Source: a virus
Length of the DNA: 35,554 bases
Reading direction: 5' to 3' (one strand)
Virus record (IMG/VR): IMGVR_UViG_3300027730_000079
Span: 1 to 35,554 of that record
Shown: in pieces, positions 1 to 35,554 of the stretch
How the letters are laid out: every line of letters starts with the position of its first letter
How positions within the stretch are numbered: position 1 is the stretch's first letter
Position numbers and translations under genes: made by a program
Notes under the pieces: generated by a model
The model's database searches: none
Seen by the model: only the letters and a program-made list of their open reading frames with translations
Told to the model about the DNA's origin: nothing

Positions 1-1594
1 CCCTCTCTAGAACTCTTTCTTTAAAATGTTTAGTGAAATTAATATCAACATCTAAATCATTAAACATCTCATCTAACTCTTTCTCTACAGCGTAAAAATT
101 AACTTGTTCCACGATGTATGGTTTTGGTTTCTGCTGTACTTGTTTGTATGCTTCTGTAAGATCTTCTTTCTTTCCTTTAGAGAGAGCCTGAATGTATTCT
201 TTAACGGTTACCCCCTTAGGTAAGAAGGTCTCAATAGCTGCTAGGTCTCTATTTTTAAGTGCGGTTCTTAATCCGGTAGCAGATAATCCTTTTAGGTTCC
301 CGATATTAACCGGAGTTACGTGCCCGTATTTTTCTCTATTCTTTTCAACACTCTTCCAACGATCTTCCTCATCTTTTCCAAAGACGGCAAGGTATTTATT
401 TTCCGGATGTGCTTCCATTTCTTGGTATGCATCCAAGACCGGAGTTGGGTTCTGTGCTAATTTAATCTCAACATTGCTTGGAATTAAGCCTTTGTCTTTG
501 TAAAGTTCCCAAACTGCCATTGCCTGACTTGCATCGACTGGTATTTGTCCTTCCTTTACTCTTGGTTGTTTTGAAACATAAACATAAACTTTATCAACCT
601 TGGGTGCAATTACCTGAATTGCTTTTAGGTGACTGGCATGTGGTGGTTTAAATGCTCCTGGGAATACTGCAATAGTCTGTTTTCCAATTTCAGCTTCTAA
701 GATTGGTCTAATTAAATCTACAATAAATGAACCGTATTTTTCCTCCAAGGTTGCAACAGTGTCTAAAGCCATCTGCTTGTTATCTCCTTTAGGAGTATTA
801 ACTTCCCCGGACTTAATGGATACCATTGATTTAAAAATGCCTTTAATTCTATTCTTAGATCTAGGATTTTTTAATTTTTTAAGATCAGCAACTAGATCCT
901 TGAATGATTGGTCAATATTATAATCAGAAAGTAGTTTTTTTACATCAGCCCAGTTGCTTGATTTCCAAACCTCTGTTCTATCAAGTTGTTTATAATCTTC
1001 ATCTAGGGTTACAATCCTAAGAGTTAAACCTGCTGAAGATAAATTAAATTCATATTCTTGGTTTGGTTCTAATGTGGGTATATTCTTAATACCCATCTTA
1101 GTAAGTACCTTATTAGGATCTTCTTCTAGAGTTACTACTTTAACAAGCCCGAGAATCAAACCTTGAATCTCTGCTGGATAATCTAAGAAGGTCTTTTTAA
1201 AATCACCTTCTTCTTCTGATAAAGCAATTATGTTGTCAACTTGAACGAATTCACCGGGCATTCCTGCAATAGGATATAAGATTGTTACAATCTCTCCGGT
1301 ATTCATAGTTTTCTTACCCTTGTACTTCTCACTCTTGAAAGGAACGATTATATCGTCCGGAAGTGATTCTAGGTACTTGGCAAGCTGCTTTTTAAATTCT
1401 TTTTTGTCTTCTCCTTCAAAAGAAGTAATTAAATCGATATCACCAAAGTCTTGTTTGGCGGAAGTATTATAAGAGCCGGAAACCTTAGCAGATTTAAAGC
1501 CGGGTACCTTACTTAATACCTTATCAATGTATTCCTGAACTGTCTTCTCGACAGCTGATCTTGGTATGCGATTACCTCCTGCTGAACCTGACAT
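1..1594 (-). CDS. Nucleotidyltransferase fused to HxGH-type nucleotidyl/cytidylyltransferase-like domain (3' end outside window)
   Basis: An open frame of 531 codons starts at 1594 and is still open at the window edge, so the C-terminus is missing. Residues ~38-55 hold the DNA polymerase beta-type nucleotidyltransferase signature: G40-S41, then D52-x-D54, with a candidate third carboxylate at D120 (FVQVD). Around residues 312-322 a second domain has PGAFKPPHASH, an HxGH-like signature of the adenylyl/cytidylyltransferase superfamily. SATGLR near residue 435 fits the SSTxxR element of that fold. The two domains suggest two NTP-dependent transfer activities in one chain; the substrates cannot be read. 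NMN adenylyltransferase, cytidylyltransferase or a virion protein are all possible. The start ATG overlaps the stop codon of the gene upstream (TAATG), so translation is probably coupled. Domain calls are by motif only. Confidence 0.75.
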   Translation of the reverse strand, partial: MSGSAGGNRIPRSAVEKTVQEYIDKVLSKVPGFKSAKVSGSYNTSAKQDFGDIDLITSFEGEDKKEFKKQLAKYLESLPDDIIVPFKSEKYKGKKTMNTGEIVTILYPIAGMPGEFVQVDNIIALSEEEGDFKKTFLDYPAEIQGLILGLVKVVTLEEDPNKVLTKMGIKNIPTLEPNQEYEFNLSSAGLTLRIVTLDEDYKQLDRTEVWKSSNWADVKKLLSDYNIDQSFKDLVADLKKLKNPRSKNRIKGIFKSMVSIKSGEVNTPKGDNKQMALDTVATLEEKYGSFIVDLIRPILEAEIGKQTIAVFPGAFKPPHASHLKAIQVIAPKVDKVYVYVSKQPRVKEGQIPVDASQAMAVWELYKDKGLIPSNVEIKLAQNPTPVLDAYQEMEAHPENKYLAVFGKDEEDRWKSVEKNREKYGHVTPVNIGNLKGLSATGLRTALKNRDLAAIETFLPKGVTVKEYIQALSKGKKEDLTEAYKQVQQKPKPYIVEQVNFYAVEKELDEMFNDLDVDINFTKHFKERVLER

Positions 1595-2559
1595 TATGCT
1601 GTTTTATATTTTACTAAGTTAGAATCATCTGGTAAGAATTTACCTTTTAAACCTAAACGTTCCTGGTTTTTAATCCAATAGTCTTGAAGGTCTTCAGGGA
1701 TATCTGCCCTGGTTGAATCTAGGATTTTCAAGTACGTATCGTAAATATTATTTAAATCTTGTTCTGATATATTAGATTTTAAATAATCTGTTAATTCAAA
1801 ATAATCATTAAGAACATCTTGAGTAATATTAGTTCCGTAAAGCTTATTCATTAATTCTAAAGTCTGTTTAGGAGTTTCTGCTTCTACTTCCCTAGTTTCT
1901 TTATCAAGGATCCCCTGTCCGTGTTTGAAGACTTTGCCTTTGTTTGTGAATAAAGCTACAAGTAGTTGGGTTCTGTGCAGGCCTTTAACGTTGCCTTTAT
2001 AGAGATTTGAATAGTAACTGAATCTTAACCATTCTGGATTCCCTACGTTAATATCAATTTGAACGCTTTCTGGTAACTGCTCTCCTACTTGGTTGTACTG
2101 AGGGTAGGCAAAAAATAAAGAACCGTTAGAAGCAGATTTAGGATCTGATTCAATCGTTGCGGTTGCTTCATTAACTCTATTTGCTATAAGTTCCAGCATT
2201 GCTCTTAGTGCAACCTGGGTTGGAGTAGCTGTCCTTGCTCTCTTAGCAATCTTTTCAGATAGTTGGTTAAATTCTATAGGGTCAATACCCCATCCTTCAA
2301 AGTCTGGTTTATCACCATTCATGAAGTTTTTTACATCATAAGATAAATCAATGTCTCCGGAGATATCTTTTTTTCCTGCAGATCCTAATTTCTCAAAGGA
2401 TTTAAATGTAGAGGCCTTCCTAGGAAAAATATCCCCAAGTACCTCTACAAATTTCTCCATTGTAGGTTCTATGTTTTCTTTTTTAATTGATGCGGTTGTT
2501 CCAAAAACATTACCGCCCTCATTTAGGATTTGTTTTAAAAGAGAGGTAAGCTTGATCAT
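1594..2559 (-). CDS. Polymerase-beta-type nucleotidyltransferase with possible capsid-targeting N-terminus
   Basis: This 321-residue protein carries the nucleotidyltransferase signature LGSAG...GDIDLS near residues 58-76, and a candidate third acidic residue in VQIDIN (~167-172). This is the same fold family as the N-terminal domain of the next gene, with little obvious sequence identity, so the two are consecutive and divergent. The first 14 residues (MIKLTSLLKQILNE) are an amphipathic helix ending in I/L-x-E before GG. That resembles the T4 gp21 prohead-protease site that ends capsid-targeting peptides of internal head proteins; this is inference. A class-2 promoter motif lies 4-12 nt upstream of the ATG. 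The natural substrate is unknown. Confidence 0.65.
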   Translation of the reverse strand: MIKLTSLLKQILNEGGNVFGTTASIKKENIEPTMEKFVEVLGDIFPRKASTFKSFEKLGSAGKKDISGDIDLSYDVKNFMNGDKPDFEGWGIDPIEFNQLSEKIAKRARTATPTQVALRAMLELIANRVNEATATIESDPKSASNGSLFFAYPQYNQVGEQLPESVQIDINVGNPEWLRFSYYSNLYKGNVKGLHRTQLLVALFTNKGKVFKHGQGILDKETREVEAETPKQTLELMNKLYGTNITQDVLNDYFELTDYLKSNISEQDLNNIYDTYLKILDSTRADIPEDLQDYWIKNQERLGLKGKFLPDDSNLVKYKTA

Positions 2560-2562
2560 ATG

Positions 2563-2571
2563 TTATAAATA
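2563..2571 (-). promoter_or_regulatory. Class-2 (late-type) motif TATTTATAA
   Basis: TATTTATAA on the minus strand, just upstream of the ATG at 2559. The same core recurs before other late units. Confidence 0.45.
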
Positions 2572-3363
2572 TCATCCTTTCAGTTTGATGCTGGTAGGTA
2601 ATATTTCTGTGTGTGGTTTAAGTTCTGGATGTTTTATTTTAAAGATTTCATACAGGTGCTTGAAGATTCTTTTGTTTTCTTCTAGAGGTTCTGTTGTTTC
2701 TTTAATCTCCCATCCTTTACCCTGCATCTTGTCTGCTTTCTTACTTTCCCCTCTAGTCATTGCTTTTAGCCATAAAATGCCCATGCGGTCAATTGGTCTA
2801 TCAAAGCATTCATTCCAGCCGGTTGCATAGCAGGCAAGTTGTAGGTCGAAAGTATCATGAATAGCGTTTGAGGTTTTAATATCAAGCAACCAAAGTTCCC
2901 CTTCAATCTCAACGATTAAATCGGCGGTACCTGCAATCATTAATTCATCAGAGAAGATATGAACCTCAGATTCTACTAATGTTGGTTTGTAAGTCTCCCA
3001 GAATTCAACAAATTTTAAAATCATCTGCCAAACCTTAAGACTGTATTTAGTAGTACCCCATTCATTTAACCAGTGAACTTCCTCTCCTTTTAAGTAAGCT
3101 TCAACAGCAGTATGAACCTGGGTACCTTCTTCCCCGGCACGTCTCATGATGATATCAGCGTTTGTACCCACTTCTTTTAACCAGGTTTCAAAAAATTTGT
3201 CTTTGGGGAAGTATGATAGTACAGTAGTTACAGAAGGATAGTAAAGCCCTTCTTTTCTCTGGTAGTATCTAGAGTCCTGCAAAGTGATTTGACGAGCGGT
3301 TGAATCTGGATGGATTAACCTTTGAACTCTTTTGTCTTTTACGTTTTCGTTTTTTTCAATCAT
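2572..3363 (-). CDS. PD-(D/E)XK nuclease, RecB/Cas4-like
   Basis: A 263-residue protein with the RecB/Cas4-type motif series in order: GTQVH with H84, GTADL with D148, the LLDIKTS strand with D161-x-K163, and Q175...Y179. These match the metal-binding and catalytic residues of the PD-(D/E)XK fold, so it is probably a single-strand or end-directed DNA exonuclease for phage recombination or replication. No helicase domain and no clear iron-sulfur cysteine cluster are seen, so it is not a full Cas4. Its start overlaps the end of the primase gene by 4 nt (ATGA), which points to coupled translation and a shared DNA-replication role. The biochemical polarity is unknown. Confidence 0.8.
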   Translation of the reverse strand: MIEKNENVKDKRVQRLIHPDSTARQITLQDSRYYQRKEGLYYPSVTTVLSYFPKDKFFETWLKEVGTNADIIMRRAGEEGTQVHTAVEAYLKGEEVHWLNEWGTTKYSLKVWQMILKFVEFWETYKPTLVESEVHIFSDELMIAGTADLIVEIEGELWLLDIKTSNAIHDTFDLQLACYATGWNECFDRPIDRMGILWLKAMTRGESKKADKMQGKGWEIKETTEPLEENKRIFKHLYEIFKIKHPELKPHTEILPTSIKLKG

Positions 3364-4286
3364 AATTGAAACTTTTTTTCCATCAATACCCTAAAGGTAA
3401 GCGGTAGGCTTTTATGTAATAATTTAGTGAATTCTGTGAAGCCAAGCTCGGAAGGATCTTTTTGATTAAGATCAACTAGAAATACTTCTTTGCCGTGGTT
3501 TAATAAGGTTTGACAATACTCTAAGGCTTGTTTTAGTGCATCATCATCTAATGCAATGAAAACTTGTTTAACACTAGAAGATACTATCTTTTTCATTAAT
3601 TTTTCAGGTAATGTTTTACCTAAGAGTGGAATAGCATTTCGCTTGATTGCCATTGCATCAAAGGTTCCTTCACATAATACAATCGGACTATCCCAGTTGA
3701 TTAGTAAGTCAAAACCGATAATATTTTTAGATGCTTGTGGGTTTTTGTATTTAATGTCTGTAGGCCCGAAGTTACGGCCTACAAAGTAATTTAAGGTTCC
3801 ATGTTCATCGTAACTAGGAATAATAATCATATCCTTGTAACGACCTGATGCACAGTATCCTAAGTTATAACGCTTGATATCAGTTGGTGTTATATTTCTC
3901 TCTTTTAAATAACGGAGAGCCTGTCTAACAGTAACATCCTTAGTATCAGCATCATACAGTGCTTTATACTCCTTAGGTAATGCTAATGCTTCTGTTTTAA
4001 CTCCGTGCTCTTCTTGAAAGGAAATCTTAACATAAGACTTAAGTTCTTGAATTTTGTGATCAGGAGCAGAAACGGCTTTAAATAAACTAACTAATTTTTT
4101 ACCCTTCTTATTGCAGACCCAGCAATGCCAGTGGTTGATCCCTTCCTCATTCTCCTTAAAGTTAACTTCTAACTTTGGTTTGTAATGATTACAGAAAGGA
4201 CATGGGTAAGAATAATTATCCCCTGATGTAGGTTTCCCTGCTCCTATAACACTATTTACTAGATTTACTAGTAGATGATTAATCAT
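3360..4286 (-). CDS. DnaG-type primase (zinc ribbon plus TOPRIM)
   Basis: A 308-residue protein that would synthesise RNA primers at the phage fork. The N-terminus has a CHC2-like zinc ribbon: C29-x2-C32 and, after a strand-rich insert, C55-x2-C58. Residues ~125-172 match the DnaG catalytic subdomain (LKERNIT...YNLGY..., IIIPSYDEHG, FVGRNF). The TOPRIM core follows, with CEGTFDA (E206) and the acidic ALDDDA strand (D247-D249). It is shorter than bacterial DnaG (~600 residues) and lacks a helicase-binding domain, as many phage primases do. It is more DnaG-like than T4 gp61-like. It lies directly upstream of, and overlaps, the PD-(D/E)XK nuclease gene. Confidence 0.85.
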   Translation of the reverse strand: MINHLLVNLVNSVIGAGKPTSGDNYSYPCPFCNHYKPKLEVNFKENEEGINHWHCWVCNKKGKKLVSLFKAVSAPDHKIQELKSYVKISFQEEHGVKTEALALPKEYKALYDADTKDVTVRQALRYLKERNITPTDIKRYNLGYCASGRYKDMIIIPSYDEHGTLNYFVGRNFGPTDIKYKNPQASKNIIGFDLLINWDSPIVLCEGTFDAMAIKRNAIPLLGKTLPEKLMKKIVSSSVKQVFIALDDDALKQALEYCQTLLNHGKEVFLVDLNQKDPSELGFTEFTKLLHKSLPLTFRVLMEKKFQL

Positions 4287-4303
4287 TAATTAAATATAAG
4301 AAC

Positions 4304-4768
4304 TTAACCGGGTAAGAGCAAGTCTTTTCGAAAAATTCTCGACATTACATTATCATTGTATGAGTCTGTTTCAAGTACGTCATATTTGCATTGGTATGCA
4401 ATTTCATAATAAGTTAATTGTTTTTTAGTAAAGCACAACTTTAAAATCTGCCTTTTAAATTTATCTTCTCCAATCTCCTTAACTTCTGCAAGGAGTGGTT
4501 TACAGGACCCCCAGTATTCTCTCCAGTTAGATTCCTTACTGACTTTTTTCTTAGTAGGTTTTCTCCCTGGGCCGGATTGTTCTGAGATTTCCTTCTTTGT
4601 TAGTCTCTTGGTGAGAGTGTTGGTGAATATCTTTCTACCGATGTAAAACTTACCAGTCTCAATATGTGTTATCATATAAACAAACCCAACTGCTTTTTCA
4701 TCGAACTGATATTCTTCTGTAACTTCTTTATTTTCGTAAAACCAATTAGGCATATTTTTATCTATCAA
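4304..4768 (-). CDS. GIY-YIG endonuclease-like protein, SegE-like
   Basis: A 154-residue protein whose residues ~28-47 carry the GIY-YIG signature as FVYMITH...KFYIGRK, with the catalytic Tyr/Arg pattern kept. A lysine-rich insert (residues ~55-80) and NWREYWGSC follow, a layout seen in phage SegE-type freestanding homing endonucleases. It sits between the tail operon and the replication genes and overlaps the end of the structural gene upstream by 11 nt. That position suits a mobile freestanding nuclease gene inserted at an operon junction. Activity is inferred from motifs; it could also be a domesticated nuclease with a repair role. Confidence 0.7.
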   Translation of the reverse strand: MIDKNMPNWFYENKEVTEEYQFDEKAVGFVYMITHIETGKFYIGRKIFTNTLTKRLTKKEISEQSGPGRKPTKKKVSKESNWREYWGSCKPLLAEVKEIGEDKFKRQILKLCFTKKQLTYYEIAYQCKYDVLETDSYNDNVMSRIFRKDLLLPG

Positions 4769-5726
4769 TATTGATTATTATGTTTGTATCTGTTACGTTG
4801 TTTAACGGTAATGGTTTTGAGAGCTTTGCTACTGCAATCAAATCTTGTGCTTCATTGTAAAGCCCTACTGTTGTAACGTAAGGATTAAAATATGAACTTG
4901 CAGCAAAATCATGTATTATTCCTTCTGATGATCCTGAAAGTAAGCTTGGGTTTAGGCTAAAATTATATTCAGTAGCATCTACTGTACATTTGTATTGGGT
5001 TTCAAAAATAGTGTAGGAGCTAGAAAAAGAACAGGTGACGTTACTGCTGGTTATGAAACTTGTTATAAAATTAGTATCATTACCCCCATAGGTATCAACT
5101 CCGTAGTTTGCAAATCCGTAAAGAGATCCTGAAGATGCATCTGAGGTTATTACTACTAATCCGTGCTGGTATGTAATGATTCCGCAGATCTCATTCCCGA
5201 CTGTTATTAAATTTCCATTTCCATCATCAGTGACACTCCCTGACGGTCCTTGCATCCTAAATGAGCCTGGCTGTATTTTCTCTCCAAATAACTTACTTGG
5301 TATCGAAACAACACCGATAATTGCATCTGAGGATGTTGGAAAGTATCTTTCGTATGTTAATGTATTTTCTAGGTAATTCTCATACCTCCCAGCACTTGAG
5401 GCTGATCCTACTAAAACATTACCTGCTGCATCATTACCCGGTATTGTAAAAGGTACTGATACTGGATCTCCATAACTCGAACTAAGGTAGTTGGAGAAGT
5501 ACAGTTCTTTGATAGAATTATAAATTAACCTGCTATACTCAGAAGTTACTTGCCCGGTTGTACTTTCGCTTAAGGAGAATAAACCTTGTATATTCTGTCC
5601 TAGAAATCTATCAATACCGACATCCGACCCTGTAAACGCAGCAGCACCCCTAAAGGTAAAGCCTTTATTTACCTCAAAGGGAGTGACTATGATGTCGGAA
5701 GCTAGTAGTTGTTTGTATGCGCTCAT
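4758..5726 (-). CDS. Virion structural protein, paralogue of the next upstream gene
   Basis: A 322-residue Ser/Gly/Thr-rich protein without transmembrane segments, last in the tail operon. Its C-terminal ~70 residues match those of the protein at 5732-6724: NPS-(L/F)-(L/I)-SGS, then Y-(V/I)-TTVG-(L/F)-YN and L-(I/L)-AVAKLSKPL. The two are therefore paralogues that arose by duplication. The composition (many SGS and SSG runs) and operon position fit a tail or baseplate component, perhaps a peripheral baseplate or fibre attachment protein. I do not recognise a named family. Only 5 nt separate it from the upstream gene, so co-expression is likely. Confidence 0.65.
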   Translation of the reverse strand: MSAYKQLLASDIIVTPFEVNKGFTFRGAAAFTGSDVGIDRFLGQNIQGLFSLSESTTGQVTSEYSRLIYNSIKELYFSNYLSSSYGDPVSVPFTIPGNDAAGNVLVGSASSAGRYENYLENTLTYERYFPTSSDAIIGVVSIPSKLFGEKIQPGSFRMQGPSGSVTDDGNGNLITVGNEICGIITYQHGLVVITSDASSGSLYGFANYGVDTYGGNDTNFITSFITSSNVTCSFSSSYTIFETQYKCTVDATEYNFSLNPSLLSGSSEGIIHDFAASSYFNPYVTTVGLYNEAQDLIAVAKLSKPLPLNNVTDTNIIINIDR

Positions 5727-5731
5727 TCATT

Positions 5732-6724
5732 TTAGAAATCAAGCTTAACTCTAACTAGAGATTCTTTTGTAAAGTCTTTAGTTAAAGGTTTAGACAATTT
5801 TGCTACTGCTAATAAATCATTGGTATCGTTATAGAATCCTACAGTTGTAATGTAGGTCTGCGGTGAATTAATAAAGGAACTGTATAAAACATCTCCGGTT
5901 GATCCTGAGATAAATGATGGATTTTCTGAGTAGTTAAATTCAGCATTTCTTGATCTCACAAATACAAAATCAGATGTTACAGTTTCTTCACTATTTAGTT
6001 GGAAGGAAGCTGCACTGGATCCTGATATTGCTCTAAATAATCTACCGATATTGTCTTCATTAATATCAGATGATCTTGTAGGTTCAAGGTTGATTGATTG
6101 TGATAATGCTAAAGGATTTAGAAGTATGGTTGCAATATCTGGTAAGAATAATCCATAAGATCCTGACGAAGCAGAATAACCTGTTCCTGAGAATGCTACT
6201 CCGTTTGAACCGGAGATGATTTGATATACTCTTCCGCAATCTAAATAAGTATCTGTTGATACCATTCCGGAATCATCTGTTAATTGTAGGTTGTAAGAAC
6301 CTGATAATCTTAGATTAAAAGTACCTTTTAAAAGGTGTTCTTTATATCTTGCTCTGTCGATATTGATTGCCCAGAAATCAGATGCTGTTACTGTTCCGAA
6401 AATAAAGTTTGCATTCTCATCCCCGTAAACCAGATTACGATATTGTCCGTAAACCGTTCTAGTTGGTGATACTCCTGGTACTAGATCATTAAAGTTTGCA
6501 CTTCCTGATCCTTGTTTATTTCCGTAAGCAATTGCAAATTGGACTGCTGATCCTGATACTGTTGATCCTGTTTGAAATACATTCTTGTAGTATACATCGT
6601 TTGTTGATGTTACTGAAGATGTAAAAAAAGTGCTTAAGATTGGTGCATTAGTTGACCAAGCTGTTGCTGTTACTGAATCTATGCTTACCAAGAAATCTTC
6701 CGGGTCTAATCTTTTATATGACAT
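5732..6724 (-). CDS. Virion structural protein, paralogue pair member
   Basis: A 330-residue protein of the same type as its downstream neighbour; the shared C-terminal block contains YITTVGFYND and LLAVAKLSKPL. The N-terminal two thirds differ much more, with many Ser-Gly-Ser turns. It follows the 218-residue structural gene by 10 nt inside the same operon. Duplicated structural genes with a kept C-terminus and divergent N-terminus often give two subunits that dock at the same site; that role is inference. No enzyme motif and no signal peptide are visible. Confidence 0.65.
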   Translation of the reverse strand: MSYKRLDPEDFLVSIDSVTATAWSTNAPILSTFFTSSVTSTNDVYYKNVFQTGSTVSGSAVQFAIAYGNKQGSGSANFNDLVPGVSPTRTVYGQYRNLVYGDENANFIFGTVTASDFWAINIDRARYKEHLLKGTFNLRLSGSYNLQLTDDSGMVSTDTYLDCGRVYQIISGSNGVAFSGTGYSASSGSYGLFLPDIATILLNPLALSQSINLEPTRSSDINEDNIGRLFRAISGSSAASFQLNSEETVTSDFVFVRSRNAEFNYSENPSFISGSTGDVLYSSFINSPQTYITTVGFYNDTNDLLAVAKLSKPLTKDFTKESLVRVKLDF

Positions 6725-6734
6725 CTTTTATATC

Positions 6735-7391
6735 TTAGTTTGTTTTAACGATTGTTACTGGTATTTGTAATCTTGCTCCAGAATCTCTACCGATTACTTG
6801 TAAGGTTGCAGATAAGGAAGTGTTGCCTCCAAATAACGTGTTTACTGTTGTTGCACTTATATTCAAGGTAGTTCCGATTACTGTCTTAGATACGTTAGTA
6901 CCTACTGTAGTAGTTGAATTCGCAGCTACGACCTCTGGTGTATTTATACCTACTGCTGTGTAGTTATTGAATATCCTTACATCTGAGATCGTAAACGTAT
7001 ACCCGGAAGCTTCATATAATGAAGTTTGTGAAAGGTAGTTTAAAGTCTGTGGTGTGATTGCTAAACCAGCACCCTGCTTTAAAGTGATTGCAGAATAACC
7101 TAAATTTAAAACTGGCATTCTTGCAGTACCTCTAGGGAGGGTTACAAGTTTGTATTTCATTATTTGAGTCTCATCAGGGAATGCTTCTAGAAGAGGCATA
7201 TTTTCAATTGCTTCTCCGTAGAATGCTGAACCTGAAGGTTGTAGTGGATTATAAAGAGTATAATCGATTTCATCATCTGATAATGCAAATTGTGTTATTC
7301 TGAAAGAACCATCGCCTCTGGCAAGAAGTTCTCTTCCTTTCTTTGTAAGGATTGCATCAACTGTGACTGCTGTATTATTTAGGTATGCCAT
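6735..7391 (-). CDS. Virion structural protein (tail/baseplate)
   Basis: A 218-residue protein opening with MAYLNNTAVTVDAILTKKGR, a beginning I associate with structural proteins of T4-like phages. Residues ~15-60 (KKGRELLARGDGSFRITQFALSDDEIDY) look like a folded N-terminal domain; the remainder is predicted beta-rich. It lies between the 1683-residue tail protein and the paralogue pair. A class-2 motif is present 7 nt upstream of the ATG, so this gene may start a sub-operon with the two paralogues. The precise position in the virion is unknown. Confidence 0.65.
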   Translation of the reverse strand: MAYLNNTAVTVDAILTKKGRELLARGDGSFRITQFALSDDEIDYTLYNPLQPSGSAFYGEAIENMPLLEAFPDETQIMKYKLVTLPRGTARMPVLNLGYSAITLKQGAGLAITPQTLNYLSQTSLYEASGYTFTISDVRIFNNYTAVGINTPEVVAANSTTTVGTNVSKTVIGTTLNISATTVNTLFGGNTSLSATLQVIGRDSGARLQIPVTIVKTN

Positions 7392-7397
7392 AATATA

Positions 7398-7406
7398 TTA
7401 TAAATA
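7398..7406 (-). promoter_or_regulatory. Class-2 (late-type) motif TATTTATAA
   Basis: Perfect TATTTATAA on the minus strand in the gap between the 1683-residue gene and the structural gene at 6735-7391. Confidence 0.45.
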
Positions 7407-7423
7407 TGTGAATGTATGAACTT

Positions 7424-10400
7424 TTATGTAATAAGGCCAGCTGCTTTAGCTATTGCTACTGGATCGTAGTTTGGATTAAAGTTTTCTGGTATTAGAAGAC
7501 CTACCTCTCCTGAGGTTATGTTGATTTGAGGGTTAGTAGATACTACTACTGATGTTTCGTCTAGTACTCTTCTGAAGATTCTGTAGTTTTGTCTTGCAGT
7601 TACGGGTATAGAGTTTAGGTTTAGAATTCCTAAAATACTAGTTTGATTATAATCTGATCCTGTGGTGATGCTTTTTATTTGTGTTAAGATTCCGGTATCA
7701 AATGCCCCATCGACACCGTAAGGGCTATCTGGCTCATATCCAAAACGCACAAAGTCATTGGACTGTAGAGGAAAATATGTGTCTTGTTGACTGATACTGG
7801 AAGATAAAGCTCCATCAACGAAAGGGTATGGAGAAGCAGTTGTGTACTCTCCTGTACTTTTGTTATAAATACCTACATTACTACCCGAAGGTACACCGTA
7901 GGATCTGATAGGATCTAAAGCTCCTAGTGATGATGTATTGTTATTTAAACTGTAGATCCATCCTACATTCGCAGTACCGGTATCTCTTAAAGTAGGTCCG
8001 CTTACAATAACAAAGGATGCTGTGTAGGCTGGCTGACTAGAAGAGTAGTTTGCAATAAATCCCTCATTACTACTGTTAGACCCAGATTTATATAAAATTG
8101 TATTATATACAGCTCCGCCTTCTACCACAGTTAAGTTAGTTGCTGTGTTTTGATTACTTACGTCTTTAGCGTAGGCGATTGCTGAGGTTCCTTTTTTGAA
8201 TATGTTAGATACGAAACCTAGGTATTGATTATCCCCTGTCAATGAAAAAATCTGCCCAGTCGTATCTAAAATAGCGATTAATTTAAAATTACTTCCTCCG
8301 GGGTATTCAGGATCAGCAGATGTATTATTTGAAAATATTGCGAAATAATCAGAGTAATTATCAATTACTGCTTCTTCTGCGTAAGAAATATCTCCGGAGG
8401 TATACCTATTGTAGGTAGCACTTGTTAACTTAGTTCCTGAATATCTTCCTTTATCCCATGCACTTCCAAGAGTATAATTTGAATCTTGTACTTGTGCGTA
8501 TAATGCTGACTGACTTATAAGTGATTGAAAGTTTACTGGGTTTGTTAAGTCGTTACTATAGTCAACATCATAGTATTTATTTGATACTCTGTTAGAATAG
8601 ACGTTATTTAGTAAACTGTTGTAATCTGAATATTGATTGATGTTGCCCGGGAAGTTCTGCTGAGTGAAGACTGTTGGGTCTAGGTAGTAAGTTGACTGAG
8701 CGGATAGGTTGTCTACTGTTACTATCCACTCGGATAAGCTTGATAGAGATACGGTTCGTTGAGCTATACTTAAGCTCTGGAAAACATACAGCACTGTGTA
8801 TGAACTTAGGGCGTTTATACTAACGTTACTCAGTGATAGTGTTTCGTTAAATATCTCTACTGTTCCAGTACCTGTGTTACTTATTTGTATTGACCCTAAT
8901 ATGTTATTAGAATTCTCCACTAAATAAACATAGAGTCTTGCATTACCTGCTTCATTAGACCATGCTCCTTTTAAAAGTACGTTTACATCAGCGATTACGC
9001 TATACTCGGGTGTGTAGGTATATGTTGCTGTATTGTAAATGGGTAGAGTACTGGTTGTGATTGTGAAAGGTAATGTATTGATTTTGAATTCATTGTTGCT
9101 ACCGCTCTCAAAAAAAGCCCCTGATATAGCGACATTTAAATTTTGTAGATCCGGTATACTTACCCTGAAAGCAGATCCAAGTAATGGATTGTCTTGTAAT
9201 TTATTATTAACTACATCAATAGTCGATCCTGAATATTCTCCGTTATAGAATTCATACTCTGATGAATTGATTTGATTTACAATACCTGCCTTAGTGTTTA
9301 AAGAAGAAGACCATGATTGTGGTATACTTACCCAGTTATCAACTGATCCTCCGGTACCACCTGTGAATACCCCTATAGACCCTGTTAGATAGTCTCTGGC
9401 TACAGAAGTAACTGAGGCTGTATATTCTGGCTGTGAATAAGATACTTGGGCAGGTCTTTGTCTGTTTCTCTCAAGTAGGTGCTGTTTGATAATTACACCC
9501 GCTGATATTCCGGCTCTTGTCGGAATAAAATCCTTAACCATTCTAAAGACTGCATTATCAAAGTATTTTGCAAGTCTTGTATAATCATTCCAGTTATACG
9601 AGTCTGAGTATTTTTGAAAATAATTATTTGAAAGACTCTCTAAATTTGGATAAGTTGGCAGGTCTGAGTTTATATCTCTAGGATCTCCTATGTATTCCCC
9701 TATGTTAAAGTACCCTAATGACGAATTGATATCATCATTAATTTCATTTTGAGGTGATAGAGCAATCTCAACATAATTTACATCTCTTGTAAAACTGTTG
9801 TTAGAAGAAGGTGTTTGCTGTATTGATCTTAAAGGAGATAATACTGTGTTTTCTGGAATGTTTGTTGCACCGGAAGGCGGTAGCGTTATTGATTCAATGT
9901 GTATCTTATTTGATACTGCATTTTGAATCCCTGCTGGTACTTGATCATAAAATACTGTCTCTACATTTGTTTCGTAGTACGGTGTTGATTTTATATAATA
10001 TGCATTCGTTCCTGTGAATGATGAAGTTGTTATCCATGTCCCAGAAGCTTTTGGATGTACTGAAAAAGAACTAGTGTATAACTCACCTCCTAGGGTTGCT
10101 CTAAAGACTAGGTCATCTGCCGAACTTGTAAAATTATTACCCTCAATTGAATTAGGGTTCATTACATAATCATCAAATACACTCTCACTTATTGCATTTT
10201 TATAATACCTAACTTCTTGTAAAGATCCTGTGAATAGTTTGGCAGAGAAAGAAGAACTTCCAAAGAATGACTTGGTAGCTGTGCTCCATCCGTTAGTACC
10301 TGTGACACTTGCCTCACCTTGGAACCCTATTATATTTCCGTCTACGCCGTTGTAAATTTTATTTTTAGCGTATACAGTAAAGTTAGAACTTCCATTATTA

Positions 10401-12475
10401 TTAATTAATACTGACCACCAACCTCCGTCAAAAAAGGGTAAGTAAATACTTGCAGTAGTTCCTAGGGTTGATGAAGATGGGTAGAATTCTAATAAGCCAT
10501 ATTGATACTCAGGGTTGATTGTTGATCCTGAATAAGATCCTGATATTGCGTTAGAACCTGTGTATTTTAGAATTAAACCTACTCCGGTATCAGTAGACCA
10601 TAAACTCTGAGAGTAGTGTGTTGAAGCAGGTAGGCCCGGTGTTTTAAATCTAAATTCAACTGCGCTTGGTCTGTTATTAGTAGCTCCCCAGCTTGTATTT
10701 AATTGAAAAGAAGAACTAACATAGTTAGATCCCGAGGTATTAAATGCGTAGTTAAACTCTGACTGCCAGTTGTCCCATGTATTAGAATTTTTATCTTTAC
10801 CTCCGAATTCATTTATTCTTAAGATTGTATCCGGAATACCGAAGCAGTTTAATAAAACTCTTAATCCTGCAAGAGTTCCTTTTTTCTTAAGTAGGAATGG
10901 AAGGTTGTGATATAATCTTTTATATATTAATTTTTGAGCGTCATTGAATGGTGTGGTATCTGCAGACGCAGTTACGTAATTTGTAATTAACTCACTCCCG
11001 GTGGGGGGTAGGGTTGAACCGCCTGGTGAAATTCCTAGAAAGGATGTGTATAGATCCCCATTTGAGAAATTACTTTCATACAGGGTTACTCCGTAAGATC
11101 TTAATGCATCTGCAACTAAGTCAATAGAAATACCTCCTGAAAGACTATTATCACCATCTTGTCTGTTTTCGATTGCTTTGGTGTATAACCAAATTTGATC
11201 GAACATCTGACCTACCTCTTCGTTAAATAATTTAAATTGATCGTTATCAGCATCTTCTATAATATAGCTCGGATAAATATTGTAAATGTAATTCTGATTG
11301 AATTCATCATATAGTGATCCGGAATCTAATTGATCAGCATACCAGGTTAAAACTTGAGAGGAGCCTGTTGAAAATAAAGTATACGGCTTTGTTGTATTAG
11401 ATTTTGGCCATGCTGTTGAACTTGATTCGAAATATAAGAAGTAATCATAACCATCAAAATTAGTTATAAGCTTATTAATTTCTTCCTGGTATATTGCTTT
11501 ACTTGCAGATACTTCTGTAGTGTTTGTTAAAGCACTTAATGTTGTGATTTGATTATTGTAATTCTCAATTTGAGAAGCTTTATAATAGAAATTTATTAAT
11601 CTCTGTTCTGCTGAACTAAAGAATATAAAATTTTCAAAGTTCGAGTAATCTGTGTTTAATTCTGCTCTTCTTTCGACTAAAATGCTTCTTAATTGGTTTG
11701 TTAGACTAGCGGAAGGTGCGTTTAGCAAAGTGGAGAGATTTTCAAACTGTGTTGAGTTATTTGTTTCCTGTCTTAATTTAATATTTAAATTAGGTCCTTG
11801 TAAGTATACTCTATCATCAAAGAAGATTTCTTCTTGTGGGTATTCAATACTATAAGCTACGGGTTCAGATATTTTTTCTACAAAGGTAAGATTGGACTTA
11901 TTACCTAAATCTGAGGGAAGTGGTTCGTATAGTTTTATTAGGATTGTACCGTTATCGTATCCTACGTTAACTGCTAGAAGTAGAGTATCGGATCCAAAAT
12001 CTAAATAAAGTCCCTTAAACAAATCTCCAGCATTTAAAGCTGCTTTTAAAGTCTCTGAGGTTGCTTGTGTTTGTACTTCCGTGAAGGAGGAGTTTGTTAT
12101 TCTTAATTCTGTTCTATCAGAAGATATTGCAGAGATATAGAATAAGGGATTCCCAACTATACTTGGTTTTAGGAAATTATAATTTAACTGATAGCTTCCT
12201 TGTGAGAATCCATTCTGTGCTAAATCCTGGATGGGATCTAAGTTTAACTGTGTTATGTTACTCCCCGCAACCCTCCCGCTTGTGACGGAATAGTTTGTTG
12301 CTAATTGTCTCAGTAGTACTTCAGAACTATCATAGATATAAGCCTGTATAATATCAGTATCTACATTAAAAACATTCTGTAATGTGATATTGGAAATATT
12401 AGAACTATCAACCGGGTTAATTTCTTGTCCGGTAGCGTTAGGTGGTGATATAGGGAATAGTACTGGTGTAGCCAT
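7424..12475 (-). CDS. Large tail/baseplate protein with LamG-like domain (1683 aa)
   Basis: This is the largest gene here. Residues ~1-200 are beta-rich. Around 515-560 the sequence KKKGTLAGLRVLLNCFGIP resembles the helical core of phage tail protein I (P2 gpI-like) baseplate proteins. From ~575 to 775 there is a concanavalin/LamG-like sandwich (VEFRFKTPG, WWSVLINNN, GSLQEVRYYKNAIS), a fold used to bind carbohydrates. The C-terminal half is Ser/Asn/Tyr-rich beta structure. The gene overlaps its upstream neighbour by 1 nt (ATGGC...TAATGG arrangement). The best guess is a baseplate-periphery protein that connects or displays receptor-binding parts. It has no long hydrophobic coiled coil of the tape-measure type, so I do not call it the tape measure. 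Confidence 0.7.
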   Translation of the reverse strand: MATPVLFPISPPNATGQEINPVDSSNISNITLQNVFNVDTDIIQAYIYDSSEVLLRQLATNYSVTSGRVAGSNITQLNLDPIQDLAQNGFSQGSYQLNYNFLKPSIVGNPLFYISAISSDRTELRITNSSFTEVQTQATSETLKAALNAGDLFKGLYLDFGSDTLLLAVNVGYDNGTILIKLYEPLPSDLGNKSNLTFVEKISEPVAYSIEYPQEEIFFDDRVYLQGPNLNIKLRQETNNSTQFENLSTLLNAPSASLTNQLRSILVERRAELNTDYSNFENFIFFSSAEQRLINFYYKASQIENYNNQITTLSALTNTTEVSASKAIYQEEINKLITNFDGYDYFLYFESSSTAWPKSNTTKPYTLFSTGSSQVLTWYADQLDSGSLYDEFNQNYIYNIYPSYIIEDADNDQFKLFNEEVGQMFDQIWLYTKAIENRQDGDNSLSGGISIDLVADALRSYGVTLYESNFSNGDLYTSFLGISPGGSTLPPTGSELITNYVTASADTTPFNDAQKLIYKRLYHNLPFLLKKKGTLAGLRVLLNCFGIPDTILRINEFGGKDKNSNTWDNWQSEFNYAFNTSGSNYVSSSFQLNTSWGATNNRPSAVEFRFKTPGLPASTHYSQSLWSTDTGVGLILKYTGSNAISGSYSGSTINPEYQYGLLEFYPSSSTLGTTASIYLPFFDGGWWSVLINNNGSSNFTVYAKNKIYNGVDGNIIGFQGEASVTGTNGWSTATKSFFGSSSFSAKLFTGSLQEVRYYKNAISESVFDDYVMNPNSIEGNNFTSSADDLVFRATLGGELYTSSFSVHPKASGTWITTSSFTGTNAYYIKSTPYYETNVETVFYDQVPAGIQNAVSNKIHIESITLPPSGATNIPENTVLSPLRSIQQTPSSNNSFTRDVNYVEIALSPQNEINDDINSSLGYFNIGEYIGDPRDINSDLPTYPNLESLSNNYFQKYSDSYNWNDYTRLAKYFDNAVFRMVKDFIPTRAGISAGVIIKQHLLERNRQRPAQVSYSQPEYTASVTSVARDYLTGSIGVFTGGTGGSVDNWVSIPQSWSSSLNTKAGIVNQINSSEYEFYNGEYSGSTIDVVNNKLQDNPLLGSAFRVSIPDLQNLNVAISGAFFESGSNNEFKINTLPFTITTSTLPIYNTATYTYTPEYSVIADVNVLLKGAWSNEAGNARLYVYLVENSNNILGSIQISNTGTGTVEIFNETLSLSNVSINALSSYTVLYVFQSLSIAQRTVSLSSLSEWIVTVDNLSAQSTYYLDPTVFTQQNFPGNINQYSDYNSLLNNVYSNRVSNKYYDVDYSNDLTNPVNFQSLISQSALYAQVQDSNYTLGSAWDKGRYSGTKLTSATYNRYTSGDISYAEEAVIDNYSDYFAIFSNNTSADPEYPGGSNFKLIAILDTTGQIFSLTGDNQYLGFVSNIFKKGTSAIAYAKDVSNQNTATNLTVVEGGAVYNTILYKSGSNSSNEGFIANYSSSQPAYTASFVIVSGPTLRDTGTANVGWIYSLNNNTSSLGALDPIRSYGVPSGSNVGIYNKSTGEYTTASPYPFVDGALSSSISQQDTYFPLQSNDFVRFGYEPDSPYGVDGAFDTGILTQIKSITTGSDYNQTSILGILNLNSIPVTARQNYRIFRRVLDETSVVVSTNPQINITSGEVGLLIPENFNPNYDPVAIAKAAGLIT

Positions 12476-12825
12476 TATTGTGCTGGGGTTAATGTAAGTA
12501 TTGTTTGCTGTAATTGCAAGTTCTCCTGCCTTAAGTTAGTTATTTCTGCTTGTAGTGCTTCAATTTCTAAATTAATAGGGGCTCCTCCGATATATTCTGA
12601 GCTTTGTTTAACCAAGTATTCGTGTGACTCGGTTTCTCCGGTTTTCGGTATTTGGTAGAAGAGGGTATTATAGGTACTGAAAAATTCAGGTATTGTTACG
12701 TTATTACTAACTTCTGATGTTGCAGGGGTAGCTTGTGCACCGAACTCTGTAAAAGCAGTGTTAACAGTATTAGTTAATTCTACTCTATTATACCCTACTA
12801 TTTCTATATTAATTGTTTCTGCCAT
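12475..12825 (-). CDS. Small tail protein with C-terminal coiled coil
   Basis: A 116-residue protein with a beta-rich N-terminal part and a clear C-terminal heptad region (residues ~84-112, IEALQAEITNLRQENLQLQQ) that should trimerise or dimerise. Both ends share one base with the flanking structural genes (TAATG junctions), so its synthesis is coupled to theirs. A short oligomerising protein between a fibre-like protein and a large baseplate protein suggests a connector or chaperone. I do not recognise a named family. Confidence 0.6.
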   Translation of the reverse strand: MAETINIEIVGYNRVELTNTVNTAFTEFGAQATPATSEVSNNVTIPEFFSTYNTLFYQIPKTGETESHEYLVKQSSEYIGGAPINLEIEALQAEITNLRQENLQLQQTILTLTPAQ

Positions 12826-13952
12826 TATCCATTTACGACTTTAAAATTATATTGATTATCAAAGACTATAGTAGATCCTCCGATGGTACTCTGTATTAAT
12901 ATTTTATAATATCTTTCTGGTTCTAGACCATTCATATACACAGTGAAGAAATTACCCGTTGGATCACAGCTTATTTTTGTATATGTTGTATCAAAATCAA
13001 TCACATACTCATCTGTGTCAAGATCCTTAATGGCATAATAAGATGCTTGAGGTAATGCATAGTTGATTGTATAAAGAGAAGCAGTCTGCCATACTCTCCT
13101 AGGGTTCTGCAATCCTGCATTTACTCTAAAGGTATTTATTGATTCTGGGTAGAAGACTCCTGGGTTATTATCTAGAGCGACTATAGCAGGAGTAGTACTT
13201 AATAATGATAAAGAGCCTGTATTGTAGGTTGAATCATCCCATTTTAACTCTAAACAAGGAGGATAAATAGTATGTGTATCTCTTGAAAAATATTTAAGAG
13301 TACTTGTATTATTTACTGATGCGATGAATTCCTGTGATTGCGTCTGTCTGACTATTAGACCGTATTTATTTATAGATCCTGAGTTCCATAACCTAACGAT
13401 AGGAGTGATATTAAAATTAAGATCTACAGTGCTGTAGTAATTGAAAGACTGCGAGGCTTGTGATGCGGTATACCAGACTCCTCCTCCTGCGGAGTATGGG
13501 TTTGTAGTTAGATTGTAAGATCCTGTTGTTCCGGGTGTGAAGCCTGTTGTTGTCCATGCATTACTACCTGAGGAGCTTCTCCATGTCCAAGATACTCCGT
13601 TTTGTGTCTCAGGGGAATCTGCGTACTTACCAGTGCCCATCGCCCAGTCTTCAGCTAGAGCATTAACTGCAAGGGTTGTTGTATCTGTAATTCCGGTTAC
13701 GTTTGCTGCTAGCAATTTTAAGCTTGCCTGCCATGCAGAGGTCTTAATGTTATTAGTAAAAATATCAGAGATTTCTGCTGTATCAAATTTAATTAACGCT
13801 CTAGAAACTTGTGGGTATGGTATTGTACTTTGCAAAGCAGATACCTCTGTAGATGTACTTCCTTCTAATATTTCATCCAGCCCTGTATTCATTGCAGGGA
13901 AAGCTGAGTATATAGTTGCGTCCGCGGATGGGAATAGTTTATATATGGCCAT
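12825..13952 (-). CDS. DNRLRE/CBM96-like tail fibre or baseplate protein
   Basis: A 375-residue protein. Its opening (ADATIYSAFPAMNTGLDEIL, then RALIKFDT) fits the DNRLRE/CBM96-type beta-sandwich, in which ADATI...NxG and LIKFD are the diagnostic strands. Residues ~1-250 would be this domain, possibly carbohydrate-binding; residues ~260-375 form a second beta domain with a YYKILIQ strand near the end. It follows the gp6-like gene by 11 nt. The role is probably a virion surface or baseplate-attached adhesin; this is inference from fold and position. Confidence 0.65.
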   Translation of the reverse strand: MAIYKLFPSADATIYSAFPAMNTGLDEILEGSTSTEVSALQSTIPYPQVSRALIKFDTAEISDIFTNNIKTSAWQASLKLLAANVTGITDTTTLAVNALAEDWAMGTGKYADSPETQNGVSWTWRSSSGSNAWTTTGFTPGTTGSYNLTTNPYSAGGGVWYTASQASQSFNYYSTVDLNFNITPIVRLWNSGSINKYGLIVRQTQSQEFIASVNNTSTLKYFSRDTHTIYPPCLELKWDDSTYNTGSLSLLSTTPAIVALDNNPGVFYPESINTFRVNAGLQNPRRVWQTASLYTINYALPQASYYAIKDLDTDEYVIDFDTTYTKISCDPTGNFFTVYMNGLEPERYYKILIQSTIGGSTIVFDNQYNFKVVNG

Positions 13953-13963
13953 TTTCTTCTATA

Positions 13964-15823
13964 TTATAGAGGTACTACTCTTCCTTTAATATCTGTATCT
14001 GGATATTTAACTTCAAAAATACTTGGATCTAAAGAAGGGTATATTACATTGTTCTGTGTTGCTATGGAAAGATCATAGGAGTATTTTGAGTATCCCAAAG
14101 CCTCTCCTGATTTGTTTGTTAGGTTTACTGATTTAACGGTCTGTACTCCTGGTACCTTATCTAATAGAAGGTTTAAATCTTTTAGTAAGACTGGTTGGTT
14201 AAATTGCCAATTTTCAATATTGAAATACTTTGTAAGTTCTGTTAAACAGTTTATTAAAACTTCATTATTATTAAAGTTAGGTCTAACTACTATTTCAAAA
14301 TCTACGCCGATGTTAATTATAAAACCGTCTTTTATAGTGACTCTGTCTCCCACTATCCTATATTCAGATAGGTAGGTCGATAGGTTCTGTTTAACTGCAT
14401 CAGATACTGACCTTAGGTGTTTATTTGAATTATATCCTAAGACGTATAATGTTAACGTACTCGGGATTTCCCCGGGCATTGATACCTGGCTTGCCTTTGT
14501 TGGTTCAACAAACGCTTTAGCAATTGAGCCGTAATTAGAAGGCATTGATAATGCTCTGATCAGGTAATCATTTGATGTAACGTTTCTTAATTGTGATTGA
14601 TATGCAACTAAGGTATTCTGTCTAATCTCTTCTGGTGTATCACCATCTGCTCCTCCATCTGCTGCCTCATTATTATTGACAGCGATTGTAGAAAAAATAT
14701 AGTTTGCAGTTGCTGAATTTAGGTTATTCCCTGTAAATGAAATTCCTGTTGTTGTATTAAGAGTGTTTAAGGTGCTAGCTTCTATGTTTGCAGTTACACC
14801 TCCTCCGGTTAAATATCTAACTGTAAGGGTTGTGTTAGCAGGTGCAATACCGTAAGTATCTGTAAAAAGGAAGTTTGTGGGATCGAATGCGGTTGTTAGT
14901 TTAGATTGTTCATACGGTAATCCAATACCGACATTATTTGCATCAGGGGTTATAGCTTCATCCACATCTCCTGTTGTTCCTGCTCCAAATTGAATATCTA
15001 AATTAGTATTTGATCTGAAACGTGTTACAAAGCGTCTAGATTTTTTATCTAACTGCAGTATGTAAGGTGCATCAGTGTCTTGGTATAAATTAGGATCATT
15101 AGGGTTAGTATTCTTTATACTGTTAAATACCATCTCTTGCCCTAGGTAAGGAACTTCGTACCAAGTATTACCTTCCGAGTCAGTTATATCTAATACTTGA
15201 ATTATATCAGGTGTTGTTAGAGTAACGGTTGAGAATGATTGAGGTGCTCCAAAGGTAAAAGTTTGTGTCCGTATTTCTGCGGAAATTGCTTTTCTTGTTT
15301 TCTTTAGTAAATAATACTGCGGGTTTCCAGCAGATATTTGATATACAGAGATTTCTGTTGGATCTAATGAACTAGAGACTGTGAAGTCTACATTACCCTG
15401 TACTAAGAAATTAGAAGATCCTCCTATATTTCTCACTTGTGTATTTTCTGGGAAATATAAGGCATAATCGAAATCCGGTATGTAGGTAGAACCTGAAAGT
15501 TTAGCTGGGAGTTGCTGGTAGAAATCAACACCCACTGTGGCAGCTTTTGTGACTTTTGGTTTATATCCTAACATGTAAGCTAGGTTATAGAGACTCTCTT
15601 CCTGTTTTGCATACTGTAGGAATGTTTCTTGTATTTGATTGTCTAAATAAAAAGATAGTACATCCCCAACATACGCGGATGTTTCCAAGAACATCATACC
15701 GGGGGATGTAGCACTGAAATCGTTATACGTATTTGGAAAATACGTTTTAGTAAAGTCTACTAATAGGTTTTTTAATCCTGCAAAGTCCCTATTAAAATAT
15801 TTTATATCTTTATTTTCAGCCAT
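13964..15823 (-). CDS. Baseplate wedge protein, T4 gp6-like (baseplate J family)
   Basis: A 619-residue protein, close to T4 gp6 (660). The N-terminus (KYFNRDFAGLKNLLVDFTKT, then ATSPGMMFLETSAYVGDVLS and FLQYAKQEESLYNLAYMLGY) is the typical gp6/J opening that packs against the next wedge. The middle has the beta region with GAGTTG, and the C-terminal third has the J-type alpha/beta segment (PEEIRQNTLVAYQSQLRNVT...DYLIRAL). gp6 forms the inner ring that joins the wedges around the hub. The start overlaps the end of the gp25-like gene by 8 nt. The order gp25 then gp6 is the usual one in T4-like phages. Confidence 0.85.
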   Translation of the reverse strand: MAENKDIKYFNRDFAGLKNLLVDFTKTYFPNTYNDFSATSPGMMFLETSAYVGDVLSFYLDNQIQETFLQYAKQEESLYNLAYMLGYKPKVTKAATVGVDFYQQLPAKLSGSTYIPDFDYALYFPENTQVRNIGGSSNFLVQGNVDFTVSSSLDPTEISVYQISAGNPQYYLLKKTRKAISAEIRTQTFTFGAPQSFSTVTLTTPDIIQVLDITDSEGNTWYEVPYLGQEMVFNSIKNTNPNDPNLYQDTDAPYILQLDKKSRRFVTRFRSNTNLDIQFGAGTTGDVDEAITPDANNVGIGLPYEQSKLTTAFDPTNFLFTDTYGIAPANTTLTVRYLTGGGVTANIEASTLNTLNTTTGISFTGNNLNSATANYIFSTIAVNNNEAADGGADGDTPEEIRQNTLVAYQSQLRNVTSNDYLIRALSMPSNYGSIAKAFVEPTKASQVSMPGEIPSTLTLYVLGYNSNKHLRSVSDAVKQNLSTYLSEYRIVGDRVTIKDGFIINIGVDFEIVVRPNFNNNEVLINCLTELTKYFNIENWQFNQPVLLKDLNLLLDKVPGVQTVKSVNLTNKSGEALGYSKYSYDLSIATQNNVIYPSLDPSIFEVKYPDTDIKGRVVPL

Positions 15824-16226
15824 TATTTAAATTTATTTCTAAAGTGTCTATCATTCCTGTATTTACTATACTGTAGTTAATTCGTATAAATACAGTGTTA
15901 TAATCTGGTGAGGTTTGTATTGTAACTACCCCTTCTATATTTGGAAAATATTTCTGTATAATACTTGCAATATAATTTTCTACCTCCGTTACCCCTAAAG
16001 TCGTCATTTGTTCAAATACAAATTTACGTAACCCTGCTCCGAAAGTAGGATTGAAAACTTTTTCTTGTGGTCCGGTTAATAGAAAATTTATTAAGTTATT
16101 CCTAATAGCATCCTTAGTTGTGAATGTTGGCTTAAATACAGAATTGGCTTTGAAAGGCAAAGATACCCCTACCGCTTTGCTTGGATTCTGATCTATAGGG
16201 GCAATTCTGACTAATCCAAATGCCAT
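15816..16226 (-). CDS. Baseplate wedge protein, gp25-like (GPW/gp25 family)
   Basis: A 136-residue protein, the expected length for T4 gp25 (132). Family features are the early TTKDAIRNNLINFLLTGPQEK segment and the downstream NPTFGAGLRKFVFEQ, which corresponds to the conserved turn-helix (EPRFG-type) of GPW/gp25 proteins. A C-terminal strand pair holds VFIRINYSIV. gp25 bridges sheath and baseplate, nucleating sheath assembly. The gene is embedded between a small structural gene (1-nt overlap) and the gp6-like gene (8-nt overlap). Confidence 0.85.
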   Translation of the reverse strand: MAFGLVRIAPIDQNPSKAVGVSLPFKANSVFKPTFTTKDAIRNNLINFLLTGPQEKVFNPTFGAGLRKFVFEQMTTLGVTEVENYIASIIQKYFPNIEGVVTIQTSPDYNTVFIRINYSIVNTGMIDTLEINLNNG

Positions 16227-16627
16227 TACTTTTTAGTCATTAGACCCATTATCTGGTTTAGATTTACCTCACCTGCTGGCAAAGAAGAGCCTTCTGCAGC
16301 TGTATTAGCAGCTACTGGCGGTCTGTATTCTTGTGAAGCTCCGAAATTAAGAGCGTCGTTCGATCCTAGATTCATATTTCCATTTCTAGAATCTAACATA
16401 CCATTTAATAATGATGCATACCTTTCCCTAGTATTAATCGGAGGAGTTGTTGGTATTGACTGCATGTGCGGCTGTACATATGTTTCTGTAACTTGTCCAT
16501 AACCACCTACTCCTATAGGGGTTGATTTTGGGGATCTTAAGGCTTCCAATAGGACATCTTTTAATTCTTCCTGGATTGCTTCTTTGACAGTTTCTTTAAT
16601 TAGTCTTTTTAATGTTTTGATATCCAT
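16226..16627 (-). CDS. Small structural protein with charged N-terminal helix
   Basis: A 133-residue protein. Residues 1-32 (LKRLIKETVKEAIQEELKDV) form a strongly amphipathic helix; the remainder is low-complexity and Pro/Asn/Gly-rich, probably flexible. The N-terminus is one of three in the window with the hydrophobic/charged '..LL..I..E' character. The gene begins just after a class-2 motif and overlaps the gp25-like gene by 1 nt, so it may be the first gene of a late sub-operon. I do not recognise the family. A baseplate-associated or scaffolding role is inferred only from context. Confidence 0.6.
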   Translation of the reverse strand: MDIKTLKRLIKETVKEAIQEELKDVLLEALRSPKSTPIGVGGYGQVTETYVQPHMQSIPTTPPINTRERYASLLNGMLDSRNGNMNLGSNDALNFGASQEYRPPVAANTAAEGSSLPAGEVNLNQIMGLMTKK

Positions 16628-16630
16628 CTT

Positions 16631-16639
16631 TTATAAATA
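16631..16639 (-). promoter_or_regulatory. Class-2 (late-type) motif TATTTATAA
   Basis: Perfect TATTTATAA on the minus strand, 4 nt upstream of the ATG at 16627 and inside the 16-nt gap after the gene at 16644-17591. Confidence 0.45.
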
Positions 16640-16643
16640 TTTC

Positions 16644-17591
16644 TTAATTGGCTTTTAGATTATCTCTGTTTATTATTAATTTTAACTCCTCTACGAGTAC
16701 CTGAGGGTCTTGGGTGAATGAAGGTTCTGTTTGTAGTAATACAATTCCTTGTGAATTTTTAGCTTGTCCAATCTTTTGATTTAGGTTATTATTGAATGGT
16801 TTCTCTACGATAGCAAACGTGAATCCTTGGTAGGTTGATTGTATATTAGAGGTCTCAGCAAGTTTAATTGTACTAAGTAGTGTATTCACATCATCCCCTA
16901 GTTTATTTGGCTTCTTACCACATCTTTCAAGTACTAGGTCTATAACCTGAAGTAATGCTAATATTGACTGTAGTATTAGAGCTGCTCCAGAAACGTACTG
17001 GGAACCAAGCTGGATTGCTCTTTTTAATTCAGGTAGCTTAGGAGTACCGTCTGTATTGAATGTTAGATTGGTTTTTAAATCATCTAAGTCACTTATTAGA
17101 GCAACTGCTGCGCCGGGTATTACTGGTAGAAATTTATTCGCTAATGACGTAGCAGTCTTTAACAAACCTACAACATCTATAGTTCCTTCGGTTGTACTAA
17201 TAATCGGAGTTAAAGTCTGAAGAGATGTATTTATTAAGTTAACATACTTTGCTGTATTCTCGATATCAGTTGCCAATGCATTCCTAATTAACAGTACTTG
17301 ATCTAAGGTTTCTTGAGATGGGCAGAGGTCTGGTAACTGAGGGTTACCGGTTTCAAGTCCTACTATCCCTAACCTAGAAGCTAGACTTGATAGTGATGAA
17401 ACTGCTTTAGATTTTAGACCTTCTATTTTTGTATTAATTGTCTGGTTTATTCTATCTAGAGGACCCGCTACAAGTCCTGCACCTACATTAATTCTTGCCG
17501 TAAGGGATGCTTGTAAAGCAAATTTTCGCCTCTCTGCTGCTCTTATTTCAGCTTCTTGCTGTCTTTGCTGTTCTAATTCCTGAGGGGTCAT
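16644..17591 (-). CDS. Predicted baseplate/tail protein, helical
   Basis: A 315-residue protein. Residues 1-30 are a charged helix (QQRQQEAEIRAAERRKF). The middle is long helix-rich sequence with Ala/Leu-rich stretches (for example 145-170 and 200-225, ALILQSILALLQVIDLVL) that could be buried helices or a weak membrane-interacting segment. A Cys-containing LERCGKK follows. The start overlaps the spike-like gene upstream by 1 nt. The neighbours are spike and wedge proteins, so a hub or tail-tip role is likely. I cannot name the family. Confidence 0.6.
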   Translation of the reverse strand: MTPQELEQQRQQEAEIRAAERRKFALQASLTARINVGAGLVAGPLDRINQTINTKIEGLKSKAVSSLSSLASRLGIVGLETGNPQLPDLCPSQETLDQVLLIRNALATDIENTAKYVNLINTSLQTLTPIISTTEGTIDVVGLLKTATSLANKFLPVIPGAAVALISDLDDLKTNLTFNTDGTPKLPELKRAIQLGSQYVSGAALILQSILALLQVIDLVLERCGKKPNKLGDDVNTLLSTIKLAETSNIQSTYQGFTFAIVEKPFNNNLNQKIGQAKNSQGIVLLQTEPSFTQDPQVLVEELKLIINRDNLKAN

Positions 17592-18733
17592 TATACTGTG
17601 TAGTTGTATTTGGATTTAAAAATAGATGTGTTGATTGCAGATAACCTATTAATCCATCCTGGTGCTCTTTGATTTAAAGTCGGTATAGGTCCTCCAGAAT
17701 TTGCTGCAGTGAGGGACTGTACTGCTATATCTTGTACGATTGAAATTAGTTCTTTAACAACTGCCTCTAATGCATCTCCAAGTATTAAAGGTTCAGTAGC
17801 AGATTTTGAACCTAGGTAAATGTTTTCAGTCTGAAAGATTGCTTGGGTTGTATCAATATTTAATCCTGAATTTGAACTTAGGTTAATAGTTTTTTTAGAG
17901 CTTAACATTAAATGGTCTTCAGAGCTATTGAAGACTAACCTTCCGGAATTAATTAGTATTTGTTTGCCTGTATAAAGGTTAGGAAGAGTTGGTTTGTTTT
18001 CTTTATAAGAGTAGTAATTTGTACTTGCAACTTGAAAGGGAATTTTCTGAGTGGTTGTTAAGTAGATCGAGGATGGATCTTGATTTATATTTTCCTCTGT
18101 GGGTAAGAACCCTACTGATCCTGTGTCTCCTTGACCATTCCTTAAAATGAGTATTGGATCTCCTGTAGTTCCTACATCTGACCAATTATTCAGTGCTTTA
18201 CTATTAAGTTGTATAGTAGATCCTAGTCTTATAGAATTTCCAAGTCTACCTTCTAATATTACATCACCTTCAAATTTCTTTACCGGTTTTATATTTGATC
18301 TTTCTCTAAAAGTCTGACCTAAAATAATATCGGAACTACCGTCTTCAACCCTTCTAACTGCTCCTGCTTGTGTTTGTATATAATCACGTTTTTGAGAATC
18401 TGGTAACGCTTTATTTTCAAAGATATTAGGTATTCCATTATGGTGAGTGCTATTCCAAATACTTAATGGAGTTATGTAGTAGTAAACTTCTTTGAAATTA
18501 TTTGTTTGTATATCTGGGGAGGGGAGGGGGAAGATGTATACTAATTCTTCCAATAGGGGGTAGTTGCTAAAGTTTGAAAAGTATGGTTTTGCGAAACCTT
18601 CTGATTTGTAATTTCCGCCCCTAACTTTTTTAAAGTATACAGTACCTATACCATTCCATTCCCCTACGTTAGTGAAATATTTACTAGTGTCGTTTAGTAC
18701 AATATCCTTAACTACTGCAACTTCAAAATCCAT
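17591..18733 (-). CDS. Baseplate hub/central spike protein, T4 gp5-like
   Basis: A 380-residue protein. The N-terminal ~160 residues fit an OB-fold-type hub domain (VYFKKVRGG, EELVYIFPLPSP). Then comes GDVILEGRLGNSIRLGSTIQ, a segment I associate with gp5-like proteins of marine T4-like phages. Towards the C-terminus short repeated strands (LMLSSKKTINLSS, NIYLGS, EPLILGD) suggest the beginning of a spike beta-helix. No lysozyme domain is evident, unlike T4 gp5, so the lytic activity must be elsewhere or absent. It overlaps both neighbours by 1 nt. Confidence 0.7.
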   Translation of the reverse strand: MDFEVAVVKDIVLNDTSKYFTNVGEWNGIGTVYFKKVRGGNYKSEGFAKPYFSNFSNYPLLEELVYIFPLPSPDIQTNNFKEVYYYITPLSIWNSTHHNGIPNIFENKALPDSQKRDYIQTQAGAVRRVEDGSSDIILGQTFRERSNIKPVKKFEGDVILEGRLGNSIRLGSTIQLNSKALNNWSDVGTTGDPILILRNGQGDTGSVGFLPTEENINQDPSSIYLTTTQKIPFQVASTNYYSYKENKPTLPNLYTGKQILINSGRLVFNSSEDHLMLSSKKTINLSSNSGLNIDTTQAIFQTENIYLGSKSATEPLILGDALEAVVKELISIVQDIAVQSLTAANSGGPIPTLNQRAPGWINRLSAINTSIFKSKYNYTV

Positions 18734-19068
18734 TATCCTATTGCTTTAATATTGTTAATTTCTTTCATCAACTGCTCCCTCTCTTCTTCTGAAATACCGA
18801 AAGAGTCTGTGGCAGACTCCTGGTTTTGGATTATGCGCTGGATGATAGTTGCAAGCTTAACCAATTGATCGTCATTCTTAACTCCGATCTCTAAATACTC
18901 CTTAATCATAGGTACGATTAAAGTAGCGTCTCCTGTATCCTGTATCAAAGGTCTTAGCTCAGAGATTAGAGTTGAAATCTGCTTTTCCTTCTTTTTTTGA
19001 TTATCGTAAATCTCTTCTAAAAGATCTCCGAATTTCTTATTTTTAAAGATTAATTTATCTAAACTCAT
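18733..19068 (-). CDS. Small helical protein of unknown function
   Basis: A 111-residue acidic, all-helical protein (IYDNQKKKEKQISTLISELR, then EREQLMKEINNI near the end), without membrane segments. It is the first gene of the baseplate operon, is preceded by a class-2 motif, and lies just downstream of the sigma-factor gene. Its size is like the T4 late co-activator gp33 (112 aa), and late sigma plus co-activator would make sense as neighbours. I see no convincing sequence match, though. A structural or assembly factor is equally possible. Confidence 0.6.
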   Translation of the reverse strand: MSLDKLIFKNKKFGDLLEEIYDNQKKKEKQISTLISELRPLIQDTGDATLIVPMIKEYLEIGVKNDDQLVKLATIIQRIIQNQESATDSFGISEEEREQLMKEINNIKAIG

Positions 19069-19082
19069 AATTAGTCTATTTT

Positions 19083-19091
19083 TTATAAATA
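19083..19091 (-). promoter_or_regulatory. Class-2 (late-type) motif TATTTATAA
   Basis: Perfect TATTTATAA on the minus strand between the sigma-like gene and the gene at 18733-19068; it heads the whole baseplate operon. Confidence 0.5.
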
Positions 19092-19105
19092 GAAAGCAGT
19101 ACGGT

Positions 19106-19837
19106 TTAGAAATTCACGTATCCATTCTCTTGATAGAAAGCGTAGTGCTGCTTGTAGATCTGCCCTAGGTCGCTCGCTACCTTGGTTATTCTAGGAGTCT
19201 TGATATCGATCTGCTCCCTGATGTATATGTACAAAGCTTTCTTATTGAAGATTGAGATCTTCTCTCTCTTTCTAAATAAATCTAAGATAGCATCTGCAAT
19301 CTTTGCATCATCCTCTTTAGGGAATAGTTCATAAATATTTTCTGTACAATACTCTACAAATAATTCTAGGAACTCGGAAATCTCATCTGCTGGATGTATA
19401 ATAACTGAATCTGCCTGTTCACCATTGGTATCTAAAACATCCCCGTAAACGTATTCACCTTCTTCCTGCTCACTATTTAAATTATCAAGAGAGAGTAACT
19501 CCATCCTCTTCTTATAATTCTTTTGGTTAGAAGCGATTAAGTATCTTTTAGCAATCGTACCGAAGTATGAATAAGCCTTAGTACCATTTGCAGGATTAAA
19601 CTTACCTAACTTAGTTAATATAAAAGTTATTACTTCGTGCTGGAGATCTTCTAGGTTTGTCTCTTCTGTGTAATAAAATTTAAAGGTATGTATTAGGTTC
19701 TGGGTTAGTTTAAATAATGCATAGTGAATCTCTTCCCTGTATATTTTATTTCTCTCCACCTGGTCCTCAGATAGAGTGTATCTTATGATAGCAAGTTCGG
19801 TATCACGGGTGAAGTAATTTTTATTCTTTGTCTCCAT
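19106..19837 (-). CDS. Phage sigma factor, gp55-like
   Basis: A 243-residue protein. Residues ~40-102 resemble sigma-70 region 2: helices with NLEDLQHEVITFILTKLGKF, then the PANGTKAYSYFGTIAKRYLI stretch, matching the core-binding and -10-recognition helices. An acidic linker (~115-145) and a C-terminal helical part follow. There is no obvious region 4, as in T4 gp55, which relies on the sliding clamp and gp33 instead. It would direct host RNA polymerase to late promoters, possibly the TATTTATAA-like motifs found before late units here. The start overlaps the membrane-protein gene upstream by 17 nt. Confidence 0.7.
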   Translation of the reverse strand: METKNKNYFTRDTELAIIRYTLSEDQVERNKIYREEIHYALFKLTQNLIHTFKFYYTEETNLEDLQHEVITFILTKLGKFNPANGTKAYSYFGTIAKRYLIASNQKNYKKRMELLSLDNLNSEQEEGEYVYGDVLDTNGEQADSVIIHPADEISEFLELFVEYCTENIYELFPKEDDAKIADAILDLFRKREKISIFNKKALYIYIREQIDIKTPRITKVASDLGQIYKQHYAFYQENGYVNF

Positions 19838-20105
19838 CGATTATTTTAAAGTTATTTAAGCGTTCTTGAATAACCTTAATTTGTTCAAAAAACCAACCGA
19901 TCTCATCATCACTTTCGAAAGACCCTTTAGTGTCTAAAGTTTTTAAACGCTTATCACTGTGTTCGATAATCTTAGAGAGTTTATCCATATATAGGAAGTA
20001 GCTCGCTAAAACATCCTCCTGTTTTTCGTTTTTACGGAGTAGGTTGAAGGTCGTGTAACTTAAAACCAAAACTGCGATGATGAGACTGGTGATTAATACT
20101 GTCAT
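19821..20105 (-). CDS. Membrane-anchored coiled-coil protein
   Basis: A 94-residue protein with one strong N-terminal transmembrane helix (residues 2-23, LITSLIIAVLVLSYTTFNLL) and a charged helical domain facing the cytoplasm, if the positive RKNEK after the helix follows the inside rule. It lies 2 nt after the HD-domain gene and overlaps the sigma-factor gene. The layout (single anchor plus short helical tail) is that of a tether or small accessory membrane protein. No family is recognised. A spanin or holin role is possible but unsupported. Confidence 0.6.
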   Translation of the reverse strand: MTVLITSLIIAVLVLSYTTFNLLRKNEKQEDVLASYFLYMDKLSKIIEHSDKRLKTLDTKGSFESDDEIGWFFEQIKVIQERLNNFKIIDGDKE

Positions 20106-20107
20106 GA

Positions 20108-20893
20108 TTAATTAAATAAGTTATCCATAGCACCTTTCAAACCTTCACTACCTATATTTGAAAGTGCTTTATTTTTAGCTGCTTGTTGATAAGTGACTGG
20201 GTTCTTAGTTGTTGTTTCTTTTGAGATTGAAAATTGCTTTGACTTAGGCTGTTCGACTGGATTAACTGTCAACTCAACTACTGAAGCCATTAAGTCTGCC
20301 TGGTGTAGAATATAAACGATTGCAGACTTAGGTTTACTTTCCGGCATTCTGGAAATTAAATAAGGCTTGTTAGCTTCATCATATAACCCATCATGAGTCC
20401 TGATAGCAATCATTTCATTTAATGAGTATTTGATACCTGCATCTTGAAGTAAGAATAAGGAACGGTCTGGGATAGTCATAAATCCTACTGCTGTATTATA
20501 AGTATAAACTTCTCCTAAATTCTTTCTACGCCACTCATCCTGACCTGGAATATAAAGATCGTTTTCAGAATCCCCTACCTTACCTAAGTCATGATTCATT
20601 GCTGCAAAGACCAATTCCTCAATCGTGAATGTAGTCATATCACATCCAAATTTCTCCCATAGTTTTGCGAAATGTAAAGATGCCTTAATAACACGATTAA
20701 CATGCTCGATATAACCACCGGGGAAACAGTTGTGGTATTTAGTTGTATGTGCAGCAGGCATTAAGATAAAACGCTCTGCTCTTTCTTCATAGAAGGATCT
20801 TAAAGATTCTTTCCTAGGGGAAGAAATATACCTGTCAATATAACTTAAAAACTCCTCCCAATTACCTTGAATTTGTTCTGCAGATAGATTCAT
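20108..20893 (-). CDS. HD-domain phosphohydrolase
   Basis: A 261-residue protein with HD-superfamily metal ligands in order: GGYIEHVNRV (H64), NHDLGK (H101-D102), THDGL (H167-D168) and HQADLM (D200). HD proteins hydrolyse phosphoesters such as nucleotides, cyclic nucleotides or RNA ends. The arrangement resembles YhaM-type exoribonuclease HD domains, without the accessory OB fold. The C-terminal ~50 residues are Lys/Gln-rich and probably disordered. Substrate options include dNTPs, an alarmone, or a defence second messenger; nothing here chooses between them. It is 2 nt from each neighbour. Confidence 0.75.
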   Translation of the reverse strand: MNLSAEQIQGNWEEFLSYIDRYISSPRKESLRSFYEERAERFILMPAAHTTKYHNCFPGGYIEHVNRVIKASLHFAKLWEKFGCDMTTFTIEELVFAAMNHDLGKVGDSENDLYIPGQDEWRRKNLGEVYTYNTAVGFMTIPDRSLFLLQDAGIKYSLNEMIAIRTHDGLYDEANKPYLISRMPESKPKSAIVYILHQADLMASVVELTVNPVEQPKSKQFSISKETTTKNPVTYQQAAKNKALSNIGSEGLKGAMDNLFN

Positions 20894-20895
20894 AA

Positions 20896-21090
20896 TTAAG
20901 CCGAAATTTCTTGATTAGATACCGGTTCAATACTAATAAGTCCTTTAACTCTCTCAAGAACATCTTTAGTCCTTTGAATAGTCTGTAGGTAATCCTTAAC
21001 TGGCTGCTGTGTTTGAACAATCTGCTCTAATGATCTTAAATTATTCTCCAATATATCTAATTGGATATTTACTTGGTCTCTATATCTCAT
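20896..21090 (-). CDS. Small helical protein
   Basis: A 64-residue protein, predicted to be two helices with heptad-like leucines (QLDILENNLRSLEQIV; TIQRTKDVLERVKGLI). It is separated from the HD-domain gene by 2 nt, so the two are probably made together. No known family. It could be a partner subunit or a small regulator. An A/T-rich start region without a Shine-Dalgarno motif precedes the ATG. Confidence 0.55.
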   Translation of the reverse strand: MRYRDQVNIQLDILENNLRSLEQIVQTQQPVKDYLQTIQRTKDVLERVKGLISIEPVSNQEISA

Positions 21091-21188
21091 ATACTTAATA
21101 TAATAACTATTCTTTAAACAACCAACTTATTCTTATCCCCTTGTCCCTTTTTTCTCAAACCCCATGTACGTAAGGTAGAAGTGAAAAA

Positions 21189-21635
21189 CTACAAAGGCAA
21201 CTTATTTTGAGAAAAGTTTATGAAATCACTGAATTTCTTTATCAATGCACACTTTTCATATTCTTCCCTGCTTTGAAAGAACTGAATTGCTTTATCACAA
21301 GCAGTTAAAAAATCCTCTCCTGCTTTCTCCAGGAGTGTATCCTGATGAAGAGGATCCTCTAAAGATAATTTAGATAGGTGATTAAAGCCAGCTGTATATA
21401 GCATATACCTGCTAAATGCAGTATTAGTCTCAAAATCAAAAGAGCTATCCATTTTAATAGCCTTCAGGAACTCAATAGTGTTTTGTATAGACTCCTCCCC
21501 CCTGATAATCATCCTGGTAAACAACCCCATAAGCACATAAGGGTGTTCGGAGAGATTTGTAATTTCTTTGTTAGGATTCTCCCCCTGGTTCTCCGGTTCG
21601 GAATCAAAAAGACTAAATACTGTATCTGGATTCAT
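21189..21635 (-). CDS. Uncharacterised helical phage protein
   Basis: A 148-residue soluble acidic protein, mostly helical, with TPR-like spacing of Ala/Leu/aromatic residues in the second half (LEKAGEDFLTACDKAIQFF, then REEYEKCALIKKF). No catalytic motif is visible. About 100 nt separate it from the next gene downstream; a terminator-like hairpin lies upstream of it, after the acidic-protein gene. I do not recognise the family and infer no function. Confidence 0.6.
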   Translation of the reverse strand: MNPDTVFSLFDSEPENQGENPNKEITNLSEHPYVLMGLFTRMIIRGEESIQNTIEFLKAIKMDSSFDFETNTAFSRYMLYTAGFNHLSKLSLEDPLHQDTLLEKAGEDFLTACDKAIQFFQSREEYEKCALIKKFSDFINFSQNKLPL

Positions 21636-21665
21636 ATAAGAGTATCATCTAACCTACATAGGAAA

Positions 21666-21685
21666 GGGATACCCTAAGATATCCC
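21666..21685 (-). terminator. Terminator-like hairpin
   Basis: On the minus strand GGGATA and TATCCC pair around an 8-nt loop, followed by a short TTT run. It lies just after the stop of the gene at 21710-22438. The weak U-tract makes this moderate only. Confidence 0.4.
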
Positions 21686-21709
21686 CCGTATTTAATATCA
21701 AGAATAAAA

Positions 21710-22438
21710 TTAACCTTGCTTTAAAATAATATTTTTATTAAAGTAAGTAATTGTGTTTGCAATTTGACGGATCAACTTCTCATCGCCTAATTCCTTAGCT
21801 GCACGATAGGCGTCTGTTAATTCACTAAATGCTTTTTTAGACTCTGAAGATCCTGCATCAACATCACCAGTAAAGTCCATATTCATATCTACCTTAGCAT
21901 CTTCCATGCCTTCTTCTCCGTCGAGATTCAAGTCAATATTTTCCCCATCTGTGCCCAAGTCAATATCAACATCCTCTTCTTTTTCTTTCTTCTTCTTAGC
22001 CTCTGATAATGTATTAGGGGTTGGAAGTAATCCAGTCAAGTAGTCGATAATGTCCTCATCATCAAATCCATCCTCCCTAAGTGTCATCATAATCCTATCT
22101 ACACTAAAAAGGAAAGCCTGTAAATCATTACGACTTACCACACTATCCATTCTCTCCATGCTTCCATAAGAAATCTCATCCATACTATCCATATCCGCAT
22201 AAGCTTGATCTGCTGCCGAGCTAACATTACTGAGATCAATATCAACCTCTGCAAGGATTGCTTCTTTGATTTTCTTTTTAAATTCTGATTTTTTCATCTT
22301 CCCTTTTCGAGGCTCCATCATAGCAGCTTCTTTAGGGTCGCTATGCATATTAGAGGCTTTCATACCTTCCGAATGCGCAGTATAACTCTCTGTAAGGATA
22401 CCTGCAAGGTGTTGCATTCTCGTAAATTCTTTATTCAT
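21710..22438 (-). CDS. Acidic late protein with MQHLAGILTE-type N-terminus
   Basis: A 242-residue, strongly acidic protein. It opens with an amphipathic segment (RMQHLAGILTES) ending in L-T-E, a possible prohead-protease site. A basic patch (KGKMKKSEFKKKIKEAIL, ~45-65) comes next. Then comes an Asp-rich region, ~150-200, with alternating DVDIDL / NIDLNLDGE. The C-terminal ~45 residues form a helical domain. Basic and acidic blocks plus the putative targeting peptide suit an internal head protein or an assembly factor; this is inference. A class-2-like motif (TATTTATTA) is upstream. Confidence 0.6.
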   Translation of the reverse strand: MNKEFTRMQHLAGILTESYTAHSEGMKASNMHSDPKEAAMMEPRKGKMKKSEFKKKIKEAILAEVDIDLSNVSSAADQAYADMDSMDEISYGSMERMDSVVSRNDLQAFLFSVDRIMMTLREDGFDDEDIIDYLTGLLPTPNTLSEAKKKKEKEEDVDIDLGTDGENIDLNLDGEEGMEDAKVDMNMDFTGDVDAGSSESKKAFSELTDAYRAAKELGDEKLIRQIANTITYFNKNIILKQG

Positions 22439-22454
22439 CTTAAAAGTGCTTTAA

Positions 22455-22463
22455 TAATAAATA
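22455..22463 (-). promoter_or_regulatory. Class-2-like motif TATTTATTA
   Basis: One mismatch to TATTTATAA, 17-25 nt upstream of the ATG at 22438. Confidence 0.35.
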
Positions 22464-22472
22464 GCAAGGTTT

Positions 22473-22703
22473 TTAGGAAAGGTGTTGTAAGAATAGTAAG
22501 GCTGTGTGAGAGAGTTCTGATATACCATACGGACTAACTTTACCGCACTTAACTAACATAGAACCTCGACTAACCATAAATCCTACTATAGGACCATGTG
22601 ATGTAGTATCTCCGATATGAAATTTTTTATCATCGGATAATCTCCAAACCCCACTTATCTGCTCTTCTGAATTTAGAGCTATAATCCTCCATATTGAGTT
22701 CAT
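22473..22703 (-). CDS. Small hypothetical protein behind a class-1 promoter
   Basis: A 76-residue soluble protein, beta-rich (IWRIIALN, SGVWRLSDDKKFHIG, PIVGFMVSRG), with one Cys. The ATG comes 4 nt after TATCTTTAG of a class-1 promoter, so the message may be leaderless. It is the only class-1 gene to the left of the tRNA cluster. It ends 34 nt before the acidic late protein. No family recognised. Confidence 0.6.
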   Translation of the reverse strand: MNSIWRIIALNSEEQISGVWRLSDDKKFHIGDTTSHGPIVGFMVSRGSMLVKCGKVSPYGISELSHTALLFLQHLS

Positions 22704-22705
22704 AA

Positions 22706-22738
22706 GCTAAAGATACGAATAAGACATGAAAGAAGCAA
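22706..22738 (-). promoter_or_regulatory. Class-1 promoter (P22706)
   Basis: TTG, 20-nt spacer, TATCTTTAGC. Serves the gene at 22473-22703; leaderless type. Confidence 0.7.
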
Positions 22739-22741
22739 GTA

Positions 22742-22894
22742 TTAACCCTGACCTTTAGAGACTTTACAATAATTTTTTGAGTTTTTATTTTTAGACATTT
22801 TAGTCTTAGCATGAATGCCTTTTCGAGTAACCTTCGGTTTTGCAAACTTAACAATAACGGAGGTGGTTTTAGTTTTCCCTTTTGCTGGTGCCAT
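22742..22894 (-). CDS. Small lysine-rich basic protein (50 aa)
   Basis: A 50-residue protein with about 30% Lys/Arg and a C-terminal block KGIHAKTKMSKNKNSKNYCK followed by VSKGQG. I associate the pattern K-G-(I/V)-H-(A/S)-K-x-K...SKNY...GQG with small basic proteins of T4-like phages. It probably binds nucleic acid or the ribosome; the function is unknown. It starts 7 nt after a class-2-like motif that lies inside an inverted repeat, and it follows the tRNA cluster. Confidence 0.65.
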   Translation of the reverse strand: MAPAKGKTKTTSVIVKFAKPKVTRKGIHAKTKMSKNKNSKNYCKVSKGQG

Positions 22895-22933
22895 AATTAC
22901 TGATAAATATGACCCACTAATCTTTCAGTAATT
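22895..22933. repeat. Perfect 9-bp inverted repeat enclosing a late-type motif
   Basis: AATTACTGA and TCAGTAATT are separated by 21 nt; the class-2-like motif TATTTATCA lies at 22901-22909 and overlaps one arm. Could be an operator or an RNA hairpin in the leader of the 50-residue basic protein. Confidence 0.5.
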
Positions 22934-23031
22934 GCTTCCCCGGTGTTTTAGTTTTAACAAGCTTCCTAAAAATCGAAATCGAGATGATTAGATTACAGAT
23001 CTGTAAACTTATACAAAGTATTAACATATTG

Positions 23032-23106
23032 TATTCCCGATTGGATTCGAACCAATGACCTGCTCATTAGAAGTGAGCTGCTCTATCCTGCTGAGCTACG
23101 AGAACA
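23032..23106 (-). tRNA. tRNA-Arg (anticodon TCT)
   Basis: A 75-nt cloverleaf. A 7-bp acceptor stem (two wobble pairs), a GTAGCTCAG D arm, an anticodon stem GCTCA/TGAGC with loop CTTCTAA, and a T arm with TTCGAAT. CCA is not encoded. It reads AGA, a codon common in this A/T-rich genome. Confidence 0.93.
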
Positions 23107-23114
23107 TATAAAGG

Positions 23115-23199
23115 CGGAAGATGTAGGATTCGAACCTACGGACCTATTACAGTCAATGCTTTTCAAGAGCACCGCGATCGACCACTCTGCCAATCTTCC
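23115..23199 (-). tRNA. tRNA-Ser (anticodon TGA)
   Basis: An 85-nt type II tRNA: acceptor GGAAGAT/ATCTTCC with discriminator G, anticodon stem GTGCT/AGCAT with loop CTTGAAA, a long variable arm, and T loop TTCGAAT. It reads UCA. Confidence 0.93.
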
Positions 23200-23273
23200 A
23201 TAGTTGCAGGACATCGCTTAACCTACTGTAGATGTTCCTCCTACATTGTTCCCTTGCGGTACTACGATTTTTG

Positions 23274-23420
23274 TAATCAGGGTAGGACTCGAACCTACAA
23301 GTCTACAGCACTCCTGCTCTGAATCCCTTTTTGTTTAACGTGAGGATTGGATACACCTCATTGCAGTTTTTTAGTGTCTATCACGACTGGGTAACGCCCC
23401 AATCCTTCCACCACCTGACT
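23274..23420 (-). ncRNA. Over-long tRNA-like element A (147 nt, Leu-like ends)
   Basis: The ends form a good tRNA: acceptor AGTCAGG/CCTGATT with discriminator A, and a perfect T arm (GTAGG-TTCGAGT-CCTAC). The 5' part (TGGTGGAA...TGATAGACAC) resembles a tRNA-Leu D arm. The interior is ~60 nt too long and I cannot draw a valid anticodon arm. It contains a 7-bp hairpin (GATTGGG/CCCAGTC) within the D region, an alternative pairing GGATTGG/CCAATCC, and a small AGCA-GGAG-TGCT hairpin. It could be an interrupted tRNA-Leu, a decayed one, or a stable RNA like T4 RNA C/D. Confidence 0.55.
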
Positions 23421-23545
23421 ATATTTGAATCTTTTTAAAACTCCCAAGAGATTCTCAACTTGGCTGACCAACGATTCAGAGGATGAGTGAGCAGTTCTTA
23501 TGGTATGCCCTCCTGAGCTTCGATCCCGTGTACTTAGGGCCGTTG

Positions 23546-23620
23546 TTGCGGGAGTTGGAATCGAACCAACCTAGTCCAAGCTTATGAGACTTGTGTGTGC
23601 ACCAACTCATCTTCCCCGCA
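23546..23620 (-). tRNA. tRNA with CAT anticodon (Met or Ile2)
   Basis: A 75-nt tRNA: acceptor TGCGGGG/TCCCGCA with discriminator A, anticodon stem CAAGT/GCTTG with loop CTCATAA, and a perfect T arm (GTTGG-TTCGATT-CCAAC). The D arm is less regular. Sequence alone does not separate elongator Met, initiator Met, or lysidine-modified Ile. Confidence 0.88.
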
Positions 23621-23625
23621 ATTTG

Positions 23626-23757
23626 TAGTTAGAGCCGGACTCGAACCGGATACCGTTCATGACGGATTAGACAACCTTACGACGCAACGACCACCCATTA
23701 CAGGTGACCGCTAATCTTGGGGACTCGGGTACCATCCCTCATTACGTCCATCTAACT
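23626..23757 (-). ncRNA. Over-long tRNA-like element B (132 nt, type II-like)
   Basis: Acceptor AGTTAGA/TCTAACT is perfect with discriminator A. The T arm has 4 of 5 pairs around TTCGAGT. A variable-arm hairpin CCGT-CATGA-ACGG lies just before it, as in Ser, Leu or Tyr tRNAs. A candidate anticodon stem GATTAG/CTAATC encloses ~40 nt instead of 7, and that insert has its own 7-bp hairpin (GGTCACC/GGTGGTC). TACCCGAG is reminiscent of tRNA-Tyr D arms. It may be an intron-containing tRNA or a tRNA-derived RNA. Confidence 0.5.
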
Positions 23758-23784
23758 ATATTACACTTGTTCGCTACCTAACAT

Positions 23785-23793
23785 ATATAAATA
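23785..23793 (-). promoter_or_regulatory. Class-2-like motif TATTTATAT upstream of the tRNA cluster
   Basis: One mismatch to TATTTATAA, 28 nt before the first tRNA-like element. Confidence 0.35.
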
Positions 23794-23837
23794 TAAGAAC
23801 TAATATACTTTCTCACAAACTCTCCCTAAGGAGAACT

Positions 23838-24161
23838 TTACTTTTTATCAAACATTGCATTCACAAAGATCAAACCTACAAAGATCCCTCCGGCAAAGGC
23901 TAAAGCCAATCCCAAGGCACCGGGGAGGAATACCCCGCCCCCTATCAAGATCAAGCCCAAACCTGCATTAATCAAGTTAGCCTTTTTGAAGTCTTTTTTC
24001 TGACCCTCAGACTCTATCAAGTCTAATACTCTATTCCCTCCGATGATCATCCCAGATACTAACAAGCACCCGATGAACAAGAACATGAACCCTTTAACTA
24101 AGGCAGTGAATGCGATAACGGCGATAAAGCCTGCGATGATGATGTTGTTTTTCTTTTTCAT
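23838..24161 (-). CDS. Small integral membrane protein
   Basis: A 107-residue protein with hydrophobic segments at ~6-22, 25-43, 63-80 and 82-100, so probably four transmembrane helices. A charged loop in the middle (ESEGQKKDFKK) and Lys at both ends suggest both termini lie in the cytoplasm. The Gly-rich last two helices (GLILIGGGVFLPGALGLALA) pack tightly. The ATG follows the ~20-nt leader of a class-1 promoter. A role in the host envelope (superinfection exclusion or holin-like) is possible but unproven. Confidence 0.65.
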   Translation of the reverse strand: MKKKNNIIIAGFIAVIAFTALVKGFMFLFIGCLLVSGMIIGGNRVLDLIESEGQKKDFKKANLINAGLGLILIGGGVFLPGALGLALAFAGGIFVGLIFVNAMFDKK

Positions 24162-24183
24162 AACCTATTTCTTTTTATTATAA

Positions 24184-24216
24184 TCTAAAGATACGAACTT
24201 TTCTGATAGGAGGCAA
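24184..24216 (-). promoter_or_regulatory. Class-1 promoter (P24184)
   Basis: TTG, 20 nt, TATCTTTAGA. Serves the membrane protein at 23838-24161; leader type ending in AGGTTATG. Confidence 0.75.
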
Positions 24217-24220
24217 GCCT

Positions 24221-24373
24221 TTAATTCAAATCTTTTTTATTATTTTTCCTATTATACACCTTCCCAGAAGGCTTTACACGACTTATCATATTCCGGCGGA
24301 TGATCTGGCGGACCTGTCCCCGGGAGAGTCCTTTCAGGACATCCTCTGAATTATTTACTGTACCTCGGTTCAT
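24221..24373 (-). CDS. Small basic protein (50 aa)
   Basis: A 50-residue, highly basic protein. Residues ~15-35 (LSRGQVRQIIRRNMISRV) look like a short helix pair, and the C-terminal KVYNRKNNKKDLN tail is unstructured. It could bind nucleic acid. Its stop codon sits 4 nt before the next promoter, and it has its own class-1 promoter with a 20-nt leader. No family recognised. Confidence 0.6.
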   Translation of the reverse strand: MNRGTVNNSEDVLKGLSRGQVRQIIRRNMISRVKPSGKVYNRKNNKKDLN

Positions 24374-24395
24374 AATCTTATATCTTATAACTATA

Positions 24396-24428
24396 CCTAA
24401 AGATGTGAAGAATAATTCAAATAAACAA
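24396..24428 (-). promoter_or_regulatory. Class-1 promoter variant (P24396)
   Basis: TTG, 20 nt, CATCTTTAGG (T to C at the first -7 base). Serves the 50-residue basic protein at 24221-24373. Confidence 0.6.
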
Positions 24429-24435
24429 CTGTTTT

Positions 24436-25065
24436 CTAGTAGTACATAGGTTCTCCGTTAAAGAAATCCTTGCCGTAGTACAACACAGCATCTATGGCCT
24501 GATCTAAAGGGACCTCAAAGAATTCCCTTGTAGACCCTTGAAGGGTGCCTTTCCTTTTATCTTCAAAATGACGATGAACTAAGTTCTCAACCTTATAATC
24601 ATTTAAGACCGGGAGTGCAAATTTGAGATCCCATTCCGAGACTGTACCCGCACCATTGATTGCATGTATCCGATCCACGGGATTGACAGCCTTGCCGATC
24701 TTGCATATCCCCGGATACTCGGTATTAGTTAAGACATAGACATACTTACCCTTAGACTGGGAAAGATCGTAGTCCTGTAGTGCCTGTTTATCTTTGGCAT
24801 ACAAGTATATCCAAGTCATAGAACTAGTCTCATTGTCTACTGATATCAATACACTACTCATATACTCACAGTCGATGAAATCCAAGACTTTCTCAATACT
24901 GATTTTCCTGTATTTGTAGACCAGGTCCTGGTAATTCTTAGACCATCTAAGGATATTACCCTCCGGTACATCCTGGGAGAGAAGGGTTTTAGGATAATAG
25001 ACTTCCACATACCCTTTTTCCTCCATCTCCATCAAAGACTCAATGTCAATTGATTTTCTTTTCAT
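24436..25065 (-). CDS. GIY-YIG family protein, T5orf172/MUG113-like
   Basis: A 209-residue protein. Residues 1-100 form an unassigned N-terminal domain. Residues ~106-200 match the T5orf172/MUG113 branch of GIY-YIG nucleases: GKYVYVLTN, CKIGKAVNPVDRI and, further on, VENLVHRHFEDKR with GSTREFFEV. The Y, G-K and R-I positions of the active site are kept, and the Glu in VENLVH is a candidate catalytic acid. Such proteins cut DNA in phage defence, homing or host takeover. The ATG follows TATCTTTAGG by 2 nt, so it is likely leaderless. Confidence 0.75.
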   Translation of the reverse strand: MKRKSIDIESLMEMEEKGYVEVYYPKTLLSQDVPEGNILRWSKNYQDLVYKYRKISIEKVLDFIDCEYMSSVLISVDNETSSMTWIYLYAKDKQALQDYDLSQSKGKYVYVLTNTEYPGICKIGKAVNPVDRIHAINGAGTVSEWDLKFALPVLNDYKVENLVHRHFEDKRKGTLQGSTREFFEVPLDQAIDAVLYYGKDFFNGEPMYY

Positions 25066-25067
25066 AA

Positions 25068-25100
25068 CCTAAAGATACGAACATATATTGATATAACTAC
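25068..25100 (-). promoter_or_regulatory. Class-1 promoter, weak -33 (P25068)
   Basis: TATCTTTAGG is perfect, but the expected TTG position reads GTA. Precedes the GIY-YIG gene at 24436-25065. Confidence 0.5.
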
Positions 25101-25440
25101 CTAAAGACTAAAATTTTTCGGAAAAAATTCCTCGGGTGTCTTAGGGCCAGCCGTAAAGTCACTTTTTGGAAACTTAGGCAAGGGTCTTGGGTGGTACAAG
25201 GTATAAATATATACCCTTATAGTAAGATTTCTTCGGAAAGGATGATTGCAGCTTTAGCATAGTAGGCCGTAGATAACTACTATAGTGATATTAAGTACAC
25301 TTGTATTGAGTATGTGCTAGCTACCTATACCGTACTACATACGTACGTACTATGGTGGTGATAAAACCGTAGCACCGATTCTAGTAAACCGTAGACACAG
25401 AAAGAGCCGACTGTAGCCGACTCCCTCCTATCCTGTTCTT
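25101..25440. other. Gene-poor stretch with CCGTAG motifs
   Basis: About 340 nt without a supported gene. CCGTAG occurs at 25268, 25367 and 25389, with near matches CCGTAC at 25330 and CTGTAG at 25411. The palindrome GTACGTAC lies near 25343. The motif is the reverse complement of CTACGG in the array at 31.07 kb. Confidence 0.5.
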
Positions 25441-25446
25441 ATTCCC

Positions 25447-25698
25447 TTAGATGGGGTAAGCCATCATAGTCCCTGCATCATACCATTCAAAGTACCATCC
25501 GCAGGCTTCAATGAATCTATCTAGTTCTGGCTTTACTCCGAAGGTATCTACCCACTTCTCACTCCAGTAATTGAATAGGCCTGGAGTATCTTCTGCTGAG
25601 ATCCAGATCCCACCTTTCCCTATTCCAAATTCTTCTGTTGTTCCCACTACTCTAACTCCTGCATGCTCTAGAGCTGTCATTACATCTTCCTGTGTCAT
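25447..25698 (-). CDS. Small hypothetical protein
   Basis: An 83-residue soluble protein (MTQEDVMTALEHAGVRVVGT...) with a GIGKGGIWIS strand and an aromatic C-terminal half (WYFEWYDAG). I chose the ATG at 25698 because the leader before it matches the untranslated leader of other class-1 genes. An in-frame ATG 7 codons upstream (25719) sits at the predicted transcription start and would add MEKEIKV. No family recognised. Confidence 0.6.
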   Translation of the reverse strand: MTQEDVMTALEHAGVRVVGTTEEFGIGKGGIWISAEDTPGLFNYWSEKWVDTFGVKPELDRFIEACGWYFEWYDAGTMMAYPI

Positions 25699-25720
25699 AA
25701 CCTTTATTTCTTTTTCCATA

Positions 25721-25753
25721 CCTAAAGATACGAAGAAGCCTCCGAAGAGGCAA
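25721..25753 (-). promoter_or_regulatory. Class-1 promoter (P25721)
   Basis: TTG, 20 nt, TATCTTTAGG; the spacer holds CCTC-TTCG-GAGG. Serves the gene at 25447-25698. Confidence 0.85.
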
Positions 25754-25761
25754 CTTCTTTT

Positions 25762-26106
25762 TTAATCTTCTTTCTCCTCTAAAACATCCAAAAGAGCTTC
25801 TAACGTATCAACAGCTGACCGTACTAAGAAGTCTTCATCAATTGGAACTGACTCGATTTCAATTTGGTTATTATAACTAAGGCTCAATTCAATATCATCC
25901 TTATCAACAACATCCTCCCAATCTCTCTCCGAAAGCATTTGTCGGAAAGTAGTTAGTAGAGTATCTTTATCGATATTAGGTTTAGGAGATTCTTCCTGCA
26001 TCTCTGCATTCAAATCTGTTAGAAGTTTGATTACATCTTCTCTTGAGAATAAAGAAGGGAAACTGTTTGATACTTTCTCGATTGTGTTTTGAATTTGTTT
26101 TTGCAT
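25762..26106 (-). CDS. Small acidic helical protein
   Basis: A 114-residue acidic protein, helical at both ends (NTIEKVSNSFPSLF...; RSAVDTLEALLDVLEEKED), with no Cys and no membrane segment. The start is clear: the leader here has ATA where sister genes have an upstream ATG. That argues that the leader is normally untranslated. No family recognised. Confidence 0.6.
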   Translation of the reverse strand: MQKQIQNTIEKVSNSFPSLFSREDVIKLLTDLNAEMQEESPKPNIDKDTLLTTFRQMLSERDWEDVVDKDDIELSLSYNNQIEIESVPIDEDFLVRSAVDTLEALLDVLEEKED

Positions 26107-26129
26107 AACCTTTATTTGTTTTTTCTATA

Positions 26130-26162
26130 CCTAAAGATACGAACTTTCCTCTAAAGAGGCAA
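26130..26162 (-). promoter_or_regulatory. Class-1 promoter (P26130)
   Basis: TTG, 20 nt, TATCTTTAGG; spacer palindrome CCTCTTTAGAGG. Serves the gene at 25762-26106; 23-nt leader. Confidence 0.85.
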
Positions 26163-26165
26163 CTG

Positions 26166-26339
26166 TTATTTTCCTAACATGTATTCAAGCTCCTGAATAG
26201 TGGCTCTGATAGTCCCTATGTAAAGTCCTGCTTCATAAGCATGGCTAATCTCTTTACCTTTCCTGTCACCCTCTTCAAGCATATAGCTTAGAGTGTTCTT
26301 GATAGCTGTTAATTGATCTTTGATTTCTTTTTTTGTCAT
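26166..26339 (-). CDS. Small helical protein (57 aa)
   Basis: A 57-residue protein, two predicted amphipathic helices (KKEIKDQLTAIKNTLSYML and AGLYIGTIRATIQELEYML) joined by a charged turn. It has its own class-1 promoter and leader and ends 3 nt before the next class-1 promoter. No family recognised. Confidence 0.6.
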   Translation of the reverse strand: MTKKEIKDQLTAIKNTLSYMLEEGDRKGKEISHAYEAGLYIGTIRATIQELEYMLGK

Positions 26340-26356
26340 AACCTTTTTTTATTATA

Positions 26357-26389
26357 CCTAAAGATACGAACTATACTCTCAGCAGGCAA
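26357..26389 (-). promoter_or_regulatory. Class-1 promoter (P26357)
   Basis: TTG, 20 nt, TATCTTTAGG. Serves the 57-residue gene at 26166-26339. The -33 TTG lies in the last codons of the upstream gene, whose TGA stop is in the spacer. Confidence 0.8.
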
Positions 26390-26567
26390 CATATTCCTCA
26401 AGAAAGACTAAACTTTTTTCCACTTGAGTTCTAATGAATAATTTGATCTCAACCTCACTGAATCCTTCTTCGATTAGTTCAATGATGTTTGCCTGGAGTG
26501 CCATGGGTATATCCATAGGACATACTCTCTTCATCTCTCTCATTTTTAGATCTGTCATTTGTTTCAT
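26379..26567 (-). CDS. Small hypothetical protein (62 aa)
   Basis: A 62-residue protein (MKQMTDLKMREMKRVCPMDI...) with two Cys and a helical C-terminal part (EVEIKLFIRTQVEKSLVF). Its last residues (YVAC) and stop are encoded inside the next class-1 promoter. The ATG 1 nt after TATCTTTAGGT suggests a leaderless message; a second ATG three codons in is the alternative. No family recognised. Confidence 0.6.
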   Translation of the reverse strand: MKQMTDLKMREMKRVCPMDIPMALQANIIELIEEGFSEVEIKLFIRTQVEKSLVFLEEYVAC

Positions 26568-26568
26568 A

Positions 26569-26601
26569 CCTAAAGATACGAACTAGCCGCTTAGGAGGCA
26601 A
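26569..26601 (-). promoter_or_regulatory. Class-1 promoter (P26569)
   Basis: TTG, 20 nt, TATCTTTAGG. Serves the gene at 26379-26567; leaderless type. Confidence 0.8.
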
Positions 26602-26609
26602 CTGTTATT

Positions 26610-26711
26610 TTACCCCACAGTCGCCCTGCAGTGAGAGCATTTGACAATCCTCAGACCGGAAGCCGGGTGAGAGACTGCAACATAGGTCTTAAGATGCTTA
26701 CATGTGCTCAT
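26610..26711 (-). CDS. Zinc-ribbon-like micro-protein (33 aa)
   Basis: A 33-residue protein with two Cys/His pairs: C4-K-H6 near the start and C25-S-H-C28 (VKCSHC) near the end. The central HPASGLRIVKC resembles a minimal zinc ribbon hairpin. It starts 4 nt after the stop of the gene at 26716-26901, so it is likely co-translated with it. It is short enough to be chance, but the Cys/His layout and spacing support it. Confidence 0.5.
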   Translation of the reverse strand: MSTCKHLKTYVAVSHPASGLRIVKCSHCRATVG

Positions 26712-26715
26712 AAGC

Positions 26716-26901
26716 CTAGCCCTGATCTAAACTTTCTCCTGAAATAATGAATTGAACGAAACCATCTTCTTCTTGTATGTGACACTCCTCAGACACAATT
26801 TCCATCTGTTCCCCATACCCATACTCAACCAACCCTACAAACTCAATCTCTGATTCTGGATTGAATTCGTTTAGCCTTTCGATTAGATCTTTTATCTTCA
26901 T
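26716..26901 (-). CDS. Small acidic hypothetical protein
   Basis: A 61-residue acidic protein beginning MKIKDLIERLNEFNPESEIEF. The opening has the helix-then-strand look of small phage proteins that start KIKDLIExLxxxxPDxEV. I start it at 26901. Longer reading would translate the promoter itself (…FVSLG). The ATG 1 nt after TATCTTTAGGT implies a leaderless mRNA. Function unknown. Confidence 0.65.
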   Translation of the reverse strand: MKIKDLIERLNEFNPESEIEFVGLVEYGYGEQMEIVSEECHIQEEDGFVQFIISGESLDQG

Positions 26902-26902
26902 A

Positions 26903-26935
26903 CCTAAAGATACGAATAATAAAGAAGGGGACCAA
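26903..26935 (-). promoter_or_regulatory. Class-1 promoter (P26903)
   Basis: TTG, 20 nt, TATCTTTAGG. Serves 26716-26901 and probably the micro-protein at 26610-26711. Confidence 0.8.
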
Positions 26936-26972
26936 CTAGGCCCCCAACTTTTATGAAAAATAAACAAAGGTT

Positions 26973-27704
26973 TTAAACTAATTGACCAATCAAGTATTTG
27001 GTCTGAACTCCCTCTAACACACCGCCGACTACTAATTCCTTATCATAATTTAGGCAAGTATACTCAACGGTCACTTTCTTCCCTGAAGCATTCTTATCAA
27101 TACATTTCAATTTCACCACTCTGTAGACTGTATCGTATCTCCCTCTCCCATATTCAATATTTCGCATCTCATCAAACGTTACCTCTTCCCCGCTATAGAA
27201 ACTCTCCAATACTTTTGCTCTCTTCTCTTCTGCTTCTTCCCTATTCATCTTATCGATCTCACGACTCAAAGCATAGTCTTCAGTATGCAACACATCTGAC
27301 TGTTCTTTATAGATTGCAAGCAAGCCATCCTCTACAAAGATTTGATCAATACAAGACTGCATCCCTCCCTTATAAAGCACCTCAGCAACCTTGCCGTTGA
27401 AGATTAATCTCCTATATTCAAACTCAGTATCGACATTAGTAGAGTAGGTATTCAAATAGTGATTAGAATTCCCTACCCAGCTTCTTGAATTGATTGAAAG
27501 GATCTCTTTCCTATCAACATTGAAGTATAGAGTATCTCCGTAAGAGATTGATAAGCTAACCTCCGGAAAGTCTACCAACACCTCTTTAAGTATTTCCTCT
27601 GCTCTCTTAACAAGCAATTCGTTTTTCTGAGCTTCTAAGATCTGTATCTCCTGAAGGATTACATTTCTTCTGTCAATTAGTGTCTGTTTGATGATGTTTG
27701 TCAT
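26973..27704 (-). CDS. Hypothetical protein, 243 aa
   Basis: A soluble protein with a helical N-terminal part (NVILQEIQILEAQKNELLVK) then a beta-rich body. The middle (SREIDKMNREEAEEKRAKVL) is a charged helix. The last ~60 residues form a strand-rich domain (DTVYRVVKLKCI, KKVTVEYTCLNY). It is the longest gene of the accessory block. I choose ATG 27704 (MTNIIKQ...). An in-frame upstream ATG at 27725 would add MEKEIKV, as in two sister genes. No family recognised. Confidence 0.65.
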   Translation of the reverse strand: MTNIIKQTLIDRRNVILQEIQILEAQKNELLVKRAEEILKEVLVDFPEVSLSISYGDTLYFNVDRKEILSINSRSWVGNSNHYLNTYSTNVDTEFEYRRLIFNGKVAEVLYKGGMQSCIDQIFVEDGLLAIYKEQSDVLHTEDYALSREIDKMNREEAEEKRAKVLESFYSGEEVTFDEMRNIEYGRGRYDTVYRVVKLKCIDKNASGKKVTVEYTCLNYDKELVVGGVLEGVQTKYLIGQLV

Positions 27705-27726
27705 AACCTTTATTTCTTTTTCCATA

Positions 27727-27759
27727 CCTAAAGATACGAACCTTCCTCCGAGGAGGCAA
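27727..27759 (-). promoter_or_regulatory. Class-1 promoter (P27727)
   Basis: TTG, 20 nt, TATCTTTAGG; spacer hairpin CCTC-CTCG-GAGG. Serves the gene at 26973-27704. Confidence 0.85.
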
Positions 27760-27771
27760 CTTTTATTTTGA

Positions 27772-27837
27772 TTATTTTGTCACTACATACACTGTGAACC
27801 CAGTCCACAATGTTACTATCACTATTGTTATTACCAT
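27772..27837 (-). CDS. Membrane micro-protein (21 aa)
   Basis: A 21-residue peptide that is almost entirely one hydrophobic helix (MVITIVIVTLWTGFTVYVV, then TK). Its ATG shares a base with the stop of the 35-residue gene before it (TAATG), so translation should be coupled. Co-transcribed small membrane peptides are known as holin or antiholin pairs in phages; here this is only a possibility. Confidence 0.4.
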   Translation of the reverse strand: MVITIVIVTLWTGFTVYVVTK

Positions 27838-27944
27838 TATTTTCCTGCTAAACTATACAACGTTACTATTAATGTAGCTGCTGCCATGATGATGCCGCTT
27901 AACAATACTACTCCGATTACTGTGTCTTTTAATACTTGTTTCAT
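27837..27944 (-). CDS. Membrane micro-protein (35 aa)
   Basis: A 35-residue peptide. After MKQVLKDT, one transmembrane helix spans ~residues 9-31 (VIGVVLLSGIIMAAATLIVT). It has a full class-1 promoter and a leader ending in AAAAGTTATG, which is strong support for expression. It sits directly before the 21-residue membrane peptide with a 1-nt overlap. Function unknown; a small membrane effector is likely. Confidence 0.6.
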   Translation of the reverse strand: MKQVLKDTVIGVVLLSGIIMAAATLIVTLYSLAGK

Positions 27945-27968
27945 AACTTTTATTTCTTTTTTATTATA

Positions 27969-28001
27969 CCTAAAGATACGAACTTACTTTCGATAAGGCA
28001 A
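27969..28001 (-). promoter_or_regulatory. Class-1 promoter (P27969)
   Basis: TTG, 20 nt, TATCTTTAGG. Serves the micro-protein pair. The TAG stop of the upstream gene is the TAG of TATCTTTAG. Confidence 0.85.
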
Positions 28002-28161
28002 CTGTTTTTTCTAAAAACTTTTCCCCTTCATTAAATGCTCTTTCAATCTCCTCCTTGTGCATTGCTTTGGCTTGTTGTATAATCTCTGGCCATTTTAAAG
28101 AATCTTTTAAGTGTATATTATTTAATATAAACTCCAAGCTACTTTGTTTATTGTTGCTCAT
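27970..28161 (-). CDS. Small hypothetical protein (63 aa)
   Basis: A 63-residue helical protein (SSLEFILNNIHLKDSLKWPE, then AKAMHKEEIERAFNEGEKFL). Its last ten residues (VALSKVSSYL) are encoded by the downstream class-1 promoter and its stop is within the -7 box. That may mean the original gene was extended into, or trimmed by, the promoter. It overlaps the gene upstream by 4 nt (ATGA). Confidence 0.6.
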   Translation of the reverse strand: MSNNKQSSLEFILNNIHLKDSLKWPEIIQQAKAMHKEEIERAFNEGEKFLEKTVALSKVSSYL

Positions 28162-28367
28162 TTGTTACCTTCTTTTATTTTATTAAGTACATAGTTTGCA
28201 CCACCTATCCATACTTCATTGTATTCTTCAGAGTGATATCCATTCTTATCTATCTCCTCATCACTTGGTAGTTCGATGTACTCTAAATTTTCCATGTCAT
28301 CTAACGTAATAAAACTCTGTTTAGTCGTTAGAAATTTTCTGATTTGTTCTTCTGTGTATAGTTTCAT
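28158..28367 (-). CDS. Small acidic hypothetical protein (69 aa)
   Basis: A 69-residue acidic protein (MKLYTEEQIRKFLTTKQSFI...), with an N-terminal helix and a Tyr/Glu-rich C-terminal part ending in YVLNKIKEGNK. First gene of a two-gene unit behind P28384, with leader ending AAAGGTTATG. The next gene starts within its stop. No family recognised. Confidence 0.6.
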   Translation of the reverse strand: MKLYTEEQIRKFLTTKQSFITLDDMENLEYIELPSDEEIDKNGYHSEEYNEVWIGGANYVLNKIKEGNK

Positions 28368-28383
28368 AACCTTTTTTCCTATA

Positions 28384-28416
28384 CCTAAAGATACGAACTT
28401 ACTTTCGATAAGGCAA
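28384..28416 (-). promoter_or_regulatory. Class-1 promoter (P28384)
   Basis: TTG, 20 nt, TATCTTTAGG; identical in spacer to P27969, so one is a recent copy of the other. Serves 28158-28367 and 27970-28161. Confidence 0.85.
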
Positions 28417-28417
28417 C

Positions 28418-28663
28418 TTAAATTTCATCTTCTTCAAACAAATCATCCATTCCCATTTCCTTCGCTATCTTCCTAGCTGCTTCCAACTGCTCAGGCGTAA
28501 TATCTGTAGTGTGGCCAAGATTAACCAACTTCTCTTCAACTTCTGCCATCTGCTGCTCTGTAGGAGAATCCCAGAATGAATCATTAGTAACATAAAGATC
28601 TCCGTATAACTCTGAAGCAATATCAGCTAGGATGTTTCTCAATTCAAGTAATTCTGCTATCAT
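28418..28663 (-). CDS. Small acidic hypothetical protein
   Basis: An 81-residue acidic protein (MIAELLELRNILADIASELY...). It is helical, with a predicted second helix TPEQLEAARKIAKEMGM and an acidic tail (DDLFEEDEI). I start it at 28663, after the leader. An in-frame ATG at 28684 would add MEKETKV. Longer reading only translates the promoter. No family recognised. Confidence 0.6.
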   Translation of the reverse strand: MIAELLELRNILADIASELYGDLYVTNDSFWDSPTEQQMAEVEEKLVNLGHTTDITPEQLEAARKIAKEMGMDDLFEEDEI

Positions 28664-28685
28664 AACCTTTGTTTCTTTTTCCATA

Positions 28686-28718
28686 CCTAAAGATACGAAC
28701 CTTCCTCTCATGAGGCAA
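28686..28718 (-). promoter_or_regulatory. Class-1 promoter (P28686)
   Basis: TTG, 20 nt, TATCTTTAGG; spacer CCTC-ATGA-GAGG, whose loop TGA is the stop codon of the gene at 28708-28917. Serves 28418-28663. Confidence 0.85.
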
Positions 28719-28917
28719 CTTTAATTCGTTTTTTTAGATCTTCAACCGACCCTTCAAGGCCAGGCGGATCCAACCTGAGCATACACTCCCGGAAGGACCC
28801 GGTGAATAGAACCTGGCAGTAATTCTTAGGCATGGCATCCACGGCCGCTATTGCGAACATCCGATTGCCATAATGGTTAGTATAATCGTAGTAGTTAAAT
28901 TCCTTTTCTTTTCTCAT
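28708..28917 (-). CDS. Small hypothetical protein (69 aa)
   Basis: A 69-residue protein with an aromatic N-terminus (FNYYDYTNHYGNRMFA) and a C-terminal helix (SVEDLKKRIKVAS). Its start lies 23 nt inside the end of the upstream gene, in another frame, so it is translated from the same message. Higher GC than its neighbours suggests a separate origin. No family recognised. Confidence 0.55.
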   Translation of the reverse strand: MRKEKEFNYYDYTNHYGNRMFAIAAVDAMPKNYCQVLFTGSFRECMLRLDPPGLEGSVEDLKKRIKVAS

Positions 28918-29227
28918 TAATAATTGCCTCCATCTCCCCTATAAAATCAAACGCATTAACCTTTGACCCGATATTCCATCTTGTTAATTCATTTTCAGTA
29001 TACCCCCGGTCATAAGTCTTCCAGTCGTATAAGGTATAAAGATTACCCCTGAATTCAATCACCCATTCCATCTGAGTCTTATCATCACCAGAGGGTTTAT
29101 CAAACGTTGGTTCTCCTAACGCATTAATCAAGTCCCGGTAAGTAACATTATCCAAATAACCTGACAAGCTAGTCCCAGTAGTCTGCGGTGCTCTGCCATT
29201 TTTAAAAACCTTTATTTTCATTTCCAT
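28895..29227 (-). CDS. Conserved phage protein of unknown function (TGTSLxGY type)
   Basis: A 110-residue protein. The stretch QTTGTSLSGYLDNVTYRDLI, then ALGEPTF, EWVIEF and LYDWKTYDRG, with RWNIGS near the end, matches a small family I know from many phages, without known function. Start at 29227 (MEMKIKVFKNG). Here the second ATG of the leader is replaced by TTT, so the upstream ATG must be used. This shows that the 'MExxIKV' leader can be translated. The promoter box is TATCTTTAGC. Confidence 0.7.
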   Translation of the reverse strand: MEMKIKVFKNGRAPQTTGTSLSGYLDNVTYRDLINALGEPTFDKPSGDDKTQMEWVIEFRGNLYTLYDWKTYDRGYTENELTRWNIGSKVNAFDFIGEMEAIINEKRKGI

Positions 29228-29229
29228 AA

Positions 29230-29262
29230 GCTAAAGATACGAAGAAAAGAGGAGGGAACCAA
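29230..29262 (-). promoter_or_regulatory. Class-1 promoter (P29230)
   Basis: TTG, 20 nt, TATCTTTAGC. Serves the genes at 28895-29227 and 28708-28917. Confidence 0.8.
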
Positions 29263-29280
29263 CCCTCCCCTAAACTTTTT

Positions 29281-29574
29281 TTAATTTTCTATTCTTTCTA
29301 ACCCTAATAATTCTTCTGCAGCTTTCTTATCAGCATATGCAATTGCATCTTCCGGATCGATAAGCTCCTCCCCTGATTGCAAAATAGGTTCTAAATTAAA
29401 TCTGCTGCAATCTTCTAATAAACCTAAAACAGCCAACCAATCATAATCGGTCAAATTAGCTTCTGCGTAATAAATTCCATTTGCTGCATCGTCTACCGTA
29501 ATGCTGAAATTTAATTTCTCATAAGCTGCTAAATTAGCAAAACTGTCTTCGAATGCAAATATTATTTTTTTCAT
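29281..29574 (-). CDS. Small acidic hypothetical protein
   Basis: A 97-residue acidic protein (MKKIIFAFEDSFANLAAYEK...), with alternating strand and helix, and a C-terminal helix (AIAYADKKAAEELLGLERIE). I start it at 29574; earlier codons would translate the promoter. The ATG follows TATCTTTAGGT directly, so the mRNA is probably leaderless. No family recognised. Confidence 0.6.
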   Translation of the reverse strand: MKKIIFAFEDSFANLAAYEKLNFSITVDDAANGIYYAEANLTDYDWLAVLGLLEDCSRFNLEPILQSGEELIDPEDAIAYADKKAAEELLGLERIEN

Positions 29575-29575
29575 A

Positions 29576-29608
29576 CCTAAAGATACGAATAAGCTGCCGG
29601 GGCGGCAA
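29576..29608 (-). promoter_or_regulatory. Class-1 promoter (P29576)
   Basis: TTG, 20 nt, TATCTTTAGG; spacer GC-rich hairpin (GCCG-CCC-CGGC). Serves 29281-29574. Confidence 0.85.
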
Positions 29609-29641
29609 CTAAAAGTTTTTTTTATTTTTCTCAACAGACAG

Positions 29642-29674
29642 TTGGTCCTTTGAAGGACCGTTCGTATCTTTAGG
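29642..29674 (+). promoter_or_regulatory. Class-1 promoter on the plus strand (for small RNA A)
   Basis: TTG, 20 nt, TATCTTTAGG; the spacer contains the palindrome GGTCCTTTGAAGGACC. It points away from all protein genes and is followed by the conserved RNA block. Confidence 0.8.
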
Positions 29675-29748
29675 ATGTCGGAAAGATGGAGTACGAAGGG
29701 CGGGGTAGAAACCTGAAGAGATCAGACGGAGTTTGTTCTTTTTTTTTT
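29675..29748 (+). ncRNA. Putative small RNA A
   Basis: About 75 nt after a plus-strand class-1 promoter, related along its length to small RNA B. Conserved blocks are GTCGGAA(A/G)GAT, AGTACGAAGGGCGG, GAAGAGATCAGACG and AGTTTGTTCT. Between copies there is a 5-nt length change, so the conservation is not that of a reading frame. The 3' end is a hairpin (AAGAGATCAGAC / GTTTGTTCTTTT, one T-T mismatch, triloop GGA) running into a T tract. No protein family or known RNA recognised. Confidence 0.7.
29716..29748 (+). terminator. Intrinsic-terminator-like 3' hairpin of small RNA A
   Basis: Twelve paired positions with one mismatch and a 3-nt loop, then a run of T. It would end a plus-strand transcript of ~75 nt. 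Confidence 0.5.
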
Positions 29749-29760
29749 AAGAACCTAACT

Positions 29761-29788
29761 AAAAAAAACCTCCCGTGTTACTGGAAGG
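29761..29788 (-). terminator. Rho-independent terminator after the wHTH gene
   Basis: On the minus strand CCTTCC-AGTAACAC-GGGAGG followed by eight T. It ends the transcript of the gene at 29808-30104 just before small RNA A. Confidence 0.75.
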
Positions 29789-29807
29789 TCCTTTAAGAAA
29801 GTGAAGA

Positions 29808-30104
29808 TTAATAATACAAGTAGTCTGGATGGTCTTGATACTCAGCCCATTTAGGGTGAAGATGCCAGAAAGCCTTCTGAAGATAAATAAGTTGATAAAC
29901 TGGAGCTCCATAAGTCTCCGTTGCTTGGATAGATACTACCCCTTTCTTAACTAAGCTGCTCAATACCCCTCTAACGATAGAGGTTGAGATGCCAGTCTCT
30001 TTAGACAGATCCTTTGCATCAACGTCTGAGAAGCCGGGCTCGGCATAGAGATTGAAGATTAACGAATCTAATACCTGCTGTTCTAATTCTGTGAAGTTTG
30101 TCAT
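29808..30104 (-). CDS. Winged-helix DNA-binding protein
   Basis: A 98-residue protein (MTNFTELEQQVLDSLIFNLY...). The helix-turn-helix runs through VDAKDLSKETGISTSIVRGV, followed by LSSLVKKGVVSI and a beta wing (TYGAPVYQLIYL). This matches small phage winged-helix proteins of the same opening. It probably regulates phage transcription. I start it at ATG 30104; the upstream in-frame ATG at 30125 would add MEMEIKV. A strong terminator follows. Confidence 0.75.
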   Translation of the reverse strand: MTNFTELEQQVLDSLIFNLYAEPGFSDVDAKDLSKETGISTSIVRGVLSSLVKKGVVSIQATETYGAPVYQLIYLQKAFWHLHPKWAEYQDHPDYLYY

Positions 30105-30126
30105 AACCTTTATTTCCATTTCCATA

Positions 30127-30159
30127 CCTAAAGATACGAAGAAGCCTCTCCGGAGGCAA
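30127..30159 (-). promoter_or_regulatory. Class-1 promoter (P30127)
   Basis: TTG, 20 nt, TATCTTTAGG; spacer CCTC-CGGA-GAGG. Serves the winged-helix gene. Confidence 0.85.
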
Positions 30160-30165
30160 CTTTAT

Positions 30166-30351
30166 TTAGTACCAATTTTGATTTATTATCACATGATTAT
30201 ATCTGATATTCTCATGCTTGTCCCTATTCCACACCTTAACCTCACAGTAGGTATTATTCTTACCGTATTGGTATCTGACTACTTCATACATGTCAGCAGT
30301 CTCCTTCAGATGCCTCCACCTGGCCCTGCCTATCCTATTGTATTTTTCCAT
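30166..30351 (-). CDS. Small basic hypothetical protein (61 aa)
   Basis: A 61-residue protein rich in Arg, Tyr and Asn (MEKYNRIGRARWRHLKETAD...; YCEVKVWNRD), mixed helix and strands. It may bind nucleic acid. The ATG lies 2 nt after the variant -7 box TATCTTTAGGG, so leaderless. No family recognised. Confidence 0.55.
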   Translation of the reverse strand: MEKYNRIGRARWRHLKETADMYEVVRYQYGKNNTYCEVKVWNRDKHENIRYNHVIINQNWY

Positions 30352-30353
30352 AC

Positions 30354-30386
30354 CCTAAAGATAGGAAGAAGCTTCTGTGCAGGCAA
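30354..30386 (-). promoter_or_regulatory. Class-1 promoter variant (P30354)
   Basis: TTG, 20 nt, TATCTTTAGG, but TTCC instead of TTCG before the -7 box. Serves 30166-30351. Confidence 0.75.
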
Positions 30387-30420
30387 CAGAAATCTTTTTT
30401 ATTTTTTTTCCCTAAGACGG

Positions 30421-30453
30421 TTGGTCCCCTCAAGGATGGTTCGTATCTTTATG
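30421..30453 (+). promoter_or_regulatory. Class-1 promoter on the plus strand (for small RNA B)
   Basis: TTG, 20 nt, TATCTTTA followed by TG instead of GG. Directs transcription of small RNA B, opposite to all genes. Confidence 0.75.
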
Positions 30454-30523
30454 TTGTCGGAAGGATAGTATCTAGTACGAAGGGCGGCTGGCAAAGTTGA
30501 AGAGATCAGACGTAGTTTGTTCT
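30454..30523 (+). ncRNA. Putative small RNA B (paralogue of A)
   Basis: Shares with A the blocks GTCGGAAGGAT, AGTACGAAGGGCGG, GAAGAGATCAGACG and AGTTTGTTCT, with a 5-nt insertion after the first block. The 3' hairpin is kept (AGATCAGAC / GTTTGTTCT, loop GTA), but the T tract of A is missing, so the end is less certain; GAGGAGATTCCT follows. A start-to-stop reading frame is not conserved between the copies. It may also be covered by an antisense transcript from the minus promoter at 30558. Confidence 0.65.
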
Positions 30524-30557
30524 GAGGAGATTCCTGAAAAGAAAAAGGGGAACGGCT

Positions 30558-30590
30558 CCTAAAGATACGAACTTCCCTTCAATAAAGCAA
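30558..30590 (-). promoter_or_regulatory. Class-1 promoter without a gene (P30558)
   Basis: TTG, 20 nt, TATCTTTAGG. No ATG-started frame lies between it and the next promoter; its transcript would run antisense through small RNA B. Confidence 0.75.
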
Positions 30591-30872
30591 CTATAATTTT
30601 GAAATAATTTCCATGTGACGGGCTACCTGGTCTGGGGTCTGGTGCCCTAGGACTGCCGTACGCCCATCCAGGGCTTCCTCCCAGGCTCCTTCCTCAAAGG
30701 CCAGCCAATGGTCTTCCCCTGAATGCCAGGCGGCCACTTCTGCCGTTGTCTGCCCTTGGTCTGAATAAGTATGTTCCCCAAAGGCTACACTGAGGGTATA
30801 CCCGTTAGAGAATGTGATTTGAAATCCTGCATGGTCCTGTCTTGGGGCAGTTGAGAATACTTTCTTATGCAT
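30591..30872 (-). CDS. Conserved phage hypothetical protein (93 aa)
   Basis: A 93-residue protein: FQITFSNGYTLSVAFGEHTYSD, then TTAEVAAWHSGEDHWLAF, LDGRTAVLGHQTPDQVARHM. The (F/I)TF-NG-x-T-x-SVxFG opening is common in small phage and plasmid proteins of unknown function. Clearly higher GC than neighbours, a sign of transfer. The ATG lies 3 nt after TATCTTTAG, so leaderless. Its stop is immediately followed by P30558. Confidence 0.65.
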   Translation of the reverse strand: MHKKVFSTAPRQDHAGFQITFSNGYTLSVAFGEHTYSDQGQTTAEVAAWHSGEDHWLAFEEGAWEEALDGRTAVLGHQTPDQVARHMEIISKL

Positions 30873-30874
30873 GT

Positions 30875-30907
30875 ACTAAAGATACGAACCAAAGTTCGGT
30901 TAGGCAA
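30875..30907 (-). promoter_or_regulatory. Class-1 promoter (P30875)
   Basis: TTG, 20 nt, TATCTTTAGT; spacer holds CGAAC-TTTG-GTTCG running into the -7 region. Serves 30591-30872. Confidence 0.8.
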
Positions 30908-31067
30908 GGTATTTTTTTACTTTCAGACTATTTATTATAGAGGCAGGCTTTCACCCACCATCATTGCGATACCGGGAGTTACGACGATTGAAACCAGCTT
31001 CAAAAATGTACTAGAATGCTTTCAACAGCACAGCCCCCCTATTGCCTGGGTCAAATTTTTTTTTTGT

Positions 31068-31176
31068 CTACGGCTTGCTCCTACGGTCGGCTCTCTACGG
31101 TTCCCTAATGCTACGGCCTGCTCCTACAGTTGACTCCCTTACGGTTTACTATATGCTACGGTGGGCTCTGCTACGG
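31068..31176. repeat. Eight-unit CTACGG array
   Basis: CTACGG (or one-base variants CTACAG, TTACGG) starts at 31068, 31081, 31095, 31111, 31124, 31139, 31156 and 31171: intervals 13-17 nt, mean ~15. Units are separated by short C/T-rich spacers, several ending GCTC. Confidence 0.8.
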
Positions 31177-31232
31177 TTATCTTGCTCGATTCGATAAGAA
31201 ACCCCCCTAAAACACTTAATTTCTATAGAAAG

Positions 31233-31263
31233 TTGCTTTAAGGAGGCATTTATGCTATAATTC
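31233..31263 (+). promoter_or_regulatory. Possible plus-strand promoter, class-1-like
   Basis: TTG, exactly 20 nt, then TATAATTC instead of TATCTTTA; the spacer has AGGAGGC. It would transcribe the gene-free stretch rightwards. Confidence 0.35.
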
Positions 31264-31359
31264 TCTAAAATACCCAACTTACTTACTTTCTAGTCTTTCT
31301 ACACACCATTCTACATTCTTCTATAGTCTCCTATATTCCCTTCTATTATTTAATACACA

Positions 31360-31532
31360 CTACGGTTTTCCCATACACTTCCCATCTCCTTACATTCTTT
31401 ATTCTTTCATACAGTTTTAATATGTTTTCCTTATGTTTTCTTAGGGTCTACGGTACTCTCTACAGTCTTCTATACAGTTGGTACGTATGATAGACTCCCT
31501 ACGGTCGTCCCTACGTCTTTCTTATCCTACGG
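31360..31532. repeat. Dispersed CTACGG copies
   Basis: CTACGG at 31360, 31448, 31499 and 31527, CTACAG at 31460, CTACGT at 31511. Same motif as the regular array, with looser spacing. Confidence 0.6.
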
Positions 31533-31559
31533 TTATCTATATTCTATTCTATTCTTATT

Positions 31560-32075
31560 CTAATATACTAATGGGTCTTCTAATCTTTTCTCTCTCATAT
31601 ATCTTTCTACTCTATTATTATATTCTATATAGAAGTCTGAAGTATTATTTATCTCATCATTACTCCTCTTCTTCTCAAGGCAATTTTCTAGCAAAGTTTC
31701 CCAGATCATTTGTTTCACATCCAGATCTAAAAAGGGGTAGTTGCTTCTAAAGGCCGCTTGCTTAAATTCTTCCAGTCTCTTTAATTCTTCTTTGGTAAGT
31801 TCCTCCTCTACTTTCATTATGCTTACTCTTGCCTTTTTATAGATCTGGTCAATATTCTCTCTAATAGAATCATCTCTTAGACCTTTACTACGGCTTACGG
31901 CCCAGTATTCCTTCACACGTTTCTCCAAGCTCTTCTTCTGTTTCATCAAGTCGTTCTTAACGTCGTTAGGGTATTCAAAGTCCCCGTTCTCGATCTGCTT
32001 TTGAATAGAGTATTTAACCCCTAGTTTCTTATGCCTTGGGCCTCTTACCCAGTACTGAAATCTATTATAGCTCAT
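31560..32075 (-). CDS. Basic helical protein of unknown function (171 aa)
   Basis: A 171-residue, Lys/Arg-rich protein, mostly charged helices (KNDLMKQKKSLEKRVKEYWAV; KVEEELTKEELKRLEEFKQA). No membrane segment or enzyme motif. The ATG is 3 nt after TATCTTTAGG, so leaderless. It is the first gene left of the DUF932 gene and ends at the border of the gene-free stretch. No family recognised; a nucleic-acid-binding role is conceivable. Confidence 0.6.
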   Translation of the reverse strand: MSYNRFQYWVRGPRHKKLGVKYSIQKQIENGDFEYPNDVKNDLMKQKKSLEKRVKEYWAVSRSKGLRDDSIRENIDQIYKKARVSIMKVEEELTKEELKRLEEFKQAAFRSNYPFLDLDVKQMIWETLLENCLEKKRSNDEINNTSDFYIEYNNRVERYMREKRLEDPLVY

Positions 32076-32077
32076 TA

Positions 32078-32110
32078 CCTAAAGATACGAATAAAAAGGC
32101 GGGGAGACAA
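32078..32110 (-). promoter_or_regulatory. Class-1 promoter (P32078)
   Basis: TTG, 20 nt, TATCTTTAGG. Serves 31560-32075. Confidence 0.8.
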
Positions 32111-32129
32111 CTCCCCACCCTTGTTTTAT

Positions 32130-32915
32130 TTAGATATAAGATTCTGCTAACTGGTAAAGCTTCTCGTTCAATTCAATATCCCTATTGAAGTTTTTGATTG
32201 ATCTTGCAGTCTTATTTCTGCCTGTAGATGCTTTGTATTTAAAGCCTCCTCTAGACATTTTCTCCTGAATGATATTAAATACAACCCACAAATCATCCCC
32301 CTCATCCTCCTTACGGGTAGGTTTAAGAATCTCCTCCGGAGTTACTTCTGCTCCATTCTCACCAAATCTAATCCCTAGAGCAGCTAAAGCAAATTCAGCC
32401 TTCTGCTCTTCAGTCAAAGTTACTTCCCTAAACTTATTCAAAGTTTCAATAGTAACCGGAAGTTCTTCTACAAGACCCATAACCGTCTGCTTTAAAGCAT
32501 CAAAAGAGTATCCTTTATGTCTGATAGACATTGCACCGAATTCCTTAGTAGCGATCACTAATCCGTTAGTACAAACTAATCTAAATAAACCTGCCCGGAA
32601 TTGGAATGAAGATAAACCATCATGAGAGTTACTCAAAAGGATCTGAGGATAAACCACCTCACCGTCCTCTGATGCGATAACCACATTATCGTTTCTGAAG
32701 GTAATCAAATGCTTTTTATGATCTGCAGTGCCTTCCTTCTTAGAACGGACTTGCTTAGCATCCGTTACTCCCCATCCAAGTTTTGCCATATCTTCGATAA
32801 GGTCGATGGTTGGAACGTGAACGTACTTCCCAGATACATTAGCAGCTGAGGTTGTACTTACTGCTGCTGGAGCAGCTTTAGCGATCTGGTCGATGGTTAA
32901 AAATGTGTTTTTCAT
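32130..32915 (-). CDS. DUF932 family protein
   Basis: A 261-residue protein. Residues ~40-150 fit the DUF932 (phage/plasmid-related, TIGR03299-like) core: VPTIDLIEDMAKLGWGV near the start, KHLITFRNDN, PQILLSNSHDGLSSFQF and RAGLFRLVCTNGLVI. The family is common on phages and plasmids, without an established biochemical role. A replication or anti-defence function has been suggested only from context. The ATG follows a ~20-nt leader behind P32939. Confidence 0.8.
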   Translation of the reverse strand: MKNTFLTIDQIAKAAPAAVSTTSAANVSGKYVHVPTIDLIEDMAKLGWGVTDAKQVRSKKEGTADHKKHLITFRNDNVVIASEDGEVVYPQILLSNSHDGLSSFQFRAGLFRLVCTNGLVIATKEFGAMSIRHKGYSFDALKQTVMGLVEELPVTIETLNKFREVTLTEEQKAEFALAALGIRFGENGAEVTPEEILKPTRKEDEGDDLWVVFNIIQEKMSRGGFKYKASTGRNKTARSIKNFNRDIELNEKLYQLAESYI

Positions 32916-32938
32916 AACTTTTATTTCTTATATCTATA

Positions 32939-32971
32939 CCTAAAGATACGAAGAAGAAGGGGAGTAAGCAA
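32939..32971 (-). promoter_or_regulatory. Class-1 promoter (P32939)
   Basis: TTG, 20 nt, TATCTTTAGG. Serves the DUF932 gene; leader type. Confidence 0.8.
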
Positions 32972-32989
32972 CTACCCCCCTAATTATTT

Positions 32990-33244
32990 TTAATCTTTTT
33001 TCGCTGCCGGACGACCACGTCTGCGCTTCTTGGCAGGCTTTGGTGCAGGAGCTTCTTCTTGACTCTCAACCACCTGCTCAACTTCTGGTTCGGGGGCTGG
33101 TTCTTCTTGGATTGTAGCTGCTTCCTCTTCGTTAGCAAGTTCATCCATTAGTTCTTGCTTGGTCTTTTTAGAGTGGTTGTGTAATGTAACTCCAGCAATA
33201 ATCATCACTGCGATTACGGATACAAGTAATAGTACGTCTGTCAT
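32990..33244 (-). CDS. Membrane-anchored protein with AT-hook-like tail
   Basis: An 84-residue protein in three parts. Residues 3-21 are one transmembrane helix (DVLLLVSVIAVMIIAGVTL). Residues 25-68 are an acidic, Pro/Glu/Ala-rich linker. Residues 69-84 are KPAKKRRRGRPAAKKD, with the RGRP core of an AT-hook that binds the minor groove of A/T-rich DNA. The layout suggests a tether of DNA to the membrane. The start is 1 nt after the queF stop, so they are co-expressed. The function is inference. Confidence 0.65.
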   Translation of the reverse strand: MTDVLLLVSVIAVMIIAGVTLHNHSKKTKQELMDELANEEEAATIQEEPAPEPEVEQVVESQEEAPAPKPAKKRRRGRPAAKKD

Positions 33245-33245
33245 T

Positions 33246-34163
33246 TTATTGTCTTAAGGTTTTTTTGTTTCTGTAGTTAACGCTGGTAAACATGCCTGGG
33301 ATTAAGTCATGGCTAGTTGCTCTAATTGGATTGATATCCAAGCCTCCTCTTCTGGTATACAAGCAAGCAACCATAAGTTCGGTAGGATCATAAGCTTCCA
33401 TTAAGTGAATATAAATCATCTCGCAAATCTCCTCATGGAAATGAGATACCTGTCTGTGAGATACAATGTACTTAGCGATTGATTCATAATCCGGAACTAG
33501 TGTACCGTTCATGTGAATGTAAACATCACCCCAGTCCGGTTGATTAGTCACCCTGCAATTTGATCTTAGTAAGTTAGACTTAATCTTAGTCTCTACATTA
33601 AATTCAAGCTCTGAAGGATTGACTTTCAGCTGAGAGGAATCTGAATGGAAAGTATCAAATTCAACTTCATCCAAATTAACCAATCGTTCAAGATCAATAA
33701 AGTCTCCTCCGAATTCAAACTCGGGAGTAAGATCATTCAAATAGAACTTAACATTAACCTTACTATTTAAAGCTTCAGATAAATCCCTGGCAACAGTCTC
33801 TTGAACGTACTCACGGCACTCTTCTGCAGTCTGCCCGGCTTTAGTCATGTTAAATGAATTTAAGTAAAGCTTGATTGACTTTGACTCAACGTGTAAAGGA
33901 GAATCAGCACTGTAGTAGATTTTCATCATACCAGATACCGGAAGTCCTTTCTCAGTCAGAGCAGAAACTTCATAAGCATTCCAAACATCCCCTCCCACAA
34001 AAGGAAGTTGCTCTTCTTTAATTCCATAAGACTCTCGATTGAAATAACGAGGGATTGCTACTAGCAAGGAAGGATCATAAAGGTCGCTATAACCTTCCCC
34101 TCCTACTTTACCCAAATGTTTTGATGCTATTCTGATAACATCGGCTTGTAAATTATTTTCCAT
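33246..34163 (-). CDS. queF: NADPH-dependent 7-cyano-7-deazaguanine reductase (QueF), long form
   Basis: A 305-residue protein of the long, E. coli-type QueF form (~280). It would reduce preQ0 to preQ1 with NADPH. The QueF motif is at ~93-103 (ESKSIKLYLNSF). The catalytic region has SNCRVTNQPDWGD: nucleophile C203, general acid D210. FHEE supplies H243/E244, and YTRRGGLDINPIR is the C-terminal signature. All key residues are kept, so it should be active. In phages QueF can serve 7-deazaguanine DNA modification; partner genes are not in this window. Its start overlaps the nuclease-like gene upstream by 11 nt. Confidence 0.93.
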   Translation of the reverse strand: MENNLQADVIRIASKHLGKVGGEGYSDLYDPSLLVAIPRYFNRESYGIKEEQLPFVGGDVWNAYEVSALTEKGLPVSGMMKIYYSADSPLHVESKSIKLYLNSFNMTKAGQTAEECREYVQETVARDLSEALNSKVNVKFYLNDLTPEFEFGGDFIDLERLVNLDEVEFDTFHSDSSQLKVNPSELEFNVETKIKSNLLRSNCRVTNQPDWGDVYIHMNGTLVPDYESIAKYIVSHRQVSHFHEEICEMIYIHLMEAYDPTELMVACLYTRRGGLDINPIRATSHDLIPGMFTSVNYRNKKTLRQ

Positions 34164-34806
34164 ATATTTTTTTAATTCTCTGTATTGTCATATAAGTAAT
34201 TTTGTATTTCTCTTTAACCTTTTGCACACTGCCTAGCGACTGTAGATCGTATAGTAGATTTTCAATAATAGGATCAAATCGTTCTTTAAGTGATTTTAAA
34301 TTTCTTTTAATTTGCGCTGCTTTCATTTTTTCCCTGGTCTCCTCAGTTCTGCAATAAGGTGCACTTACCCCCTTATTCCACGGTATGTGCCCTTTTTCAA
34401 ATGGTTTCATTTTTGCTTTGTGCTCCTCCGATTTAGGCTTCCCTTTTAACGCTATACTCATTTTCTCTCGATACTCTGGTGTCGCTCTTTTTGTAAAGTC
34501 TGTATACTTTACTGGACAAGATCCATCTTCCGGTACTAGGTTTGCAAAATCACTATTTTCAACCACTAAAAACTTTGCACTGTACTCTAAAGCTACTTTC
34601 TGTAAGTTCCGGTAATCTTCTGTTTCTAAAAGTATTTCTGTGTGTATATCTTTTGCTGTTAGATCGTGTTTTTTAATATGCTGCTTCCAAACTGTTCCAG
34701 ATCCCATATAATCAAAAACTGTAAAGTTGGGCCTGTTTGCCCGTGTTGTGAATTTGCCTAGGTACTTTAAACCTAAGGGTGATGTTTTTAAATAAAGATA
34801 GTACAT
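34153..34806 (-). CDS. Homing-endonuclease-like protein (GIY-YIG-like with NUMOD3)
   Basis: A 217-residue protein. The N-terminus (MYYLYLKTSPLGLKYLGKFT, then YMGSGTVWKQHIKKH) resembles the GIY-YIG-related opening of phage freestanding nucleases. Residues ~107-140 have NUMOD3 repeats (TPEYREKMSIALKGKPKSEE; KMKPFEKGHIPWNKG), DNA-contacting modules. The C-terminal ~35 residues look like a helix-turn-helix. The arrangement is typical of a homing endonuclease. It overlaps queF and is preceded by a class-2 motif rather than the class-1 promoter. Confidence 0.75.
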   Translation of the reverse strand: MYYLYLKTSPLGLKYLGKFTTRANRPNFTVFDYMGSGTVWKQHIKKHDLTAKDIHTEILLETEDYRNLQKVALEYSAKFLVVENSDFANLVPEDGSCPVKYTDFTKRATPEYREKMSIALKGKPKSEEHKAKMKPFEKGHIPWNKGVSAPYCRTEETREKMKAAQIKRNLKSLKERFDPIIENLLYDLQSLGSVQKVKEKYKITYMTIQRIKKIYGK

Positions 34807-34815
34807 AAGCCTTTC

Positions 34816-34824
34816 TTATAAATA
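34816..34824 (-). promoter_or_regulatory. Class-2 (late-type) motif TATTTATAA
   Basis: Perfect TATTTATAA on the minus strand, between GCC and GAAAGGC, 10-18 nt upstream of the nuclease-like gene; GCCTA/TAGGC-like flanks could form a small hairpin. Confidence 0.45.
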
Positions 34825-34874
34825 GGCTTAACCTCAGCTTTCCGGCGATTGCTATTACCGCTTCTTGATTTTTA

Positions 34875-35414
34875 TTATGATCCATGTTTATCTATTGTAA
34901 TATAAAACTTTTCTAAACGTTCGGCAACTGAGCCGGTTAAATTAATTACCGGGATGTTTATTTGATTAATATACTGATCAAACAGATCTACTATCCCATC
35001 CCTAAATTGAGTATTGATGCTCCTCACTCCGTCATCCACTATTGCAAACTCTGGCTTAAGATAAAAAATATAATCATAACGATCCTTATAATGATTAAAA
35101 ACATTAACAGCATAATCAAATACCCACTTCTCGAGATTACCCTGCTGGTAAAGCCAATGGGTATAAACCACCCCATCTACAGCACATCTATCCATGATAG
35201 CATTTTCATAAAGCAAGTTTTTAATATGCTCATTCATGATTAGTAACTGCGTGGTATTACTCCCTGCTTCATTTATCTTCAGACCTTTCTTAACCATCCT
35301 ACGAGTAATCTCGTCAATAAATTCATAGTTGTATCTGTAGACTTCGTTTGATTTAATAGCATCAAGTAGAGTAGTCTTACCTGTTGATTGAGCTCCTGTG
35401 AATGATACTTTCAT
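34875..35414 (-). CDS. P-loop nucleotide/nucleoside kinase-like protein (AAA_28/NadR-like)
   Basis: A 179-residue protein with a Walker A loop at residues 7-15 (GAQSTGKTT), a DE-containing segment EFIDEITRRM (~32-41), a Walker B-like NAIMDRCAVDG (~77-87), and a C-terminal strand-helix. This is the layout of NadR-like and other small nucleoside/nucleotide kinases. Likely role: phosphorylating a nucleotide precursor in phage metabolism; the substrate is unknown. It lies upstream of queF and has its own class-1 promoter, with ATG 3 nt after TATCTTTAGG. Confidence 0.75.
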   Translation of the reverse strand: MKVSFTGAQSTGKTTLLDAIKSNEVYRYNYEFIDEITRRMVKKGLKINEAGSNTTQLLIMNEHIKNLLYENAIMDRCAVDGVVYTHWLYQQGNLEKWVFDYAVNVFNHYKDRYDYIFYLKPEFAIVDDGVRSINTQFRDGIVDLFDQYINQINIPVINLTGSVAERLEKFYITIDKHGS

Positions 35415-35416
35415 TA

Positions 35417-35450
35417 CCTAAAGATACAAATTAAGATTGATTAAAGCCAA
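35417..35450 (-). promoter_or_regulatory. Class-1 promoter with 21-nt spacer (P35417)
   Basis: TTG, 21 nt (the only copy not 20), TATCTTTAGG; TTTG replaces TTCG. Serves the P-loop kinase gene. Confidence 0.65.
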
Positions 35451-35554
35451 TTCCTTCTTAAAAAACCTGCCCATAAGTTAACTGATTTTTTATGCAGTAC
35501 CTCAAACATTTCATTCATAGTCAAGCCCTTAATAGAAACTTCAACCTGCTTGAT
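35441..35554 (-). CDS. C-terminal end of an unidentified protein (5' end outside window)
   Basis: An open frame entering from the window edge gives 37 residues (IKQVEVSIKGLTMNEMFEVL...) ending in LRRNWL and a TAA at 35441. Too short to identify. Its stop lies inside the -33 region of P35417. Confidence 0.55.
   Translation of the reverse strand: MKQVEVSIKGLTMNEMFEVLHKKSVNLWAGFLRRNWL

Follow-up and report, generated by a model that had tools for sequence, protein, structure and literature searches.

Ten uncultivated viral records encode a family of small structured RNAs which, with transcription predicted from sequence, is very probably real and working, since its shape has been kept through evolution while its letters change. 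Two of its members, RNA A and RNA B, lie in the window, by which we mean the whole stretch of DNA analysed, a linear IMG/VR virus record of 35,554 bases. The family is conserved and non-coding, its members stand behind promoters, the arms of their second hairpin (P2) covary, two paralogues have been kept and there are no same-strand genes downstream. We propose, with about an even chance of being right, that the RNA is an early, free-standing molecule acting in trans as a ligand or decoy for a protein.

Results

RNA A, RNA B and their promoters

The original prediction held that all protein genes of this DNA run on the minus strand, that a plus-strand promoter of the phage's own class at 29642 drives a small RNA ending in a terminator, and that this RNA has a paralogue with which it shares no reading frame. 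All convincing protein genes of the window are indeed on the minus strand, and the promoter is there, as TTG plus TTCGTATCTTTA at 29661-29672. The paralogue was likewise recovered (30421-30523, plus strand; 79% identical, E=1.4e-20 within the record), and the two copies have no common reading frame. The terminator was confirmed for RNA A, which has a hairpin at 29723-29735, a longer A-U stem and ten T at 29739-29748. It failed as a family trait: no T tract is found in RNA B or in several homologues, and a terminator is therefore a feature of individual copies only. The features of the window are as follows (L numbers are related contigs, listed further below).

29642-29672, plus strand: promoter A, of the Bacteroidota -33/-7 type (TTG 29642-29644, 20-nt spacer, TATCTTTA 29665-29672)
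29677-29748, plus strand: RNA A, predicted to start at about 29676-29677 and to end within the T tract
29678-29696, plus strand: P1 of RNA A, UCG (29678-29680) with CGA (29694-29696), GAA (29681-29683) opposite AGUA (29690-29693), 6-nt apical loop
29701-29715, plus strand: P2 hairpin of RNA A, with covarying arms
29723-29748, plus strand: P3 of RNA A (29723-29727 with 29731-29735) and ten T (29739-29748), terminator-like
30421-30451, plus strand: promoter B (TTG 30421-30423, TATCTTTA 30444-30451), identical to promoter A
30456-30523, plus strand: RNA B, the paralogue, with an 11-nt apical stem-loop (AGAU-AGU-AUCU type), no T tract and no defined 3' end
30560-30571, minus strand: promoter box facing RNA B from its 3' side, also in L059, absent from L073 and L099
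31069-31530, plus strand (that of the RNA): array of 11 TACGG motifs downstream of RNA B, a candidate origin; context, not part of the RNA

The promoter of RNA A (TTG at 29642-29644 with TTCGTATCTTTA at 29661-29672, plus strand) is a perfect copy of the early class of the phage; about 66 nt follow it, then the hairpin, then the ten T. At 20 of the 21 exact TTCGTATCTTTA boxes of the window a TTG stands exactly 23 nt 5' of TATCTTTA, and 18 of these 20 bipartite promoters are on the minus strand, mostly preceding genes. With up to two mismatches, TTCGTATCTTTA is observed 33 times in the window, against 7.2 expected. The primary promoter of Bacteroidota is composed of TTG at -33 and TAnnTTTG at -7. 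In the window TTG and TAnnTTT keep a fixed spacing, and we take the phage arrangement (TTG, 20 nt, TATCTTTA), found at A, at B and at most early genes, to be the same -33/-7 layout, although the phage box ends in A instead of G and has phage-specific TTCG flanks. About 20 near-identical early promoters of this form are spread over 22708-32952, and the spacer between their two elements often holds a G+C-rich inverted repeat. The boxes cluster among small genes, which suggests early expression. Behind the minus-strand box at 30560-30571 no gene lies close before RNA B; this box could yield an RNA antisense to RNA B. Elsewhere in the window, a tRNA-like 3' end (GTAGGACTCGAACCTAC) at 23270-23298 lies between called tRNA genes and was called by neither ARAGORN nor Rfam.

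Distribution of the family

Relatives were found by pattern scans of viral contigs, profile checks and a covariance model, R1. A first loose scan gave 95 stretches, among which an nhmmer check marked as RNA-like those of L059, L099, L033, L073, L076, L088, L071, L100 and, weakly, L015; matches of the further scans were mostly of coding type, L126 being the sole new real one. With the window counted, the family comprises 16 copies in ten records, the homologues in the nine other IMG/VR contigs (26-476 kb) scoring 34-87 bits.

Two copies (A and B) each: L059, 44 kb; L099, 105 kb; L033, 26 kb; L073, 166 kb; L076/L088, 115 kb
One copy: L071, 40 kb, the contig ending about 290 nt past the RNA
One copy: L100, 40 kb, divergent
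One copy: L015, 476 kb
One copy: L126, 55 kb, at the contig start

The family may extend beyond these ten records. Weak model matches in L216-L218, L304 and L305 were rejected as coding-like sequence in which the motif is not kept, and matches in a Thermoplasmata MAG and a Pacificibacter genome contig, which look coding, were rejected as chance.

The A copy of the window and its orthologues in L059, L099 and L073 share 86-91% identity over the RNA, against 52-63% over the 100 nt upstream and 12-46% downstream; most of these flanks are at or below 60% or fail to align. Pairs of B orthologues range from 67% to 97% identity. Even in L126 the RNA is better conserved than the flanking DNA. The baseplate protein of L126 is 47% identical to that of the window and, judging by such sequence evidence, L126 belongs to the same broad T4-like phage group. 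Three kinds of promoter precede the GUC-aligned RNA starts, namely the phage box, a Bacteroidota TTG/TATCTTTG promoter in L015 and an A+T-rich, -10-like element in L126. Among cultured phages, the nearest relative found was Flavobacterium phage immuto (160 kb), with a baseplate wedge 46% and a DUF932 protein 40% identical, and the carriers of the RNA are presumably large viruses of Bacteroidota-type bacteria. The window also holds a QueF-type 7-cyano-7-deazaguanine reductase gene (33246-34163), and immuto has a fuller 7-deazaguanine pathway together with DpdA; it is thus likely that this phage group modifies its DNA.

Fold and covariation

The common fold consists of three hairpins, P1, P2 and P3, joined by invariant purine-rich linkers (AAGGG from P1 to P2, AAGARAUCA from P2 to P3). 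In P1, UCG and CGA enclose an internal loop of GAA opposite AGUA, present in every copy but the divergent L100, which lacks the P1 internal loop. From this invariant sequence we infer that GAA/AGUA forms a bulged-G or loop-E-like motif. The apical element of P1 measures 3 nt in L071B, L073B and L033B, 6 nt in the A copies and L126, and about 30 nt in L015; it is an 11-nt stem-loop in the B copies of the window, L059 and L099. P2 too differs in length among copies.

A search for homologues with compensatory changes had been proposed as a check on the RNA; it yielded the 16 copies and, in P2, covariation with P=0.0012. In this permutation test the P2 arms were fixed by the flanking anchors only; among the seven variants, 26 of the 28 variable positions are paired, and no re-pairing of the arms scores higher. 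The pairs are of G-C, C-G, A-U and G-U type, the first three all occurring at one position pair. RNAalifold, unaided, recovers P1 and P2 with two compensatory pairs. In alignment A4, 91.7% of cells pair, against 85.4% when shuffled and 23-43% when slid; as A4 was fitted to the model, the anchored permutation is the cleaner test. P3 pairs only partly, one pair out of five being disrupted in 6 of 14 copies, and is less well supported than P1 and P2. A T tract follows P3 in the A copies of the window, L059 and L033 and in L100 and L015; the B copies, L099A and L126 have none, and their 3' ends are therefore less surely free-standing. The fold energy of RNA A alone is unexceptional (z about 0.9), so that the case for it rests on conservation and not on stability.

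Genomic context

In the L073 (166 kb) and L099 (105 kb) contigs nearly all coding sequence is on one strand and the RNAs are on the opposite one, so that a cis element would have no operon to act on. In each of the five genomes RNA A and an early small gene are divergently oriented. The L015 copy lies just upstream of a gene that runs in the same direction, a placement that would also suit a cis element. A riboswitch was considered and rejected, since no gene lies downstream of the RNA in the window.

Five two-copy genomes were tested (window, L059, L099, L033, L073), and in each a TACGG array lies 3' of RNA B, about 500-1070 nt past it in the relatives. Within about 1.1 kb there are 6-11 motifs on the strand of the RNA, versus 0-1 on the other. 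The array occupies a non-coding region of 600-700 bp in a genome whose coding is otherwise confined to one strand, and B is the nearest copy, transcribed toward it. We consider this array a candidate replication origin or packaging site. By eye, an ECF-type sigma-factor-like gene adjoins it in L088 (2445-2981), L033 (1162-1692) and L099 (4978-5535).

Absence from known collections

Searched with the whole Rfam 15 library of covariance models, the RNA matches no family, the abiF / type III antitoxin RNA (RF03085) included. At the sensitivity used it was found neither in the isolate-phage collection nor in the plasmid collection. Two pattern scans of GTDB genomes did not find it, nor did searches of other DUF932-bearing phage contigs, of immuto, of Microcystis phage Mel-JY01 and of the 484-kb LR756508. 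Our literature search returned nothing matching the RNA and no small RNA described for Bacteroidota phages. With no Rfam match and no annotated isolate phage carrying the RNA, calling it undescribed, as the original prediction did, is fair within the collections searched. Phage small RNAs are a known kind; this family was found, among those collections, only in uncultivated viral contigs.

Discussion

We hypothesize that A and B are paralogous genes for a structured non-coding RNA some 66-75 nt long, and that each copy is transcribed from its own early, host-type promoter opposite to all protein genes. The RNA would start at or beside GUCGG, fold into the three hairpins and, early in infection, act in trans by engaging a host or phage protein as a compact ligand or decoy, possibly a protein of the transcription, translation or RNA-targeting defence machinery. 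This is the simplest reading of an RNA that is free-standing, has no downstream genes, conserves an internal loop and shows no visible pairing target. Transcription, start site, loop-E geometry, trans action and protein partner are all predictions.

Among known RNAs, the stable RNAs C and D of phage T4 can be likened to it by kind alone, as small RNAs of large myoviruses. The RNAs of cyanophage S-CREM1 are also small RNAs of a large myovirus, but they belong to the Rfam families abiF, wcaG, manA and glnA (PMC9964418), whereas the A/B family has no Rfam match.

The main rival is a role in replication, as B always aims at the TACGG array, a candidate origin. The transcript from B (and A) would enter the repeat-rich non-coding region and prime or regulate replication, like T4 origin transcripts, the folded 5' part controlling processing or R-loop fate. 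B is the copy nearest to the array and points at it in all five two-copy genomes tested and, lacking a terminator, may be continued into it; besides, an ACGGGT array occupies the corresponding strand in immuto. Yet immuto has that array without the RNA, and L015 and L126 have the RNA with no TACGG-type array near it. In both the window and L059, B and the array are separated by a minus-strand gene, and the skew at four-fold sites shows no clear switch at the RNAs. RNA A, with the same fold and its ten T, stops short of the array and is separately kept. A replication role thus fits B and not A, and we regard it as unlikely, though with an appreciable chance.

Most of the reviewed phage trans-acting sRNAs of known function belong to temperate phages that infect enterobacteria or staphylococci, and most work by base pairing (PMC12197685). 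The present RNA resembles them in being short and non-coding, in having its own promoter on the non-coding strand and, in some copies, a terminator; none of them matches it in sequence in the Rfam search. Its invariant linkers could pair, as conserved single-stranded stretches, with host or phage mRNAs. However, pairing to E. coli rRNA does not exceed the shuffled level, the L073 genome has matches of 10-11 nt only in the RNAs themselves and at scattered single sites, and the best-conserved part resembles an internal-loop motif, not an open seed. The lack of excess rRNA pairing and the scattered L073 matches mildly favour a protein partner, and we hold base pairing to be rather improbable.

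Slightly less probable still is a nascent RNA that modifies RNA polymerase in cis, after the manner of HK022 putL and putR, two related RNAs of about 70 nt that lie by early promoters and fold into hairpins with non-canonical pairs (PMC9378689). The likeness is real, for our RNA too has two copies per genome of about 70 nt that start at a promoter and fold, with a dispensable T tract. The put RNAs, which bind the zinc domain of the RNA polymerase beta' subunit, act on downstream genes whose terminators are read through, whereas in our contigs, L015 excepted, nearly all genes lie on the opposite strand. In the 166 kb of L073 no same-strand downstream gene is there to be antiterminated, and the ten T straight after A would make such an element terminate itself.

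The distances between the conserved blocks take all three reading phases and most copies are broken by stops, from which we conclude that this is an RNA locus and not a protein gene. A tiny leaderless reading frame (MSE..STKGG..EEIRR) in place of an RNA gene is very improbable, for although in L071B, L033B, L073B and L126 one frame stays open and encodes similar residues, stops interrupt both copies of the window, of L059 and of L099 as well as L033A and L015, the three phases are used, the hairpin arms covary and the expected starts would fall inside or after the ATG.

Returning to a trans-acting, protein-binding RNA, it is tempting to go further, if on somewhat less than even confidence, and to suggest that deeply diverged T4-like phages possess a new compact RNA family that binds a conserved host protein early in infection and manipulates or shields it. 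RNA polymerase, a ribosome-associated factor or an RNA-sensing defence protein would be candidates.

In summary, little has been learned so far about small RNAs in lytic phages. The RNA described here is small, its promoters are clear and so, in some copies, is its end; it has been maintained as a pair of paralogues and is conserved above its flanks. It is thus a tractable probe of what such phages do to their hosts by means of RNA.

Follow-up and report, generated by a model that had tools for sequence, protein, structure and literature searches.

A putative small non-coding RNA gene kept as an old, diverged pair in related uncultured phages

A short plus-strand stretch of the uncultured virus record IMGVR_UViG_3300027730_000079 resembles a gene for a small RNA, preceded by a promoter of its own. 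We call it RNA B (30456..30522); it is paired with a second gene, RNA A (29677..29738, plus strand), upstream in the same window, by which we mean the whole 35,554-nucleotide stretch of DNA that was analysed. On the comparative evidence the two belong to a previously unrecorded family of phage small-RNA genes of about 65 nt (62-69 nt), and since related uncultured phages retain both genes it is very likely that the RNA is useful to them. We tentatively propose, as the best explanation at present but one to which we give somewhat less than even confidence, that this is a trans-acting phage RNA made from two genes, with invariant parts that are recognised by a conserved partner, a protein being the likeliest. 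The nearest cultured relatives of the window are Flavobacterium phages of the genus Immutovirus, with which it shares 40-46% amino acid identity in the baseplate wedge protein, the primase and a DUF932 protein, and the window comes from a large phage whose host is probably a member of the Bacteroidota.

A and B match far beyond chance over approximately 105 nt, with 79% identity and an E-value of 2e-22, which, together with the recurrence of the pair in related phages, supports the original prediction of B as a small-RNA gene that is a diverged copy of A. The span first assigned to B (30421-30523) includes the promoter; RNA B proper, which is of the long B-type form, begins at 30456, as placed from the position of the promoter box, and runs for about 67 nt to the end of its 3' hairpin, the predicted 3' end. 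RNA A, recognised by its match to B, measures 62 nt to the end of its 3' hairpin and scores 91.8 bits with model R1, for which A was itself a training sequence. The features that had been read from the letters, namely four kept blocks, the kept arms of the 3' hairpin, a 5-nt insertion in B (GTATC), a loop between the hairpin arms of GTA in B for GGA in A and the missing T tract of B, were all found to be correct. In A a run of ten T (29739-29748, plus strand) directly follows the hairpin and is a likely terminator; a consensus terminator scan did not list it, the stem being weak. The conserved block AGTACGAAGGGCGG of B (30474..30487, plus strand) occurs exactly twice in the window, the other occurrence being in A at 29690, and a search of both strands of the window with up to three mismatches returned no third site.

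Both genes are preceded by the same promoter elements, and the equal distance between them that had been noted in A and B was confirmed. The promoter of B (30421..30451, plus strand) has a -33-type TTG at 30421-30423 and an extended -7 box, TTCGTATCTTTA, at 30440-30451, and that of A (29642..29672, plus strand) has TTG with the TTCGTATCTTTA box at 29661-29672. There are 21 exact copies of TTCGTATCTTTA in the window, nearly always with TTG upstream; 19 lie on the minus strand, which is also the strand of the clear genes, where nearly all precede genes, and the only two on the plus strand are those of A and B. The element fits the Flavobacterium -7 consensus TAnnTTTG, which sits at -12 to -5 (PMC9723704), so that in each gene +1 can be placed at the G of GTCGGAA (A, 29677; B, 30456). 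In every copy the conserved block begins at this predicted +1, the gap between box and +1 is fixed at 4 nt and conservation ends at the 3' hairpin. Judged from sequence, A and B would each be transcribed from a promoter of their own, as is expected of a phage-encoded small non-coding RNA, with the ends predicted here. From 22700 to 32950 the minus strand carries a row of small genes that have near-identical sigma-A-type promoters; their start codons fall at or just past the inferred +1, and a repeated leader resembling GGTATGGAAAAAGAAATAAAGGTTATG is often present.

Scanning the viral collection by pattern located the RNA family in six further uncultured viral records (L001, L002, L003, L008, L009 and L010/L011). 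With the exception of L002, which holds a single B-type copy on a contig stretch that stops 0.3 kb beyond it, each has one A-type and one B-type copy, with A upstream of B by 0.8-1.5 kb, and the pair has the same order and lies on the strand opposite to the genes. Because L009 and L010/L011 are nearly identical at the locus, we count about six independent records including the window. Known copies, which were also the training set of the covariance model, scored 75-92 bits, and every other sequence scored 16 bits or less; over whole records there were two copies in L001, two in L003 and two in L009 together with one chance match. A looser viral pattern gave 17 extra matches, none of them a real copy by the model, and four matches from a pattern scan of the genomes of 84,980 species were set aside for their low model scores and lack of likeness outside the pattern. 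Searches of the phage (50,697 records) and plasmid collections returned nothing beyond chance fragments, none of 40 primase-related records had a copy (most of those contigs end before the locus), and the neighbouring winged-helix protein returned no matches as a search query. In Rfam 15 no family rose above its gathering threshold, the window giving tRNAs only, and a relaxed search of the A/B region, with E up to 10, gave chance matches only.

These copies also allow a coding origin of the similarity between A and B, which would have undone the original prediction, to be dismissed, since no reading frame is open in all of them, no frame is conserved, as for a small non-coding RNA, and the two types differ by indels of 2, 3, 5 and 8 nt, most of which are not triplets. 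A small leaderless reading frame (ATG TCG GAA ...) is open in the B-type copies of L002, L008 and L009, but the remaining copies have stop codons in it and, with non-triplet indels and no common frame, we consider such a gene highly improbable.

The pair is old, because A-type copies from different phages are 79-92% identical where A and B within a phage are 71-79% identical, and because its order is fixed in phages whose primases are 73-98% identical, which does not describe a recent, unselected duplication. Selection on the RNA is well supported, since it is conserved next to promoter spacers and downstream sequence that have diverged (for A, the spacers have almost nothing in common between the window and L008), and as the pair is kept in five other records the claim that both copies are under selection holds. 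Mean column identity across eleven aligned copies is 80%, and among ten distinct copies 40 of the 59 ungapped columns do not vary at all. AGTACGAAGGGCGG, originally put forward as the best candidate for the functional core, is invariant in nine of the ten distinct copies, the exception having one A to G change, but it cannot be the sole core, as GTCGGAA..GAT and TGAAGARATC..ACG.AG match its invariance. When the copies were grouped, three of the A-type formed a supported group (97/94), and the B-type, which comprise long and short forms, formed no single supported group. One A-type copy, L1_A, has a B-like second hairpin (H2), which suggests gene conversion.

We infer that the RNA folds into three small hairpins, H1, H2 and H3, joined by invariant purine-rich linkers. 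In B, H1 (30457..30480, plus strand) would have a UCG/CGA stem, GAA (30460-30462) opposite AGUA (30474-30477) and an apical stem GGAU/AUCU; H2 (30485..30499, plus strand) would be CGGCU-GGCAA-AGUUG and H3 (30507..30519, plus strand) CAGAC-GUA-GUUUG. The pairs of H2 (alignment columns 33-36/46-49) can form in all eleven aligned rows, including one that is exchanged from C-G to G-C between the types, and those of H3 vary between G-U, G-C and A-U, with one A.G mismatch in four rows. Taking H2 and H3 together, 96% of cells are paired, compared with 18-43% in slid controls, and their covariation score, which draws on a single fully compensated pair and a small number of independent lineages, was reached by 4 of 500 shuffles. 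The H1 stem is UCG/CGR across copies and carries a variable cap, AGAUGG in A and GAU in short B; in long B the cap is a 4-bp stem, RGAU/AUCU, exactly atop the GAA/AGUA loop, and the 5-nt insertion of B would be part of this stem. GAA/AGUA on a 3-bp stem is found in all ten copies, against 0.3-3.7% per copy in shuffles, although these positions are invariant and cannot covary, and the motif was noticed post hoc. The arrangement resembles the sarcin-ricin (bulged-G, loop E) motif, with GAA opposite AGUA beside a Watson-Crick stem and the bulged G and A-A positions of the prototype (PMC8450098); here it is read from sequence alone, and the motif is a building block of many RNAs and does not define an RNA family (PMC8450098). 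In L003 B the three-hairpin fold is also the one of minimum energy, as it is in window A once two extra pairs are added, and several other copies have different minimum-energy folds under an energy model that gives non-canonical pairs no bonus; folding energies were no better than those of shuffles (z -1 to +1.2). We thus regard the fold as plausible, not proven, since other copies prefer other folds and the energies are not below those of shuffles.

We propose that B and A would act as small non-coding RNAs in trans, made from a host-type promoter like those of the phage's other genes but in the opposite direction, and that the three short hairpins would expose two purine-rich stretches that do not vary, AGGG and AAGARAU. 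A conserved partner, for which a host or phage protein is the likeliest candidate, may bind these stretches, and in the infected cell the RNA would be a decoy, scaffold or cofactor. The two copies would probably act mainly to raise dosage, the variable apical stem and 3' end of B being a minor difference. The partner is something we infer from structure: A and B do not differ in their unpaired stretches, nor do phages whose primases are 73-98% identical, which would suit one conserved partner. The suggestion that A and B have separate targets finds no support, since their linkers are the same. In a search for targets within the phage no complementary sequence was found beyond chance: against phage mRNA 5' ends no pairing exceeded that of shuffles, only B's own antisense standing out, and the invariant stretches, compared with all phage sequence, did not pair clearly better than shuffles after self-matches were removed. 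A bolder form of the proposal, which we consider unlikely, is that the RNA uses its sarcin-ricin-type loop, along with the invariant linkers, to capture a conserved component of the machinery of host translation or transcription, so that the pair would represent a new, two-copy family of protein-targeting RNAs. Mimicry of the promoter, to which AAAGAU..UACGAA is a split complement, was rejected, as the promoters are changed in L002 and L003 and the RNA has no matching change.

A regulatory RNA that acts by base pairing, with its invariant purine-rich stretches annealing to pyrimidine-rich host mRNA starts or to a conserved host RNA, like GibS and FopS of Bacteroides, is possible but rather doubtful. 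Much of the RNA is weakly folded, and its size, sigma-A-type promoter and paralogous copies resemble FopS. The published account (PMC11697453) describes FopS/GibS as short RNAs of Bacteroidota with several paralogous copies, canonical sigma-A-type promoters, an R1 seed/41-nt motif, RbpB binding and binding to susC mRNA start regions, and reports a FopS sequence in a phage. The same account gives 14 chromosomal copies, as opposed to two per phage genome here, where there is also no Rfam match. Set against base pairing are the lack of phage targets beyond chance and an invariance across divergent phages that is unusual for seeds facing changing mRNA targets. A protein partner is favoured because the unpaired stretches are kept where caps, promoter spacers and 3' flanks have changed, and because no pairing partner within the phage stood out.

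Two further explanations concern the DNA around the genes, and both seem improbable to us. In the window, L001, L003, L008, L009 and L010/L011, which are all the genomes with flanking sequence, B points at a cluster of TAC[GA]GTT repeats 490-640 nt away in a strongly pyrimidine-rich non-coding region (YTACGGTTNNCT; window 31069-31538, L001 7269-7718, L003 5793-5899, L009 223-369), which is iteron-like and a possible replication origin, and Immutovirus has an analogous region of ACGGGT repeats (L141, approximately 10300-10950). B, which has no T tract, might then prime or regulate replication there, with a promoter on the opposite strand (GTTG ... TTCGTATCTTTA, 30560..30591, minus strand, no start codon close behind) giving a transcript from about 30555 that would be antisense to B, as in ColE1 plasmids. 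However, A is the same RNA, has a T tract and lies farther from the repeats; in the window and L001 a protein gene separates B from the repeats; the origin role of the repeats is itself putative; and the Immutovirus stretch searched (20 kb, 56-76 kb) holds no copy of the RNA. The antisense promoter is present in the window and L001 but absent in L003, L008 and L009, so the overlapping antisense promoter next to the origin of a ColE1-type RNA I/RNA II system is not a conserved feature. The conserved sequence could instead be a DNA element just downstream of the promoter, a protein-binding or recombination site with no RNA, which would be in keeping with a folding that is not especially stable and with the inverted repeat that the promoter's TTCGTA makes with the TACGAA of the block; yet the block begins at the predicted +1 and has paired exchanges in H2, and in L002 and L003 the promoter reads TATATTAA or TATATTTA with no matching change in the block.

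Several other features of the region were observed. A non-coding block at 30918-31060 of the window ends in a nine-T run and is kept in L001, and in L003, L008 and L009 a different non-coding block is conserved upstream of B; these are possibly further RNAs. A phage-encoded ECF-type sigma factor (Pfam) adjoins the repeat region in L136 (9368-9904, plus strand) and L139 (7691-8248, plus strand), and the window has a different gene in this place (31560-32075). At 33246-34163 the window carries a gene for a QueF-type 7-cyano-7-deazaguanine reductase, a queuosine-pathway gene in a phage.

Phage-borne non-coding RNAs of approximately 50-90 nt include PreS of lambda, VpdS of VP882 and AgvB of Sp5 (PMC12197685), but these belong to other host phyla and mostly have known RNA targets, whereas the A/B family has no Rfam match and no target was found for it. 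The non-coding RNAs of large Bacteroidota phages have hardly been studied, and the A/B RNAs add a family that annotation tools miss. To our knowledge, most Bacteroidota hosts of such phages lack the RNA chaperone Hfq. A compact RNA that is present twice per genome and has invariant unpaired segments would provide a concrete probe of how these phages act on their hosts at the level of RNA.
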